The position numbers and the translations under genes are program-made. A stretch of 64,000 nucleotides of DNA from Capillidium heterosporum (lineage: Eukaryota; Entomophthoromycota; Entomophthoromycetes; Entomophthorales; Capillidiaceae): the NCBI GenBank assembly GCA_016630905.1, contig WBMQ01000010.1:310001-374000 (forward strand). Direction: 5' to 3'. Shown here piece after piece: positions 1-64,000 of the stretch; the stretch's first letter is position 1, and the number at the start of each line of letters is the position of its first letter. The notes under the pieces are model-generated. The model worked only from the letters and a program-made list of their open reading frames with translations, had not been told where the DNA came from and did no database searches.

Positions 1-931
1 GCTTGAATTCTCCGGAGGGCAGGCCGGACAGCCAGGTGAAGGAGATACAACATAAGGAGCGCCCATACAATGGTAGTCAAGTCCCAGTTCCAGGAGGGAA
101 CTAAAGAGACGGGTTGGGACTGGGAAGTGGAGTGGTGCTGAACTAAAGGGGGCCGGCTAGGTGGTGGTTGTGCGACCACCGGTGCCACAGTGTTAGGGTC
201 AAAAGTAGGAGTTGGTTGATAGGTCAACGTTGGTTCAAAGGGGTAGACGGTATTAGTAACATTAATTGCCCAAAGGAGATGAGATCCGAGGGTAGCGAGG
301 ATCGTCAAAAGGTAATAGGAGGCTGGAAGGACAGGGAGACTAGACCACATAGTATTACTATGCTGAAAGTAAAAGTACGGGTAAAGTATAAGTTTATTTA
401 GGGACAAAGGACGAGATCAGGCTGCTGGGAACAGCTATGGCTAGGGACAGGGGGTGAGTAACAGCTATTTAGAAAATAGCAAGGTGGAACGTTGTCAAGA
501 TGCCGGCTTTTGGTAGTCGTCGAGGGGTTTAAATATCTCTTTGGCATCGTGGTTGTAGTGATGCTAGCGGGATTGGTTTCCCCTTCGGCAATCCACTACT
601 CTATAGATTAATTGAGTGTTTACCAAGTTTATCCAAAAGAGCCGGTAATTCGATTAACTACTACTGGTGCGTTTCCATGGTTGGAAGGTGTGGATCAGCT
701 AATGTGCTGCTAATCGCTAGAGTTCCCAGGTTATGGTCAAGTTTAAGAAAATAATCAAGGTAATCGAAATAATTGATATGTGGGGTGGATTCATAACTAA
801 GATAGTTATGAATTGGAGAACAAAAAAAAAAGAATTTGAAAATTAGTAAGAAGTAGAAAGAGGAAGGGAATCTAAGAAAGGAATAGGTCTATGACCTAAT
901 AATCGGGGTTGTGACAACCAGGGTTGTTACA
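1..931 (-). repeat. 3' LTR of the retrotransposon (truncated by window edge)
   Basis: Matches 5687-6617 with an offset of 5686 and no difference that I noticed. Its sense start is at 931 (TGTAACAACC), abutting the pol stop codon. Its end lies before base 1, so the LTR is at least 931 bp long. It carries a copy of the segment that encodes the N-terminus of the Gag-like ORF. Confidence 0.93.
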
Positions 932-955
932 CTATCCCCCTTCTTCCCCCTTCTC
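932..955 (-). other. Polypurine tract next to 3' LTR
   Basis: On the minus strand this is a run of A and G residues (GAGAAGGGGGAAGAAGGGGG then ATAG) ending exactly where the LTR begins with TG. This is the expected position of the plus-strand primer in an LTR element. The same bases encode the last residues of Pol (KGEEGG) and its TAG stop at 932-934. Confidence 0.85.
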
Positions 956-3900
956 ATAGAGCTTCTTGGTCTTACAGTGAGGGTTTGATAAGTAGTACTG
1001 GTCCACCTTGTCTTTGCAGTTATTGCAGTTCCGAGCTGGTATCCAGGAATTTTCTACCTCATCATAATCTTTCCATTTGATCAGGAACCAAGGCTTGTGG
1101 TAACGGATTTTGGCTGCTATGATTTTCTCAACTTCAAACTCTTCAGAGGGTGAGATTTCTATAAGGTTGGTTGGAGGTTGTTCAGCCGGCTTTGGGGATG
1201 GTGTTAATTGACTTACATGGAAGATATTATGGACTTTGACTGTATCGGGTAGTTTTACTTTATAGACTAACCTTGATTTGCGTTCTAGGATCTGGTAGGG
1301 ACCGTAACGTTTCCAGTCTAGTTTTTTCAAGGGCCTTTTACTGCGTAAGTTGGGGGCATCAATCAATACCCAGTCTCCACGCTCGTAGGAAGGTTCCTCC
1401 TGATGATGTTGATCGTAGTATTTCTTATAGTATTCTTGGCTACGCTCTAGGCATCCTTTAAGCTGAGTCTGGACAGTAGCGATGTGACGGACTCGTTCTT
1501 CTGCTGATGGTATCTGCTCTTTATGGGGTCGACGAGTATTGAACTCTGGATGGAATCCATAATTGGAGTAAAATGGAGAAGTGCCTATGCTCTGGTGATA
1601 CGAGTTGTTGTAAGCAAATTCGGCCAATGGTAGGAGTTGGGACCAATTATTCTGCTGATAGTTCACAAATCGTCTCAAATAGCCTTCCAACGTGCGATTG
1701 GTTCTTTCGGTTTGACCGTCTGTCTGGGGTCTGGCTGCTGTACTCAGCTTTAGAGTGATACTTAACAGTTCACATACTCGAGACCAAAAGGCACTCACAA
1801 ATTGGGGCCCTCGATCTGACAGTATGCTGTTAGGAGTTCCGTGCTTAGCAAAGACCTGGTTAATGAATACTTTGGCCGTTTCTTCTGCGGTAATAGACAA
1901 CATTGGAATGAATAAGGCGTATTTGGTCAGACGATCAACAATAACCATCACATAACGATAACCTTCTGAGCTGGGGAGTTCACCAATAAAATCCACTGTG
2001 AGTTCTACCCATGGCTTTGCTGGTACCCCCAAAGGTTGTAATAAGCCTGAAGCTTTTGTATTCCTATCACGGCAGCGTGCACAAACTAGGCAATCCTTCA
2101 CATACTTCTCGACTTGGGTCTTTAGCTGAGGCCAAAAGAACTCGCGTCGAATTAGATCCCAAGTTTTCTTTACCCCTCCGTGGCCGGCGATTGGGTGGTC
2201 ATGCTTCAGGCTCATTACTTCTGCCTGTAATTCTGGAGTTGGGACTACACAGCGACAATTGAAATACAATAGGTCATCATAGAGTTCAAAACCCTTTGGT
2301 ACTTGTTTCTTTTCTTTTAGTGCTAGGTAGTACGGGTGAGTTCTGTGACTTTCCTTTATCCTTCCAAACAGATCCGTGGGGGTACCTTCTTTTGAGAAGA
2401 CAGCTCCCATGATGAACTTTTCGGGACCTAGGAGGGTTGTAGTATTAACTAGATCACGGTACTTCAGGGCTTCCACTAGATCTGGTCTCCTGCTTAGGGC
2501 ATCAGGTAGAACTTGCTTACTACCTGGTCGGTAGGTGATGAAGAAGCGGTACTGGGCTACGAGTTGGCTCCAACGAAACTGTCGTGGTGTCAGTTTCTGG
2601 GAAGTTTTAAAGTATTCCAAGTTGCGGTGATCGGAGTACACTACAACGGGGTACTTACTACCAAGTAAGTACTGTTTCCAGTGGTCAAGGGCGTCTAGGA
2701 TGGCAAGGAGCTCCTTATCATATACTTCATAATTTATTTGGGCAGCAATAAGCTTCCTAGCGTGGTAGGCTACTGGTCGTAACCCTGTTCCATCCTGTTG
2801 GAGCAACACTGCACCCAGTGCATAATCACTGGCATCTGTCTGAAGGAAGAATCGCTCTTCCACGTTCGGGATTTGCAGGACTGGAGCTGTACATACCAAT
2901 TTCCTTAACAATTCGAACGAATGTTCACATTCCGGGGTCCAACTAAGTGTTTTTGACGTGCCTGCAGTTAGCGCAGTCAAGGGTAAGGCGATTTGGGAGT
3001 AGTTGGGTATAAAACGGCGTGAGTAGTTCACAAATCCTAGGAAAGATCTGACGTCCTTCTTCGTCTTTGGGCGACCCCAGTCTAAGACGGCTTGTACTTT
3101 GTCTGTAGAGATTTGAACTCCCTTATCACTAATAAAGTAACCCAGAAACTCTGTTTCTGTTTGATGGAAGATACACTTTTTGATCTTTAGGGGGAGCTGG
3201 TTGTCGTTGAAGATCTTCAGTACGGTTTTGACATGCTGGACATGCTCCTCTAGAGTGTTACTAAAGATCAAGATATCATCCAAGTATGCTGTAACAAATG
3301 TATCCAGGTAGGGGAAAAGGAGCTCGTTCACCATGTTTTGGAAGGTCGCTGGGGCATTAGTCAAGCCAAAAGGCATAACTACCCATTCAAATTGACCATA
3401 GCGACACTTGAAGGAGGTCTTCCACTCATGGCCTGGGGCAATTCGGATCTGATGGTACGCGTTAGGAAGGTCCAGTTTCGTGAAATACTTTTTTCCCTTG
3501 ATTCGGTCCAACAGCTCTTCTACATTTGGGATAGGGTACCGATTCTTAACAGTAATGTCATTTAACATCCGGTAATCTACACATAAGCGCCGGGTACCAT
3601 CTGACTTGCCCACAAACAACAAAGGCGCGCACATTGGTGCCTTACTCTCTCGTATGAAACCTTTGGCTAGTAAGTCGTCAATGAATAGCTTTAATTCCTG
3701 CAATTGCTTTTCGGACATTGGGAACAGTTTGGGTGTTGGAAGTTTAGCATTAGGGATTAAGTCGATTGCATGATCATGTTTGGTAGGGACTCTCAGTCGG
3801 TTTTGATTTGAACTATCCCATACAAAGTGAAACTGGCGGTACTCTTCAGGTGGGAGAGGGAGGAGGTCATTTTTCGTGATTACTGGTTCGACTTCAGGAA

Positions 3901-4438
3901 GTAATGGGATATCTAGTAACGCTTCTGGAGGGACTTCCAAAGAATTGGGATATTCCTGGAGGCATTTGAACTCCTGGTCTTGAATGTATAGACTCTTCCG
4001 ATCCCAGTTAAAGATAGGTTTTGCCTGAGTTATCCAGGGGAGCCCTAGTACCAGTGGGAATGGCATGTTTTCTAGGCAGATTGGGTCAACGGTGTAAGAT
4101 GGTGGGAGATTTTCCTTATGTAACAGTAGGGAAAAGGGGACTTTGGCTCTTTTGGTGCTAGAGCTTAAGGGTGAACCTGTTAGTCCTTGAAGCTTAGGGC
4201 CAAAAGGGTCCGATGTGGTAACGATTGATGTGGCATCTACAAGCTTTTGGGAAATTAGGTTGTAAGTGGCCCCAGTATCAATTAAGGCAAAAGTATGGAA
4301 GGGGACCTCCAATGCTAACGTTACTGGAAGGAGTAGATGTTGGTAGGGACTAGGGACAAAAGAGGTTGCTTGTACTTCATAAGGATCTAGCTTGCCCAAG
4401 GCAGGAAGTACCGGGCTTATTGAAAACTTGGCGTTACC
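932..4438 (-). CDS. pol: Pol polyprotein: protease, RT, RNase H, integrase, chromodomain
   Basis: Open from 4438 to the stop at 932. The first usable codon reported by simple ORF calling is a TTG at 4399; no ATG lies nearby, so translation probably depends on frameshifting from Gag. Counting from 4399: retropepsin motif LIDTGA near residue 40; reverse transcriptase with YLDDILIF near 370; RNase H with DASDYALG near 518 and YSDHRN near 588; integrase HHCC zinc finger about 731-773; integrase core with VDFIGE, LSDRG and QTDGQTERTNR about 800-895; and a C-terminal chromodomain (EVEKIIAA, FLIKWKDY, NSWIP) about 1086-1140. Chromodomains of this class commonly steer integration to particular chromatin. 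No stop or frame break is seen, so the enzyme set may be functional. Confidence 0.94.
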   Translation of the reverse strand, partial: GNAKFSISPVLPALGKLDPYEVQATSFVPSPYQHLLLPVTLALEVPFHTFALIDTGATYNLISQKLVDATSIVTTSDPFGPKLQGLTGSPLSSSTKRAKVPFSLLLHKENLPPSYTVDPICLENMPFPLVLGLPWITQAKPIFNWDRKSLYIQDQEFKCLQEYPNSLEVPPEALLDIPLLPEVEPVITKNDLLPLPPEEYRQFHFVWDSSNQNRLRVPTKHDHAIDLIPNAKLPTPKLFPMSEKQLQELKLFIDDLLAKGFIRESKAPMCAPLLFVGKSDGTRRLCVDYRMLNDITVKNRYPIPNVEELLDRIKGKKYFTKLDLPNAYHQIRIAPGHEWKTSFKCRYGQFEWVVMPFGLTNAPATFQNMVNELLFPYLDTFVTAYLDDILIFSNTLEEHVQHVKTVLKIFNDNQLPLKIKKCIFHQTETEFLGYFISDKGVQISTDKVQAVLDWGRPKTKKDVRSFLGFVNYSRRFIPNYSQIALPLTALTAGTSKTLSWTPECEHSFELLRKLVCTAPVLQIPNVEERFFLQTDASDYALGAVLLQQDGTGLRPVAYHARKLIAAQINYEVYDKELLAILDALDHWKQYLLGSKYPVVVYSDHRNLEYFKTSQKLTPRQFRWSQLVAQYRFFITYRPGSKQVLPDALSRRPDLVEALKYRDLVNTTTLLGPEKFIMGAVFSKEGTPTDLFGRIKESHRTHPYYLALKEKKQVPKGFELYDDLLYFNCRCVVPTPELQAEVMSLKHDHPIAGHGGVKKTWDLIRREFFWPQLKTQVEKYVKDCLVCARCRDRNTKASGLLQPLGVPAKPWVELTVDFIGELPSSEGYRYVMVIVDRLTKYALFIPMLSITAEETAKVFINQVFAKHGTPNSILSDRGPQFVSAFWSRVCELLSITLKLSTAARPQTDGQTERTNRTLEGYLRRFVNYQQNNWSQLLPLAEFAYNNSYHQSIGTSPFYSNYGFHPEFNTRRPHKEQIPSAEERVRHIATVQTQLKGCLERSQEYYKKYYDQHHQEEPSYERGDWVLIDAPNLRSKRPLKKLDWKRYGPYQILERKSRLVYKVKLPDTVKVHNIFHVSQLTPSPKPAEQPPTNLIEISPSEEFEVEKIIAAKIRYHKPWFLIKWKDYDEVENSWIPARNCNNCKDKVDQYYLSNPHCKTKKLYEKGEEGG
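4417..4438 (-). other. Gag-Pol frame overlap, putative -1 frameshift region
   Basis: Gag ends with TAA at 4417-4419 while the pol frame is open back to a TGA at 4439-4441. The shared 22 bases contain the sense string AAGTTTTCAATAA. Moving from Gag to Pol requires a -1 shift. A TTTT run (4423-4426) could allow slippage, but there is no canonical X_XXY_YYZ heptamer, so the mechanism is unproven; reinitiation is an alternative. Confidence 0.5.
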
Positions 4439-6036
4439 TCATTATCGATATTCTTGGTGGGGCATTCGTTAATATTATGGGTATTAGAGGCACAATAGAA
4501 GCACAAGCTATTGTCTTTACGTCTTTGGATCTCTTCCTGAGATAGCTTAGGTCGAGACTTAGGGAACGTTGCAAGAGCCCGAGAACCTGTATCCCCCAGA
4601 CTCGGGGCATAGCCAGGGCCGATGGCAGCAATGACTTCAGATGGGTTATTATCTGGCGGTGTTAGCAGGTCTCCTACTTCATGTATCCTTGGTGGACTTG
4701 AGGAAAGATTAGGCTCCTGCTCTACACTTTCTTGGTTAGACAGTCGTGCGGTTTGGGTCATGGCTTCCAATAAGGTTTTGGGAAAAGGTAATAGGCGCAT
4801 TTTTTCGTACAAGGGCTGCTTGATACTCTTCAAGTATAGGTCAATTTTCACTTGCTCATCGTAGGGAGTGAGTTCAGCGTACTCTAAGAACCTTAAGTTG
4901 AAATTACTGGTTTTTTGAGCTCCTTGTCGAAGACCTAGGATCTTAGTGTACTCTCGCTCTGATGAACCAAAGAAGGTAAGAAAGCGTTCGGAGACTTCCG
5001 CATAAGACAAGTTTTCCTGAGCAGTCGCTCTACCCATGTTTTTGCTCCAAGAGCAGGCTGGGCCTGATGTAGCGGCTAGTAAATGGGTGATCTTATCTGC
5101 ATCTCGAGTGATAGGAGGTTCTTGAGTGTGGAAATAGAGTCCAAGGTCACGTAAGAAATTGAGGATAAGGTGCTCTTCACCATTGAACCGGGGAAATGGG
5201 TGTTGTGCGACTGGGGGCTTGTGAATAACGTTAATCAACTGGGTAGGGTTAGCTTGGGTCGTAGTGATTTGATTAGCGACAGTATTCATAGCCATGTTAG
5301 AATTAGTCTCAGAGGTAGTTTTAGTTGTTACAATGGTAGCGGCTTCATCAATTGGGTCCACTATTTTTTGAACTTCAGTTGAAACTTCCTTTGCTTGTTT
5401 ATCTGTGACTGGAATCACCCGGTCTTGAGTATCTTGAGTTGAGGCGATCATTGGCAGGATATAGGCGTGATAGAGACAAATCCCTAAGACGGTACATCCG
5501 GGGAGCAGGGCCGACAAAACCAGAACATTGGGGTGGGCTGGCATGGAGTCGGTTAGAGATCTTGACAAACTGTAAGGTCCAGGGAGGTATCGCTGGATCC
5601 AGTCAATGATGGCATCATATTGGGAACTCATGACGTGGTAGGTCAGGAAAACGGAACTAAGGCCCACTACTGCATTGGTGACAAAAGCTTGAATTCTCCG
5701 GAGGGCAGGCCGGACAGCCAGGTGAAGGAGATACAACATAAGGAGCGCCCATACAATGGTAGTCAAGTCCCAGTTCCAGGAGGGAACTAAAGAGACGGGT
5801 TGGGACTGGGAAGTGGAGTGGTGCTGAACTAAAGGGGGCCGGCTAGGTGGTGGTTGTGCGACCACCGGTGCCACAGTGTTAGGGTCAAAAGTAGGAGTTG
5901 GTTGATAGGTCAACGTTGGTTCAAAGGGGTAGACGGTATTAGTAACATTAATTGCCCAAAGGAGATGAGATCCGAGGGTAGCGAGGATCGTCAAAAGGTA
6001 ATAGGAGGCTGGAAGGACAGGGAGACTAGACCACAT
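4417..6036 (-). CDS. gag: Gag-like protein with N-terminal hydrophobic segments and CCHC knuckle
   Basis: The first in-frame ATG is at 6036 (TTG at 6093 is the upstream limit of the open frame), giving 539 residues. From that ATG: a leader-like hydrophobic segment about residues 10-28, further hydrophobic segments about 92-110, 118-136 and 170-196, and then a retrotransposon Gag domain from about 270 (FPRFNGEEHLI, FFGSSERE). A zinc knuckle C512-x2-C515-x4-H520-x4-C525 stands just before the end. At least the first 116 codons lie inside the LTR, which is unusual. Translation could instead start at a downstream Met (for example MPAHPNV near residue 164), which would leave the LTR part non-coding. 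The Gag call rests on the central domain, the knuckle and the position before pol. Confidence 0.8.
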   Translation of the reverse strand: MWSSLPVLPASYYLLTILATLGSHLLWAINVTNTVYPFEPTLTYQPTPTFDPNTVAPVVAQPPPSRPPLVQHHSTSQSQPVSLVPSWNWDLTTIVWALLMLYLLHLAVRPALRRIQAFVTNAVVGLSSVFLTYHVMSSQYDAIIDWIQRYLPGPYSLSRSLTDSMPAHPNVLVLSALLPGCTVLGICLYHAYILPMIASTQDTQDRVIPVTDKQAKEVSTEVQKIVDPIDEAATIVTTKTTSETNSNMAMNTVANQITTTQANPTQLINVIHKPPVAQHPFPRFNGEEHLILNFLRDLGLYFHTQEPPITRDADKITHLLAATSGPACSWSKNMGRATAQENLSYAEVSERFLTFFGSSEREYTKILGLRQGAQKTSNFNLRFLEYAELTPYDEQVKIDLYLKSIKQPLYEKMRLLPFPKTLLEAMTQTARLSNQESVEQEPNLSSSPPRIHEVGDLLTPPDNNPSEVIAAIGPGYAPSLGDTGSRALATFPKSRPKLSQEEIQRRKDNSLCFYCASNTHNINECPTKNIDNEVTPSFQ

Positions 6037-6617
6037 AGTATTACTATGCTGAAAGTAAAAGTACGGGTAAAGTATAAGTTTATTTAGGGACAAAGGACGA
6101 GATCAGGCTGCTGGGAACAGCTATGGCTAGGGACAGGGGGTGAGTAACAGCTATTTAGAAAATAGCAAGGTGGAACGTTGTCAAGATGCCGGCTTTTGGT
6201 AGTCGTCGAGGGGTTTAAATATCTCTTTGGCATCGTGGTTGTAGTGATGCTAGCGGGATTGGTTTCCCCTTCGGCAATCCACTACTCTATAGATTAATTG
6301 AGTGTTTACCAAGTTTATCCAAAAGAGCCGGTAATTCGATTAACTACTACTGGTGCGTTTCCATGGTTGGAAGGTGTGGATCAGCTAATGTGCTGCTAAT
6401 CGCTAGAGTTCCCAGGTTATGGTCAAGTTTAAGAAAATAATCAAGGTAATCGAAATAATTGATATGTGGGGTGGATTCATAACTAAGATAGTTATGAATT
6501 GGAGAACAAAAAAAAAAGAATTTGAAAATTAGTAAGAAGTAGAAAGAGGAAGGGAATCTAAGAAAGGAATAGGTCTATGACCTAATAATCGGGGTTGTGA
6601 CAACCAGGGTTGTTACA
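5687..6617 (-). repeat. 5' LTR of the retrotransposon (at least this extent)
   Basis: Direct repeat of 1-931. The sense start TGTAACAACC is at 6617. The inner end cannot be fixed because the other LTR is cut by the window edge, so the LTR may continue below 5687. A primer-binding site could not be located for the same reason. Confidence 0.9.
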
Positions 6618-7335
6618 GTTATAAATCATTTGCATACATTATCAAAATATTTAGAAATGCAACAAAAGCTACTACTGTACTGGTTCTACGAATATACTTC
6701 AAATAAGAATTATGGAAACTGTCAAGTACATCGATACTTGAGATGTATTTAAGCCTATACCTAAGGCTGTTATGGGGATCTACACATTTAATTAAAAGGC
6801 TAAACTGAATCAATAAAAAGATTTAAGATGATGAACACACGGTATAAGCGTATGGTTGTAAGTACAAATATTAAATTTAAATGGCATCATTTAATTAGGC
6901 TTAACAAAAAACTGTAGAATAAACATCCCATTTCAAATAAGATAATGATGCACTGTTATTTCTATTAAAAACCATTGGTTATAGAGCGATGCACTACCTA
7001 CAAGTTCTATACTAAACATCACTAAGTCAGTGTCATTTTAGCGTGGTAGTTGAAAAATACCCAAGGAAATAAAATCTCATTACCTGTACGATTTAACTTG
7101 ATATTAGTAAAATGGGCATCATCCCCATTGATGATTTCCCATAGATTTGTAATATTTCAGACTAAGTCCATGTTCAGTTCATTGAAGCTTATAAGAGATA
7201 GGATAGAACAACTACCCAAAATATCAAATAAACTAAATATGAAGTTGATGATTTTGTAACTTTACTCCTAATTCAATCGGTCATAATCATTAACCTCTTG
7301 AACAAGAAGGCCCCAACTCTAACCAAGGTCCTAGA
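6618..7335. other. Intergenic spacer
   Basis: AT-rich DNA between the retrotransposon and the dispersed repeat. Only short chance-length ORFs (about 60-70 codons) are present and I see no recognisable gene. The bases at 6618 onward would hold one copy of the element's target-site duplication. Confidence 0.5.
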
Positions 7336-8106
7336 TGTAGGGAAGTCTCCCCAAGAATGCTGGGCTAGGCTTAAGGTAAGCCAACGTAGTAGTGATCACA
7401 TCAATAAAACTAAAGAAGTTCAACGCTATTGCTTTAACAGCTGTTACTTTAGTGGAAATCTGAACCCAAAGTCGGTTCATGAAGACAAACGAGGCCACAG
7501 TCGTGATGAGGCCAAGGAGAGCGGTAATATCATCAAGGTTCTATACTTAATCCCGTCTAATCGGCTCTAATCCTAATTCTGATCTAATTCTATTCTGTGA
7601 ATCCTAAGCTATCCTCGATTCAACGCTAATAGGTATATCAACTTTAAGCTACTCAAAGCTGGAAATGTTCTGGTTCGACTCCTGGTTAATTCAACGGTTA
7701 CAGGAAATCGATTCTAACGACGACCAGTGATTATAACAAGGGGAAATTGAAATATTTATCATGAAATAATCATTTGTCGAAAAGTTACACAAGTCAGAGG
7801 GGTTTATATAGGGGCAGGAGACGAGGACGACGGGACGATGGAGATGCCGATGACCAGTGCTTCATTAGGCAGATAGCTTGTATCCATCACGCTTTGAAAG
7901 TGGACCAGGATAATCCATTCGTGACATGTCATGGCCTAATACGATAATTGTTATTCAGTTCAAGCAGAGACTGCCTTTTTTCGATTAATTATTAAGCAAC
8001 TAAAACCTAATCTATTGCAAGGTTGAAGCAGTATTAGAACTAAGGCCTCACAGCTAGAAGGGTTATCAAGCTGATTCTCTACAGAAGCCGTCTGAGGTTT
8101 CGTTAC
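7336..8106 (-). repeat. Dispersed repeat copy A with decayed 5' gene fragment
   Basis: About 770 bases align in direct orientation, with small indels and roughly 5% mismatch by eye, to 37341-38126. On the minus strand the block contains the start of a small hydrophobic protein (a MILPLSLASS-like start followed by membrane-like sequence) and, upstream of it, TTTATATAGGGG near 7802, which could be a TATA box. In this copy a base is missing in the CACAGTCGTGATG stretch near 7501, which breaks the frame soon after the start. Copy B is broken at another place. The right end coincides with the start of the subtilase pseudogene. Confidence 0.8.
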
Positions 8107-8125
8107 ACTAGAGAACCAGTAAATT

Positions 8126-9076
8126 GACACTCGGTACACCATTAGTATGATTCCCGAAATGACCAGGAAGGCCAAAACTCTACCCAAAGTCAAGTCTATT
8201 GAGAAAGATAATATCGCTAAAGCTTTAGATGTTCAGAGTAACACTCTCTGAGGCTTAGCTATAGTATTACATTGTGATCACTTGACTGATTCCAATTCGC
8301 AGGAGCACCTCTATTATTTCAGCACCAGTCAAGAGGTAGTTGCTTATATTACCGATACCGATATCAACATTGCTCACATTCAACTGTAAAGTCACGTTAT
8401 ATGGAGAAAAACTTTTGCTGGAAATCAACCTAATCTTAACAACAGTCATGGGTCCCACTGTGTTGATACAGTCAGTTCCTTGGCTTACGGTGTGACCAAA
8501 AGTGTCAGCTTAGTCGCTGTAAAAATTCTGAGTGACCAAGGTTTGGGATCCTACTCAAACATCATTGCTAATATCAACTGAGCTATTCAAGATAAACGTG
8601 ATACCTCTGTGAATATCATCAATATGGGTTTGAATTGATCCTTCAGCCAAGCTATAAACCATGCTACCAATGCTGCTGCCTAACAAGAATTTGTTATTAT
8701 AATCTCAGTTGGTAACGATACCCAAGCTACCTGTGACTATTTCCCAGTTTCGGCCCAGTTTGCTATTTCAGCAAGTGCTACTGATATTCAGGACAATGGA
8801 ACCTTCCTCTCCAACGTCTGTCAGTGTGTATCTCTGTTTGGACCTTGCCAATATATCTTGAATATCTAAAACTCAAGCCTTGGTTCTACTAATACTGAGT
8901 CAAGTGTTTCGATGGCTACTCCCCATATCGCAAGTCTAGCTGCTACTTTACTCATCAACAACTCGCTAACGCTTGATCAAGCCAAACAAAAGTTGGTAAG
9001 TCTAGCTATTATCAATTTGATCAACGATGTTCAAAGTTCTCCTAACCTTTTGGGCTACAACAGGTACCAGAACTGA
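8126..9076 (+). pseudogene. Proteinase-K-like subtilase pseudogene, 5'-truncated
   Basis: Conceptual translation tracks the subtilase at 34984-36196 from the end of its propeptide (MIPEMTRKAKTLPKVKS versus MTPEMVEKIKALPEVKS) to its C-terminus (NLLGYNRYQN versus NLLGYNGY). At least five in-frame stops interrupt it: TGA at 8249 and 8579, TAA at 8867, and others near 8636 and 8681. The active-site region degenerates to SSVSMATPH, where the live gene has SGTSMATPH. Signal peptide and most of the propeptide are absent because homology starts right after the dispersed repeat. It is clearly non-functional. The orientation is opposite to the parental-type gene. Confidence 0.9.
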
Positions 9077-9568
9077 TAGGTTTGGTTTGAAATGCCTCAT
9101 AATGTCTTGATACAATATTGTCTTTTCAATGGTCTAGTTTATATATACGTAGATTTAAAGTAATTGTTATTAGTTTGTATTATCCCAACTAACTAACCCT
9201 ACCCTTCACACTTTTGAATCCTTTGTGGTATGAAATATGCTCTATAAACACATGTAGTTGAAAGTTTATGACTTTTATATGTCCACAAAATTAATTTTGT
9301 AATCAAAAAATATATTCATAAAAGTTAGCCGATATAGGTTAGTAGAGGTTTGATAATGTATAACTAAGACGATGTATCATTGGATAAATAGAATCTTAGT
9401 ATTTATCTGGTATTTGATAATACCTTAACCAATATAATCTCAGTAGCCTTTAATTAAATATCTACAAACAGAAGCTATACGATTGTACCTAAACCCAACA
9501 TTTGCTGTCAACGGACTAACAAAGATAGTCTAAATACACCTTGTGCATGTTAGCAAGACACAATAACC
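9077..9568. other. Intergenic spacer
   Basis: Convergent 3' flanks of the subtilase pseudogene and the K1 gene. AT-rich; nothing recognisable. Confidence 0.5.
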
Positions 9569-10882
9569 TCAATAACTGATTTCGGATCTATACTCAAGGT
9601 CTATAGGTGACGAAACATCGACGGTAGGATTTGACCATAGCAGTTGGGTGTTGGGTCGTTCGATGGGTAGATGGCTTAGGTGATATCTAGTACGGCTGTA
9701 CTTACCAAGGAAGTACAAGGTTATTGCAGAAGTAGTGAGCCCAATAATCAAAACGGTCAAAACGCTTCCAAGTGCAGTTGCCAGTTGGATTAAAGCATAT
9801 TTTAGCTCGTAATAAACAAAACTTATATTGTAGTCATAGTAGATCATCTCATGCGTCGAGTTATGCTGGTCAACAATGTAACCTACATATTGTGAAGTGT
9901 TGGTTAAGCCGATGTAGACCGAATCTCCATGTTTACGTTTCTCCGAGCAAAGTAATTTTATATCTTGAAGAAAACTCAGCTCGATCCTAGCCCAGGTGAG
10001 TGTGATCAAATTTAACGAATAGGTAAACTTTTGGCATTCCCAGTAGGATTCTGTGTAGCTGCATCCCCCGCTGTAGATGTAGACAGTATACCCATCGAGG
10101 GTTGCCTTTGCTTCTAGTAGTGATTTGGGAACTTGACCACTCGTATTTAGAACTTTCCACTCTTCAAACAGTAGATCATAGTAATGGATTTGGTGTAAAC
10201 TGGCCAAACTATCAGAACTATGATCATACCCACCAAATACGTAAAGCTTTTCTTGATAGATTACTGTTGAGTGATCAGAACGACGTGGACCTTCGGGCTG
10301 CATTAAGATAAAAGAGTTACTCCTCCTAGTAGCTAGTATCACGTGGCCATGTGTCCGGAATGGATAAGGATATTTTTTATTGGAATCCAATAAGATGTGT
10401 TTGTTACCTAACGATGGGTAAAAGCCACCATATATTAAAAGTACAATTCTATTGCCGATATAAATGTGGTGAGTAAATCGAATCGGTATGCCGCTAGTTT
10501 CTTTTTGGATTGTCAGAGGTAATACCGACTTGAATAGTTGCGAAATTGTTTCATTTGAAGTTATCGTACTATTTGCTTCAGAAAAGTTGAAAAACATAGA
10601 ACGGTTGGAGTTGTTGTCGTTTGATTCGATGCTGATGTGGCCTCCAAACAAATCTAAATAACTAATTTGAACAGTTTTGCTTACATCTGTTATCGGGTAA
10701 AAGTAGATCCTTCCTTGATTTCTCAAAGGTTGATCATATTGAAATTTCCTTGCTTCAAAATCAGAACCACATCTTCCTAGAAATATATTATTGTCATATC
10801 TATAGTTATGTTTATAAAATAATAAAATTATTAGTATAGCGTATACGAAAAAAAGTAATTGAAATAGGGTTTTGGTCAGCAT
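9569..10882 (-). CDS. Kelch-like two-TM membrane protein K1 (intact)
   Basis: 437 residues from a true ATG at 10882. A hydrophobic segment about residues 7-24 looks like a signal-anchor. The ectodomain contains kelch-type motifs: EGPRRSDHSTVIYQEKLYV, FGGYDHSSD, and a Cys-containing blade YSGGCSYTESYWECQKF with Asn-rich flanks (likely N-glycosylated). A second hydrophobic segment lies about 366-392. A basic cytosolic tail of 45 residues ends with NTQLLWSNPTVDV and DLEYRSEISY. This is one of nine related copies in the window; K3 (31176-32492) is the closest intact relative and is one residue longer. The family resembles kelch/galactose-oxidase propellers at the plasma membrane, but the molecular role is unknown to me. 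No intron is evident. Confidence 0.8.
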   Translation of the reverse strand: MLTKTLFQLLFFVYAILIILLFYKHNYRYDNNIFLGRCGSDFEARKFQYDQPLRNQGRIYFYPITDVSKTVQISYLDLFGGHISIESNDNNSNRSMFFNFSEANSTITSNETISQLFKSVLPLTIQKETSGIPIRFTHHIYIGNRIVLLIYGGFYPSLGNKHILLDSNKKYPYPFRTHGHVILATRRSNSFILMQPEGPRRSDHSTVIYQEKLYVFGGYDHSSDSLASLHQIHYYDLLFEEWKVLNTSGQVPKSLLEAKATLDGYTVYIYSGGCSYTESYWECQKFTYSLNLITLTWARIELSFLQDIKLLCSEKRKHGDSVYIGLTNTSQYVGYIVDQHNSTHEMIYYDYNISFVYYELKYALIQLATALGSVLTVLIIGLTTSAITLYFLGKYSRTRYHLSHLPIERPNTQLLWSNPTVDVSSPIDLEYRSEISY

Positions 10883-12270
10883 ATCTGAATTGTTGGCTTT
10901 AAATGATTAAACTTTATAAAAAAAATGTAAAAAGTTTACTATAGGATATCTATACAGCGGTTGACAATAATGTGAACGGCTCTTGGTTATATAGTAATAA
11001 GAGATATTCTTCCTGGGACTCTTGTTGACTTGAAGGTGCTGCTCCATCTCTTATAATTTCTAAAATTTCTATAAAAGGAGTTTCTATTATTTCGGATCAT
11101 GAAATTTGCATGTTAAATACCGACTTTTGTTCAGACTCACTTTACGCTTTTAATCAACAAGTTAATAATAAATAATATAATATTAAATTAAACGAAATCA
11201 ATATTAAATTTACAAAACTCGTGATCCAGGTTAGTAGTTGGGTATAGTTCCAAATTATACAGCTAGACCAAATTGCCCCCAAGTGTTTTATTTAGAACAT
11301 GCTGAGGGTGAGAATGTAGACATATACTATTGGCTTAATCATTAGTGCCGGAGTGTAAATTTGGGTATCAAGAAATATATCACTTTTCACCGTTCCTACA
11401 GGTTTTCAAGCAATGGAGGTATTTTCGGAGAAAAGCCAACTGATAAGCTCAAATTAAAAGGGCTCCTTGCAGATATTAAGGCAATGAGCTACATACCCGT
11501 ATGTAGCCCTCTTTCCAACTGAGTTCATATTGGCAGAGCTTGCCTTGAGGAACGGAATCATAATTAAGTTGCCAAGGTTTATGGTAAAGTTAATGTAAAT
11601 CTAGAACTCTGAACTGGCAGATATAGGTTTTAGCCAGCCGCCTAAACGTTTGTTCTTGACGGTTGAACTTCTTGTAAAGGCACCTTTGGGCTTTAAGTTT
11701 ATAGAACACGGTATGTGCATAGTTAAATGCCACTTCCATCCGCCCTTCATCTTAGGATCTCTCAAACGAACAAATGGAAATTGGGCTACGTATGAGGGGT
11801 GGTGCTAAAAATGTTTGACTCAGATACGTTCCTATCGAGCACCCGCTACCATTTCAAATCTAACGGATGCGTCTAATAGAAATAAGCTTTCCTAGTGTCA
11901 ATGCAGTTTGTAGATCAAAGCCTAAGCGCTATAACAAAAGGCCTTCCTCCACTGTGAAGGATCTGATACCTAGTCCTTTGGTCTTCGATTTCGAACTTTA
12001 CTTGCCATAAGCTCCATTTGCTAAAATTGAGTTGACGAATCATACCCATTTAGTTTCCTATTTAACTATGAATTATTGGAGATAGGTTTAAAGTGAAGTA
12101 AGAACACTTTGAAGAAGCAAAGTTTAAGGGTCAAATAGGATGAAATTAAGCCAGCCGTAGAATATCAAGACATTGAAGCCTATCGTTTCATGCTAGAGAA
12201 TAAAAGGAAATTTTCAGTGAAGGCTACTTCCTAAAAGCTATCATTCCAACAAACCTAATAACAGGTCTAT
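10883..12270. other. Intergenic region with divergent promoters
   Basis: Lies between divergently transcribed K1 and TF1. The last ~90 bases before TF1 (AAGCCTATCG, then GAATAAAAGGAAA) match the upstream flank of TF3 at about 30000-30080, so the family duplication included promoter DNA. Short broken frames near 11440-11780 show no convincing homology. Confidence 0.45.
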
Positions 12271-14052
12271 ATGAGCACAAACTACCTGTCGAAGCAAGCC
12301 TGTGACAAATGTCGGCATAATAAAGTGTACTGCACTAGGCAAATTCCCAGTTGCTATCGATGCCAGTTTTTGAACGAGCCCTGCAGTTACCTGTACGTAG
12401 CCAAGAAGCGTGGTAGATCCAAAAAACCAGCTCCCTTGATACCACCCCCCAGCTTGCCAACTTTAAAGATCAAACTTCTGACCAACTCCAACTTTGTAGG
12501 TAGATATAACGATGCAAACGATGAGGACGATGATTACGATTATAGGAGAGTAGTTAAAGTCAATAAAATAAGGTTTTACTACAACAACATAAAAGTGCAG
12601 GTGGATGGAAATAGATACGTAATGGCAACCAATCTGTTTAAAAACAGCTTCATGAACCCAAACCAAAAGGTCTTTGTTTCGACTACTGGAAGATTGGATT
12701 ACTTTGGCCCAGGCCCGTTCGCATTGCTGCTGACTATGTATGTAGTACATCACATCAAACCCAAGAATTTGGACAGATGTATTGCTGCTTCCAATAGAAA
12801 CCGAAGTGATGCCACTGATGAGGATAGATTGCCAATAGGTAGACGTATAGAGCTAGCACACCTGGAGAGTATATTGGTCGAAGAGAGGATAAAAGATCTG
12901 GCAATAGATGCCTTCTTCACATACCAAAATACGCATATACAGATCCTGAGCCGTAGAGATTTCGTGCTAAACTATAATAACCAACCTAGAGTGTTGAAGT
13001 TCATAGTGATCGGTATAGGTGTAGGATTCCTTCCCTTCATATCTAAGGATGTTAAACGATACTACTGCCATCTAGCTCAATTGGAGTTAGAGAAAGTTTA
13101 TGGCAAAGTTGCCTTGAGTACTGTTCAGGCCCTGCTAATGATGTGCAACTACCAGCACAATAAAGAGGATTGTAGATGGGGGTTTCAGAATTTGGGTATA
13201 GCTATCCGGATGTCCTACTGTTTGGGCTTGCACATGGAACCCCCGAAACACATTAGTGAAGATGAACAGGAATTGAGAATTCGACTTTATTGGTTGATCC
13301 ACATAGCTGACAAACTATACGGGTTCGGCAATACACTGCCCTTCAGCCACGACTACCGTCTTAGCAATATGCGAAATCCAAGGCCTATGCCGTTTGACTA
13401 CCTGGAAAAGGATAGTTCGGAATTCAAGTTTACCATGTTGAGCTCCGCTTACTTCCTAGGCCTGTTTGCGGAGATTTGCCGGTTACTTTATCTCATCAAG
13501 CTTAAATTCGATTTCATCGATAACATAAGAGACTTCCAGCTGGTTCAATTGACCCATTTTGCAAAAGCCATCGACGAACACCTACTACTATGGGAGAACA
13601 AGGTCGTGTCTACCTTCCATTACCTCAACCAAGGAGTGGATTGGAAGGTTAAGATTACCAATAGATTCGAACTCAATCTGAAACTGCTTTGTAACTCAAC
13701 ATTGATTCAACTCTTTCAAACCTTCTCCAAGACGCAGTCGGAACCTATAAGGACAGAAAGTATGACCAAGGCAACTAAACACTCCAAATTAGCCATCGAA
13801 TGTGCTTTGAAGTTGGGTAACGATTTCTTCTGTCACGGGACCACTATAAAGTTCTATGCTCTAGCTACAGCCACTTTCTACTGGATAAAGGTTGTTTCCA
13901 GTTCCAGTGGTGAGGACAGGAAGACAAAGCTAGGCCTTTTGAAAAAGGCTCTCAAGGTCATCGAAAACTGTACGCCATATTACGACCTAGCTGATGAATC
14001 GCTGCATATGTCTAAGTTGTTAGCACAAGCCGAAAATTTGGAGTTGGATTGA
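12271..14052 (+). CDS. Zn(II)2Cys6 transcription factor TF1 (XlnR-type, intact)
   Basis: 593 residues, single exon. A binuclear zinc cluster is at C11-x2-C14-x6-C21-x6-C28-x2-C31-x6-C38, followed by a basic linker (KKRGRSKK) typical of DNA contacts. From about residue 200 to 380 there is a Fungal_trans middle-homology region, including a segment of the kind CRWGFQNLGIAIRMSYCLGL and LRIRLYWLIHIADKLYG. The protein is therefore a nuclear sequence-specific regulator; its target pathway cannot be read from sequence. Two frameshifted relatives, TF2 and TF3, lie at 25766-27585 and 28180-29972, and TF1 is the only intact member here. Shared flanks show that all three arose by segmental duplication. 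Confidence 0.93.
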   Translation: MSTNYLSKQACDKCRHNKVYCTRQIPSCYRCQFLNEPCSYLYVAKKRGRSKKPAPLIPPPSLPTLKIKLLTNSNFVGRYNDANDEDDDYDYRRVVKVNKIRFYYNNIKVQVDGNRYVMATNLFKNSFMNPNQKVFVSTTGRLDYFGPGPFALLLTMYVVHHIKPKNLDRCIAASNRNRSDATDEDRLPIGRRIELAHLESILVEERIKDLAIDAFFTYQNTHIQILSRRDFVLNYNNQPRVLKFIVIGIGVGFLPFISKDVKRYYCHLAQLELEKVYGKVALSTVQALLMMCNYQHNKEDCRWGFQNLGIAIRMSYCLGLHMEPPKHISEDEQELRIRLYWLIHIADKLYGFGNTLPFSHDYRLSNMRNPRPMPFDYLEKDSSEFKFTMLSSAYFLGLFAEICRLLYLIKLKFDFIDNIRDFQLVQLTHFAKAIDEHLLLWENKVVSTFHYLNQGVDWKVKITNRFELNLKLLCNSTLIQLFQTFSKTQSEPIRTESMTKATKHSKLAIECALKLGNDFFCHGTTIKFYALATATFYWIKVVSSSSGEDRKTKLGLLKKALKVIENCTPYYDLADESLHMSKLLAQAENLELD

Positions 14053-14679
14053 CCTATAATCTCGTATGTTCCATCTAGCACCTATTAAATTTTAAAAATG
14101 GGCTCACCATACTTTCTAATACTTCAAAAAATTTATAAGCGTATTATGGGATCTAAACTTAAGATCAACTTTATCTCGGGATTAAGTAAATTCTACTGAT
14201 ATAGGTAGGACTTCAAATAAACTAGCAACCTCAAACCCTATATTGTACTATAAAATAAAAATAGGCTGAACTTACCTGTCAAAGCATATATTTAGAGGCG
14301 TTACTTTGAAAATTATAGTCTTCTTTAGTTGAAGTAGTGAAATTAAATTCGGTACTTTTTGATAACTTTTAATGGTATATTAGCTTTCACAAAAGATATT
14401 TTAATGTTAACTGGGTATTAATACAAAAATTCGTATATTGGCAGATCAATAGATAAAAATAAGCCAATAAATACTTTTATTTGATCTTTACTCAAGAACA
14501 TATTGGAGATATATGCATCATCTGAAAGATAGATTGTTTGAACTATAATAGTACCTACTGATTATATATGATAGATCAAGGAAGCAATATAGTACACCAT
14601 TATAGATCAATATTTCAATCATTTACTTTTAGCCCATGATCAAGATTCAGCGATGTTGGAATATTGGTGGCAGGGTTAG
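14053..14679. other. Intergenic, duplicated 3' flank of TF1
   Basis: Contains GCGTATTATGGGATCTAAAC, which closely matches (in reverse orientation) the 3' flank of TF2 near 25655-25690. Otherwise nothing recognisable. Confidence 0.5.
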
Positions 14680-15760
14680 CTCATAGAAGTTGGTAACTGG
14701 GTTTTCCAAAAGTTAGATGATTTATATAGTATCGAGTATAGTTTTATTTACCAAGGAGGTACAACGTAGCCTCTGGAGGGATGAAGTTAATGAGTAAGAC
14801 TATTATAGCTACTCTTAGCACAATCTTCACCTGAGCTAAAGTATCTTTTAGCTTAATGTACAATTGAATTGTAACTATATTAAATTATACTTCGAGTTGA
14901 ACTGTATATTCTGATAAGGCAGCCTACGTACTATAAAGTGTTGGCTAGGGCGATATATACGTGCTTATCATCTGGAATTTTGTCCAAAGTACTTTTATGT
15001 CTCAAAGTATACTCAACTTGGCTCTTGCTCAAATTTGAGCAAGTCGAATGTGTATACATACTTTTGACAATCTCAGTACGCTTCATCGTAGACACACCTT
15101 CCACCGGAAAGTATACGATGTGTTTGTCAAGGCTTAGCTTTGTTTTGAGTAGTGAGTTAAAAACTTGATCATTCGTGTTTAAAGTTTTTCACTCCTTGAA
15201 CAGTAAGTAATAGTAGTGAATTTGATGTAAGCTGACTAGGCTGTTGGAATCCAAAAAGATAAATTTGCTATCAGATGGTGAGTAAAAGCCATCATAAACC
15301 ATTAGATTAAAGTCACTTCAAAATGTAAAATCATACGTAAAGCGAATTGGTATCCCATAAGTTCTTTTTTGGATCTTAAGATTGTACTGATTTAAACAGC
15401 TGGGAAAGCGTCTTATTGAAAGCAATTACTCTTTTACTAAAAATAAAATTAAAGAGGATGATGCTGTTGAAATTTTGATTATTGATTTTACATTGATGTT
15501 GCTCCAAACAGGAGCAAAGGTTTAAATTGATTGATAAAGCTTAGGTTGGTCATCAAGTAAAAATAGGGTCTCCCTATATCACTCAGAGGAAAGTGTATTT
15601 GAAAACCTTTCAATCCAAAGCCAGAGCCGCATTGCCCTACATTTATCATTTTGCTATACTAATTGCTATGGTTCAAAGGCATCAAAGCTATTAATATAGC
15701 ATGCACAAAAAAACCAATTGAACTAGAAAAACAAAGGAAAGGTACTACAGTTCAGCTATG
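14680..15760 (-). pseudogene. Kelch-like family pseudogene K2
   Basis: Minus-strand translation follows K1 in fragments: the N-terminal membrane segment near 15650-15740, an IQKRTYGIPIRFTY-like segment near 15340-15375, a DGFYSPSDSK-like blade near 15260-15290, a HQIHYYYLLF-like segment near 15190-15240, and weak membrane/tail remnants near 14750-14850. The central kelch motif (RSDHST through YDH) is missing, so a deletion joins the blades at about 15240. Stops and frame changes occur throughout. Clearly non-functional. Confidence 0.75.
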
Positions 15761-16405
15761 TAGCAATTGGCATCTATGTGAAAAGTTATTAGATGAATAC
15801 TGATAAAATATGTAAGATGTAATACCTTTATTGAGTTAAAAGAATTGGATATTCCTTGACAAACTTCAAATATTTTTACAAAAGGAAAGTTTCTATTTCT
15901 CAGTTTGCTCTAGTTCTGAATTCTGATTTCACGCTACCTAGACCTCCAAAGTGTTGTTGTAAAGCTCCATCAAAGTAATGCTATTGGCAATATTTATTGG
16001 CTCATTTCTAAATCAACAGTTTATCACCTTTCTGATATCCCCAAACTAAACTACCAGCTTTTACAGTCTCTAGATATTTGGATTTAGCAGATTTTTAGAG
16101 TCATAGTCAAATCTGTTGTAAAGTATTGAAGTTGGGATGATATGAAGAAGGATATCAAATTTAAGCAATATTTATATACAGATTGTATTGAAAAGGTAGT
16201 TTCGGATGGTGGAATTCAAACTAAAGTTGGCTTTCAACCCTAAAACTCAAATTTAACAAAAATCGGATAAGACAAACACACTTATAGCTAGCCTTGTATA
16301 CATCCTATACTGTCAGCATATTTATAAAACATAAACTTCAAATTAAACCAAATTTTACCTTTATTAAATAAAAATCTCAAAACCTATACAAAGACACATA
16401 TCCTA
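15761..16405. other. Intergenic spacer
   Basis: AT-rich, only short chance frames. It contains the 5' flank of K2 and the 3' flank of the S41-type gene. Confidence 0.5.
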
Positions 16406-18834
16406 TCAAGATAGCTTGGCCACCTTATTCCAAAAGTAGTCTACTTCCTTACTACCTGCTCCTTTGCTTTCCAGTTCAAAGAACAATCGATCCTTAGTTA
16501 CCCTACCCGTAAATTCCATAGGAGTTTTGGTATCTCCCAATACGACTCCAATGGCATTCTCATCTTTCTCCTTCTCACCCTTAGAATTAACATTGATATA
16601 GTCGCTCCTCCGCAGCAAAAACATCTCACGTAAAGTAAAAGTAAACTGGGTACTTATAGGGAAGTTGTATCTAGGCGAAAGAGGATGATCGAGTAAATTG
16701 AACCTCTCCAAATCTGCCATCAGCTTATCGTAAAAGTACAATTGACCACCCTGCATGTTGTGAGGGGCTGGTAAAATGGTTTTACTTTCTTTTGAAACAG
16801 GCAGCCCGTCGTTATAGTAAACTTTGATCTTTCCTGTTTCAACTAGACCATCCAATAAAGTAGCACAACTGGACAAACATATGCCATTGGAAACAATAGT
16901 TATATCTTGCAAATCAAACGGAGCACGTTCCTTCTCGATCATACTTTTGGGGCAGCGATCCATAATCAATTGGGAATAGAGCTGGGTCTCGTTGAACTGA
17001 CTACGCTTAACAAAATTTGTTAACCAACTGGCATTTTGAGCTACATCGTCGTTACTATCTAACCATCCCAAGTTGCCCCACACGCGGTAAGTAGGATCGG
17101 ATCGGTAGGCACGTCGAGCTAGTTCGGCAAATAAGTGGTTGTATTTCATATCGGTAATGTACTTGGGGGCTTTTGATTTACCCAAAAAGTAGTCAAGAAG
17201 ACTTAAGGAAGCGCATATAGGCCCACCCGTATTGTACGTTAGATCTAGGATCAACTTTTCAACTTTTTGATCCTTGAGGTCAACTAAGGCTTTGTGGAAG
17301 ACCTTCTGGAAGTTGAACAACTCGCTGTAGGTCGAAGCATCATTGGTAGGGTAGACTAGTACTCCAGTTTTCTTGTCGTCTAGGATATAGGTAGTTACCC
17401 ATTCATTACTGGTGTCGATTCTAGCTTCGTTGGATCGCACTTGGACTTTGGGTTGGGCTATTGAGTTCTAGGTCGTTGTTAGCATCTACTTCGGCTTGGA
17501 CTTGAACAGAAGTGGGCTTGAAATTGAAGTTGAGTTCAATCTCATCAATTAACTTTGGATCTTCGGAGTTGGAGGAACTGGACCCTTGCAGCTTGTCGAT
17601 ATTCAAACTATCTTTACCGTTTTTGGAGGGTAGGCAAAACTTTGTATAATAATCGGCAGCATCCAAAAACTCCTTAGTTACTTTGGACATGTAGGGAAGG
17701 GTTATAGTTTTCTCCTTACTACCATCTATCAAAAGCTTCAACTTCAACTCTTTGCGGCTAGGTGTCGAGGTAGGTGCCGCAAACTCACCTAGAAAGTACG
17801 ACTTGGACTTGCTAGCTCCGTTGGGAGTTGCAAATAGATAGTTGAATCGCGAGTTAGGATCCTTAGTTACGCCTACCTGATCCAATGCTAGTTCTTTTAA
17901 GAAGCTGACAGCATCCTTATTTTCGATTTCCAGAATTTGGGCACCGTATAGGGATTCAATGCGAACTTGAGTTAGGTTATAAACCTTGTCAAATAACTTG
18001 TCACCAAACTTCAAATTTGGTGTCACTACCACTTTGATTTGACCCTTTGCATCGTAGATAGGTTGCAGTGTCAATGGGAATAGGAAATTGAATCCGTTGT
18101 AGCAACTTGTCTTGAAAGTTAAATGCCCATCCAATGTCGATCGGAACAACTTTGTCAACTGCTCGTAGAAAGCTCGCTCAGTCCTAAAATTCTCCTTGGA
18201 AATCTTATCCAACTCAGCTATCAGATCGACCGGTTTCAAGCCCCATCCTAGATTAGCCTGCGTCTTGTAGATATCGTTACTGTGCTTACTAAAGTCGTCG
18301 AAGATGTAAAAGGGTACTGTTTTCTTGAGAATATCCAAGGTACGTTTGGACCTAGCCAAGTTGAACTGAAACATATCGAGACATTCGATTATCTGGGCGT
18401 AGGTGAAGTAGCCTTCTGTCTTTGATTTATGCAACTTTCGACACCCATCTACCTTGTTGAAGATATTGAGTTCAGTTAAAGCTTTGGAGTTGATGACTCC
18501 GGTCTTACTAACGGCATTTGACTTCTCAACAGGTCTCTGGATAGTATTGAACCCGTTGAGTTGGGTTCGTTGTTTTTTGAGAAAGTTGAGGCTTTCGACT
18601 GGAGGTAAAGTGATGGTTAAGACTAATGCCAAAGTTAGTAAGTTAGGGTAGGTTTGGCATAGTAGTCGGAAAAAGTCCAAAAAATATATATTTCGATAAA
18701 GAGAAAAATTTTCCAATTTCTTTTCTAAGGGCAGGAGTCGATACGATCATCGGTTGAGCCACCATTTGGATGTAGTCGATTTCTGTAGTTTGAAACTTGG
18801 GATGGACATTTAGCTTCCCATCTATCGTCGTCAT
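16406..18834 (-). pseudogene. Secreted S41-type (C-terminal-processing-like) peptidase with reading-frame breaks
   Basis: Two long frames (18716-17421 and 17440-16406) together give about 770 residues resembling fungal S41/ClpP-fold peptidases: LILDLTYNTGGPICASLSLL (oxyanion strand region) and a VSNGICLSSCATLL segment carrying the probable nucleophile Ser. A hydrophobic LLTLALVLTITLPPVES near the start looks like a signal peptide. There are two problems. No ATG is in frame with the signal peptide; candidate ATGs at about 18671 and 18834 are in another frame. And the two halves need a frame change within 17421-17470. A 40-nt intron (GTTCAAG to CGACCTAG, branch TGCTAAC) would restore phase but its donor is poor. 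It may be a live gene with unusual introns, a young pseudogene, or carry sequencing errors. Confidence 0.6.
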
Positions 18835-20883
18835 TGCCTAACCTGTACGACTATTTGATCTTGCTTATCTACCTTTGAATATATCTATTTTAACGTCAAG
18901 GGATTTTCGGTATTTATAAATAATACATTTGCATTTATGCTAACAGAGTATTGGCACATTTTATCCTTGAAGCCAAAGTGAGTTGGATACAAATTCAACG
19001 GGATTAAGGCCTTGGATCTAAAAGGAAATGGAGTGGGATGGCAGCTATACTGCTAACAAAATCTTTTAATTTTATGTGTAGGTCCATGTGCCTTCTCTTT
19101 AAGTTGATCCATCAGGCTAGCCGATTTGAAATTGGTCATTAGGTTATCACTGCCATCCTAAGTTTTTAAGCTCTCTGTGTTTCAACTGGAGTTGAAGATG
19201 TGATAAGTAGATTTCTTACTATTATTTGGATTTCAAATCAATGTATAAGCTTAAATCAAAGCACTTGTTTCTTGATACACTATATCCAAATAACCTTTAA
19301 AATCTCTTTTCGAAGCCAACTTTTACATTCCTGTAGAAATATATTTTTGTATTGATCAATCGGAGTCTACTATTTTATTCCTTCAAATCTAAACTATCAA
19401 AGAACACTATATCCAAATTTTATCATAGTTACATCTTTATATATATAAAGCTATTTTCATTATACTTGGTATAGTTTAATCTCAATAAGTATTTGGTGTC
19501 ATTTTAGTTAAATTTTCCTTCTATAAAAACTCTGCCAAGATAGCCTATCATTTAGAAATACTTTGAAAAACCGAGGTTAGTCGTAGTGCTCTTGGTAATG
19601 AAGTTCAACTTTTTGAAATGGCTGGGAATTCTTGAAAGGTATATCTTATTTTAAGATTAAAGAATAGTGTTCTATGGACCAATTCTCCGGTTAAACCTGC
19701 TGCTAAAGCACCATGTTGGCGACTTTTACATATTACTACATATCTGTAGCTGGATGTAGAGTTTCTACCAAACTCAGTCTTTTCCAACTAATTTCTACAA
19801 GTCAGTGACAAAAACTACACAACTTTTGGTAAAATTTGCCGATATAAGACAATATATTTTTTGAGCCACTTTTCGATATTGGTAGTTTAGTGGGGTATAG
19901 TCGGAAATTTAATTTTCAAGATCAAACTAAACTAAATGTAAAGCTATCAAATATCAATATCTAGTTAGATTATTGTTTGCATGCTTTCTCAGCACAAGTA
20001 TGCTGGATTTCCTAAATTAAATGGTAGCATAGACGCATTAACCATGTATTTTAAGTGTTAGCCTATTTCGAACTAAAGATTTCCCAACATTTCTCCTTTA
20101 CCAGCTTCCAGTTTTGATTTTCAAAGATTTGAGCTTTTCTTTGAAGTCTAAATGAACTACCAAAACTACTCCACCTATGACCCTATAACTCAGCCTGAAC
20201 AAACCGACGAGACAGATTAAAGAGCTGCACAACAAGGTAATTATGCATCAGTTGTAACCGTACATCTTATCTCTGCTACGTTCTTTTACTAAAAGCTGGT
20301 AGGAAATTCCTAATTTTCCAGCAGCAATTAATTGCTTTCCCATGGATAAGTTAAAATTTTTACAAGCCTCGGAACATAAAAGATCTTAGACTGCCCCAAA
20401 AGAATCCAGGTTTCCAAGTTATTGGTTGTAGGTGCATCAAGATCACAGCCTATTTGGAATATATCCTGTATAAAAGGCAGGCTTACTCCACAACTATTGT
20501 ACGCTTTCGCTCTTGCAAAACTTACTTTACTCCAAATTTTAAATTTCGACGCAACCGTTAACTTTCATACCAATCTGGACCAAACTCAATCGAGCGCATC
20601 AATTGGAGTTCCCATAATTCATTTCATTTCAGGAAGATCCACCAATTTCAATTCCAAGCCCAAGGTTCTTAGCTCACAATACTTTTCAAAGGGTTTATAC
20701 CAATACAGTGCCTTTTCAATAGCAAGGTTTAGGAGCGGGAGCAATCGAAATTTAATATAATAGCCTTAATCCAAATTCTACTTACAACTAATTCAGCAAT
20801 AAAGTGTAGTCGACCTACTTTATCGCCTTCATATCAATTATTTAAGCTCAGCACCAACTTTATCCTTTTATTTAAATATTAGC
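18835..20883. other. Long intergenic region
   Basis: About 2 kb between the divergent S41-type and RA-PH genes. AT-rich, with no convincing homology. A TATAAAAGG sequence stands at 20469-20477, about 410 bases before the RA-PH start. A 112-codon open frame at 20422-20760 begins with TTG and has no recognisable feature. Confidence 0.45.
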
Positions 20884-23432
20884 ATGGCCAGCCGACCCAA
20901 CTACTTGAAGTCGCAACCGATCGAGCCTTCCAGTTTAGGCATACTCAACATGAACATGAACCATGGAGACGACCAGCCACTGAGTAGTTTCAAGCCGGGT
21001 CACAGTCAGGATGATAGTACCGACGACATGGAGCTGTTCAGCCTTATGCAGCAGTTCTATACCGTACAAACCGAAGTAGATTCCTTGACTTTGGACGACT
21101 ATTTGCCTACGGCAGCTATCCAGAGTGAAGGTTGGGTACCACCCGATTCCATTGCTGACTTGTCGGACCTGATAAACGACTTGGAGAACATCGAGCTAGG
21201 GAAAGGCTTACTGGCTGGATCTAGGCTGTCGATGGTTATTATGGATGGCAAAGATAGGGGTAAAGGCGGGAGGAGACCTGGTTCGGTAGGAATTTAAACT
21301 AAAGTCGTTGAAAGTTAACAAGAAAATTTTTTAGATTGCTTTGAGTCCCGAATTGGAAACCAGATTGAACTTGGCCAAGGATAAACTTAAGAATGTCAAT
21401 TTGAAAAAGGTACTATATTTTATAATGGGCTATTTTTGTAACATATATTTAGTTGACAACCAAGATCTTCTTCAACAATGAAGAGAGTTTTGAAACCGTG
21501 ACTCTAACTTCCCTCTCCACCCCCAAACTAATAATCCAAGGATTCATCGACAACCGTAGACTTGAGAAAGGTACCGAGTACGTTTTGGTCGAAGTCCACT
21601 CCAATTTCCTAGTGGAGCGAGCAATCAAGTGCTGGGAACCAGTTTTACCTATAATCTGCCATTGGGCAAGTGAATCCAACTCAGCTTTGCTAATCCGTAG
21701 CAAGCAGTTTGAGATCCCCATGAACTCAGTACCCACTTTAGCTCCTATCTTCAGCGGCCCCATCCATTTCCAAGTCAAGCGTAACAAATGGGAGAAACGG
21801 TTCGTCATCATTAAGAAGGGGAACGTGTACATTGCTAAGAACGAAGGGCTGACCAACCTTAATTTGCTGTGCAGCTTGGTCAACTTCGACATCTTCAATT
21901 TGACCCAACCCAAGAAGAAGTCGCCGACGCCACATGTGATTGCCCTTAAAAGTCAACAACCGGTCCACATGTTTGAAAAGCCCGAGGAGGATTTCATTCA
22001 CTTTTTGGCCTTTGATAAACCCAATCTCAAGGATATGTTTGTCCGCAGCTTGGCCTACTCACGGTCTTGGCAAATGTACCAAAATTACCTAGCTAAACCA
22101 GACCCACTGTCCCCATTCACTGACCTTTCGATGATATCTGATCAAATCGCTGGACTCGAGTTCGACCGAGGTCAGTTTTCCGAGATCGAGAACGGCACTA
22201 AGGTGAGCGGTGGAAACAACGGGTTGACCAAGAACACAGTTGGTGGTATCGCCGAACGGTTCTTCCGACTCGTACTTACGGGGGATCAAGGTAAAACCGA
22301 CATCGACAAGGTCATTGGTGCCAAACCTCTGCCCGATGTCTTTGCCCAAGGCTCGTTGCTTAGCAAGAACGAACCGGCCAAGCCGCCAAGTACGCCTTCC
22401 GACAAAGAAGAAGTCGAAGCCGAAGCTGAGGTCAAGGATACATTTAAGAACGGCTCCTTGCTGTCTAAAGGTCTTTCATTCAAGAAGTCCAACTTGACCA
22501 AAAGCAAACCCGTCGAGCCACCGACTGGTAGCTTGCTGGCCAAAGCCAACACCATGCTTAATGGGAAATCTAACAAGGAAACTAATCCACCTAATACAAC
22601 CTTACTCGGGAACGTGACCACTGCTCTCAACCGAAGTCTGAAACCCAGTCCTATAGCCACCGCCAACGGTACTGGTAATGCATCAGTTACCCAACCCCAG
22701 AGGAATGGACCCTTACTACAGGTCAAAGGCAAGGACGAAGGTCTCTTCAACACCAACTCCCTACTCAGCCAGTCGGCTCCACAACCCCAGCCTCAAGTTC
22801 AAGCCCCTTTAACGCGCAAGCTCTCGGTACCTGTTAACGCCGCCAGTATTCCAACCAACTTTGCCAACAGCAGTGACAATGACATGCCTCTCAGCTACCG
22901 TATGCGACCTAATCTCGTACAGCGCACCAACTCTATGAGCAATACCAATAACCTCCAAAACTACTCTCCCACTTCCAGTAACTCACCTAGCCCCCGTGTC
23001 CCCAACACTTCGGCCTTTACCCCTAACCAGTATGACTCGAACCGACCTCCTATAACCAAAGTCAATGAACAAGCACCCCCGCCTTTGTACCGCAAGGGTA
23101 GCCTCCTCAGCTCCAGCCCTAGCCCCAACGGTGGACCACTTACCAATATCAAGGACCTCAAAGTCAACGAGCAAAGGTACAAGAAAGGTTCTTTGCTTGA
23201 CAGTCCCAATTCGCTAACCCCCATCACTGAGACTAAAGAGCATATGAAAGGGAACGGCATACTACCTAGTGGAAGACCCACCTTACTGAGTTCTAAAAAA
23301 TCCATCAAATTTTCAAGTGGCGTTGAAAAGGTGCATCAAGGCCCTCTAGTCCAATTGGAAGATAATAGGTTCAAGAAGCATACCGATCAGATTAGGGAAA
23401 AGAACTTTAGACCGCTGTTGTCGTTTAAATAA
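20884..23432 (+). CDS. RA-PH domain adaptor protein with GSLL-repeat tail (three exons)
   Basis: Exons 20884-21285, 21335-21409 and 21453-23432, with introns of 49 and 43 nt (GTAGGA to TTTTTTAG; GTACTA to TATTTAG), give 818 residues. Residues 1-134 are acidic and contain a conserved-looking LMQQFYTVQTEVDSL segment. About 160-245 is a Ras-association-like domain (TTKIFFNNEESFETVTL). About 260-370 is a PH domain (GPIHFQVKRNKWEKRFVII). This RA-PH tandem is the module of MRL/Grb7-type adaptors, which link Ras/Rap GTPases and phosphoinositides to cortical actin. The remaining ~400 residues are disordered and hold nine short GSLL-type motifs (GSLLSK, GSLLAK, KGSLLS, KGSLLD and variants). Family assignment is by motif reading only; the tail function is unknown. 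Confidence 0.85.
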
Positions 23433-24053
23433 TGGAGGATGGCTGTGTAGGAGTTAATACTTTATATATAATTTTTAAATAGCGAAAACTTAATTCATAG
23501 GCACCATATCTTACCTTATAACATATACTTTTATATAAACCTTAATAAAATTGGTGGTTGTAGGTTTTGGTTTTCGCAATCTAGACTTCTATCTTTTTGA
23601 GGTTGATAAAGTCCTATTTGAATCAAATAGCTACCCATTAGTTGGATTTGAATACAGCCCTGTCTATTATATGCTATTTAGCACTTATCTAGATCTTTCT
23701 GCCTCATCGTTCAATTTAAGTAGGTTGAATTTGAGATACTGGAGATACATGGTTATTGATTAATTATAGATGGCATCCAGGTACTGAGACTTGATACTCA
23801 TTTAAAAATAGAAAAGTAGATGGATTGCACCTGCAATATAAATAGCAGTATATTACAACCAGCTTGAAGGATTTGGATATGAAGAGCAGATATTTTACTA
23901 GATTGAGAATATAGTTCAAGGCTACATGGGAGTGCTTTAGGATATAGGGAGAAGGTACTTGAACGAGATTGAGTTAAAGGGATATGTGATAACAGGTGAT
24001 GTAAAGATAAAACTCAAATTAGCTTGAACTTTATTATAGAATTAAAAGAATTG
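23433..24053. other. Intergenic spacer
   Basis: Convergent 3' flanks. A 70-codon TTG/GTG-type frame is present but nothing recognisable. Confidence 0.5.
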
Positions 24054-25140
24054 TCAAGCAAGATATGAAGGGCAAAAGGAATAACAAAATACATCAAAAA
24101 TTAGCAAATATGTATATACAAAAAAGTATGCACAGTAGGTGAAGCTGGGATCCAGAAAGCTGAGGCTGGTACTGGGAGGGCCTAGGACCCAACATGGACA
24201 CGCCATGACTGTGGCCGTGATTATGCCCATGGTTATAGTTAGAGTTAAAGTTGGAAGGACCCAAGTTAAGTTCCCCAAAGTTAAAGTTTTCATTCCTTAT
24301 AGTCGATTCGCTAAAGCTGAAGGAAAGGTTGGAGCTACCCATTATTAGCTCGCCAAGGTTGAGGTTAAACTTGGAGCCGTCCATATTTGGTCCATCAAAG
24401 TTCATTTAATTTGAGTTATTTACCATAGGCTCCCTTTGGTTGGAATTGTATTTGAAATCATTCACTATGGTGACCAGTTTAGTAGGTAAGGCAGGCATTG
24501 ATACCAAAGTGAGGGGAAACTTCTTGCCATCACATATCAAGTTATGGTACTCGTTTATAGTAGTTTAGACCATCTCAGCGGTCTGGAACGTGTTCATGAC
24601 ATACCTCGTACTGTTCTCTTCACTATCATAGAATAGGTTGGCTCACATAACTTTACTTCTCAAGAGAACTGTACTAAGTCCTTGATACCAACGCTAGTAT
24701 CTAAACTGCCTACCAATACCGTGTTGGAAGCTTGGGGTCCTGGTAGTAAGTATATGGGTTCATATGAGTGATTACATTGAGGTGGAATACAAATGTGATT
24801 AGGACCAGAGTAGTTGGGGTCATGAGGATTGCAGTGCTTACATAATGCTTTGATGGTAGTGGATTTGGACCTTGGGACAAAATCATCGTCATCAGGCCAT
24901 TCTAGCATCAGTTTGAATTTCATTCCTACGTTCAACCTTGAACATGTTTTGCGCTTCATTCAATCAGTTGAAGTCTCGTATTTTCTAATACCCGATATAC
25001 TTGTACAAACTTATATCCAACATGTTGACTCAATTGTCACCTAAGCCAGTGTAAAACTATTTTGATGACCATTATATGTCACCGATTCCTTTTCTCCGTT
25101 TATGGCAAAGGTTTCTGAGACTAGTCTCCATGTAACTTCA
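24054..25140 (-). pseudogene. Decayed gene of unknown family
   Basis: On the minus strand a 99-codon ATG frame (24959-24660) contains FKLMLEWPDDDDFVPRSK, then KALCKHCNPHD and HICIPPQCNHSYEP. It continues after an in-frame stop as EVKLCEPTYSMIVKRTVRG, then in another frame as VMNTFQTAEMV and NEYHNLICDGKKFPLTLV, and ends in a 103-codon frame (24405-24094) with Asn-rich FNFGELNLG repeats and NHGHNHGHSHG. The run of coding-like fragments in one direction, broken by stops and frame changes, suggests a dead gene; unrecognised introns could explain some of the breaks. I do not recognise the family. Confidence 0.4.
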
Positions 25141-25765
25141 CTTATCCATCACTGTAGAAAAAGGATTTCATTGTTTGATCGGCTCCCCTCAAGTTCCTTT
25201 ACCAAATTAAATCATCAATAAGTGTTACGTGGTAAATTTCGTCAATGGTGATGCTGGTTTTTAGGAAGTGGGATTAGAAAGCTTTGCTATGAATTGTTGA
25301 GAATCCTTGATTTTTACATATTTTTATATTGGATGCTCGAAATCAATGCTACTTTATAGTGTAGCTATAGGTTTTCTAAATAAGAATTTAAGCCTTTAGT
25401 GCCGATTAAATAAAGGATAATATGAAAGTTAGTGCAGTACCAAAGATTATTAAAACAAAAGCTTGGTTTACTTTCACTTTTCTGATCAAACAAAAAACAT
25501 GCTTTGAAGCGATATTTCTAGACACTTTTGATAAGTAAACTCACTATTATTTTACTTTTAGTATAATCTAGAGCTTCGGATGGCTAAATCTAGTAAAAGT
25601 TCTACCTACACCTATGGTAATGGCAAATTTTCATAGGAAAATATATTTAAACTTGAGACGAAGGCAATCTTAAGTTTAGATCTCATAATACGCCTACCCA
25701 TCTTTTAAAAGTAAGGGATATCAAGTTTGGAAGTTGGAAAATAGGGTGGGATTTACCTTTATATT
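25141..25765. other. Intergenic, 3' flank of TF2
   Basis: Shares blocks with the TF1 3' flank (about 14130-14170). No gene seen. Confidence 0.5.
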
Positions 25766-27585
25766 TTAATAAATGTTAGATATGACGTGCGGGATTCCAG
25801 GTAAATCTAATTCTAAATTTTCAGCTCGTGCTAGTAACTTAGACATGTGTAAGGATTCGCCAGCTACGAGGTAGTAAGGTGTACAATTCTTGATGAGCTT
25901 GAGAGCTTCCTTCAAAAGGTCTAGCTTTGCCTTTCGATCTGCACCGCTGGAGTTGGAAACCACCTTTATCCAGTAGAAGATGGCCGTAGATAGGGCGTAG
26001 AACCTGATGGTGGTCCCGTGACAGAAGAAATCGTTACCCAACTTCAAGGCACATTCGATGGCTAATTTGGAGTGTTTAGTTGCCTTGGTCATACTTTCTG
26101 TCCTTATAGGTTCCGACTGCGTCTTGGAGAAGGTTTGAAAGAGTTGAATCAATGTTGAGTTACAAAGCAGTTTCAGATTGAGTTCGAATCTATTGGTAAT
26201 CTTAACCTTCCAATCCACTCCTTGGTTGAGGTAATGGAAGGTAGACACAACTTTTTCCTCCCACAGCAGTAGGTGTTCGTCGATGGCTTTTGCAAAATGG
26301 GTCAATTGAACCAGCTGGAAGTCTCTTATGTTATCGATGAAATCGAACTTGAGCTTGATGAGATACAACAACTTACAGATCTCTGCAAACAGACTTAGAA
26401 AATAGGCAGAGTTTAGTATCGCAAACTTGGACTCCGAGCTGTCATTGTCCAAGTAGTCAAACGGCATAGGCCTTGGATTTCGCATATTGCTAAGACGATA
26501 GTCGTGGCTGAAGGGTAGCGTGTTACCGAACCCGTATAGTTTGTCAGCTATGTGGATCAACCAATAAAGTCGAATCCTCAATTCCTGTTCATCTTCACTA
26601 ATGTGTTTCGGGGGTTCCATGTGCAAGCCCAAACAGTAGGACATCCGGATAGCTATACCCAAATTCTGAAACCCCCATCTACAATCCTCTTTATTGTGCT
26701 GGTAGTTGCACATCATTAGCAGAGCCGAGATGGTACTCAAGGCAATTTTGTCATAAACTTTCTCTAACTCCAATTGAGCTAGATGGCAGTAGTACCGTTT
26801 AACATCCTTAGATATGAAAGGAAGATATCCCTAAACCTATACCAACTACTATGAACTTCAACTACCCTAAGGCTGGTTATGATAATTCAACACGAAGTTT
26901 CCTACGGCTCAGCATCTGTACATGTGTATTTTGGTATGTGAAGAAGGCATCTATTGCCAGATCTTTTATCCTCTCTTCGACCAATATACTCTCCAGGTGT
27001 GCTAGCTCTATACGTCTACCTATTGGCAATCTATCCTCATCAGTGGCATCACTTCGGTTTCCTATTGGAAGCAGCAATACATCTGTCCAAATTCTTGGGT
27101 TTGATGTGATGTACTACATACATAGTCAGCAGCAATGCGAACGGACCTGGTCCAAAGTAATCCAGTCTCCCGGTAGTCGAAACAAAGACCTTCTGATTTG
27201 GGTTCATGAAGCTGTTTTTAAACAGATTGGTTGCCATTACGTATCTATTTCCATCCACCTGCACTTTTATGTTGTCGTAGTAAAACCTTATTTTATTGAC
27301 TTTAACTACTCTCCTATCACTGCTATTATCCCTATCGTTCATATCGTTATATCTACCTACAGTATTGGAGTTGGTCAGAAGCTTGAATTTTAAAGTTGGT
27401 AAGTTGGAAGGTGATTTTAAAGCATTGTATTTTTTGGATCTACCACGCTTCTTGGCCACGTATAGATAGGAGCAAATCTCAGTTCAAAAAGCTGCATTTG
27501 TAGCAGCTAGGGATTTGCTTGTCGCAGTATACTTTGTACTGCCGACATCGGTCACAGGCCTGCTTCGATAGGTAGGATGTGCTCA
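25766..27585 (-). pseudogene. Zn(II)2Cys6 regulator TF2, frameshifted copy of TF1
   Basis: Starts with ATG at 27585 and the first five zinc-cluster cysteines (CDRCRQYKVYC, CYKC) are intact. One extra base near 27482, inside the last loop of the cluster, shifts the frame. Further single-base insertions occur near 27062, near 26900 and near 26860. From 26773 downward the copy is open for 335 codons and is nearly identical to the TF1 C-terminal half, differing mainly at scattered sites and in an added tail (LPGIPHVISNIY). All damage is in the N-terminal half. It cannot make the full regulator unless the indels are sequence errors. Confidence 0.85.
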
Positions 27586-28179
27586 TAAAGTTGCAGTTGG
27601 TTTTGTTAGTGAAAGTTTTAGAAAGCAATTTAATTGGAATTTCCTTTTATTTCCTAGTATAAAACGATCTGCTTCAACATCCCACTTTCTCTAAATGTTT
27701 CATTTCGTTATATTTGGCCCTTAGACTTGCTTTTTCAAAGTATTTTAATTTTGAATCTGTACCCAATAGTTCGTAGTTAATTAACGAATTGAGTGTGCAG
27801 TATCTTTTATACAAAGACTAGTCCAATGGTAAGATTTATAAGAGATTCAATAGCTTGCTTTATTTCACTGCTCCAGCTAAAAAACTGTTTCAAAGTAATG
27901 CCTCTATACAAACACTTTTGATAAGTAAATACAATGCTATTTTTGGTGTGGTTGGACTGAAGTTACTAAGTCTATTCAGAACCCTACTTAAATATTTGAA
28001 GACGCCATATCATTATAGATAGAGTCTTCTTGAATTTGAACTGAGGCAAACATATGTTTATATCCTATAGCTATGTCTATTTATCTTTTGAAGATAAGAG
28101 AATCTAAGGTTTGAAGGGTTGGCAAGTAAGGTAAGCCCATTTTGGGTTTTAACAGATGTCAAATGTGTCGCAAAAGATG
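27586..28179. other. Intergenic between TF2 and TF3
   Basis: 5' flank of TF2 and 3' flank of TF3. Shares short blocks with the other TF flanks, such as CACTTTTGATAAGTAAA near 27920 and 25530. No gene seen. Confidence 0.5.
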
Positions 28180-29972
28180 TCACTCTAACTCCAAATTTTC
28201 TGACCTTGCCAGCAACCTAGACATATGCAAGGATTCACCAGCCAGAAGGTAGTACGGTGTACAGTTCTTGATGAGCTTGAGAGCTTCCTTCAAAAGGTCT
28301 AGTTTTGCCTTTCGATCCTCACCGCTGGAACTGGAAACCACTTTTATCCAGTAAAAAGTGGCTGTAGTTAAAGAGTAGAATTTGAAGGTAGTGCCGTGAT
28401 AGAAGAGGTCATTGCCCAACTTCAAAGCACACTCTATAGCCTGTTTAGAATACTTTATCGCTTTTTCCTTGCTTTCGGTTCGGATAGGTTCTAACTGCGT
28501 CCTGGAGAAGGTTTGGAAGAGCTGGATCAGTGTGGCGTTGTAGATCAACTTCAAGTTAAGCTCAAATCTATTGGTTATTTTAACCTTCCAATCCACTCCT
28601 TGATTGAGGTGGCGGAAAGTAGATACGACCTTGTTCTCCCACAGCAGCAGATGCTCATCGATGACTTTGGCAAAGTGGGTCAGCTGAGGCAGCTGGAAAT
28701 CTCTGATGTTGTCCATGAAGTCGAACTTGAGCTTGATAAGGTACAGCAGCTTGCAGATTTCTGCGAATAAGCCCAAGAAATAAGTAGAGCTCAGCATGGT
28801 AAACTTGAACTCCAAACCGTCCTTTTCCAGGTAGTCGAAAGGCATGGGTCCTAGGATTTGGTATCGTACTGAGATGGTAGCTGTGGCAGAAGGGTAGAGC
28901 CATGCCAAATCCATAAAGTTTATCCTGGATATGAACCAGCCAGTAGAGCCGAACCCTCAACTCCTGCTCATCCTCGCTAATATTTTTCGGGGGTTCCATG
29001 TGTAGGCCCAAGCAGTAGGACATTCGGATAGCTATACCAAAATTTTGGAAACTCGACTTGCAATCTTCCTTGTTGTGCTGAAAACTACTCATGATTAGTA
29101 AAGCCGAAATGGTACTCAGGGCAAACTTATCGTAAACTTTCTCTAATTCCAATTGGGCTAGATGGCAGTAGTGCTGTTTGACATCCTTAGAAATGAAGGG
29201 AAGATACCCTAAACCTATGCCAACCACTATAAACTTGAGTACTCTGGGTTGGCTTTGAAAGTTCAGCACGAAATTTCTACGATTCAAAATAGGCAGTTGG
29301 GTGTTAAAGTATGCAAAGAAGGCATCAACCGCCAGGTTCTTGGTATTCTTTTCGACTAGCGTATTCTCCAAGTGTGCTAGCTCTATACGTCTACCTGTCG
29401 GTAATATATCCCCATCATCAGATTCGCCTCTATCGCTGTTGGAGGCAGCAATATATATATCCAGGTTCTTGGGCTTGGTATGATGCACTACGTACATAGT
29501 CAATAGCAATGCAAACGGACCTACTCCAAAGTAGTCTAGTCTTCCGGTAGTTGAGATAAAGACTTTTTGGTGAGGGTTCACAACACTGTTCTTAAATAAG
29601 TTGGTAGCCATAGCATATCTACTGCCATCCACTTCTACTTTTATACAACTATGATAGTACTTTAGTTTAATAAGTTTACTGTTGGTTTTAGCCATCTTTT
29701 TATCACCACCGTCATCTTCACCGCTTCATATTGTTGTCTCTACCTACAAAGTCGGATCTGGTCACAAGTTTGATATCTAAAGTTGATAAGTTGGAAGGAG
29801 GGGTCAAGATAAAGCCTCTACTAGGTTTACCGCGTTTCTTGGCCACGTACAGGTAGCTGCAAGGCTCGTTTAAAAACTTGCATCGATAGCAAGTAGGGAT
29901 CAGCTTGTCGCAGTACACTTTACATCGCCTGCATTTATCACAGGCTTGTTTAGATAAGTAGGGTGTGCTCAT
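28180..29972 (-). pseudogene. Zn(II)2Cys6 regulator TF3, copy with two frame breaks
   Basis: Starts with ATG at 29972 with an intact zinc cluster (CDKCRRCKVYC, CYRCKFLNEPC). The frame changes once near 29710-29725, just after the linker, and once near 28850, where an extra base turns NPRPMPFDYLEKD into NPRTHAFRLPG. The three open segments (29972-29718, about 29719-28855, 28850-28180) together cover the whole TF1 length. It is more diverged from TF1 than TF2 is. With only two single-base breaks it is either a young pseudogene or a gene with sequence errors. Confidence 0.8.
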
Positions 29973-31175
29973 ACAGGCTGGTTGTTAGATCTGTTGGAGT
30001 GAAAGTTTTAGAAAATGGCTTCTAACTGAAGTTTCTTTTATTCCCTAACATAAATCGATAGGCTTTGACGTCTCAGTATCTTTTTGATACTCTATTTGAC
30101 CCTTTAATTCGCTTTCGAACTATTTTCATTTGATATTTGCATTTTACTCCAATAGCTTGCAATGAATTAATGAAGTGGATGGATATGATTTATTAGTTTA
30201 ACTTCAAATAGAATTCATGGAAGTTGGACTTGAATGGGTCAAGGGTCAAACACTGACTCCTACACGTGGATCCATGCCTTCACTATGACGCCTAGACACT
30301 GATCCACATATTTTATCAACACCATTGAAAAGTTTATTTTTAGTAGATGTATCTGTTAGATTTGAAAGTGAAAGCGGGCACTCGATAGAAACACACTCGA
30401 ACCAAACCTATACCACTACCACATTGCTAATACAATCTAATTTGTACTCGCTCTTTTGAAAGGTTGAATTATAAAAGGTAAGTGATAGTAATATTTGTCC
30501 ATATACACTATGGCTATAAACTTAAAGTTCAAAGCTGCCAGTACTGAAGTTTTAAACCTATAAAACAAAGGCTTAGGTGACTGACCAAAACCAATATCTG
30601 TCAATTTAGAGTCTAGTCTTTAGATAAGCTTACCTTTAGTTTTGTATCCTCAATTTGGCTTCTGCTCCTAAGACCAGCACCTCCAATATGGATTCAGTTG
30701 AAAGAAGTGCTATATTTACTCACCCTCAAAAAGGAATCCAAAAACATTTGAAAAGCTGGAAAATAAATAGTCAAGAGGAAGGTATTGAAGCAGGTATTCA
30801 AAAACTAAAACTAATAAAGACAAATTGCATGCATAAATTAGTGCTGGTTTTACCTATAAAAGTATGCAATCATTATAACATTAAAGCAAAACTTACCTTG
30901 AAAAATAAGCAATTTGTTTGATTGAATAATTTGAGATCGTAAGAGCTTGCAGCTAAATTATTCAATATCCTTACAACTAAACCTTTTTAGAGCTTCAAGT
31001 TCCACCAAGAAATTGTTTCCCCTTCCAGCCCAGCTAGCCACTTTACGGGAATATACTAATCTACAGTATAACCAATAACTGTTCGCAACGACGACAACCG
31101 CCATATATCTATACTATACCAAGGTAATTTTCATTTGTTTTGCAGTTTAGATTTTCAAAATTGTCAAATTCGACA
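29973..31175. other. Divergent intergenic region between TF3 and K3
   Basis: The TF3-proximal part matches the TF1 upstream flank. An 88-codon frame at 30655-30921 has no recognisable features. The K3-proximal end contains CCATATATCTATACTATACC about 65-85 bases before the ATG, possibly a core promoter. Confidence 0.45.
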
Positions 31176-32492
31176 ATGGTGCTTGGCAAATGCATATTTC
31201 AATTAATCTTTTTTACTTACATTATCTTGCTCATCTTTTTGCTTTCAAGACATAACTCCAGGTACGATGAACTAATAACGGCAAAACATTGTTTTTCAGA
31301 GTATGGAGGGAATGCATTTCGACTGGAGTACAACAAAGGAAATGAAAAAAAGGCATCTTTTTACAAATTAACTGATCCCGAATATCATGGCGACATCGAA
31401 CTTTACTCACTGTTTGGAGTCCCTATTCATGTAGAATCAAACAACTACAACTCCAACCATTCCATTTTCTTTTCCCTCTTTCAAAGCGATGAATTCTTGA
31501 CTCCAAATGAGATGGTTTCGCAACAATTCCAAATGGCACAACCTTTAACGATCCAAAAGGAAACTGATAGTAAACCGGTTCGATTTACTCATCACCAAAT
31601 AGACAGCGACTTCATCGAGCTAGTAGTTTACGGCGGTTTCTACCCGCTGTCAACCAACGATCATCACCGCTTAAGGTCAAACGAAAGGTATTCTTACCCC
31701 TCAAAGACGCATGGCTATGTGATAGTGGTTTATAGGAAGAAAAAATCTTTTGATTTAATGGGGCCTGAAGGTCCACATCGTTCTGATCACTCAACGTTCA
31801 TCTATCAAGATAAACTTTACGTAGTTGGCGGGTACGACCATAGCTCCAATAACTTGGCCAGTTTAAATAAAATCCATTGCTACGATTTACTGTTCAAAGT
31901 GTGGAAAGTTCTAGATATGAGTGGTCAAGTTCCCAGCTCGCTTCTAGGGGCAAAGACGCGACAGATTGGACTTGACGTCTACTTCTATCATGGAGGATGT
32001 AGCTATACTGAAGCGTATTGGGACTGCCAAAGGTATTTGTACTCGTTAAATTTGCATACTTTGACTTGGGTTCAGATCGAGTTAAACCCACTTCGAGACG
32101 TAAAGTTACTTTGCTCGAAGGAGCTTAGCCCCAACAAGTTTTTGTTCATCGGTTCGATCAACGCTTTTCAGTATATGGGATATATTATCGATTTGTATAA
32201 CTCGACACTGAGGTTACGGTACTATGACTATGATCCACTTTCAACGCACCACGAACTAAGAGTTACCTTAACCCGAACGTCGTTGGTCCTGGGAATAGCA
32301 TTGACTGTTTTGATTATCAGCTTCACTGCTTCAGCGACTACTTTATATTTTCTAGGTAAGTATAGTTCTACTCGATACCACTCCTATAGTCTACCTATAA
32401 AACAACCCAACAATCAACTGGTATGGGCTAACCCCACCATCAATTTTTCGACGTCTTTGGATCTTGAGCATGGATCGGAAGCTAGTTTTTAG
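31176..32492 (+). CDS. Kelch-like two-TM membrane protein K3 (intact)
   Basis: 438 residues from the ATG at 31176 (the open frame extends upstream only to a TTG). The layout is as in K1: N-terminal anchor (LGKCIFQLIFFTYIILLIF), ectodomain with FTHHQIDSDFIELVVYGGFY, the kelch core EGPHRSDHSTFIYQDKLYVV then GGYDHSSNN, a Cys blade YHGGCSYTEAYWDCQRY, a second membrane segment, and a tail with NNQLVWANPTINF and LDLEHGSEASF. Of the nine copies, only K1 and K3 lack stops and frame breaks. A decayed relative, K4, follows in tandem. Confidence 0.8.
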   Translation: MVLGKCIFQLIFFTYIILLIFLLSRHNSRYDELITAKHCFSEYGGNAFRLEYNKGNEKKASFYKLTDPEYHGDIELYSLFGVPIHVESNNYNSNHSIFFSLFQSDEFLTPNEMVSQQFQMAQPLTIQKETDSKPVRFTHHQIDSDFIELVVYGGFYPLSTNDHHRLRSNERYSYPSKTHGYVIVVYRKKKSFDLMGPEGPHRSDHSTFIYQDKLYVVGGYDHSSNNLASLNKIHCYDLLFKVWKVLDMSGQVPSSLLGAKTRQIGLDVYFYHGGCSYTEAYWDCQRYLYSLNLHTLTWVQIELNPLRDVKLLCSKELSPNKFLFIGSINAFQYMGYIIDLYNSTLRLRYYDYDPLSTHHELRVTLTRTSLVLGIALTVLIISFTASATTLYFLGKYSSTRYHSYSLPIKQPNNQLVWANPTINFSTSLDLEHGSEASF

Positions 32493-32937
32493 AATCGTAA
32501 TCTATAGTAGTATACTAAGCACCTTTTGGTTAACTATGCTTAAAACCATATCTTTGAATGCAGAATAAGTTTCTAAATTCACTTCTTTGAAGATGGTAAG
32601 TAATAAAAGTTGTTTTAATTTTTTTAATTTTTAAACTGAAAATCAGCAACTGTGTGTATTAGAGTCTAATGTTGTTTAATAGTTATATTGGCCTTATCTA
32701 TAAGCCATTTGATAGATTATTTTAATGGTTACTATATTTATATTGAAGATTCTGAAGATAGTAGCTGAGTAGTATAACTTTCGACCTGTAGGATATAATC
32801 CTTCCGCATATTCAACCAATAACTAAACACACTATGTCAATTTCACCATGATTGTTATATTTGAGGTATTTTTTGCTTTGTAGTACATTTCAGTTATTTA
32901 TCAAATTAATTACTCCAACCCAACATAAAATACAAAG
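32493..32937. other. Spacer between K3 and K4
   Basis: AT-rich; nothing recognisable. Confidence 0.5.
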
Positions 32938-34251
32938 ATGTTTGTCAAAGTCATATTTCAACTAGTATCTTTTGCTTACATTTCAACTTTAACTTATATT
33001 CTATTGAAATATAGTGAAGAAACTGAGTGTACAAGTAAAGCTGTCAATCAGAAGCTGGAATAGGTCAATTTCAAAAGGCAACTATTAAAAGTAAGCATTG
33101 TTTTTACTAGTATTTGGATCTCAACTTTCGTAGTTCATTTAATCTTATTGAATTATTTGGAGGTTAGTTTCATTTGTAATCAAACAATAATTTCAAAAGC
33201 TATATATTTTCCACCCAAGTTAGAATTGTTGAAATATTTACTCCAAATGAGATGGTCTCTCAGTTATTCAGATTGGTACAACTTTAGATGATTCAAATGG
33301 AGACTTACGATAAGCCTGTTTGCCTTACTTTTAACAACTACCTTAATATGAACTTTCAAGTAGTTTTTATAGAGACTTCTACTCACTAATAAGCAGTAAT
33401 CACAGCTTGTTAGAAGCTGATGAAAGATATTTCCTTCCCTCTAAAACTCATGGCTATTTGGTAGTTGTTAGATTTTGGAACGATTCCTTTTCCTTTAAAG
33501 AGTTTGAGGGTCTTTATCGCTTTGAGCACTCTGTGACAACCTATTAGGATTAACTTTGTATAGTTTGTGAGTATGCTCATGACACCAACAGTTTGGCGAC
33601 TTTAAACCAGATCCATCACTACAGCTTTTTGAATGAAGGCTGAGAGGTTTCAACCACCAATAGCCAAGTTTTTAATGTGTTACTGAGTAAAAGCAAGACA
33701 ATGCAAATATACGGCTTACTTTTACCACAGTAGATGTGGCTACATCTAAGAATACTTTGACTACTATAAGTATATGTCGACGTTAGATTTAATTAAGCGC
33801 CCCTGGATTTGACATGAGCTTTGTTCATTCGAAAACTTGGCTTTACTCTGTTCCAATGTTCAAGAAGGCATCGATGGCTCTATGCATAGATTAATGTATG
33901 TTGGCCTAACCAACACGTTACAACTTGAAGCCTACACCCTCGACTTATATAGCTCGACCAACAAGTTAGAGTATTTAACTTTACCCTCTATTTAGTTCAC
34001 ATTGCACTAGAACCATCTACAAGACATGCCTTACCCACCTTACAAGCAATTTTTGAATCCATTTTGATTCTCTTGTTTATCAGTTTACTACCTTTGGTGC
34101 TACTCTATACCTTGACAAGCATAGCTTTCCTAGATACTATTTGAATCATATACTTATCCAGAAAATTGATGATTACTCGTTTCAGGCTAACCCTACCATC
34201 ACTATCTCAGCGTCGATAGATCTTGACCATAAGTCGGAAGTTAGTCTTTGA
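32938..34251 (+). pseudogene. Kelch-like family pseudogene K4
   Basis: Retains an ATG and an anchor-like segment (MFVKVIFQLVSFAYISTL) at 32938 and the family tail (ANPTITISASIDLDHKSEVSL) ending at 34251, the same span as a full gene. Between them are several stops and frame changes, including a stop at 33061 and a TGA at 33641 where relatives have the Trp of EEW. The length shows that it decayed by point changes rather than truncation. Confidence 0.85.
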
Positions 34252-34983
34252 AAACTCAAGTTACGACATCTGATCGAAAATCGGTTTTAGCTCTGTAGCT
34301 AACTCTTAAGTAAATTTGTATATTAAAATGGGTCTTTAGATGATGGCTGTCTTCAAATGGATTTTAAACGAAATACACAATAAAAGCCTTTATGCTGAAC
34401 TCTAAATCCTAATGGTAGATATATACTTTTAGTTATGCTTTTAAGTACCCCTTAAGTATTTTCATATATTCAGATATAGTAATAAAATTATTTTTTATCT
34501 AGATATAAATCTATATTTTTCAGCCTATTTAAATATATATACTCTAATATACTTTGGTAGGCACATCAACTTGCATCAATACTAACTATCAAAGCGAAGG
34601 TTGAAAGATCACCCATAGCTAGATGCAATTGTTGACAGCAGTACTAGCACTTATGCTTAGAATTGACATGATCTTTAGAATTAAAGGATGTATTTTCCTG
34701 GGCTATTCCAATTTTAGAACAGTTGATAGTGGGCTTAAAGGTCCATATTTTCCTATGCCGCCATAGTAGCTATTCAACCACCTACTTTGTAAAAATATAA
34801 AAGTGGCAAAATTTTGAAATATACTTTGATCAAAACACCACATATATTATTTTATCAATGGTACCTATATAGGGAATAAATATAGTACTCTACTATAGAT
34901 ACATATACCAGGTATATATCTAGTTGTACTGTAGCTTCATACGACTCCAATCTTTATAAACTAAAACAAAATATTTTATTTAT
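34252..34983. other. Intergenic spacer
   Basis: Convergent 3' flanks of K4 and the subtilase; very AT-rich; nothing recognisable. Confidence 0.5.
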
Positions 34984-36196
34984 TTAGTATCCGTTATAGC
35001 CTAGAAGGTTGGGAGAACCCTGGACATCATAGATCAAGTTCCTAGTCGATAAATTGATCAGCTGCTGTTTGACCTGTGCTGGCGAATAATTATTATAAGT
35101 CAAGATACCAGCCGCAAGTCCAGCAATATGAGGTGTAGCCATTGAAGTGCCGGAAATAGTATTATAAGCATCAGGTCCGTTGTTCCAAATACTGAGGACA
35201 TCTTTACCAGGACCAAAGATATCGACGCACTGCCCAAAGTTGGAGAAAGAAGCCCGGTTGTCGTTGATGTCGGTAGCACCAACTGTAATTACAAATTGGG
35301 CTGAAGCTGGGGAGACCGAGCAAGCATCTTTAGAATCATTACCAGCAGCTACAACAACAGTTAAGCCTTGGCGAGCTGCATTGTCACTGGCATCGTTGAC
35401 GGCTTGGTTATAATCACCACCTAGGCTCATGCTGATGACGTTACCGGCGCGACCCCTGCGATCTTGGGCAGCCCAGTTGATTCCGGCGATGATGTCGGAC
35501 CAGCTACCTTGACCGTCACCACCTAAAACTTTAACGGCTACCAACTGGACACTCTTAGCTACACCATAAGCGTAAGAACCTATAGTTCCGGCGCAATGCG
35601 ACCCGTGGCCGTTATTGTCGTAATCGGGCTGCCCAGTTGCAAAGTTGGCACCCCAGACAGGCTCTACCTTGCAACTGGTTATGGTAGATAACGATGCCGG
35701 AGTCGATGACGTAGGCTGCTACCCCTTGTCCTGCCTTGGGGTCGTAGAGGTACTGCTGGTAGTTGGCGTTAGTGAGATGGCCCCTATGTGATACACGAGC
35801 TAATCCCCAAGGTGCGTTGTTCTGGACGTCAAAGGCTCTAGCAATACCGTCCTTCTCGATGGACTTAACTTCTGGCAGTGCTTTTATCTTCTCAACCATC
35901 TCGGGAGTCATGGTAGCAGCGTACCCTTTGAGAACTTGGCCGTAGATGTGACCTAGCTTATTGAGGTTGGAACGTTCGACGTTAAAGAGATCCTTGACCT
36001 TGGAAATGTGACGGTTCAAGTCATTGGTATCAACGGCTCTTACACTGAAGTTGGAGTGGGTTTGCAAGTCACCTTTCAAGGTGATGATGTACTGGTTCTC
36101 GAGGACCTTGGTTGGAGCTGATGCTTTGTCGGTTACAAGACTGGTAACTGCGACCGATTGCGTTAAAAGTAAGACAATAAAATGTATTAGTTTCAT
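34984..36196 (-). CDS. Proteinase-K-like secreted subtilisin (S8A) with one-base frame break
   Basis: The ATG at 36196 begins a signal peptide (MKLIHFIVLLLTQSVAV); the frame is open upstream but without better support. An I9-type inhibitor propeptide follows (NQYIITLKGD, MVEKIKALPEVKSIEKD), then the mature enzyme. All three catalytic motifs are present: Asp in VIDSGI, His in GHGSHCAG, Ser in SGTSMATPH. However, the Asp part and the His/Ser part are in different frames. A surplus base lies in 35656-35659, between GRA and WGANF, and no intron of plausible length fits there. Proteinase-K-type enzymes are broad-specificity secreted proteases. It is either a very recent pseudogene or an assembly error. 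Confidence 0.8.
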
Positions 36197-36236
36197 GTTG
36201 TTTTGATGTATGTTTAATTGTCCACATCTATTGACT

Positions 36237-36244
36237 TTATATAT
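36237..36244 (-). promoter_or_regulatory. Probable TATA box of the subtilase gene
   Basis: TATATAAA on the minus strand, about 41-48 bases before the ATG at 36196. Position and sequence fit a TATA box; no experimental support. Confidence 0.45.
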
Positions 36245-37340
36245 GCTTCTTTTAAGCCAATATTTATATAGATTAAATTTTGGTAGGAACCTATGATAAG
36301 TCATAGCTATAAATGATAGTAATTTTAATAGTATTAAGTCACATCGTTTAGATAGCAATATATATTTGCTTGGGATATTTTACAGCACGTAGATAGTAAA
36401 TCTGCAACCCTGTTATTTATTTTGATAGTATGACTTTTAGAAATTACATCGCTACTATTTATATAAATAGGAATCTGGATGTAGTGCACCTCCCTTTAGA
36501 CCCATGACTTTTTAAATAGTGATAGCAGTCTAACGCTATTATAAAGTTAAAATCAGATGCCACTACCATAAGTTTTAATTTTGCTAAAGCCACTTAAATG
36601 AACAGTTTACCAAATTTGGCTTTTGAAAATTGGTGGTTGTAGACTCTGTACCGTGTGCCCATCACTATATGTTGGATTTTACCTTTAGTTCAATCTAGAC
36701 TTGCAATTAAATACGTTGATCTCATAGCTTTTAGAGTATAAGTGAAGACTTACCTTGAGTTACATGAAGTAGGCTGGCTTGGTGATAAAGATCTTTTAGA
36801 GGTACTTTGTCGTGGCTGAGGCGACATTTTGGATTACTATTAGTTTATATAATATAACCACTATGCCAATAACACATAAACGTACTTCCTGCAGCTACAA
36901 TTAGAGTTTCTTCATTGGTGGAAATTCTAAATTGACCAATTTTGAAGCTATTCATATAACCAGCATCGCCATGTAGACAGATAAGATCGGAAATAGATAT
37001 AGATTTATGTACAAGTTTACTGCTATTCACCGAATTTGGATACTAAAGCTGGTACTCATAAGTTCAATTGTCTTGCACTCGAATCTCAAGGTAATCATCC
37101 GACCCAGCAACATTTTGGCTTTTAACAAAGCACCTGTATGTCGGGTATATCCTTCAACCTGATGGAAATTACAAAATTTTCCTAGTTAAGGCTCTTCATT
37201 GTCTTCATTTAGGTATCATATAATTTCATATGGATACTGTGGTGCAAGCATACCACCTGATGTAAACAAGGTAAACTATGGTGCTTATTATGTTTACTTT
37301 CGGTTTAACTTTAATTTGATAGAGTTTGTCAAGTGATTTC
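36245..37340. other. Intergenic region
   Basis: Upstream DNA of the subtilase, then AT-rich spacer to the dispersed repeat. No gene recognised. Confidence 0.5.
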
Positions 37341-38126
37341 TGTAGGGAAGTCTCTCTAGGGATGCTGGGCTAGGCTTAAGGTAAGCCAACGTAGTGATGA
37401 TCACACCAATAAAACTAAAGAAGCTCAGCATCATTGCTTTGACAGATGATACTTTAGTTGCGATCTGAACCCAAAGTTGGTTCATGAAGACAAACGAGGC
37501 CACAGTCAGTGATGAGGCCAAGGAGAGGCGGTAATATCATCAAGGTTCTAGTACTTAATCCCGTCTAATCGGCTCTAATCCTAATTCTGAGCGATTCTAA
37601 TATAATTCTATTCTGTGAATCCTAAGCTATCCTTGATTCAACGCTAATAGGTATATCAACTTTAAGCTACTCAAAGCTGGAAATGTTCTGTTTCGACTCC
37701 TGGCTAATTCAACGGTTACAGGAAATCGATTCTAACGACGACCAGTGATTATAACAAGGGGAAATTGAAATATTTATTATGAAATAATCATTTGTCGAAA
37801 AGTTACACAAGTCAGAGGGGTTTATATAGGGGCAGGAGACGAGGACGACGGGACGATGGAGATGCCGATGACCAGTGCTTCATTAGGCAGATGGTTTGTA
37901 TCCATCATACTTTGAAAGCGGACTAGGATAATCTATTCGTGACATGTCATGGCCTAATACGATAATTGTTATTCAGTTCAAGCGGAGACTCCGCCTTTTT
38001 TCGATTAATTATTAAGCAACTAAAACCTAATCTATTGCAAGGTTGAAGCAGTATTAGAACTAGGGCCTCACAGCTAGAAGGGTTATCAAGCTGATTCTCT
38101 AGAGAAGCCATCTGAGGTTTCGATAC
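37341..38126 (-). repeat. Dispersed repeat copy B with decayed 5' gene fragment
   Basis: Aligns to 7336-8106. On the minus strand a hydrophobic frame (37521-37294, TTG-initiated; FVFMNQLWVQIATKV, SFFSFIGVIITT) is longer than in copy A, but an extra base in GGAGAGGCGG near 37527 separates it from the ATG that copy A retains in frame. Each copy thus carries a different single-base lesion in the same small membrane-protein start. The outer sequence diverges abruptly at both ends, defining the duplicated unit. Confidence 0.8.
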
Positions 38127-38903
38127 AATTTCTACCTAGTTCAGGGCTTCAAATACCTTTTCAAAATACTAAAATATAAGGCTTCATTGTAAAGATATGA
38201 TTTTGCCTTGAATTATCCTTTGAAGATATCAACTTTCAAGTCAGAGTGGTATTATTAGAAACTTTGGTCTAATTCTTGGATACTATCTGATTATATGTAA
38301 AGATATGTAGTTTTTTTACTCTGATTTTAATGATAGGAGATATAGCTATTTAAAAATACATTATCCCTAAGGATCACTAGATGAAATGTAAAATTAAATA
38401 CATTTGGTAGATAATAGTATCTAAGAAAGTAATGTATACACCTTCGCATATTTAGTTTATAACTGTAATTAAATTTACATCAATAGTTCGTTTAGGTATT
38501 ATCTTTTTGGCTATATTGATATATTCTATAAGATCTTAGCCATGGAGTGAAGTTCCTGTGGACAATTGTAGTGCTGCTATAAAGTTTACTGGTATATGCC
38601 TAATTTATTGGATAGAATTATACACTCATAGGATAGACGCTGAATTGTAAAGTTTTGATTCCTATTACAGAGTTTGAATTTCAGAGTGCTTTATCAGCTT
38701 TTTAATCCAACAAGAGTTCAAATGTTAGCTGCCTTCTTCAAGCTCAATCGATTGTTTATTTGATAGGTGGTAGCTGATACAAAGGTGTAATATAGAGTGA
38801 CTTTTAAGTAGATCAAAGCCGGAACGAGACTTTTAATTAAATATATAGGTAAGCATTTATTAGTACTGTTACTGAATAGCTTTATTCTTAAATTAATACA
38901 AAT
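38127..38903. other. Intergenic spacer
   Basis: AT-rich; nothing recognisable before K5. Confidence 0.5.
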
Positions 38904-40209
38904 ATGCCAGTTTAGAATAATATTTAAAGTAATTATCCTTATATATTTTACAGCTTTTATATTCGTCTTGTATTTGAAATATTTTCACAATGACGAGCAT
39001 GTACGCCTGGATGGATACTGTAGGGCTGCAGATACTTTAGTCAACTTTGAGATAGGGAAAAAGGAATCCAAGTACTACTTTGTCCAACGTAGTGAACCTC
39101 AAATGAATCCAGAGACAGGTAGTGAGTACCTGTTGCAAGGGGAGGTCAGCACACATTTCAATTACAGGCGTGATTTTATATCGATACGGAGCCCATGGTG
39201 GAATATGATGGGAAAGTACAATCCCGATTTGATAGTCACCAACAAGCTCAAAGAAACTCTACCTTCAGTGATTCAAAGAGAGACTGACTGTAAACCTATT
39301 CGATTTACCACTGCCTATTCCCGTAACTCTAGTGACATGATCATGTATGGGGGTTTCTACAGAGTGCAAGGTAATGAACCCTACCTGTTGAACCCGATGA
39401 GAAATACCCTTACCCAACTAGGTCGCACAGCTACTTGATAAGATTCAATCCTAAAAACTTTAGCTTAGTTCTGATGAGACTGCAAGGTCCACTGCGATCC
39501 GACCATGCAACTACAATTTACGACAGTAAGTTGTACGTATTTGGTGGATACGACCATAGCACAAACAATTTAGCTAGCTTAAGTCAAGACATTACTATGA
39601 CCTACTTTTTGAAGAGTGGAAGGTTTTAAACACTAGTAAGCAAGTACTTATCTCACTCATAAAATCCAAGTTGGTGAATGAGAGACACATCACCTACTTT
39701 TACTACGGTGGATGTAACTATACGAGCTACTATTTAAAATGCCAAAAGCTCATCTACTCATTAGATCTGCTGTGATTCATTTGGAAAAAATATTCAATTG
39801 ACCAACTCAACGACTTAAAACTACTCTGTGCAATCGACATCGCCACCAAGAAGTTCACTTACATAGGTTTAACAGACACTTCCAAGTTGGTGGGGTATAG
39901 CTTCGATGTACACAGATCTACGATAGTTCACATGGAGCATTATAACTTTTATATATTCACTACACTCAAATACATTAAGGCTTTTTACATGAACCAACCT
40001 TTGGTATCGGTATGACTTTGCTGCTGATGGTTATATGCTTTACGACTTTAGGTGTCGCATTATACCTCAGTAGTAAATACACTTTGACTAGACGGTACGT
40101 CGAGCACATTGCGTTCGAAGAGTCTAATAATCAACTTCTGTGGGCCAACCCAGTTATCGACGTCGCTACATCTTTTGACTTTGAACATGAGTCGGAAGTT
40201 AGTTTTTAA
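38904..40209 (+). pseudogene. Kelch-like family pseudogene K5
   Basis: ATG at 38904, then a shift near 38913 into the frame of a membrane anchor (FKVIILIYFTAFIFVLYL). The open frame at 38968-39438 covers the ectodomain start (IQRETDCKPIRFTT, MIMYGGFYRV). A base is lost near 39393, and the next frame carries RSDHATTIYDSKLYVFGGYD to 39629, where the frame shifts again at the HYYDLLFEEW position. A TGA near 39775 follows. The C-terminus (40012-40209) retains the membrane segment and tail (NNQLLWANPVIDV, EHESEVSF). Full length but multiply broken. Confidence 0.85.
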
Positions 40210-40802
40210 TTTTCAGAAAGTTGCTAATTGACCTGCTAGATATTTTTCTTGAATGGAAATAGTAGATCCAATTAAATCGCCTCTTTCCTTCCCAGTTTAA
40301 AGGAACTTCGATCTTGGTGGTGGTTAGTATGAAATAGTTAGTTGAGCTTTCAGTTAAAGAAATATCATATAGTTTACAGTTACAATAAATTGAAGCCCAT
40401 CATTTTAAATTTCGAAACTAATATAAGTTCAAATGAAAAAAAGAACTTGGATAAAAAAATGGTATATAGGCGACTGATGTGGGTTTGGACTTATTATAAT
40501 CGATTTGGAAATTGTCCAGCATAGTGATAAAAGCTTAATACATTTGCATATGGTAGAGATGCCAATTTGGAAATAGCTAGAAGCCTATGCTATAAAAATA
40601 AAGATCAATTACTATCTTTGTTTTCTTAAGCTAAGAAGGCTAAATAGCTTTCTTTTTACTGTAAATTTATAAAGGTTTTTGCTACAATCCTATATCAAGG
40701 AAATTTAAAAGATAACGAACTATATTTAATAGATTTGATAAAATGTATAGTTGATGACGCTAGCATCACATTAAACTACCAAACTTCACCGTACAACCGA
40801 CA
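40210..40802. other. Intergenic spacer
   Basis: Convergent 3' flanks; AT-rich; only short frames. Confidence 0.5.
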
Positions 40803-42541
40803 TCAGACGAACTTGAGCTCGCTGTTGCCCTTATTTGACTTCAAATCGATACTACCTGCCTCATCAGACTCCTTCTTGATACCAACCTTGATGTTGTTCG
40901 AATCTTGGACGTACTTCAAGTTAGGATCCGAATCGGTAACATAAGCTTTGCCAGACTCGGTCGTAGTGCTAAACTTCCCTTGGAACAATTTAGGGACTTG
41001 GAGGTAGACGTTACCCAAAACAGACTGCAAGTTGAACTTGGGGACAGTCGTAGCGTTACCGCTGAGGTTGGTAATATAAGCTTCGACGTTGCCGTTTTTG
41101 GATTGTAGCTGTAGGTTGGAAGCTGAGTTCAACTTCAAGCTGATACGCTCAGTAGCCATTCCTTCTAAAGTGTCGACGTTCAAGTTACTGTTGCTCGATT
41201 GGATAAGTCCCTTTTCGGTGTTTATAGCCAGGTTGTTGATGGTAAGCTTAGAGTTCAAGTCAAAGTAGACATCCCCCAACGTTAAATTGAAGTTTAAATT
41301 CTGGATGGAACTCAATTTCCTAGGTACGTTGATTCTCAAGTTGGCAGTATAACATCCATAGTTCTCGAGTGGCAGATCAGGTGTCACAATCTGGAAGGAG
41401 TAACGGTCATCTTGCTGCTGCTGGACAAATTCCACCTTGTTGGCGAACCGGTCGGCACTGACGTAGAACTTGAGGTCCAAGGTAACTTTATCAGAATCAT
41501 GGGACTGGACATTGATCCAAGAGGATCCCGACAAGCCTTTAGTCGAGATATCTACCGAGTTTACAGTTTTAGGGTCGAATTCAAAGGTCTTGTTGGTGCG
41601 ATAGATGTAAACGGCTGAACAGCTTCCTGGTCTCGCCACCCCGTTGGTCAGTTCAATCAACTGTTTGGCATAAATCTAGTTGAAATTAGGTTAGTTGGAT
41701 GTTGGAGTATTGGTCTTACGCCCAACATAATGACGACGAGTATGACAAAGAGCATCCCAATCATGAACCAGTACCGATGCTTCTTGACTATTAACTTGAG
41801 CATGCGGTTGTTACGCTTAACTACATTTGGAAATGGTGATTAGTCAACGATATGAGATATAGGATGTAATATACCCTTCTTCTTCATGACAGCGTGCTTC
41901 TCCTTGCCTATTTATAAATGTATGTCAGTTGTGGTTTTTATAAGGAGGTGGTTACACATAGTATTCAATCCATGGTGTACTTCTTTGCCTAGTTCGAATA
42001 GATGTTAATAACACTGATCAGCACAAAGTTAGTTACAGGTCTCATTAAGCTTATGGTGTGTCTCTTTACCTAGTTCAAATAAATGTTAGTCATATTGCTT
42101 CGATGAGAAAGTAGCTACAGGCATCATTCAATTTGTGGTGGGTCTCTTTGCCTAATAAATAATGTTAGTTATGTCGTCTAGTATAAAAGTGTTTACAAGC
42201 CTCATTCAATTTATGATGTGTCTCTTTGCCTAGTCCATAATTTTAAGTTCAATGTTGTAAAATTGTAAGTTTACATGCGGTTTTAAGTTCGGTATGCTTC
42301 TCTTTGCCTAACGTAACCATTAATTAAGCATTTTATAACTATATCCTATACATGTGGTATGTAGTGCGGCATTCTTTTCTTTGCAGGTCTTGGGTTTATG
42401 GGTACTTGGTTGAGTGGAAGTTGGGTCCTGCTCATCCTCCGAGTCTAGGGAAGTGGCCTCTATCTTTGGTGGATGTTCGTCAATATCTTTGAAAATTTAG
42501 TCGTTATTTCGTTGTATTGACATCGATTTACCGTAGGGCAT
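40803..42541 (-). CDS. Single-pass membrane protein with 11-residue repeats encoded by 33-nt microexons (10 exons)
   Basis: Exons on the minus strand: 42541-42532, 42486-42352, then six exons of exactly 33 nt (42307-42275, 42229-42197, 42151-42119, 42069-42037, 41988-41956, 41907-41875), then 41820-41720 and 41675-40803. Introns are 44-54 nt with GT donors, ACTAAC-like branches and TAG/AAG acceptors. All phases agree and give 438 residues. The N-terminal region has seven tandem 11-mers (residues 38-114) of the type C-K-E-x-H-H-x-L-N-x-A. Each junction Cys codon is split T|GC or T|GT by a phase-1 intron. A basic stretch (KLIVKKHRYW) and one membrane segment (about 131-148, MIGMLFVILVVIML) follow. 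The remaining ~290 residues form a beta-rich, Asn/Ser-rich ectodomain resembling DUF4097-like beta-helix proteins. Topology is probably type II (repeats cytosolic). Function unknown. Confidence 0.82.
41875..42307 (-). repeat. Tandem exon-intron units of about 78-82 bp
   Basis: Six consecutive units start at 42307, 42229, 42151, 42069, 41988 and 41907 (spacings 78, 78, 82, 81, 81). The exon part is conserved (GGCAAAGAGACACACC-type in sense), while intron interiors differ except at splice signals. A seventh repeat is fused to the end of exon 2, and the last repeat (41907-41875) runs into the basic pre-membrane region. Confidence 0.85.
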
Positions 42542-43539
42542 GCTTTGAAAACTTTAAAAAAGATGTTGGTACGTTAAAAGAAGAAAGAGATGTTGAAATT
42601 ATATTGTACAATATAATTTTTAGGTCAAGCCTCAGTATTTATAAGGATGCCAGGGAATCGCGCTACTTTAGTAACATGAGTAGCCGTTTTGGGAAAAAAT
42701 TATTAATCTAGAGTGGGTCGATTGGCTTGCTGACTAAGCAGGCGTTCGCGCTTTAGGCTCTATAATGGTGTTTGCATTGCTCTCAAATGCGATATTAAGT
42801 CGATATACATATTTAGTCGAGTTCTAATCCCTCAATTGTACCTAGCATTTGATAAGGATAGCCTTAGCTATTAGATATGTGTTTATGTAAATTTGAAGTT
42901 TGTTGAAAGTACAGGCGTATATTAGCCTAAACTTTTTGCAATTCACATTGAGAACCCTGACTTGTTTATAGGAAGAACAAAAAAGTAAAATTTTAATCTA
43001 GCGCTTAAAGTAAGTACATATGAATTCCGATTAAACGTAGTAATCCGATGTAGGTGCTATGCTGCCATTTGTAAACCTATTCCGAGCCATTCTTCAATTT
43101 AAGCCCGATTTCTCGGCTCCCAGCTTAAGCTTATTTAACTTTACTCAATCGCAAAGCTTAGCGGCACAAGGTTACTAATAAAAGGAGCTCTTTTTAGCAT
43201 AGAAATTATGAAAGGGTGCATTTTAAATAGAGAAATGTGGCTTGTAAAATGATGCAAGTTCAATCCTTGGAAAGATTGATCAAATCCAAACCTGAACATC
43301 TCAGCTTTTCATTTTCCAACTTCAATGCAAATGTTGAAAAGATTCAAACTTAAAAGTAGCTTATCAAGTAAAACCAACACTAATAGCAATGAATCGAGCT
43401 AACTTATTTTAGTTATGCTTTTATGTTTGTTTGAGCAATAACCAACTTTTATAGTGGATTTTCAAGTTAAAGTACAGTTCCATTAATTAGCGATACTAAT
43501 GGGAAGGAGCTTGATACACTATTTCGCACTACCGCTTCA
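42542..43539. other. Intergenic region
   Basis: Upstream of the microexon gene, 3' flank of K6. AT-rich, no gene seen; a 64-codon frame at 42517-42711 is judged chance. Confidence 0.5.
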
Positions 43540-44830
43540 AAAGCTCACTTCAGATTCATGTTCAAAGTCGAAGGAAGCTACTATATTGATGGTGGGATTC
43601 ACTCAGAAGTTGAGTGTTGAACTTTTCGATCGGCAGATGTTTTATATAATGTCTAGTACTATCGTATTTATCGATTAAATACAAATGAAACCTAAGGCAG
43701 TAAAGTTGATACTAAAAATCATCAAAACTATTCCAACAATAGTCATTAGATTTAGGAAAATGATGATATCTGTGAAGGTAAGGTTTGAAAAATTAATATT
43801 TACTGAAAGCACTGATTCATTTTATAAATTCACCCAAAAACTTACTTGTTTAGATGTATTAGTTAACTCAACGAAGTAGAATACGTTTTTATAGGTAGTA
43901 ATTGAGCAAAGTAGCTTTATATTATCGGATTCATGAATTTTGTGCTGGATTCAATTGTCTAAGTAAATCTAAGGAGCATATATACTTTTGACAATCCCAA
44001 TAGCTCTCTGTGTAGTTGCACCCACTGTTGTAAAAGCATATCATATACTCTTCCTTCCTCAATTTTGGGTTTACTAGTGAAATGGGGATCGTACTACTGG
44101 TGACCTTTACCATCTATTCCTCGTCTAATAAGCTATAGTAGCATATTTTACTTAAACTGGTATAACTATCGGTGGTATTATTGCATTCATCAATACTATA
44201 TAGCTTGTCTTGATTTAGCGTTGATGAATGATAGAAACGGCGAGAACCTTTGGATTCTTTGAAGAATATGGTATTTGTTTTAGAATCGATTATTAACAGG
44301 TAACCATGGGTTCTTGAAAAGTAAGAATACCTTTTGTTTAAATATAATTAATATTTCCGGCTTTTCTGTAGTGAGTAGAACCCGTCATACATCATTAAAT
44401 CTCCTTGCCCTCAAGAATACTCGCTGATGCTGAATTGCTATAGGTTGGTGCTTCATGAACGGCTTAGTAGCCGTTTCGTTTGAAGTAATTCAAACTCCAT
44501 CTAGTGCTGTATATATCGTTAAATTTGAGTTGCTATCGTTTGGTAGTATCACAATCAATCTTTCTAAGAAATCATGAAGGTATATAGGCTTCTCGATATT
44601 TCTTTTTGTTAAACGTATGTAATTTGATGTATCTACTGTCTTGTATGTATTGAAAATGTTGACCCCTTTGCCACCATAACAAGAGTTTCCAGCCTTAAAA
44701 CACCAATAATCTCGCTTATAGTATAAATATACAAAATATGACTTTCACCAGTATCTTGGCGAATCGCTTCATAGTCGAAACGATTTTTGGTCATGTTGGA
44801 ACTAAGAAAACCTCGAAATATCTAACTCTA
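43540..44830 (-). pseudogene. Kelch-like family pseudogene K6
   Basis: The C-terminal tail at about 43545-43600 (NPTINIV, FDFEHESEVSF) and a membrane segment near 43690-43770 belong to the same copy as the Cys blade at 43931-44113 (FYNSGCNYTESYWDCQKY). Upstream fragments resemble K7 more than K1, for example the region around 44500-44590 corresponding to the K7 GRYIAIQTNNSN stretch. Stops and shifts are frequent. Likely a tandem duplicate of K7. Confidence 0.75.
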
Positions 44831-45031
44831 TCTACAAGTAATCTGCATTTATTACTAAATGCTTTTCTACTTGCATGCTAAAAAGATATGATGACTATTA
44901 TAAACTCACATATATAAATAATTGGCTAATTGGTACATTGTATAAGTCATGAAGTTGTACTATAGAAATCAACATAATACTAAAGTATATGACAAATCCA
45001 AACCCCTACCCATTTATAATGAATTTTACTT

Positions 45032-46345
45032 TTAGTAACTGGATTCTGGCTCATGTTCAAGGTCAAGAGAAGTTGAAATATCGATAATGGGATTCGCCCA
45101 TAAAAGTTGGTTGTTAGACCCTTCAATTGAAAAATACCTATTTATATACCTAGTAGAGCTATATCGACTGTTGAAGAACAACGTGACTACAGAAGTAGCG
45201 AAACTAATGATTAAAACTAGAAAAGCTATTCCTACGATAGAGGCCGATAGGTTTAGGGATTCGTCGATTGATTCTAAGGTATAGTTTGAAAAGGGAAAGT
45301 AGGAATCCATTGTACGTACATTACCACTTTGCAAGTCCACCTGGTAGCCTACTTGTTCAAAAGTATTGGTTAGCCCAATGTAGTAAAAAATACTTTTGTA
45401 GCTAGCAGTCGAGCAAATTGGCTTTAAACCATCGAGTTGATAAATTTCGTGCCGGATCCAGTTGAGTCGAAGTAGATCTAAGGAGTATACATACTTTTGG
45501 CAATCCCAGTAACTTGCTGTGTAGTTGCACCCGCCACTATAGAAGGAAGTCATGTATCCCACTTTATTTATTTTAGCATTTAGTAGTGAGGTAGGAATCT
45601 CACCACTGGTGTTCTGTATCTTCCATTCCTCGTTCAATAAGTCGTAGTAGTGTATTTGACTTAAGCTGGCGCAATTATTGGCAATATGATCGTATCCACC
45701 AATTATATATAACTTGCCTTGATGCATAATTGACGTATGATGTGAACGGTGAGGGCCTTCCAATCCCTTAAGGTATATAGTATTCGTCTCCGAATCAGTC
45801 AACGTCAAATAGCCTTGGGTTCTTGAGAAATAGGGGTACCTTTCATTGGGATTCAACACGTACTCCTTGTTGTTCCGTAAGGGATAGAACCCGCCATACA
45901 TCACTATTGCGCATTCACGTCCTTTAAAATATCAATCGACACTAAATCGAACTGGGCTGCAATTGGTCTCTTTTTGAATAATCGTAGGTTGGGATCTTAT
46001 GAACAGCTTGGTAATCGTTTTGCTTGGAGTGTACAGCCAACCTCCATACATTGTCTGGTACATTACCGAGTTTGAATTGCTATTGTTTGTTTGTATGGCA
46101 ATATATCTTCCCAAAAACTCAGTAAAGTATAAAAACTTTCCTTTTACATCTGTCGAATATTTGTAACCCAATTTATCTACCATCTCGTGTATACTAAAGA
46201 AATCGGTTCCCTCATCGACATTACAGTACGCTACTGGTCTAAAATTTAAATAGTGACAAATGTAGTACAGGTATACTTCGAATAGTAAAGTCGACAAGTA
46301 TAAAATAAAGACTACTTTTATAAGCAGTCTAGTCAATAGCCTCAT
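45032..46345 (-). pseudogene. Kelch-like protein K7, full length except one in-frame TGA
   Basis: One frame runs from the ATG at 46345 to the stop at 45032, interrupted only by TGA at 45932-45934 between PVRFSVD and YFKGRECAIVMYGGFYP. The anchor (LLIKVVFILYLSTLLFEVYLYY), kelch core (EGPHRSHHTSIMHQGKLYII, GGYDHIANN), Cys blade (YSGGCNYTASYWDCQKY), second membrane segment and tail (NNQLLWANPIIDIS, LDLEHEPESSY) are all intact. At the stop, K1 and K3 have ordinary residues. A single nonsense change, a sequence error or stop readthrough could explain it. Confidence 0.75.
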
Positions 46346-47023
46346 GCCTTGAGTTGAAAGAAGGTTGGAAATGGCTGAGAAAACTTGAGAAGTTCAACTT
46401 GAACTATGGCAAGTAGTATATGCATATAGTAATTGTAGATAAACCTTGGCTTATAACTAAGATCTATTGGTCGTTTACCATAGAATATAAGTCACGATGT
46501 TGTCTTATCAAGTATAGCATATTTAAATCTCGGTAAAGTAAATGTTCTCAAACCTTTCGACGTTGGAGCCTCAAATAAGCAAATTTTCTCTGATATTTTT
46601 CCATAATCCTCGGTATTACTATCACTACTTTTCACCACTCTTGCAGTGGTGGAATTCGTATCACCTATACTATTTCTTTCATATGAACCAACAGCTACAT
46701 AGATCTGATTGGGTTTTAGCGTCTTATAAATAACCATCATTCTACCTTGATGCATAAGTCCTATAAACTTTATACAGATGCCATATTTTGAATGCAAAGT
46801 TAGGAGGAAAAACAATACCTGATAAAGATAATAGATTGTATAAAAACATCAATTACCAATACTAAATAAAAATATATCGGTTTTCAAATAAATTACCTTT
46901 AATCTAAAATAAAGCTGATAGGAATCGAAAATTCTAATTATTTACTATTATACTCCCAAAAGATCCAACATCTACTTTGACTAAAATACTATTCTAAATC
47001 TAAACAGCCACCCATAAAACCCA
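46346..47023. other. Intergenic with an unclassified open frame
   Basis: A minus-strand frame of about 107 codons (46815-46492, TTG-initiated) reads LMHQGRMMVIYKTLKPNQIY and VAVGSYERN. It resembles no family I can name and may be chance or a gene remnant. The rest is AT-rich 3' flank of the NHA1-like gene. Confidence 0.35.
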
Positions 47024-49009
47024 CTAGTTATTCGTCCCATAGCTGGGGTTGGTGTTGGAAGGCTGACGATATACATGGGGATGATCATGACCCTCTTGAT
47101 GTAGCAAAGAATCTCGTTCCGACTCCCCTTCCACATGCTCGAGGTGGTTGTAGTTGCGGATGGAGACGACAGACTGAGGTCTGGATGCCGCCGAAATTTC
47201 AGCAGCTCGGTCGTGAAAGTAGTCATCATACCGCGACTGCAGAGCACCATCCGGAGTCAAGGTGAGAATGACTGATTTAGGTCGGTCCGATCGGATACAA
47301 TTGGTGTCGTGTTCATGCTCGTGCGTGAATTCGAGTGGAGCACTGAAAGGTCCGTCGGTGTTGATCGTTATTTCAGTAGGGATTGACAAGTGCGGTTGGT
47401 GTGAAGAAGGTCGTCCATGATGAGTACCGTAGGGGGTGTTGGCCTGGGAAATTATAATTTCGGTGGTTAGGTCGGAGTTACGGCCGATGACAACGGTCTG
47501 ACCCGGCTTGATAATGGGTAGGCGTGCCACCATGTCAGTGATGGAGGCGATGTTAGTAAAGGTACCGGTGGTCAGTTGGGTTGATAGCTTGAAAAGAGGG
47601 ACCGTCATACCGTGTACGAGGACCGAAGCTAGGATCAGAAAGGCAGCGACGGGAAAGACAAGATCCCTAACATGTTGATGCGATGCACCCATGCTGGATA
47701 GCTCCGACTTGGTTACCATGGCGTAGAATACAGCACCAACGCCGATGGGGCCGAACCAACCAGTGAAGAAGGCTTCGTGATAGTTGTGAAGGGCGGGGGT
47801 CCAAGGCTTGAGGGCGAGTACGATAGGTACTCTGCGGAACAGTAAGATGATGACTGAAGCCACTATTAGCCTCAAGATACCGATCTCGTAGAAGACACTC
47901 CACGGTACGATGGTCCCAAAAAAAATGAAGAAGGACAGATTGAAGAACATATCCACCACTTCCTGCATGTGGGTCCGTTCAATCTCAATACGGAACCAAT
48001 CATCCCAAGTGAATGAGTTTCCGGCGATGAAGCAGGCTAACAAATCATCACTACGCATAAGACCTACCATTCCCATAATCATGAGAGCTAAAGCGAATCC
48101 AAAGACCAAAAAGGACTCCTTATCGATCATCTCGCGAGTCTCACAGTAGAACAAAAGCTTACGAGCAATGTAACCGACTACAAACCCGATGACGACGCTG
48201 AGGAAGATTTGGTACACCCATATCGAGAGAGCCCACTCTGACATTGCCTGACCGAAGGTTGCTGATTTCAATATTAACAACGGGAAAAATACGTAGGGGA
48301 AGCCTAACCCGTCGTTGGCCCCTGATTCGGCTGAGATGATGTTACGTACATGTAAAGGGACATGACTCTCGGCGAAACGGCCTCGTACTATAGAATTGGC
48401 CAAAACTGGATCAGTTGGCGTAATACAGGCAGCTAGGAGCAAAGATTCCAGCTTAAACATAAAAATTTAGTTTCAAGCCCAAACTATTAAACCAAAATAA
48501 AAATAATTACCATGTTGAAGGGTAAGAGGTAGTAGAACACTAAAGCGGAAACTCCCCACATGACAAACATAACTGGGAGTAAAAGTATCGACAACGATTT
48601 AAGCTCCTTGTACAAATAAGCTTTGGGTAAATTGACACCGGCTGCAAAGACTTGAAGAGCGATTACTATTCGTGCGAACTCCAAAGTTAAACGGTCGACA
48701 TCTTCCCATTCGGTTGGGTTGACCAAGTTGAAACCTAAGGGGCCTACTACTATACCGAATAAAGTGGCGACGACTATATATGTATAGATAGAAATAAAGG
48801 CATCGTTAAACAAAGAATGTAAAAAGGAAAATAAACAAGAACTTACGTGCTTCCGACAGAAACAGCCATTCCTTTATAATCATGGAAACTAATGAAAACG
48901 AAACAATAAATCCACCAATTAGCAAGGGAAAGTACTCCCAAGGGTCTCGTTCTACTACTTCTTCGAACAGCTTCGTTCCAACAGTTTTGGCTAATAGTTG
49001 TATGCCCAT
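47024..49009 (-). CDS. NHA1: Nha1-type Na+(K+)/H+ antiporter (three exons)
   Basis: Exons 49009-48847, 48773-48511 and 48451-47024 (introns of 73 and 59 nt) give 617 residues. The start MGIQLLAKTV leads into the first membrane helix (FPLLIGGFIVSFSLVSMII) and the SEALVATLFGIVVGPLG loop typical of fungal Nha1/Sod2. The transport core contains CITPTDPVLANSIV and ESGANDGLGFPYVFFPLLIL, whose Asp residues in TDP and ND belong to the cation/proton site of CPA1 antiporters. About 12 membrane segments are followed by a cytosolic tail of ~150 residues rich in His, Ser and acidic residues. The tail is much shorter than that of S. cerevisiae Nha1. Expected role: alkali-cation efflux and pH homeostasis at the plasma membrane. 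Confidence 0.93.
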
Positions 49010-50226
49010 TCTTCAAGCTAATGTTATTTATTTGAGGTGGAAAAGTTGGACATAAAGTTTTTGATAGATTTAAAAGCTTTGCAAATCTAAATTGGTGACG
49101 ATACTTTATAGTAAATTTTGGGTTTTGATGCCGGACAAACTGCACCTCCTATTTTCATTGTAGGTGGGGGTTTGGAGTAGGTTCTATCAAAGTTAAAGCT
49201 GTCAGTGATTGCTTAAAGCATTTGATGTAATGGTACATGTGGGTAAGTGGTGTTGGTGGATGATAAGATAGTGGGATAACTAACCTTTAATGGCTTAGTT
49301 GCCTCCTTTTAAAGAGGATGGGTTTCTTTGGCTTGACCTTTTGAAGAGACTAAGTGCTTGTTTGCAAGTGGAAGTATATTCCTGTTATGTGTTTAGATCC
49401 TTAGAGACGTATTTCTTTAACTTAATGAGCTTTTAAGATCATTTAATTTGATTGATGGTATAGCTATATGCATATAAAGTTGCTCATGTGGCTAGCTTTT
49501 TATAAACTACCCATTATTTGGCTATGTAAAAACAATGGTACATTTAGATCCATCAAGTCAATTTTACTTCAATTTCCAAATCTATCGAAACAATATCCTT
49601 TCATTCATTTACAAGCAATAGTTAGACAGAGCAGTAACTATATCCAACTTTACACTATCATCATGATATCTTTATGAGTTATATTTTTAATATTAAAGTA
49701 TGTACTCAGTTCGATGAACTAGTAGATTTACTGATGGAATAGTAAACTATTCAACATACCAGTAGATAAAAAGAGTTGGCAAGTTTGCTCTACAAAGGTT
49801 CAGTACTGTATATACCCATATATGTTGGGCCTTGAGTTAATTTTCCTTTGATACCAAATAAGCTTTAAAATTTGTCCGAGATTTTAATGAGATTCGAAAT
49901 TTTAAATGGAATAGAGTTATGGGTTCTAATGGAAATTTTGATTCTGATCAGTATGATTTTAGAAGTTTTGGCATGAATTTGAATTCAAACGTTGGAAGAG
50001 GATTATCAAGTAGCTATATAGCCAAGTAACATATACATTTCTGTATATATACTTTTGAAAGTTTAAAAATCGGTACTATATATATAAATCCGTCTGATTT
50101 AGTATTTAGCTTAATGCAAATGAATTACTGGAATGTAGACTTCATCAATTGTTGGAAATTACAAATTTAGCTGAGAATATCCTTTGAAACAAGTCTTTGA
50201 ACATTGAATTTTTATTATCATCAAAT
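49010..50226. other. Intergenic region
   Basis: Upstream of NHA1 and 3' flank of the secreted-protein gene. AT-rich; frames up to 100 codons on the minus strand near 49100 overlap the first NHA1 exon out of frame. No other gene seen. Confidence 0.5.
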
Positions 50227-50850
50227 CTAATAGACCTTCTTCTTATCGCAAGGCTTCTTAGGCTCTTTAGTAGGTCTACCGTACCCATCCTCCATGTCAT
50301 CAGGGAATTCAGTCGGATATTTGGGTTTGTTGGGTTTGTTGGGTTGGGACTCAGGTTGAACTTCCGTTTTAACTTCATCGACTGGTTTCGTTTCGACTTT
50401 TTCCTCCTTTACTGGCACCTGTGGCATAATATCGGGTTTCCTAGCTTCGGGTTGGTTTGACTTGGCATCGTTCACTTGTTCATTGCCCTGCGGTTGTTCA
50501 GGCTCTTTCTTGGCCTCCGGCTGATTTGTCTGATTCTTTTCCTCATTTCCACTAGTATTGTTGTTGGTGGCAGGTTTGTTAGCCTCAGACCCTTTATTAG
50601 CGTCAGATTGGACGGCTTCCTGAGCCTTTTTTGCTTCTACAATCTTCTTGATGAACTCCTTGAACTGGTCTTCATTCTCGAACTCCAAAGGCATGTCGCT
50701 GAGATTCAAACTCTTGAGGTCATTCAACTTAGTGGCATCCAGCTTGCTCATTTCGGTGGCTGTGTTCAGCACTTTGTTGTCGCCACCCAGTGGGATCGCT
50801 TGGTTGCTGGCAGCCAGTGCCAATAGTACAAAGATTGTCGAAAGTCTCAT
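50227..50850 (-). CDS. Small secreted, charged low-complexity protein
   Basis: 207 residues from an ATG at 50850. Signal peptide MRLSTIFVLLALAASNQA, with likely cleavage after QA. A short helical segment follows (FENEDQFKEFIKKIVEAKKA), and then a long disordered region rich in Glu, Lys, Pro, Asn and Gln with repeated QPEAKK/QPEARK and PNKP units, ending KKPCDKKKVY with the only cysteine. No enzyme motif. It could be a cell-wall or extracellular matrix polypeptide; I cannot assign a family. Single exon. Confidence 0.75.
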   Translation of the reverse strand: MRLSTIFVLLALAASNQAIPLGGDNKVLNTATEMSKLDATKLNDLKSLNLSDMPLEFENEDQFKEFIKKIVEAKKAQEAVQSDANKGSEANKPATNNNTSGNEEKNQTNQPEAKKEPEQPQGNEQVNDAKSNQPEARKPDIMPQVPVKEEKVETKPVDEVKTEVQPESQPNKPNKPKYPTEFPDDMEDGYGRPTKEPKKPCDKKKVY

Positions 50851-50965
50851 TATAAAATTAAGTAAGTGAAGGAAGTGGATTTGGTGGTGAATGTAGTCAA
50901 TACAGTCAAAGTTAGTGGAAGTGAATGGAAAGATGAATAGGTTTGGTATTTAAACGAATGGTAGG

Positions 50966-50973
50966 CTTATATA
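50966..50973 (-). promoter_or_regulatory. Possible TATA box of the secreted-protein gene
   Basis: TATATAAG on the minus strand about 115-125 bases before the ATG at 50850. Confidence 0.4.
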
Positions 50974-52047
50974 GGTGGTGCCGTCCAGAGGTTTTAGTTC
51001 GTTTCAAAGGATTATATAGGTCCAATTGGAAATTTATTAAACTTGAGAAAATAACCTCAGATTTCTGGATATAACGGGCATATATTTAGCTTTGAAGCAC
51101 TCACATCGATAGAGGTTATTTTGCCACAGTATATGATGCTTATTTAGTTACTTTTATATAACAGCTTTCAATGTGTGTTCCCAATCGATTAATTCACCAT
51201 GTTTTAAATCCTCTGAAAAATTTATTGAAGTTTATAGCTAATATCCAGCACAGTTTTAGAATTTACGGTTTCGTTATAGGAATAAAAGTGTACTATAACC
51301 TGGCATATGCCTATATAGATGTCGATATAAGTTGCTCAGAACTCACTGCATTACAGTATATCCATTTTTTATCAATATATTCTAGCTTTATTTGACAGAA
51401 GCAAATCTATTAATGCCTCCATTCGGGAATAATAGCACTTTTGACTATAAATTTACAAATATATATCGCCATTATATATTTTGATGAAGTAGTTCATTTC
51501 TTGTTATTATGCCCAGGACTAAAGTAAAAGATTTCAAAGGATAGCATTACCTTCTAGCTCTTAGAAAGCGCTACATATCATAAAGAGATTACACACATTT
51601 GCTTGCCAGAGACAAGTAGACCAAAGTGATCAACTAATACTATCCTTACTTAGCTAATAAGAAAAGGCTGGATTTTAAAATGGTTGCAAACTACTTGTAG
51701 CTGTAAATCTCTATTACATTACGAAAGCTACATTTATAAAATAGTTGAAAGCTTTAGCTTTACAAGCTTAGAAAGTAAATCAGAAAGCGATGTAAAAAAC
51801 AATAAAGCTTATCTAGCTTTTGCTTTTAGGTTTATGAGCTGCTACTTGAACAATAGGCCATTTCATCTAAATTACTTCAACCAAACTACTATCAGCTATT
51901 CATTCCAGTTTGAAGATACCACCTTCCAAATCTATTATCTGAATATTTTCAGTAGTTTGGATTTTAAGGATGTTTCAAACCAGGATAAATGGATAAAGGA
52001 GAGTGAGTAGGCACTGTTTGCTTCAATTTATTTTAACGCTTTAAGAT
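50974..52047. other. Intergenic region
   Basis: AT-rich. A 108-codon frame at 51684-52010 on the plus strand precedes the EF-G pseudogene but shows no recognisable motif; it might be a remnant of that gene's N-terminus. Confidence 0.4.
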
Positions 52048-53937
52048 ATGATCTGGTTGAACCAGCTGCGGGACATAGGTATCTTAGCTCCCGTTGACTC
52101 CATAAAAAATATCTTGACCGAACATGTCTTATACTATACAAGTAGTAGCGTCACTTTTAGTAAAAAGAACGACAAAGATTGATCTGGAATAAAGACACTA
52201 CAACCCAATCAGTTCCTGCTCAATATCAATGAAATGGCATGAAATTGAATATAGTCAATATACTCAACTATGTAGACTAAGTTTTGAATTTAAACGTGCA
52301 TTGCACATCTTGGATAATGCCATACTAGTGCTGAATACGGTAAGCGATATACAGCCTCAAACTATTACCATTGCCTTATAGCTGAAATGGTGCAAGGTGT
52401 TACATAGTTTTTTTTGATAATGTAAGCCAAGCAAAGGCCGATTCCGACAAAGTCTTAGCACAGCTTTGGAACGATCTCAACATTTTGGAGATCACCTTAC
52501 ACTTTCCGATAGATTGAATGGATTGCATTAACGACATTGATTTATTATTATGGATGCGATATGTAACTGAGATGAGGATATAGTTGTCAAGATTACCCCC
52601 ACAAATCTGGTTGAGTAAACTAAAATTAAATAGGATAGGCTGGTCCAAATTCTAGCGGTGATCAATGAGGAGCTTATGGAGCTTGATTCAGTAGGACCTA
52701 TACCTTTCAAAGACCAGCTGAACTTAGCTATATCTAAGGCTACTAAATTTTTCAACTTTGTCTCGGCTATTTTTGTCCTTTCACGAAGGATAAAAGGGTC
52801 CAAGCTCTTCTGAGTACAGCTATACACTATCTATCCAAATCGTTCCAGGTGTATAACAGGACCCGCAACATGTCAAATCAAGGAGAATTTGTCAGTTTGG
52901 AACCGTGTTCCGGCATTTACTTGATCGTGCTCAACTTCAAGCTGGAGCAGAGTAAGATTGGTTACATATTCTACATCTGCGCCTACTCTGGCCAGTTGAT
53001 TATAGAATCCGAAATCACTTGCTTCATAGCTAGGAAGCGTACTAAAGTTACTCGGTTGATAAATTTTTACGATAATATCATAGAAGTGATCTATCTTTCA
53101 GTTTTAAAGTGCTTATCATACCGCTAACTCCCAACTTTAAGATGTCGAAAGCATAGCTACCAACGACATCGATGTCTTGAACAACCTGAGATATATGCTT
53201 AAGAATACTTTTACTGATGAAAGCTATTTCTTTATAATATCTACTTTTATCTTCGTACGTTTTAACTCTCCACTTTAGACTTTTCCATTCAACGCCAATG
53301 CCATCCTCTCAGTAACTCTAACTACAAAAGTCCAAGATGCCGAAACATTCTCCAAAGCCTACGTGGGCTTTGAATTCAACAAAACTATCCTCTCTTACCA
53401 TGGAGATTATAGTGGAGTTACCATGTTCTCCAAGGTACCCGGCTCTATCGTGCCCATCAAGTATATAAAACTTAGAGGCGAAGTAATGTAATCAGCTGAA
53501 AGTAAATTTTCTGAAGAGATTACGATTGGCAAATTTTCTGTAGACTTGGTCCGAGCCGTATAGTAGAGATTCGTGGTCTTTTGAAGAATCATCCAGCCAG
53601 GTACTGTAATTTCATATTACTGCACGTTTTGATCCATCCTAAGCATTTCTACGTGCGAACTTTTCAAATGGTGGCCACCAAAGCCTTCCATTTGGCTTTA
53701 CAGGACATTCAGCTCTTCATCACGGAGCCTTATATGATAATCTCCATCTCAATCCCCAAGAGTTTGCGAATGTCATTACAAATGACATCAGTGCAAAGGG
53801 AACGAACTTTTCACTCCGAGGCTGATGAAGGTAAACACAAGTTGATCGATGCCGTCCCTTACCGGAAGGTATTCAATTACGCTAATGTACCCAACGTTTT
53901 TATTGATAGAAAGATGGAGTTGACTATAGATTACTAG
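52048..53937 (+). pseudogene. Mitochondrial elongation factor G (Mef1/GFM1-type) pseudogene
   Basis: Fragments in order along the plus strand match EF-G. LRDIGILAPVDSIKNILTEH, then VLYYTSS, corresponds to the G1 region, with the P-loop GKTT already lost. RALHILDNAILVL, then NTVSDIQPQTITIA, corresponds to the G3-G4 region. Next come INEELMEL with PFKDQLNLAISKAT and YPNRS; NQGEFVSLEPCSG with NFKLEQSKIGYIFYICAYSG (domain II); YSGVTMFSKVPG (domain III/IV); and FHLALQDIQLFITEPYMIIS to the C-terminus, with Trp/Arg codons lost to stops. The switch-II DTPGH segment appears to be deleted. EF-G drives translocation on mitochondrial ribosomes, so a functional copy must exist elsewhere. GFM1 fits better than GFM2 in domain II, but this is not certain. 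Confidence 0.7.
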
Positions 53938-54209
53938 CTAAACAATCCTGCAAATTAGTTTAAATAAAATACACTGGTAAAGAACTTTCCAGGTCAAAGA
54001 TAGGTAGTAAGTTTAATTCTTAAGTCAGTTTATGGCTGTATTTAAATTCAATTTTAATAAGCACTATATCCTCCACCTTTCAAGTTTGGTAAGGAGCATG
54101 TATTAGATCTTTTTTGGTGATTAGGGTCCTTAAACATCACTTTTATGTTGGAGGTGATGTTTTTCAGCCTTTTATAGCACTGGGGCCTTGTATATACAAC
54201 ATTTCCCCT

Positions 54210-55222
54210 TTAGTATAATAGCAGCTCTAGAAAAGCTCATCTGTAGTTTGAACGTTGGAAAAAAGCAGTGTCAGCTTGTTGACTGGGTAGAGTTCATGCT
54301 GTATCTATATAAGTTTAATTATATCTAGCGAGTACATAAACCTGTGGCAGCTGGTATATTCTTTAGTATAAATGTATCCATCGTGGTGGAAATGAACCAT
54401 GTATCCTTGACTTTTGGCTTTTGTCCTCAGTAAAGAGTCGGGAACTTGGCCACTCGTGTTTAGAACCTTCCATTCTTCGAATATTAAGTTGTAGAAATGA
54501 ATCTGGCTTAAGCTAGCTAAACTATTGGTGCTGTGGTTGTACCCGTCAATTATATAAAGCTTGTCTTGATAGGAAAAGACAGAGTGGTCAGAATGGTGTG
54601 GTCCTTTGAAGACAAAGAATCCATCATCGAAGCTAATAACTATCAGATATCCATGAGTCTTGGAGGTACATTTCGTCAGCACCTAGCTTGCTGTACTTGC
54701 TACCTATCAGTGGATAAAAACCTCTATAGAACACTACTTTGAATCTTGCATCGGAGTATAAGGTAAAAGTGATGTAAACTGGCCTATTATAAATATTCTT
54801 TTGAATAGTTGGAAAACTGTCTTGTTTTGAGTAAACTTCTCATTTCCATTACTGAGGGAGTAAAATATCGAATTATTGGAGCTGTTTGGTTTTAAATGGA
54901 TCTTACTTTCAAAAAAGTCGAGATTGAAGGAGTTACGATACTTGGGGTCAGAATATTGATAGAAATAGGTTTTACTTTTGATAGTTACCCTTTGAAATTT
55001 ACCAATTTCATACTCTGGTTAATAATTTTTCCTATCCCACCAACTATTACCTATATTGTTATACTTTAGAAATGCTATAAATACTAACGTAAATATGTAA
55101 AGAAAAAGGCTAACTGGAATAAAAGTCTGCCAAACATCTTTAACTTCTGAGTCAACTTTGAGTAAATTGAATTTATTAGTTGAAAAAAGTTTACTAAAAA
55201 CAACGAAGCCTTGACTTTGCAT
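54210..55222 (-). pseudogene. Kelch-like family pseudogene K8, C-terminally truncated
   Basis: Starts with ATG at 55222. An anchor-like segment (FIPVSLFLYIFTLVFIAFL) is followed by a TAA near 55020 and, after frame changes, an open stretch 54682-54305 carrying FKGPHHSDHSVFSYQDKLYI, IDGYNHSTNS and HDGYIYTKEYTSCHRF. Homology fades near 54210 after a HELYPVNKLTLLFSN-like segment. The second membrane segment and conserved tail are absent. Confidence 0.75.
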
Positions 55223-55917
55223 ATAAAGCTATATCGAGGTTGACATTATGAGCGTATTTTATTGATTAAAGGTGAGAAGGGCTATATCTCACGGTATTTT
55301 GTAAGTTAAAGGTTGACATATATTGATAGGGAACAAGTTATAACTTTAAACTTTTGTTTACTTTGAAATTAACCCTCCCTTCAAATGATTTACTTGTAGC
55401 AAATTAAAAAAGGTAGTCTGATAAACTTTATTGACTTACTAATCAACACAGAAGTGGTAAAATCTTGAACTGGTTGGTCAGTCGACCCATATTTAAAACT
55501 TCAAGCCTACATTAGAGGTATCTGCTTCCTTTAGACAAATTTTATATCGAGTTACATATACCACCTTTATTTGCAGATTATGCTTGGACTTATAGAAGTT
55601 ACTAGCTCGTTGCCTTTTAATCGATAGGTAAATTTACATCCTTTAGTTGAAATTCCGTTATGCCACAAATATATCGATTCCTTCACTTATTAACCCGTAA
55701 TAGCTATCAAAAGCAAAAATTAAAATCTATATAACTATAAAGCGAAACCAGACTTTAGCAAAAGGGTTTCTAGCATTCAATTAAAAGTCTGATAAAGTTA
55801 AGGTGACTTTAAGTGATTCTTTTTAGAAGCGATAGAAGCCTACTTTACACTTGAAGGTATAGCTTAAAATATGTAATAAACTAAATAAGGTGGTCCAGAA
55901 GGTCTATAGATTTTGAA
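55223..55917. other. Intergenic spacer
   Basis: Between K8 and K9; AT-rich; nothing recognisable. Confidence 0.5.
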
Positions 55918-57130
55918 ATCAAAAGCTAGCATCCAATTCATGCTCCAAATCCATAAACACTGGAACATCGATAGTTGGATTAGCCCATAGCAGCTGATTA
56001 TTGGACCGTTCTAAGAATACATCCCTCACGTGTTGTCTAGTAAGACCATATTTTCAATAAAATATAGTATGTCGCCAGAAGTAGTGAAGCTCATAAGTAA
56101 AACTACTAAAATAATTCCAACTGCTGTCGATAGTTATAAATAGTACGCTATATTTTTAAAAACCTAGATGAGTATTAGTAGTGGTACTCTATCTTACTGG
56201 CAATACTGTTGTACAAGTTAAAGTTAAATCCATCAACTATGAGATGTTGGTCAGGTCTATAAAGTAGAAGTAAATGTAGTCTTTGAGCATAGTCGGTGAA
56301 CAGATAGCCTTTATGTTGTTCAGTGGATATACTTCGTGTTGCATCTAGTTTCGGCTAATTCAATCTAAAATATAAATATATCTGACAGGTCACATACGCT
56401 TCGATGTAGTTGCAACTTCCATTGTAAAAGTGGACCATATTCCGCTCTTTTAACACTTTTGACTCAAGCTGTATATCTTTATATATTTTCGTTGAATGAT
56501 TGGATTGGCGAGAGCCTTCAGATTCCTTGAGAGTGAAAGACATATTTTTATTATCCACTACCATCAAATAGCCATGTACTTTGAAGGGATAAGGGTACTT
56601 TTCGTTAAAATTTAACGATATGTTGTTGGTGCTTAGTAGTGAATAGAGATCTCCTTAGATTATGGTTGCCTTTTTATTTTTGTAGTAGGTGTCAATACTG
56701 AATCGAAATGGTTTACAGCTGGTCCCTTCCCTTATCAGTATCGACTGTACTTGGCTAAATTGCTTAAAAATATACTCGTTGGGCCTTGGCCTTTCTTTAG
56801 TGCTTCAATATATAAATTCGAATCTATGTGCAATAACATATTTCATCTTCATATATATTTTTGAGAGATTTCAAAGTAGTGGTATCTATTTATGGTCTCA
56901 TCACTCTTACAAAAGTAGCTCCTATCCTTTTTCTGTACATGTCGAATTTGTTGATTCCACCTCCATGCCTGCATCTTCTCACTATTGAATTTTCTGCTAC
57001 TACGGTCATATTTAAGGCATACTATAGTGATAAAAGAAGCGATATATATTATGAAAGCTAATCTAAAGGCTAGTTTGATGAAAATAGTTAAAAGCTGGGT
57101 TATTTTGATTAGTATCTCCTTTGAGAGCAA
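55918..57130 (-). pseudogene. Kelch-like family pseudogene K9
   Basis: Retains an anchor-like start (LAFRLAFIIYIASFITIVCL near 57070-57000, no in-frame ATG before it), a SDETINRYHYFEIS segment, a remnant with KESEGSRQSNHSTKIYKD near 56500, a Cys blade FYNGSCNYIEAYVTCQIY near 56400, and the tail ERSNNQLLWANPTIDV with FMDLEHELDASF ending at 55918. Part of the kelch core is deleted after NHSTKIYKD. Multiple frame breaks. Confidence 0.8.
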
Positions 57131-58331
57131 AAGGTAGGATGCCTATTTATATGTAAAGCATCGAATGCCCATTATGTATTTAAAAGTATCAAGTAATCTA
57201 CCACCTGAAGCTTTAATAATTGGACAGTTATTCAAAAATTATAGGTATGAGAGAAGCATAATATAGTATGAAGTGAACTTGAACGATTTTGGCAAATCTT
57301 CTTGGATACTTTAAATGTTTGAGTTGAGTCAAATTGGGTTTATAGTAGAATGTTGATTAGTTTTACAATAGACAGCATGCCATTTAATTATATTATTAGC
57401 GAATTGTTATATTTGAAATAAACTGCCCTATTGTGCAGGTCAAAGGTATGTATTTACACTGATTCCAAGTAAAGATGTACTTCAAGCTTCAACTGTATTC
57501 CATCATGTTTGATTTTGATAAAGCTTCCTTCTCATAGATATCCAATAAACAACAACCAGTATGTTGAACTTCACCAAGTACCAAGCTTAACAAAGTGCAA
57601 TTCATCATTGGCATTAAAATTGACAATCGTTTTAAATACATGACTGACTGCTTCTTGTATGAAAAATCTATTAAAGCACATACAAAAGATTATAGCAACT
57701 AAATGAAAGTATAAATATTTGTAATGTTTCAAGGGTTAAAGGCATAAGAACCACCTTGTAAACCCGTCCATCCTAAGAATGAGGGGCTGGTTTCCTATGT
57801 GTGCTTTTTAATATACTCTATTACAAACCTGTTCATATTGCAAATGAAAAACTCCACTGGTTCCAATTTACTTTAACAGTTATTTTAAATCGACCTCAAA
57901 TATCTGAACATTCTATTCGGAACCGATGAGCTACTGGATTGAAGTTCTCCAAAAGCCCAACTTTTCCGAAGTATCTTTTTGATGGAAATCGGGAAAATTC
58001 CATTTACCAATTCTCTGATCTATTCTAATTGGAAGTTTCTACCCAATCAAATCAAATGCAAGAATCAAATCTATTCCTAGAAATCTTATAATTCACTTCT
58101 CTCGAGCCTAAAGGTACAAGATAACCTAAGTAGTTAATCTAAAAAGTAGTCACACTTTATATCACGCCTGTCAAAAGATCAAGAGCTTAACCTACTCGAC
58201 AAATCGATTTACATCTATAACTTTGTAATTGCAGTGACCTTAATTCAAATGCTTCCTAATCAAAAAGCCTTAACAATTTTGAAAATTTCCTTTAATACTC
58301 CCATCTCTTTTCCAAGCATTGTTATGCAACA
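57131..58331. other. Intergenic region upstream of the SPRY gene
   Basis: About 1.2 kb of AT-rich DNA; nothing recognisable. It marks the border between the accessory block and the conserved block. Confidence 0.5.
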
Positions 58332-59168
58332 ATGGCAACCGTTTCAGCAGCAGCATCGTTCAGTTCCAACTCTAACTCCTTCTACCTAATAATAGTCATA
58401 GTCATCTGCGTTTTGGTATCTATATTGGCCGTTATAATAGCTAGACGTACTCGAAGTCGACCTATGTTAAGTATCACCAAGGAACCACAGCCTTTGCCTA
58501 TATTCCAACTAACTCACAACAATTTCTTCAAAACTCAGATCTTCAATCAAGGACAAACGGTTATATTTTTGAAGAACGTACCAACGACCGTACAATCTGA
58601 CCAAAGTTTTCGACAAATTTTACATAGCTACGTCGAGGTTAAAATTGTGGAGTTGAAACCAAACGCTACGTTACGAGTTGGTCTAGCGCAAAGAGATATC
58701 GTAGGTTGTGAAATACCAGGTACTTAAGCCTACTATTCCAATGAGAACTAATTTTTATTTATTTTAGGTCAATCCGTATTCAGTCTTGGCTACGACGCCA
58801 GTGATGGCGACATCCGTATCAACAACTCACAATCACCAGGCAAGGAATCCAAATCCAAAGTTGTGCAATACGGTGAGCGCTTAGAAGTTGGCGACACTTT
58901 AGGTCTAGGCTACAACTCCTACCAGCAAGTTGTCTACTTTACCAAGAACCAAATCGTGTTTAGAGGCCTCAAGTTCCCTTTGAAGGAGTTAAGGACCGAT
59001 CTATTCCCTACTATCTACTGTGATGATGAATGTGAACTTGCCATAAACTTTGGTCATGATCTGATCAATTGTCCATTTACTTACAGCGAGGCTAACGTTT
59101 GGTTTGAGAAATTAGCCTTCAATACCAGTGTTCAACCTCCGGCCTACGTATTCCCGCCTCCAGTTTGA
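58332..59168 (+). CDS. Ssh4/Ear1-like SPRY protein, probable Rsp5 adaptor (two exons)
   Basis: Exons 58332-58719 and 58768-59168 around a 48-nt phase-1 intron (GTACTTAAG to TTATTTTAG) give 262 residues. Residues 20-38 are one membrane segment (FYLIIVIVICVLVSILAVI). A SPRY/B30.2-like domain spans about 85-240 (YVEVKIVEL, LRVGLAQRDIVGCEIPGQSV, FSLGYDASDGDIRINN, LEVGDTLGLGYNSYQQVVYF). The C-terminus ends QPPAYVFPPPV and contains a PPxY motif for WW-domain binding. Yeast Ssh4 and Ear1 share this TM-SPRY-PPxY layout and recruit the Rsp5 ubiquitin ligase to membrane cargo at endosomes and the vacuole. The assignment follows from architecture; this copy is shorter than the yeast proteins. Confidence 0.85.
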
Positions 59169-59561
59169 ATTTTTCTGTATTGTGTCTTATCTTGCCTTTG
59201 TGAACTAACCTACCTTTCTTCGTTGTCTGCTCTTACTAATTAAACACTGGCTATTGTTTTATTTGGCTAGCTTTTGAAATTGCCTTTTGATTGAGTTATT
59301 TCTTTAATATAGCACTCAGTTATATTTGTTTACATATATGCCTAGGAATACTACCTTGAACTTATTCCAATTATTTTCGACAAGTACTATACATCCAATT
59401 GCACCAAGTATACTATTTTTATATAGAAACTCTATTCATCAACTTTTTAGTTCAAACCCTTGTTCAGTTTGAAATCCAATTCACTCAAATTACGACTCAC
59501 CAGTTACGCAGCACTTCACAGTTGATAAAATCATTTCAACAATTCAAAGAATCAGACCAAG
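59169..59561. other. Intergenic spacer
   Basis: 3' flank of the SPRY gene and promoter of the RING-BRCT gene; nothing distinct. Confidence 0.5.
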
Positions 59562-61851
59562 ATGTTGAACTTCGACGATCTCAAGGCCAATATCGAAATC
59601 ACTACGTATGAATTCCTATGCACTATATGGTAGGTAACTTTTTAAATAATTTGATCCAGATGTACTGACCAGTAGTTTCAAGTGAAGTTCAAAAAACGGA
59701 ACCCATCAGTTGTACAAGATGCAGAAGTTGTTTCTGTAGGCCATGCATCGAAGGTGAATTACAGTTGAAAAGAGGCTGCCCAGTTTGTATGTCATCCTAC
59801 ACATCTTCAAAGTTTACTGTGCTGGATAAGGAGGGTAGTTCCACTCTATTTTTTACCGATTTTGTAGACAAATTGACCGACTTCTCCAACTTTATTGAGG
59901 AGATCGTGGAAGGTATTTTTTGTTTAAATGAAAGTATGAGTAAAGTTTATTTTAGTGTACAAAGAACAAAATGAAGACGAAAAGTTTGCTGATAAAATGG
60001 AGAATGAGCCCAAAGTCAAATTCAATGTTAGAGAAGGTGAGAGCAATTCTCCTAAACATAGAGAGAGCTTAGCCGAGGTACCAATAGCACGGCTAATGGA
60101 CGATCAAGCTGAAAATCGACTTGCAGAGGATATACATCCTGAAGACCTCGAGCTCAGTCAAAAACTTAATCTAGATATCGACAAGTTGGACGGGGTAGGT
60201 CAAGTTTCGCAAAAGGATGCGCGCCAAATACTCATTACTCAGCCAACGTATTCAGCAGTACCAGGATAAAGTTCAAGCTGAACAACTCTTCCGACTTCAG
60301 TCCAGCCTCTTACACAACCTACGTAACATTGAAGTTTCGGAACTTAATACGCCACAGGGCAACTTGGAAATTGACAAAGGTAAGGAAGTTGATGCAAATT
60401 TGGAAAGGGAAATATGCACCCAAGTTTCACCACCTCCTTCCCAGGTCAATTTTCTATCCCAATCATATCTATCGAGGTTAGGAGATCCTAAAAACTTTAC
60501 CGAGGTAATCGCTGCAGTTTATATTGTGGTACTAAACTCATCCATCCAGCTCCCTATTGAAAATGTAACAAGGAAAGATGCTGAAGGTAACCCCACTTTC
60601 TTAAGATTTGTCTAAATTTCACAACTACAATTTAGCATTTGATAGCTTTATGGGTGACAACGATGAACAAGATTCTCATTTCCGGCTACAATCTAATACT
60701 ATCTACACTACTGATGACGAAGACGACCCTCTGTTAGAAGAGATCTCCCAATCACTTAAATCAAAAGCTGCCCAAACCGCTATTAGATCGTCCCAGAAAC
60801 GACCTCGAGTGTTGAGCCCAGTATCCTCAATAGAAAGTTCCCCACTACCCGATTTGGACGAAAGTCTCCCCAACCTTCATTCGATCAGTCCAATCTCAGC
60901 TTACATCCAGAGCCAGATCGAGGTCGGTAATACACATGGGTTACTGCTCGTCGCCTTTGCTGGCTTCACCCCCAAGGAGCTGGTAATTTTCTCAAATGTA
61001 AATTTTGTATTGACAAATGGCACTGATAGGATACTCTAGCTAAGAAGGTCGAAAAGTTGCAAGGGCTAGGGGTAGCTATCCAGGACTTCAAAGACAATTA
61101 CTCTCAGAACATCACCCATCTGGTGGCAGCTCCAGTTCCCACCAACGTACGTGCGTTCAAAGGGAAAGTTCTATGCAAGCGAACGACCAAAGTCCTGATG
61201 GGACAGGCCAGTGGTAGCATCATCGTCACTGACAAGTGGTTGAGTGCCATGGTGAAAGCCAAAGGTCGGGTAAGCGAATCCGATTTTACCTTTGATGGAA
61301 CAACCCAGTACTCCCCTCAATCGTACAAACTCATTCCCTACAACCGACCTTTCCTCCAAGGCTACAAGATCTACCTCAAATCCGAAAATTTGATCACCAG
61401 CCCAACGTTACTGGACCAACTCGAGAATATTATCCTCCGACTTGGTGGTAGATTATTAGATACTCAACCTACCGACAACTCAAAGCTACTTGGAGCCGAA
61501 GCAAAAAGTACCAGCTTTCAAGAGCCGATCTATGACTTGGAAACCAACTACGAAGGGTTCCCCTACCTCCACCTCGACCCCAAGAAGTACGACTATTCCT
61601 TGCTGAATAGGTGTACAAATGCTACTTTTGACACCAAAGGCCGCAACGTAAGTAATTTGAGAGAGTACAAGGAAAGTGGCAATAAGTTAACATACATCCA
61701 AGGCTCCGATTTAATTGTCGATGTTGAAGTCAAGGAACGTACCAAAAAGTTGCACAGCGCTACCACCTTGGCTTGGTTTAGCGACTGTATATCAGCGGGA
61801 CACCTTCTACCTATATTTGTTAGTAGCAGTCCCCAATCCTCAGAAACTTAA
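59562..61851 (+). CDS. RING-BRCT-BRCT protein, BRCA1/BARD1-like (six exons)
   Basis: Predicted exons 59562-59629, 59683-59912, 59956-60194, 60256-60586, 60636-60982 and 61045-61851, with introns of 43-62 nt, stay in phase and give 673 residues. The N-terminus has a RING-like finger: C20-x2-C23, C33, C36-R-S-C39-F-C41-x2-C44, C55-P-V-C58; the usual His ligand position holds Ser38, flanked by extra cysteines. A charged linker and a Ser/Pro-rich region follow. BRCT1 (about 390-488) contains AFAGFTPKEL and CKRTTKVLMGQASGSIIV, then W470. BRCT2 (about 507-665) ends with LAWFSDCISAGHLLPI. RING plus tandem BRCT is the BRCA1/BARD1 layout for ubiquitin-linked DNA repair. R452 and K455 align with BRCA1 R1699 and K1702; A398 replaces S1655. 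The third intron boundary (60195-60255) and the last acceptor are least certain. Confidence 0.8.
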
Positions 61852-61936
61852 AGTAAAACAATACTTCATATTAGTTTTAAATGCAAAAGTTTAGCTATAC
61901 AAACTATACTTTTAAAAAACTACACTTTTACATTTA

Positions 61937-63491
61937 TTAAACCAGTTTTGCAAGTAAGGGATTGGACTTGATGGTAAGTTTGACCTGAGGTATAGGGGTC
62001 TTGAGAGTAGCCGTCACCTCCTTCTTAGGTTTGTTTACCTTCCGGCCCTTTTGAGGTTTTAAATCCGAATCCCAACTCAAAATTCCTTGATCGTCTAAAT
62101 TGCTGAAGATAACTTGGAGGTCAACATCGAACACTTGGGAAAGTTCCGAGTTGCTCTTACAGATCTCATCGACTTTACTGGTCAGCTAAAGTTTATAGGC
62201 AATCAGTATTAGAAGAATAAAAAATAAAGGCAAGTTACGTTCGTTTTAGTCAACTCTTTCTCCAATTCTACAAGCTGGATAGTGGCCAGTAGGATAACTA
62301 AACTGGATAAGTTGAGGTTACTTAGACCATTGGCTGTACGCGCTTTGGTAAAATTTTGGATCACACCATTGATATCCCCGATACCAATACTTCGTAACTT
62401 AGCACCGTTGCTTTTAAAGGAAGTTTCGATGGCCAGTCTAACAATATCTAGAGCCTTACGTAGATCTCCCTGGAAGTTGGAGACCACCGACCTTGAGCAA
62501 AATTCCAAGGCCTTGCTATCGATCAACGGCTTAAACTTTCCTTCGGGTGAACCCTCTTCCTCTACTTTAAAGTTGGGATCATCAATTTTTAACGATTCCG
62601 CCATCGAAGTTAAAAGGTCAAAGATTTGTGGTTGGGTATAGGGAGTGAACAACAGAGTCTCTGGCTCCACTTTTAAAATTTAGCATTTTGAATATAAAAG
62701 TGAATGCTTACATGTATCAATCAGTAGCTGTGGTAATTTGTCATTAATTAAGTTCAAGTCGTTAGCGACTGTCACAAAAATTACACCCTTGTTCATGTTG
62801 TTTTTGTTACTCAACTTGAATAAATTGAGGATGGTATCTAAGGTGGTTTTATCATTTTGAACTAGTAAATGGTCGATTTCATCCAAGACTATCAATCTAA
62901 AATTTAAACTGTTAGCTTTTTTAATTATAAATATACTTACATGCGTTTACTTTTGTTAGCTTGGACCCTCGATAGAAACCTCTCCCAAAGCTTATCTTTG
63001 GCCACATCTTTAACATCAACTTTCAAATTCTTTAACAGCGCCTCCAAAAACTGTTTAGCTTGCAAACTTACGCAGTTCAAATAGCTAACTTCAACCTTCT
63101 TGTTGGTTTCTAGTTTACTCAGCAGCTGATTCAAAGTGTAGGTCTTCCCTATACCGGGTAAGCCACATACGTACAATGAGTTGTTAGTATCGTTAACTAA
63201 GCTATCGTCTACAAACTTGATCAGCTTCTCCAACTCTACATTTCTTGGGTTGCTTGTATACCATTGACTAAGCTTACTTCGGTCAAACTTGGAACTCGCC
63301 TCTTGGAAGCTACTTACCGGCTCTTTTGAAGGTTCAGCTTCAGCTTTAATTTTGGCTTCTTTCTTCGGTTTAGGTTTAAGTTTGGGCTTCTCTTCCTTAT
63401 TGGTGACTTTAGCTCGTTTGGGACGTTTCGTTTCGATCTTAAAAGTCTCCGGCTTTCTAATTGAGTCACGCGATCTTAGGCTGTAGGTCAT
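61937..63491 (-). CDS. CDC6: Cdc6/Cdc18 AAA+ replication-licensing ATPase (four exons)
   Basis: Exons 63491-62941, 62896-62712, 62669-62239 and 62185-61937 (introns of 44, 42 and 53 nt) give 471 residues. The ATG at 63491 is preferred; the open frame reaches further upstream only through non-ATG codons. The N-terminus is basic (TKRPKRAK and KPKLKPKPKKE, a likely nuclear signal). Walker A is GLPGIGKT at residues 110-117, and Walker B is LIVLDEIDHLL about 185-195, split by the first intron. Later come a FTPYTQPQIFDLL lid-like segment, SNFQGDLRKALDIVRLAI (sensor 2 region with Arg) and a winged-helix-like end. Cdc6 loads MCM with ORC at origins. It is slightly shorter than yeast Cdc6. It ends 85 bases from the stop of the convergent RING-BRCT gene. 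Confidence 0.9.
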
Positions 63492-63706
63492 CTCTGTTGA
63501 AAAGTTTTTTGCTTTCTCTGAAACTGGTAACCTTGAATCTAAAGGTTTAGAACGACAGATATGCACCCAATAAAGTAAGCTTCATAGGCCGATTTCATTG
63601 GGTATTTCTCTCTTAAAAAGAAGATGGTGAGGTCAGTCTTTGTAAAGTTATATAACCTACTGCAAGCGCAGTGAAAATTTTCTCTTGAAAGTCCGACTAC
63701 AGATAG
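63492..63706. promoter_or_regulatory. Divergent promoter between CDC6 and eIF2D
   Basis: Only 215 bases separate the two ATGs on opposite strands, so the region must contain both promoters. No clear TATA box or E2F/MCB-type (ACGCGT) element is visible. Confidence 0.6.
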
Positions 63707-64000
63707 ATGTTTAGGAAAGAGTTACAATTCAAAAATCAGAGTCTGATAAGTGGTAGTGAGCGCAAGAAGGTGCAGCGTGAACTCAGCGAGAAATTAAGTT
63801 TAGATGTCGACAAGAGTGGTTTACTAGTTGGGAAGGAGACTGTCCTCGGTAAGATGCTGTTGACGAGTGGTAGCATAGTTCAGGTATACTTCTTCCGTAA
63901 AGTACCTATCTTATTCAAGGTGGAGGATGCTATATTGCCTACAAGTAAACTTTTAATTATAAACTTTTATTTTATACTTTTGATAGTCTATAGTTTGAAT
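63707..64000 (+). CDS. TMA64: eIF2D / Tma64 (ligatin-type), N-terminal part, cut by window end
   Basis: ATG at 63707; exon 1 to 63944, intron 63945-63986 (42 nt, GTAAAC to TTGATAG), exon 2 from 63987 to the window edge. The translation begins MFRKELQFKNQSLISGSERK, and later has GKMLLTSGSIVQVYFFRK, PILFKVEDAILPT and then IYSL. This is the N-terminal fold of eIF2D/Tma64, which precedes its PUA domain: an MF start, a GSDRRKLR-like segment, VYxxxxxPILFE and PTVYTLW. The family delivers tRNA to the ribosomal P-site and helps recycle 40S subunits. Only about 84 codons are inside the window. Confidence 0.75.
   Translation, partial: MFRKELQFKNQSLISGSERKKVQRELSEKLSLDVDKSGLLVGKETVLGKMLLTSGSIVQVYFFRKVPILFKVEDAILPTSKLLIINFYFILLIVYSLN

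Follow-up and report, generated by a model that had tools for sequence, protein, structure and literature searches.

A 1988 paper is said to have described tandem exon repeats of 81 bases in MEG-4/Sm10.3 of schistosomes. The schistosome micro-exon genes (MEGs) carry short, symmetric exons in tandem, which are multiples of three and can be removed without a change of frame, and their introns range from 100 to almost 5000 bp, as described in the available parts of three papers (PMC3961193, PMC4015677, PMC10526429). The available text of one of these (PMC4015677) further describes micro-exons of mixed length that account for up to 75% of the coding sequence, signal peptides in most MEG products, and membrane anchors in three. 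In fungi, a 2024 report of a functional microexon in the Xlr2 gene of Trichoderma virens states that none had previously been described in filamentous species; the portion of the report available presents it as a single regulated microexon within the gene for a transcription factor, without an array of equal repeats (PMC11121469). Fungal proteins with repeats include the SP7-like effectors of arbuscular mycorrhizal fungi, which have 6-11 imperfect hydrophilic repeats and, in the accessible sections of the source, are secreted via a signal peptide, share a conserved intron before the first repeat, and are not said to have an intron per repeat (PMC11333574). Last, the Toastrack (DUF4097/DUF2154/DUF2807) and DUF7330 proteins carry their domain C-terminal to a membrane segment; the available text of the Toastrack paper mentions no micro-exon array (PMC11237479).

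The present study suggests that a gene of Capillidium heterosporum shares features with these systems and has an unusual structure that is well supported by its sequence. The gene occupies 42541-40803 on the minus strand of the window, by which we mean the entire 64-kb stretch of DNA that was analyzed, and contains six consecutive exons of exactly 33 nt, each encoding one 11-residue repeat. We place a probability of roughly 0.7 on the reading that it encodes a Toastrack-type single-pass membrane protein whose cytosolic side bears helical repeats specified by duplicated 33-nt exons. Like the MEGs, it has symmetric micro-exons that are multiples of three, here six of 33 nt in phase 1-1. However, judged against the MEG papers as far as their text was available, it falls outside that group on intron length (44-54 nt in the array, rather than 100 to almost 5000 bp) and on micro-exon share (198 of 1317 nt, or 15% of the coding sequence, in exons all of 33 nt, rather than up to 75% in exons of mixed length), even though the layout works alike. 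It is also fungal, and its product has an internal membrane segment, whereas MEG products are mostly secreted, with three reported to be membrane-anchored as well. With Xlr2 it shares the presence of a microexon in a fungus, and with the SP7-like effectors the presence of repeats in a fungal protein; in contrast to the latter, the array protein has no signal peptide discernible by eye and its hydrophobic segment is internal. Its likeness to the Toastrack and DUF7330 proteins lies in a Pfam match and in the position of the domain C-terminal to the membrane segment. The Rlec lectins of prawns seemed close and were rejected, since their 33/30-bp units lie within exon 2 rather than one to an exon in the available text (PMC7536079). 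The earlier, sequence-only reading of this locus knew of no described fungal family with such a layout. Among the matches listed in the open-licence literature there is no tandem or micro-exon array gene in fungi. The gene itself belongs to a describable family by virtue of its DUF7330 match and Toastrack paralogs.

The joined-exon model, in which splicing is predicted, has 10 exons (10/135/33/33/33/33/33/33/101/873 nt), nine introns (45/44/45/45/49/48/48/54/44 nt), each with GT-AG ends, and an open frame of 438 residues. Exon 1 (42532..42541, 10 nt, this and all following exons on the minus strand) supplies the ATG start and a phase-1 donor, and exon 2 (42352..42486, 135 nt) encodes an acidic N-terminal tail that closes on a first repeat, repeat 0 (CKEKNAALHTT). 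The six 33-nt exons follow: exon 3 (42275..42307, repeat 1, CKEKHTELKTA), exon 4 (42197..42229, repeat 2, CKETHHKLNEA), exon 5 (42119..42151, repeat 3, CKETHHKLNDA), exon 6 (42037..42069, repeat 4, CKETHHKLNET), exon 7 (41956..41988, repeat 5, CKEVHHGLNTM), and exon 8 (41875..41907, repeat 6, CKEKHAVMKKK). Exon 9 (41720..41820, 101 nt) encodes a basic juxtamembrane stretch and the single hydrophobic membrane segment and ends at a phase-0 intron, and exon 10 (40803..41675, 873 nt) encodes the DUF7330/Toastrack-type outer domain and the stop codon. Thus the model agrees with the sequence-only reading on the six consecutive 33-nt exons and their positions, on intron lengths between 44 and 54 nt, on the further repeat that closes exon 2, and on exons that are symmetric (phase 1-1 in all six), divisible by three, and adjacent to a membrane anchor, which exon 9 encodes. 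Other details of that reading required correction. All seven introns of the array region (41821..42351, minus strand; 44, 45, 45, 49, 48, 48, and 54 nt) are in phase 1, as proposed, but the Cys codon said to be split by each is split by only the first six; the seventh, 3' of exon 8 (41874-41821), divides a Val codon (G|TT). The proposed motif C-K-E-x-H-H-x-L-N-x-A is complete in repeats 2 and 3 and lacks only the last residue in repeats 4 and 5, whereas over all seven repeats the second H and the N are each present in four and the A in three. Similarly, the ~80-bp tandem repeat is recognized by Tandem Repeats Finder as only 2.6 copies of 78 bp (42025-42234). Retention of any of the seven array introns would introduce an in-frame stop, and only one of the six frames of the joined exons is stop-free, this being the proposed frame. 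The gene structure and frame are thus evident from the sequence, the splicing itself is predicted, the 33-nt units are very likely coding exons, and all of them are probably used constitutively. A gene of this type is one that automatic gene finders could easily overlook.

Several other genes were noted in the window. On the plus strand near 40012-40209, a short reading frame with a membrane segment, recognized by eye, points to a membrane-anchored protein next to the array gene. A neighboring Na+/H+ exchanger is closest to proteins of Neoconidiobolus thromboides (64% identity) and Entomophthora muscae (66%) and to three metagenome proteins (60-63%), followed by homologs from Basidiobolus and other early-diverging fungi, which puts the organism near the entomophthoralean fungi. 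The window also contains three kelch-repeat genes (9569-10882, 31140-32492, and 45032-45904), three genes with a fungal-specific transcription factor domain (12271-14052, 25766-26773, and 28655-29695), one of which has a Zn2Cys6 cluster, and, on the minus strand at 932-6093, a Ty3-type LTR retroelement with capsid, reverse transcriptase, RNase H, integrase, and chromodomain (Pfam).

The family assignment rests on the outer domain. Pfam DUF7330 matches exons 9-10, or exon 10 alone, at 28.1 bits, a marginal score given the cut-off of 27, and the full-length protein at 26.3 bits, just under it. DUF4097 does not match the array protein, and it scores 44.7-109.2 bits (cut-off 22.9) in the paralogs L006, L009, L010, and L011; the array protein is 30% identical to L006 over ~180 residues (E 5e-16). 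Altogether, we identified in the genome ten other genes of Toastrack type (DUF4097/DUF7330), seven by protein search and three with the DUF4097 profile, while L012, L014, L016, and L017 are second stretches of genes that this total already includes. Three of the ten are weakly matched: L013 (E 0.003 across 57 residues), L039 (DUF4097 22.7 bits, or 25.4 with its neighbors in the frame), and L040 (DUF4097 20.9 bits, below the cut-off), which lies ~2 kb from L013 and is similar by eye. Some paralogs are clustered, with three on C23:1940694-1984177 (44 kb), two on C5:1285946-1288656, and two adjacent on C2:602253-605066. Of the seven paralogs from the protein search, six were modeled and one, L009, was inspected by eye, whereas L038-L040 were examined for arrays and reading frames. 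We searched for arrays with a scanner that requires at least three exons of equal length, divisible by three (15-99 nt) and flanked by intron-like stretches of 36-70 nt, together with similar neighbors and an open frame: it gives a chain of six exons for the array gene and no array in the paralogs, with a chain of at most one exon at all ten loci. The family alignment and profile comprise five members (the array protein, L006, L010, L011, and L015), leaving out L008 (early stop in the outer domain), L009 (uncertain N-terminus), and L013 (early stop at an apparent unmodeled intron). In L008, at 2060-2960, the outer-domain frame ends and similar sequence picks up again in a different frame, which would reflect an unmodeled intron or a frame error.

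A search for homologs outside this genome, of the kind suggested in the sequence-only reading, came back empty: no ortholog of the full array protein was found at E<=1 in a protein database that includes proteins of N. thromboides and E. muscae, and with the five-member profile none of 7999 scored candidates reached E<=0.01. As the search tool depends on shared 5-residue words, fast-evolving orthologs could escape it. The Toastrack fold is a right-handed single-stranded beta-helix; a single-sequence structure model of the outer domain is mostly strand, but at a mean pLDDT of 40, and no solved structure chain matches the family profile at E<=1.

The paralogs indicate where the array lies relative to the rest of the gene. 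In the three best-modeled ones, L006, L008, and L010, exons of 10/81/104, 10/78/104, and 22/81/98 nt, respectively, are followed by introns in phases 1, 1, and 0, and exons 1, 2, 9, and 10 of the array gene fit the exons of these paralogs one to one, exon 9 corresponding to paralog exon 3, which encodes the membrane anchor. The array thus amounts to six extra exons located at the second of the phase-1 introns. The models of L011 and L015 have just the phase-0 intron, and that of L013 has a single phase-1 intron ahead of the anchor, so the full intron pattern is not common to all paralogs. Twelve paralog introns measure 38-48 nt. In L006, L008, and L010, the second phase-1 intron is preceded by G, G, and A, respectively, which indicates that splicing does not impose a Cys codon at this site.

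Similarity among the copies is consistent with tandem duplication. Repeat 0 is nearest repeat 1 (eight of 33 positions differ, vs 15-18 to repeats 2-6), and copies are more similar the closer together they lie (Mantel r 0.55, P 0.0044). Among the introns, homology is clear for one pair: those after repeats 3 and 4 show 77% ungapped identity over the 22 acceptor-side bases, above the null maximum of 55% (150 comparisons), and the remaining 20 pairs all stay at or below this value, most showing background similarity; gapped intron alignments are uninformative, shuffled introns scoring almost as high. We propose that a new symmetric 33-nt exon arose when the 3' end of exon 2 was duplicated in tandem along with the phase-1 intron that follows it. 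Because such a copy spans the segment from the acceptor AG to the next donor GT, the duplication would yield a frame-neutral, correctly spliced exon in one step, without the need for new splice sites, and subsequent unequal exchange may have extended the row. By this route one of ~11 family members would have gained six extra exons, and origin of the array by exon duplication within the Toastrack family appears likely.

Since the array units are duplicates, selection on them is a stronger test of coding function than the length of the chain. Relative to their own consensus, repeats 2-4 carry 10 base changes, of which two change a residue, against a simulated mean of 7.4 (P 1.1e-4). For repeats 2-5 there are six residue changes where 14.1 are expected, with none of 20000 simulations as low, and for all seven repeats 29 where 41.3 are expected (P 5e-5); these P values are approximate because the consensus is derived from the copies themselves. 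Beyond repeats 2-4, the other pairs have dN values of 0.27-0.68, and the residues retained are chiefly C, K, E, H, and L; repeats 0 and 1, with dN 0.27 and dS 0.37, therefore show little sign of selection as a pair. In 17 of the 21 copy pairs dS is saturated (undefined by NG86). Collectively, this pattern shows protein-level selection on the repeats, with the protein rather than the DNA apparently conserved. Saturated dS together with introns at background similarity suggests an array that is old and maintained by selection rather than freshly expanding, which argues against a presently hypervariable repeat.

What the repeats form is suggested by their composition. Across the seven repeats, hendecad positions a, b, and c are invariably Cys, Lys, and Glu, e is His in six, and h is Leu in six and Met once. 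The 11-residue period is exact, and positions d (Lys/Thr/Val) and e (His/Asn) are polar, unlike a classical hydrophobic core. The hydrophobicity profile has its peak at 98 degrees per residue, which is what a helix completing three turns in 11 residues would give, and a (Cys), e (His), and h (Leu) fall within ~33 degrees of one line. By itself the peak carries little weight, because 11-mer repeats can peak at only five angles, giving about a one-in-five chance, a restriction that the shuffle P of 0.0002 ignores. To our knowledge, the 11-mer proteins with this helical period, namely apolipoproteins, perilipins, and group 3 LEA proteins, neither assign one exon to each 11-mer nor share the conserved Cys/His pattern of the array repeat. 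Each 33-nt exon would add 11 residues, or three helical turns, on the cytosolic side of the anchor, and an extended amphipathic helix leading towards it is the most likely structure for the seven repeats (77 residues). That these helices associate as an oligomerizing hendecad stalk is our tentative preference, at slightly less than even odds. Ranked next, and unlikely, is a helix that lies along the inner leaflet or is S-acylated, with an acylated Cys every third turn and no stalk. Cys does occur in all seven repeats on the same face as Leu, the membrane anchor follows the array immediately, and the array gives weak profile matches to apolipophorin (E 0.011, 16.3 bits) and apolipoprotein (E 0.016, 15.3 bits); however, these scores are far under the respective cut-offs of 36.3 and 90 bits, the unrelated UPF0242 scores better over the same stretch (E 0.003, itself below its cut-off), the helix would have low hydrophobicity with abundant Lys, Glu, and His, and it would extend over 77 residues.

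Variable inclusion of the 33-nt exons, by analogy with what is proposed for schistosome micro-exon genes, would instead produce a ladder of isoforms differing in 11-residue steps. Any subset of the array exons keeps the frame, since each is 33 nt long and symmetric in phase 1-1; the introns are short and near-uniform; and in the available text on schistosomes, symmetric micro-exons are described as removable without a frame change (PMC4015677). Yet symmetry follows from duplication alone and does not require regulation. In addition, 99 of 100 dinucleotide shuffles fold more stably than the array pre-mRNA itself (41821-42385, minus strand; z +2.06), which gives no sign of strong pairing elements, and we regard regulated length as rather improbable. 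A more elaborate version would join variable length to metal binding. The Cys-x3-His spacing, present in six of the seven repeats, would allow metal to be bound between helices. With this i, i+4 pair on one face of the hendecad, parallel helices would meet in Cys2His2 rungs, and splicing or exon copy number would tune the number of rungs; the protein would then be a membrane sensor with a length-adjustable zinc zipper whose stalk is counted in micro-exons, a scheme that we think very unlikely to be correct.

The stalk, as we favor it, places the array on the cytosolic side of the anchor. The charge is +7 in the 16 residues preceding the membrane segment and +1 in the 20 following it, and of the N-x-S/T sequons four lie in the outer, C-terminal domain, with a single one falling within the array (residue 90), so that the array is most likely cytosolic; this makes probable the side assigned to it in the sequence-only reading, the single array sequon running against it. 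No signal peptide or N-terminal hydrophobic stretch is apparent by eye, the N-terminus being acidic and the hydrophobic segment internal, near residue 136. With the topology inverted, the array would be lumenal or outer, its cysteines would form disulfides, and the beta domain would be cytosolic. In its favor, the available text on bacterial Toastrack domains, which are usually C-terminal to membrane segments, proposes that they are intracellular (PMC11237479), and the array has its one sequon. The positive charge on the array side, the four sequons within the C-terminal domain, and the apparent want of a signal peptide all weigh against an inverted protein and make it very improbable.

A gene that was once functional, is now untranscribed, and is decaying would be consistent with the failure of the protein and profile searches to find an ortholog. 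Still, 438 codons are open over ten exons and GT-AG is preserved at all nine introns, and this explanation is highly improbable. The resemblance of the array to a row of exons also exceeds what composition alone generates. We simulated 60 sequences of 64 kb that have the dinucleotide make-up of the window and searched each on one strand for exons of equal length, divisible by three and bounded by intron-like stretches. The longest chain was two (36 runs) or three (24 runs), compared with six in the window searched on both strands; when 45% identity between neighbors was demanded, the longest simulated chains in all 60 were one or two. Applied to both strands of 234 kb (the window and 17 sampled 10-kb stretches), which is ~0.8% of the 29.5-Mb genome in 44 contigs, the array scanner had the present array as its sole match; beyond these 234 kb, the check for arrays covered the ten paralog loci. 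A 67-residue array query matched only itself in the genome, and a 17-base motif, with up to two mismatches allowed, had three matches in the array and one on C12 (L004), a locus without an array. The pattern of an isolated 33-nt exon shows no genome-wide excess (183 matches vs 234 in a reversed control), and among the matches listed the abutting pairs are the window's own and one AT-rich pair on C5. Although the array is a tandem repeat at the DNA level, a non-coding ~80-bp minisatellite that resembles exons by chance is almost certainly not the explanation, given the synonymous bias of the copies, a chain longer than in any simulation, the array scan, and the correct joining of the array to flanking exons that match paralog exons.

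In summary, a Toastrack-type membrane protein with duplicated 33-nt exons is the reading we prefer, and exons of this kind could permit the length of a protein to change without breaking the gene. Should splicing vary the repeat count, the helix next to the membrane would have in the array a simple genetic ruler. Moreover, the array gene provides a clean natural example, in fungi, of how duplication of an exon end together with its intron may create frame-neutral repeats, and the paralogs that have the same introns and no array likely represent the state before this event, which opens the step from zero to seven repeats to comparison.
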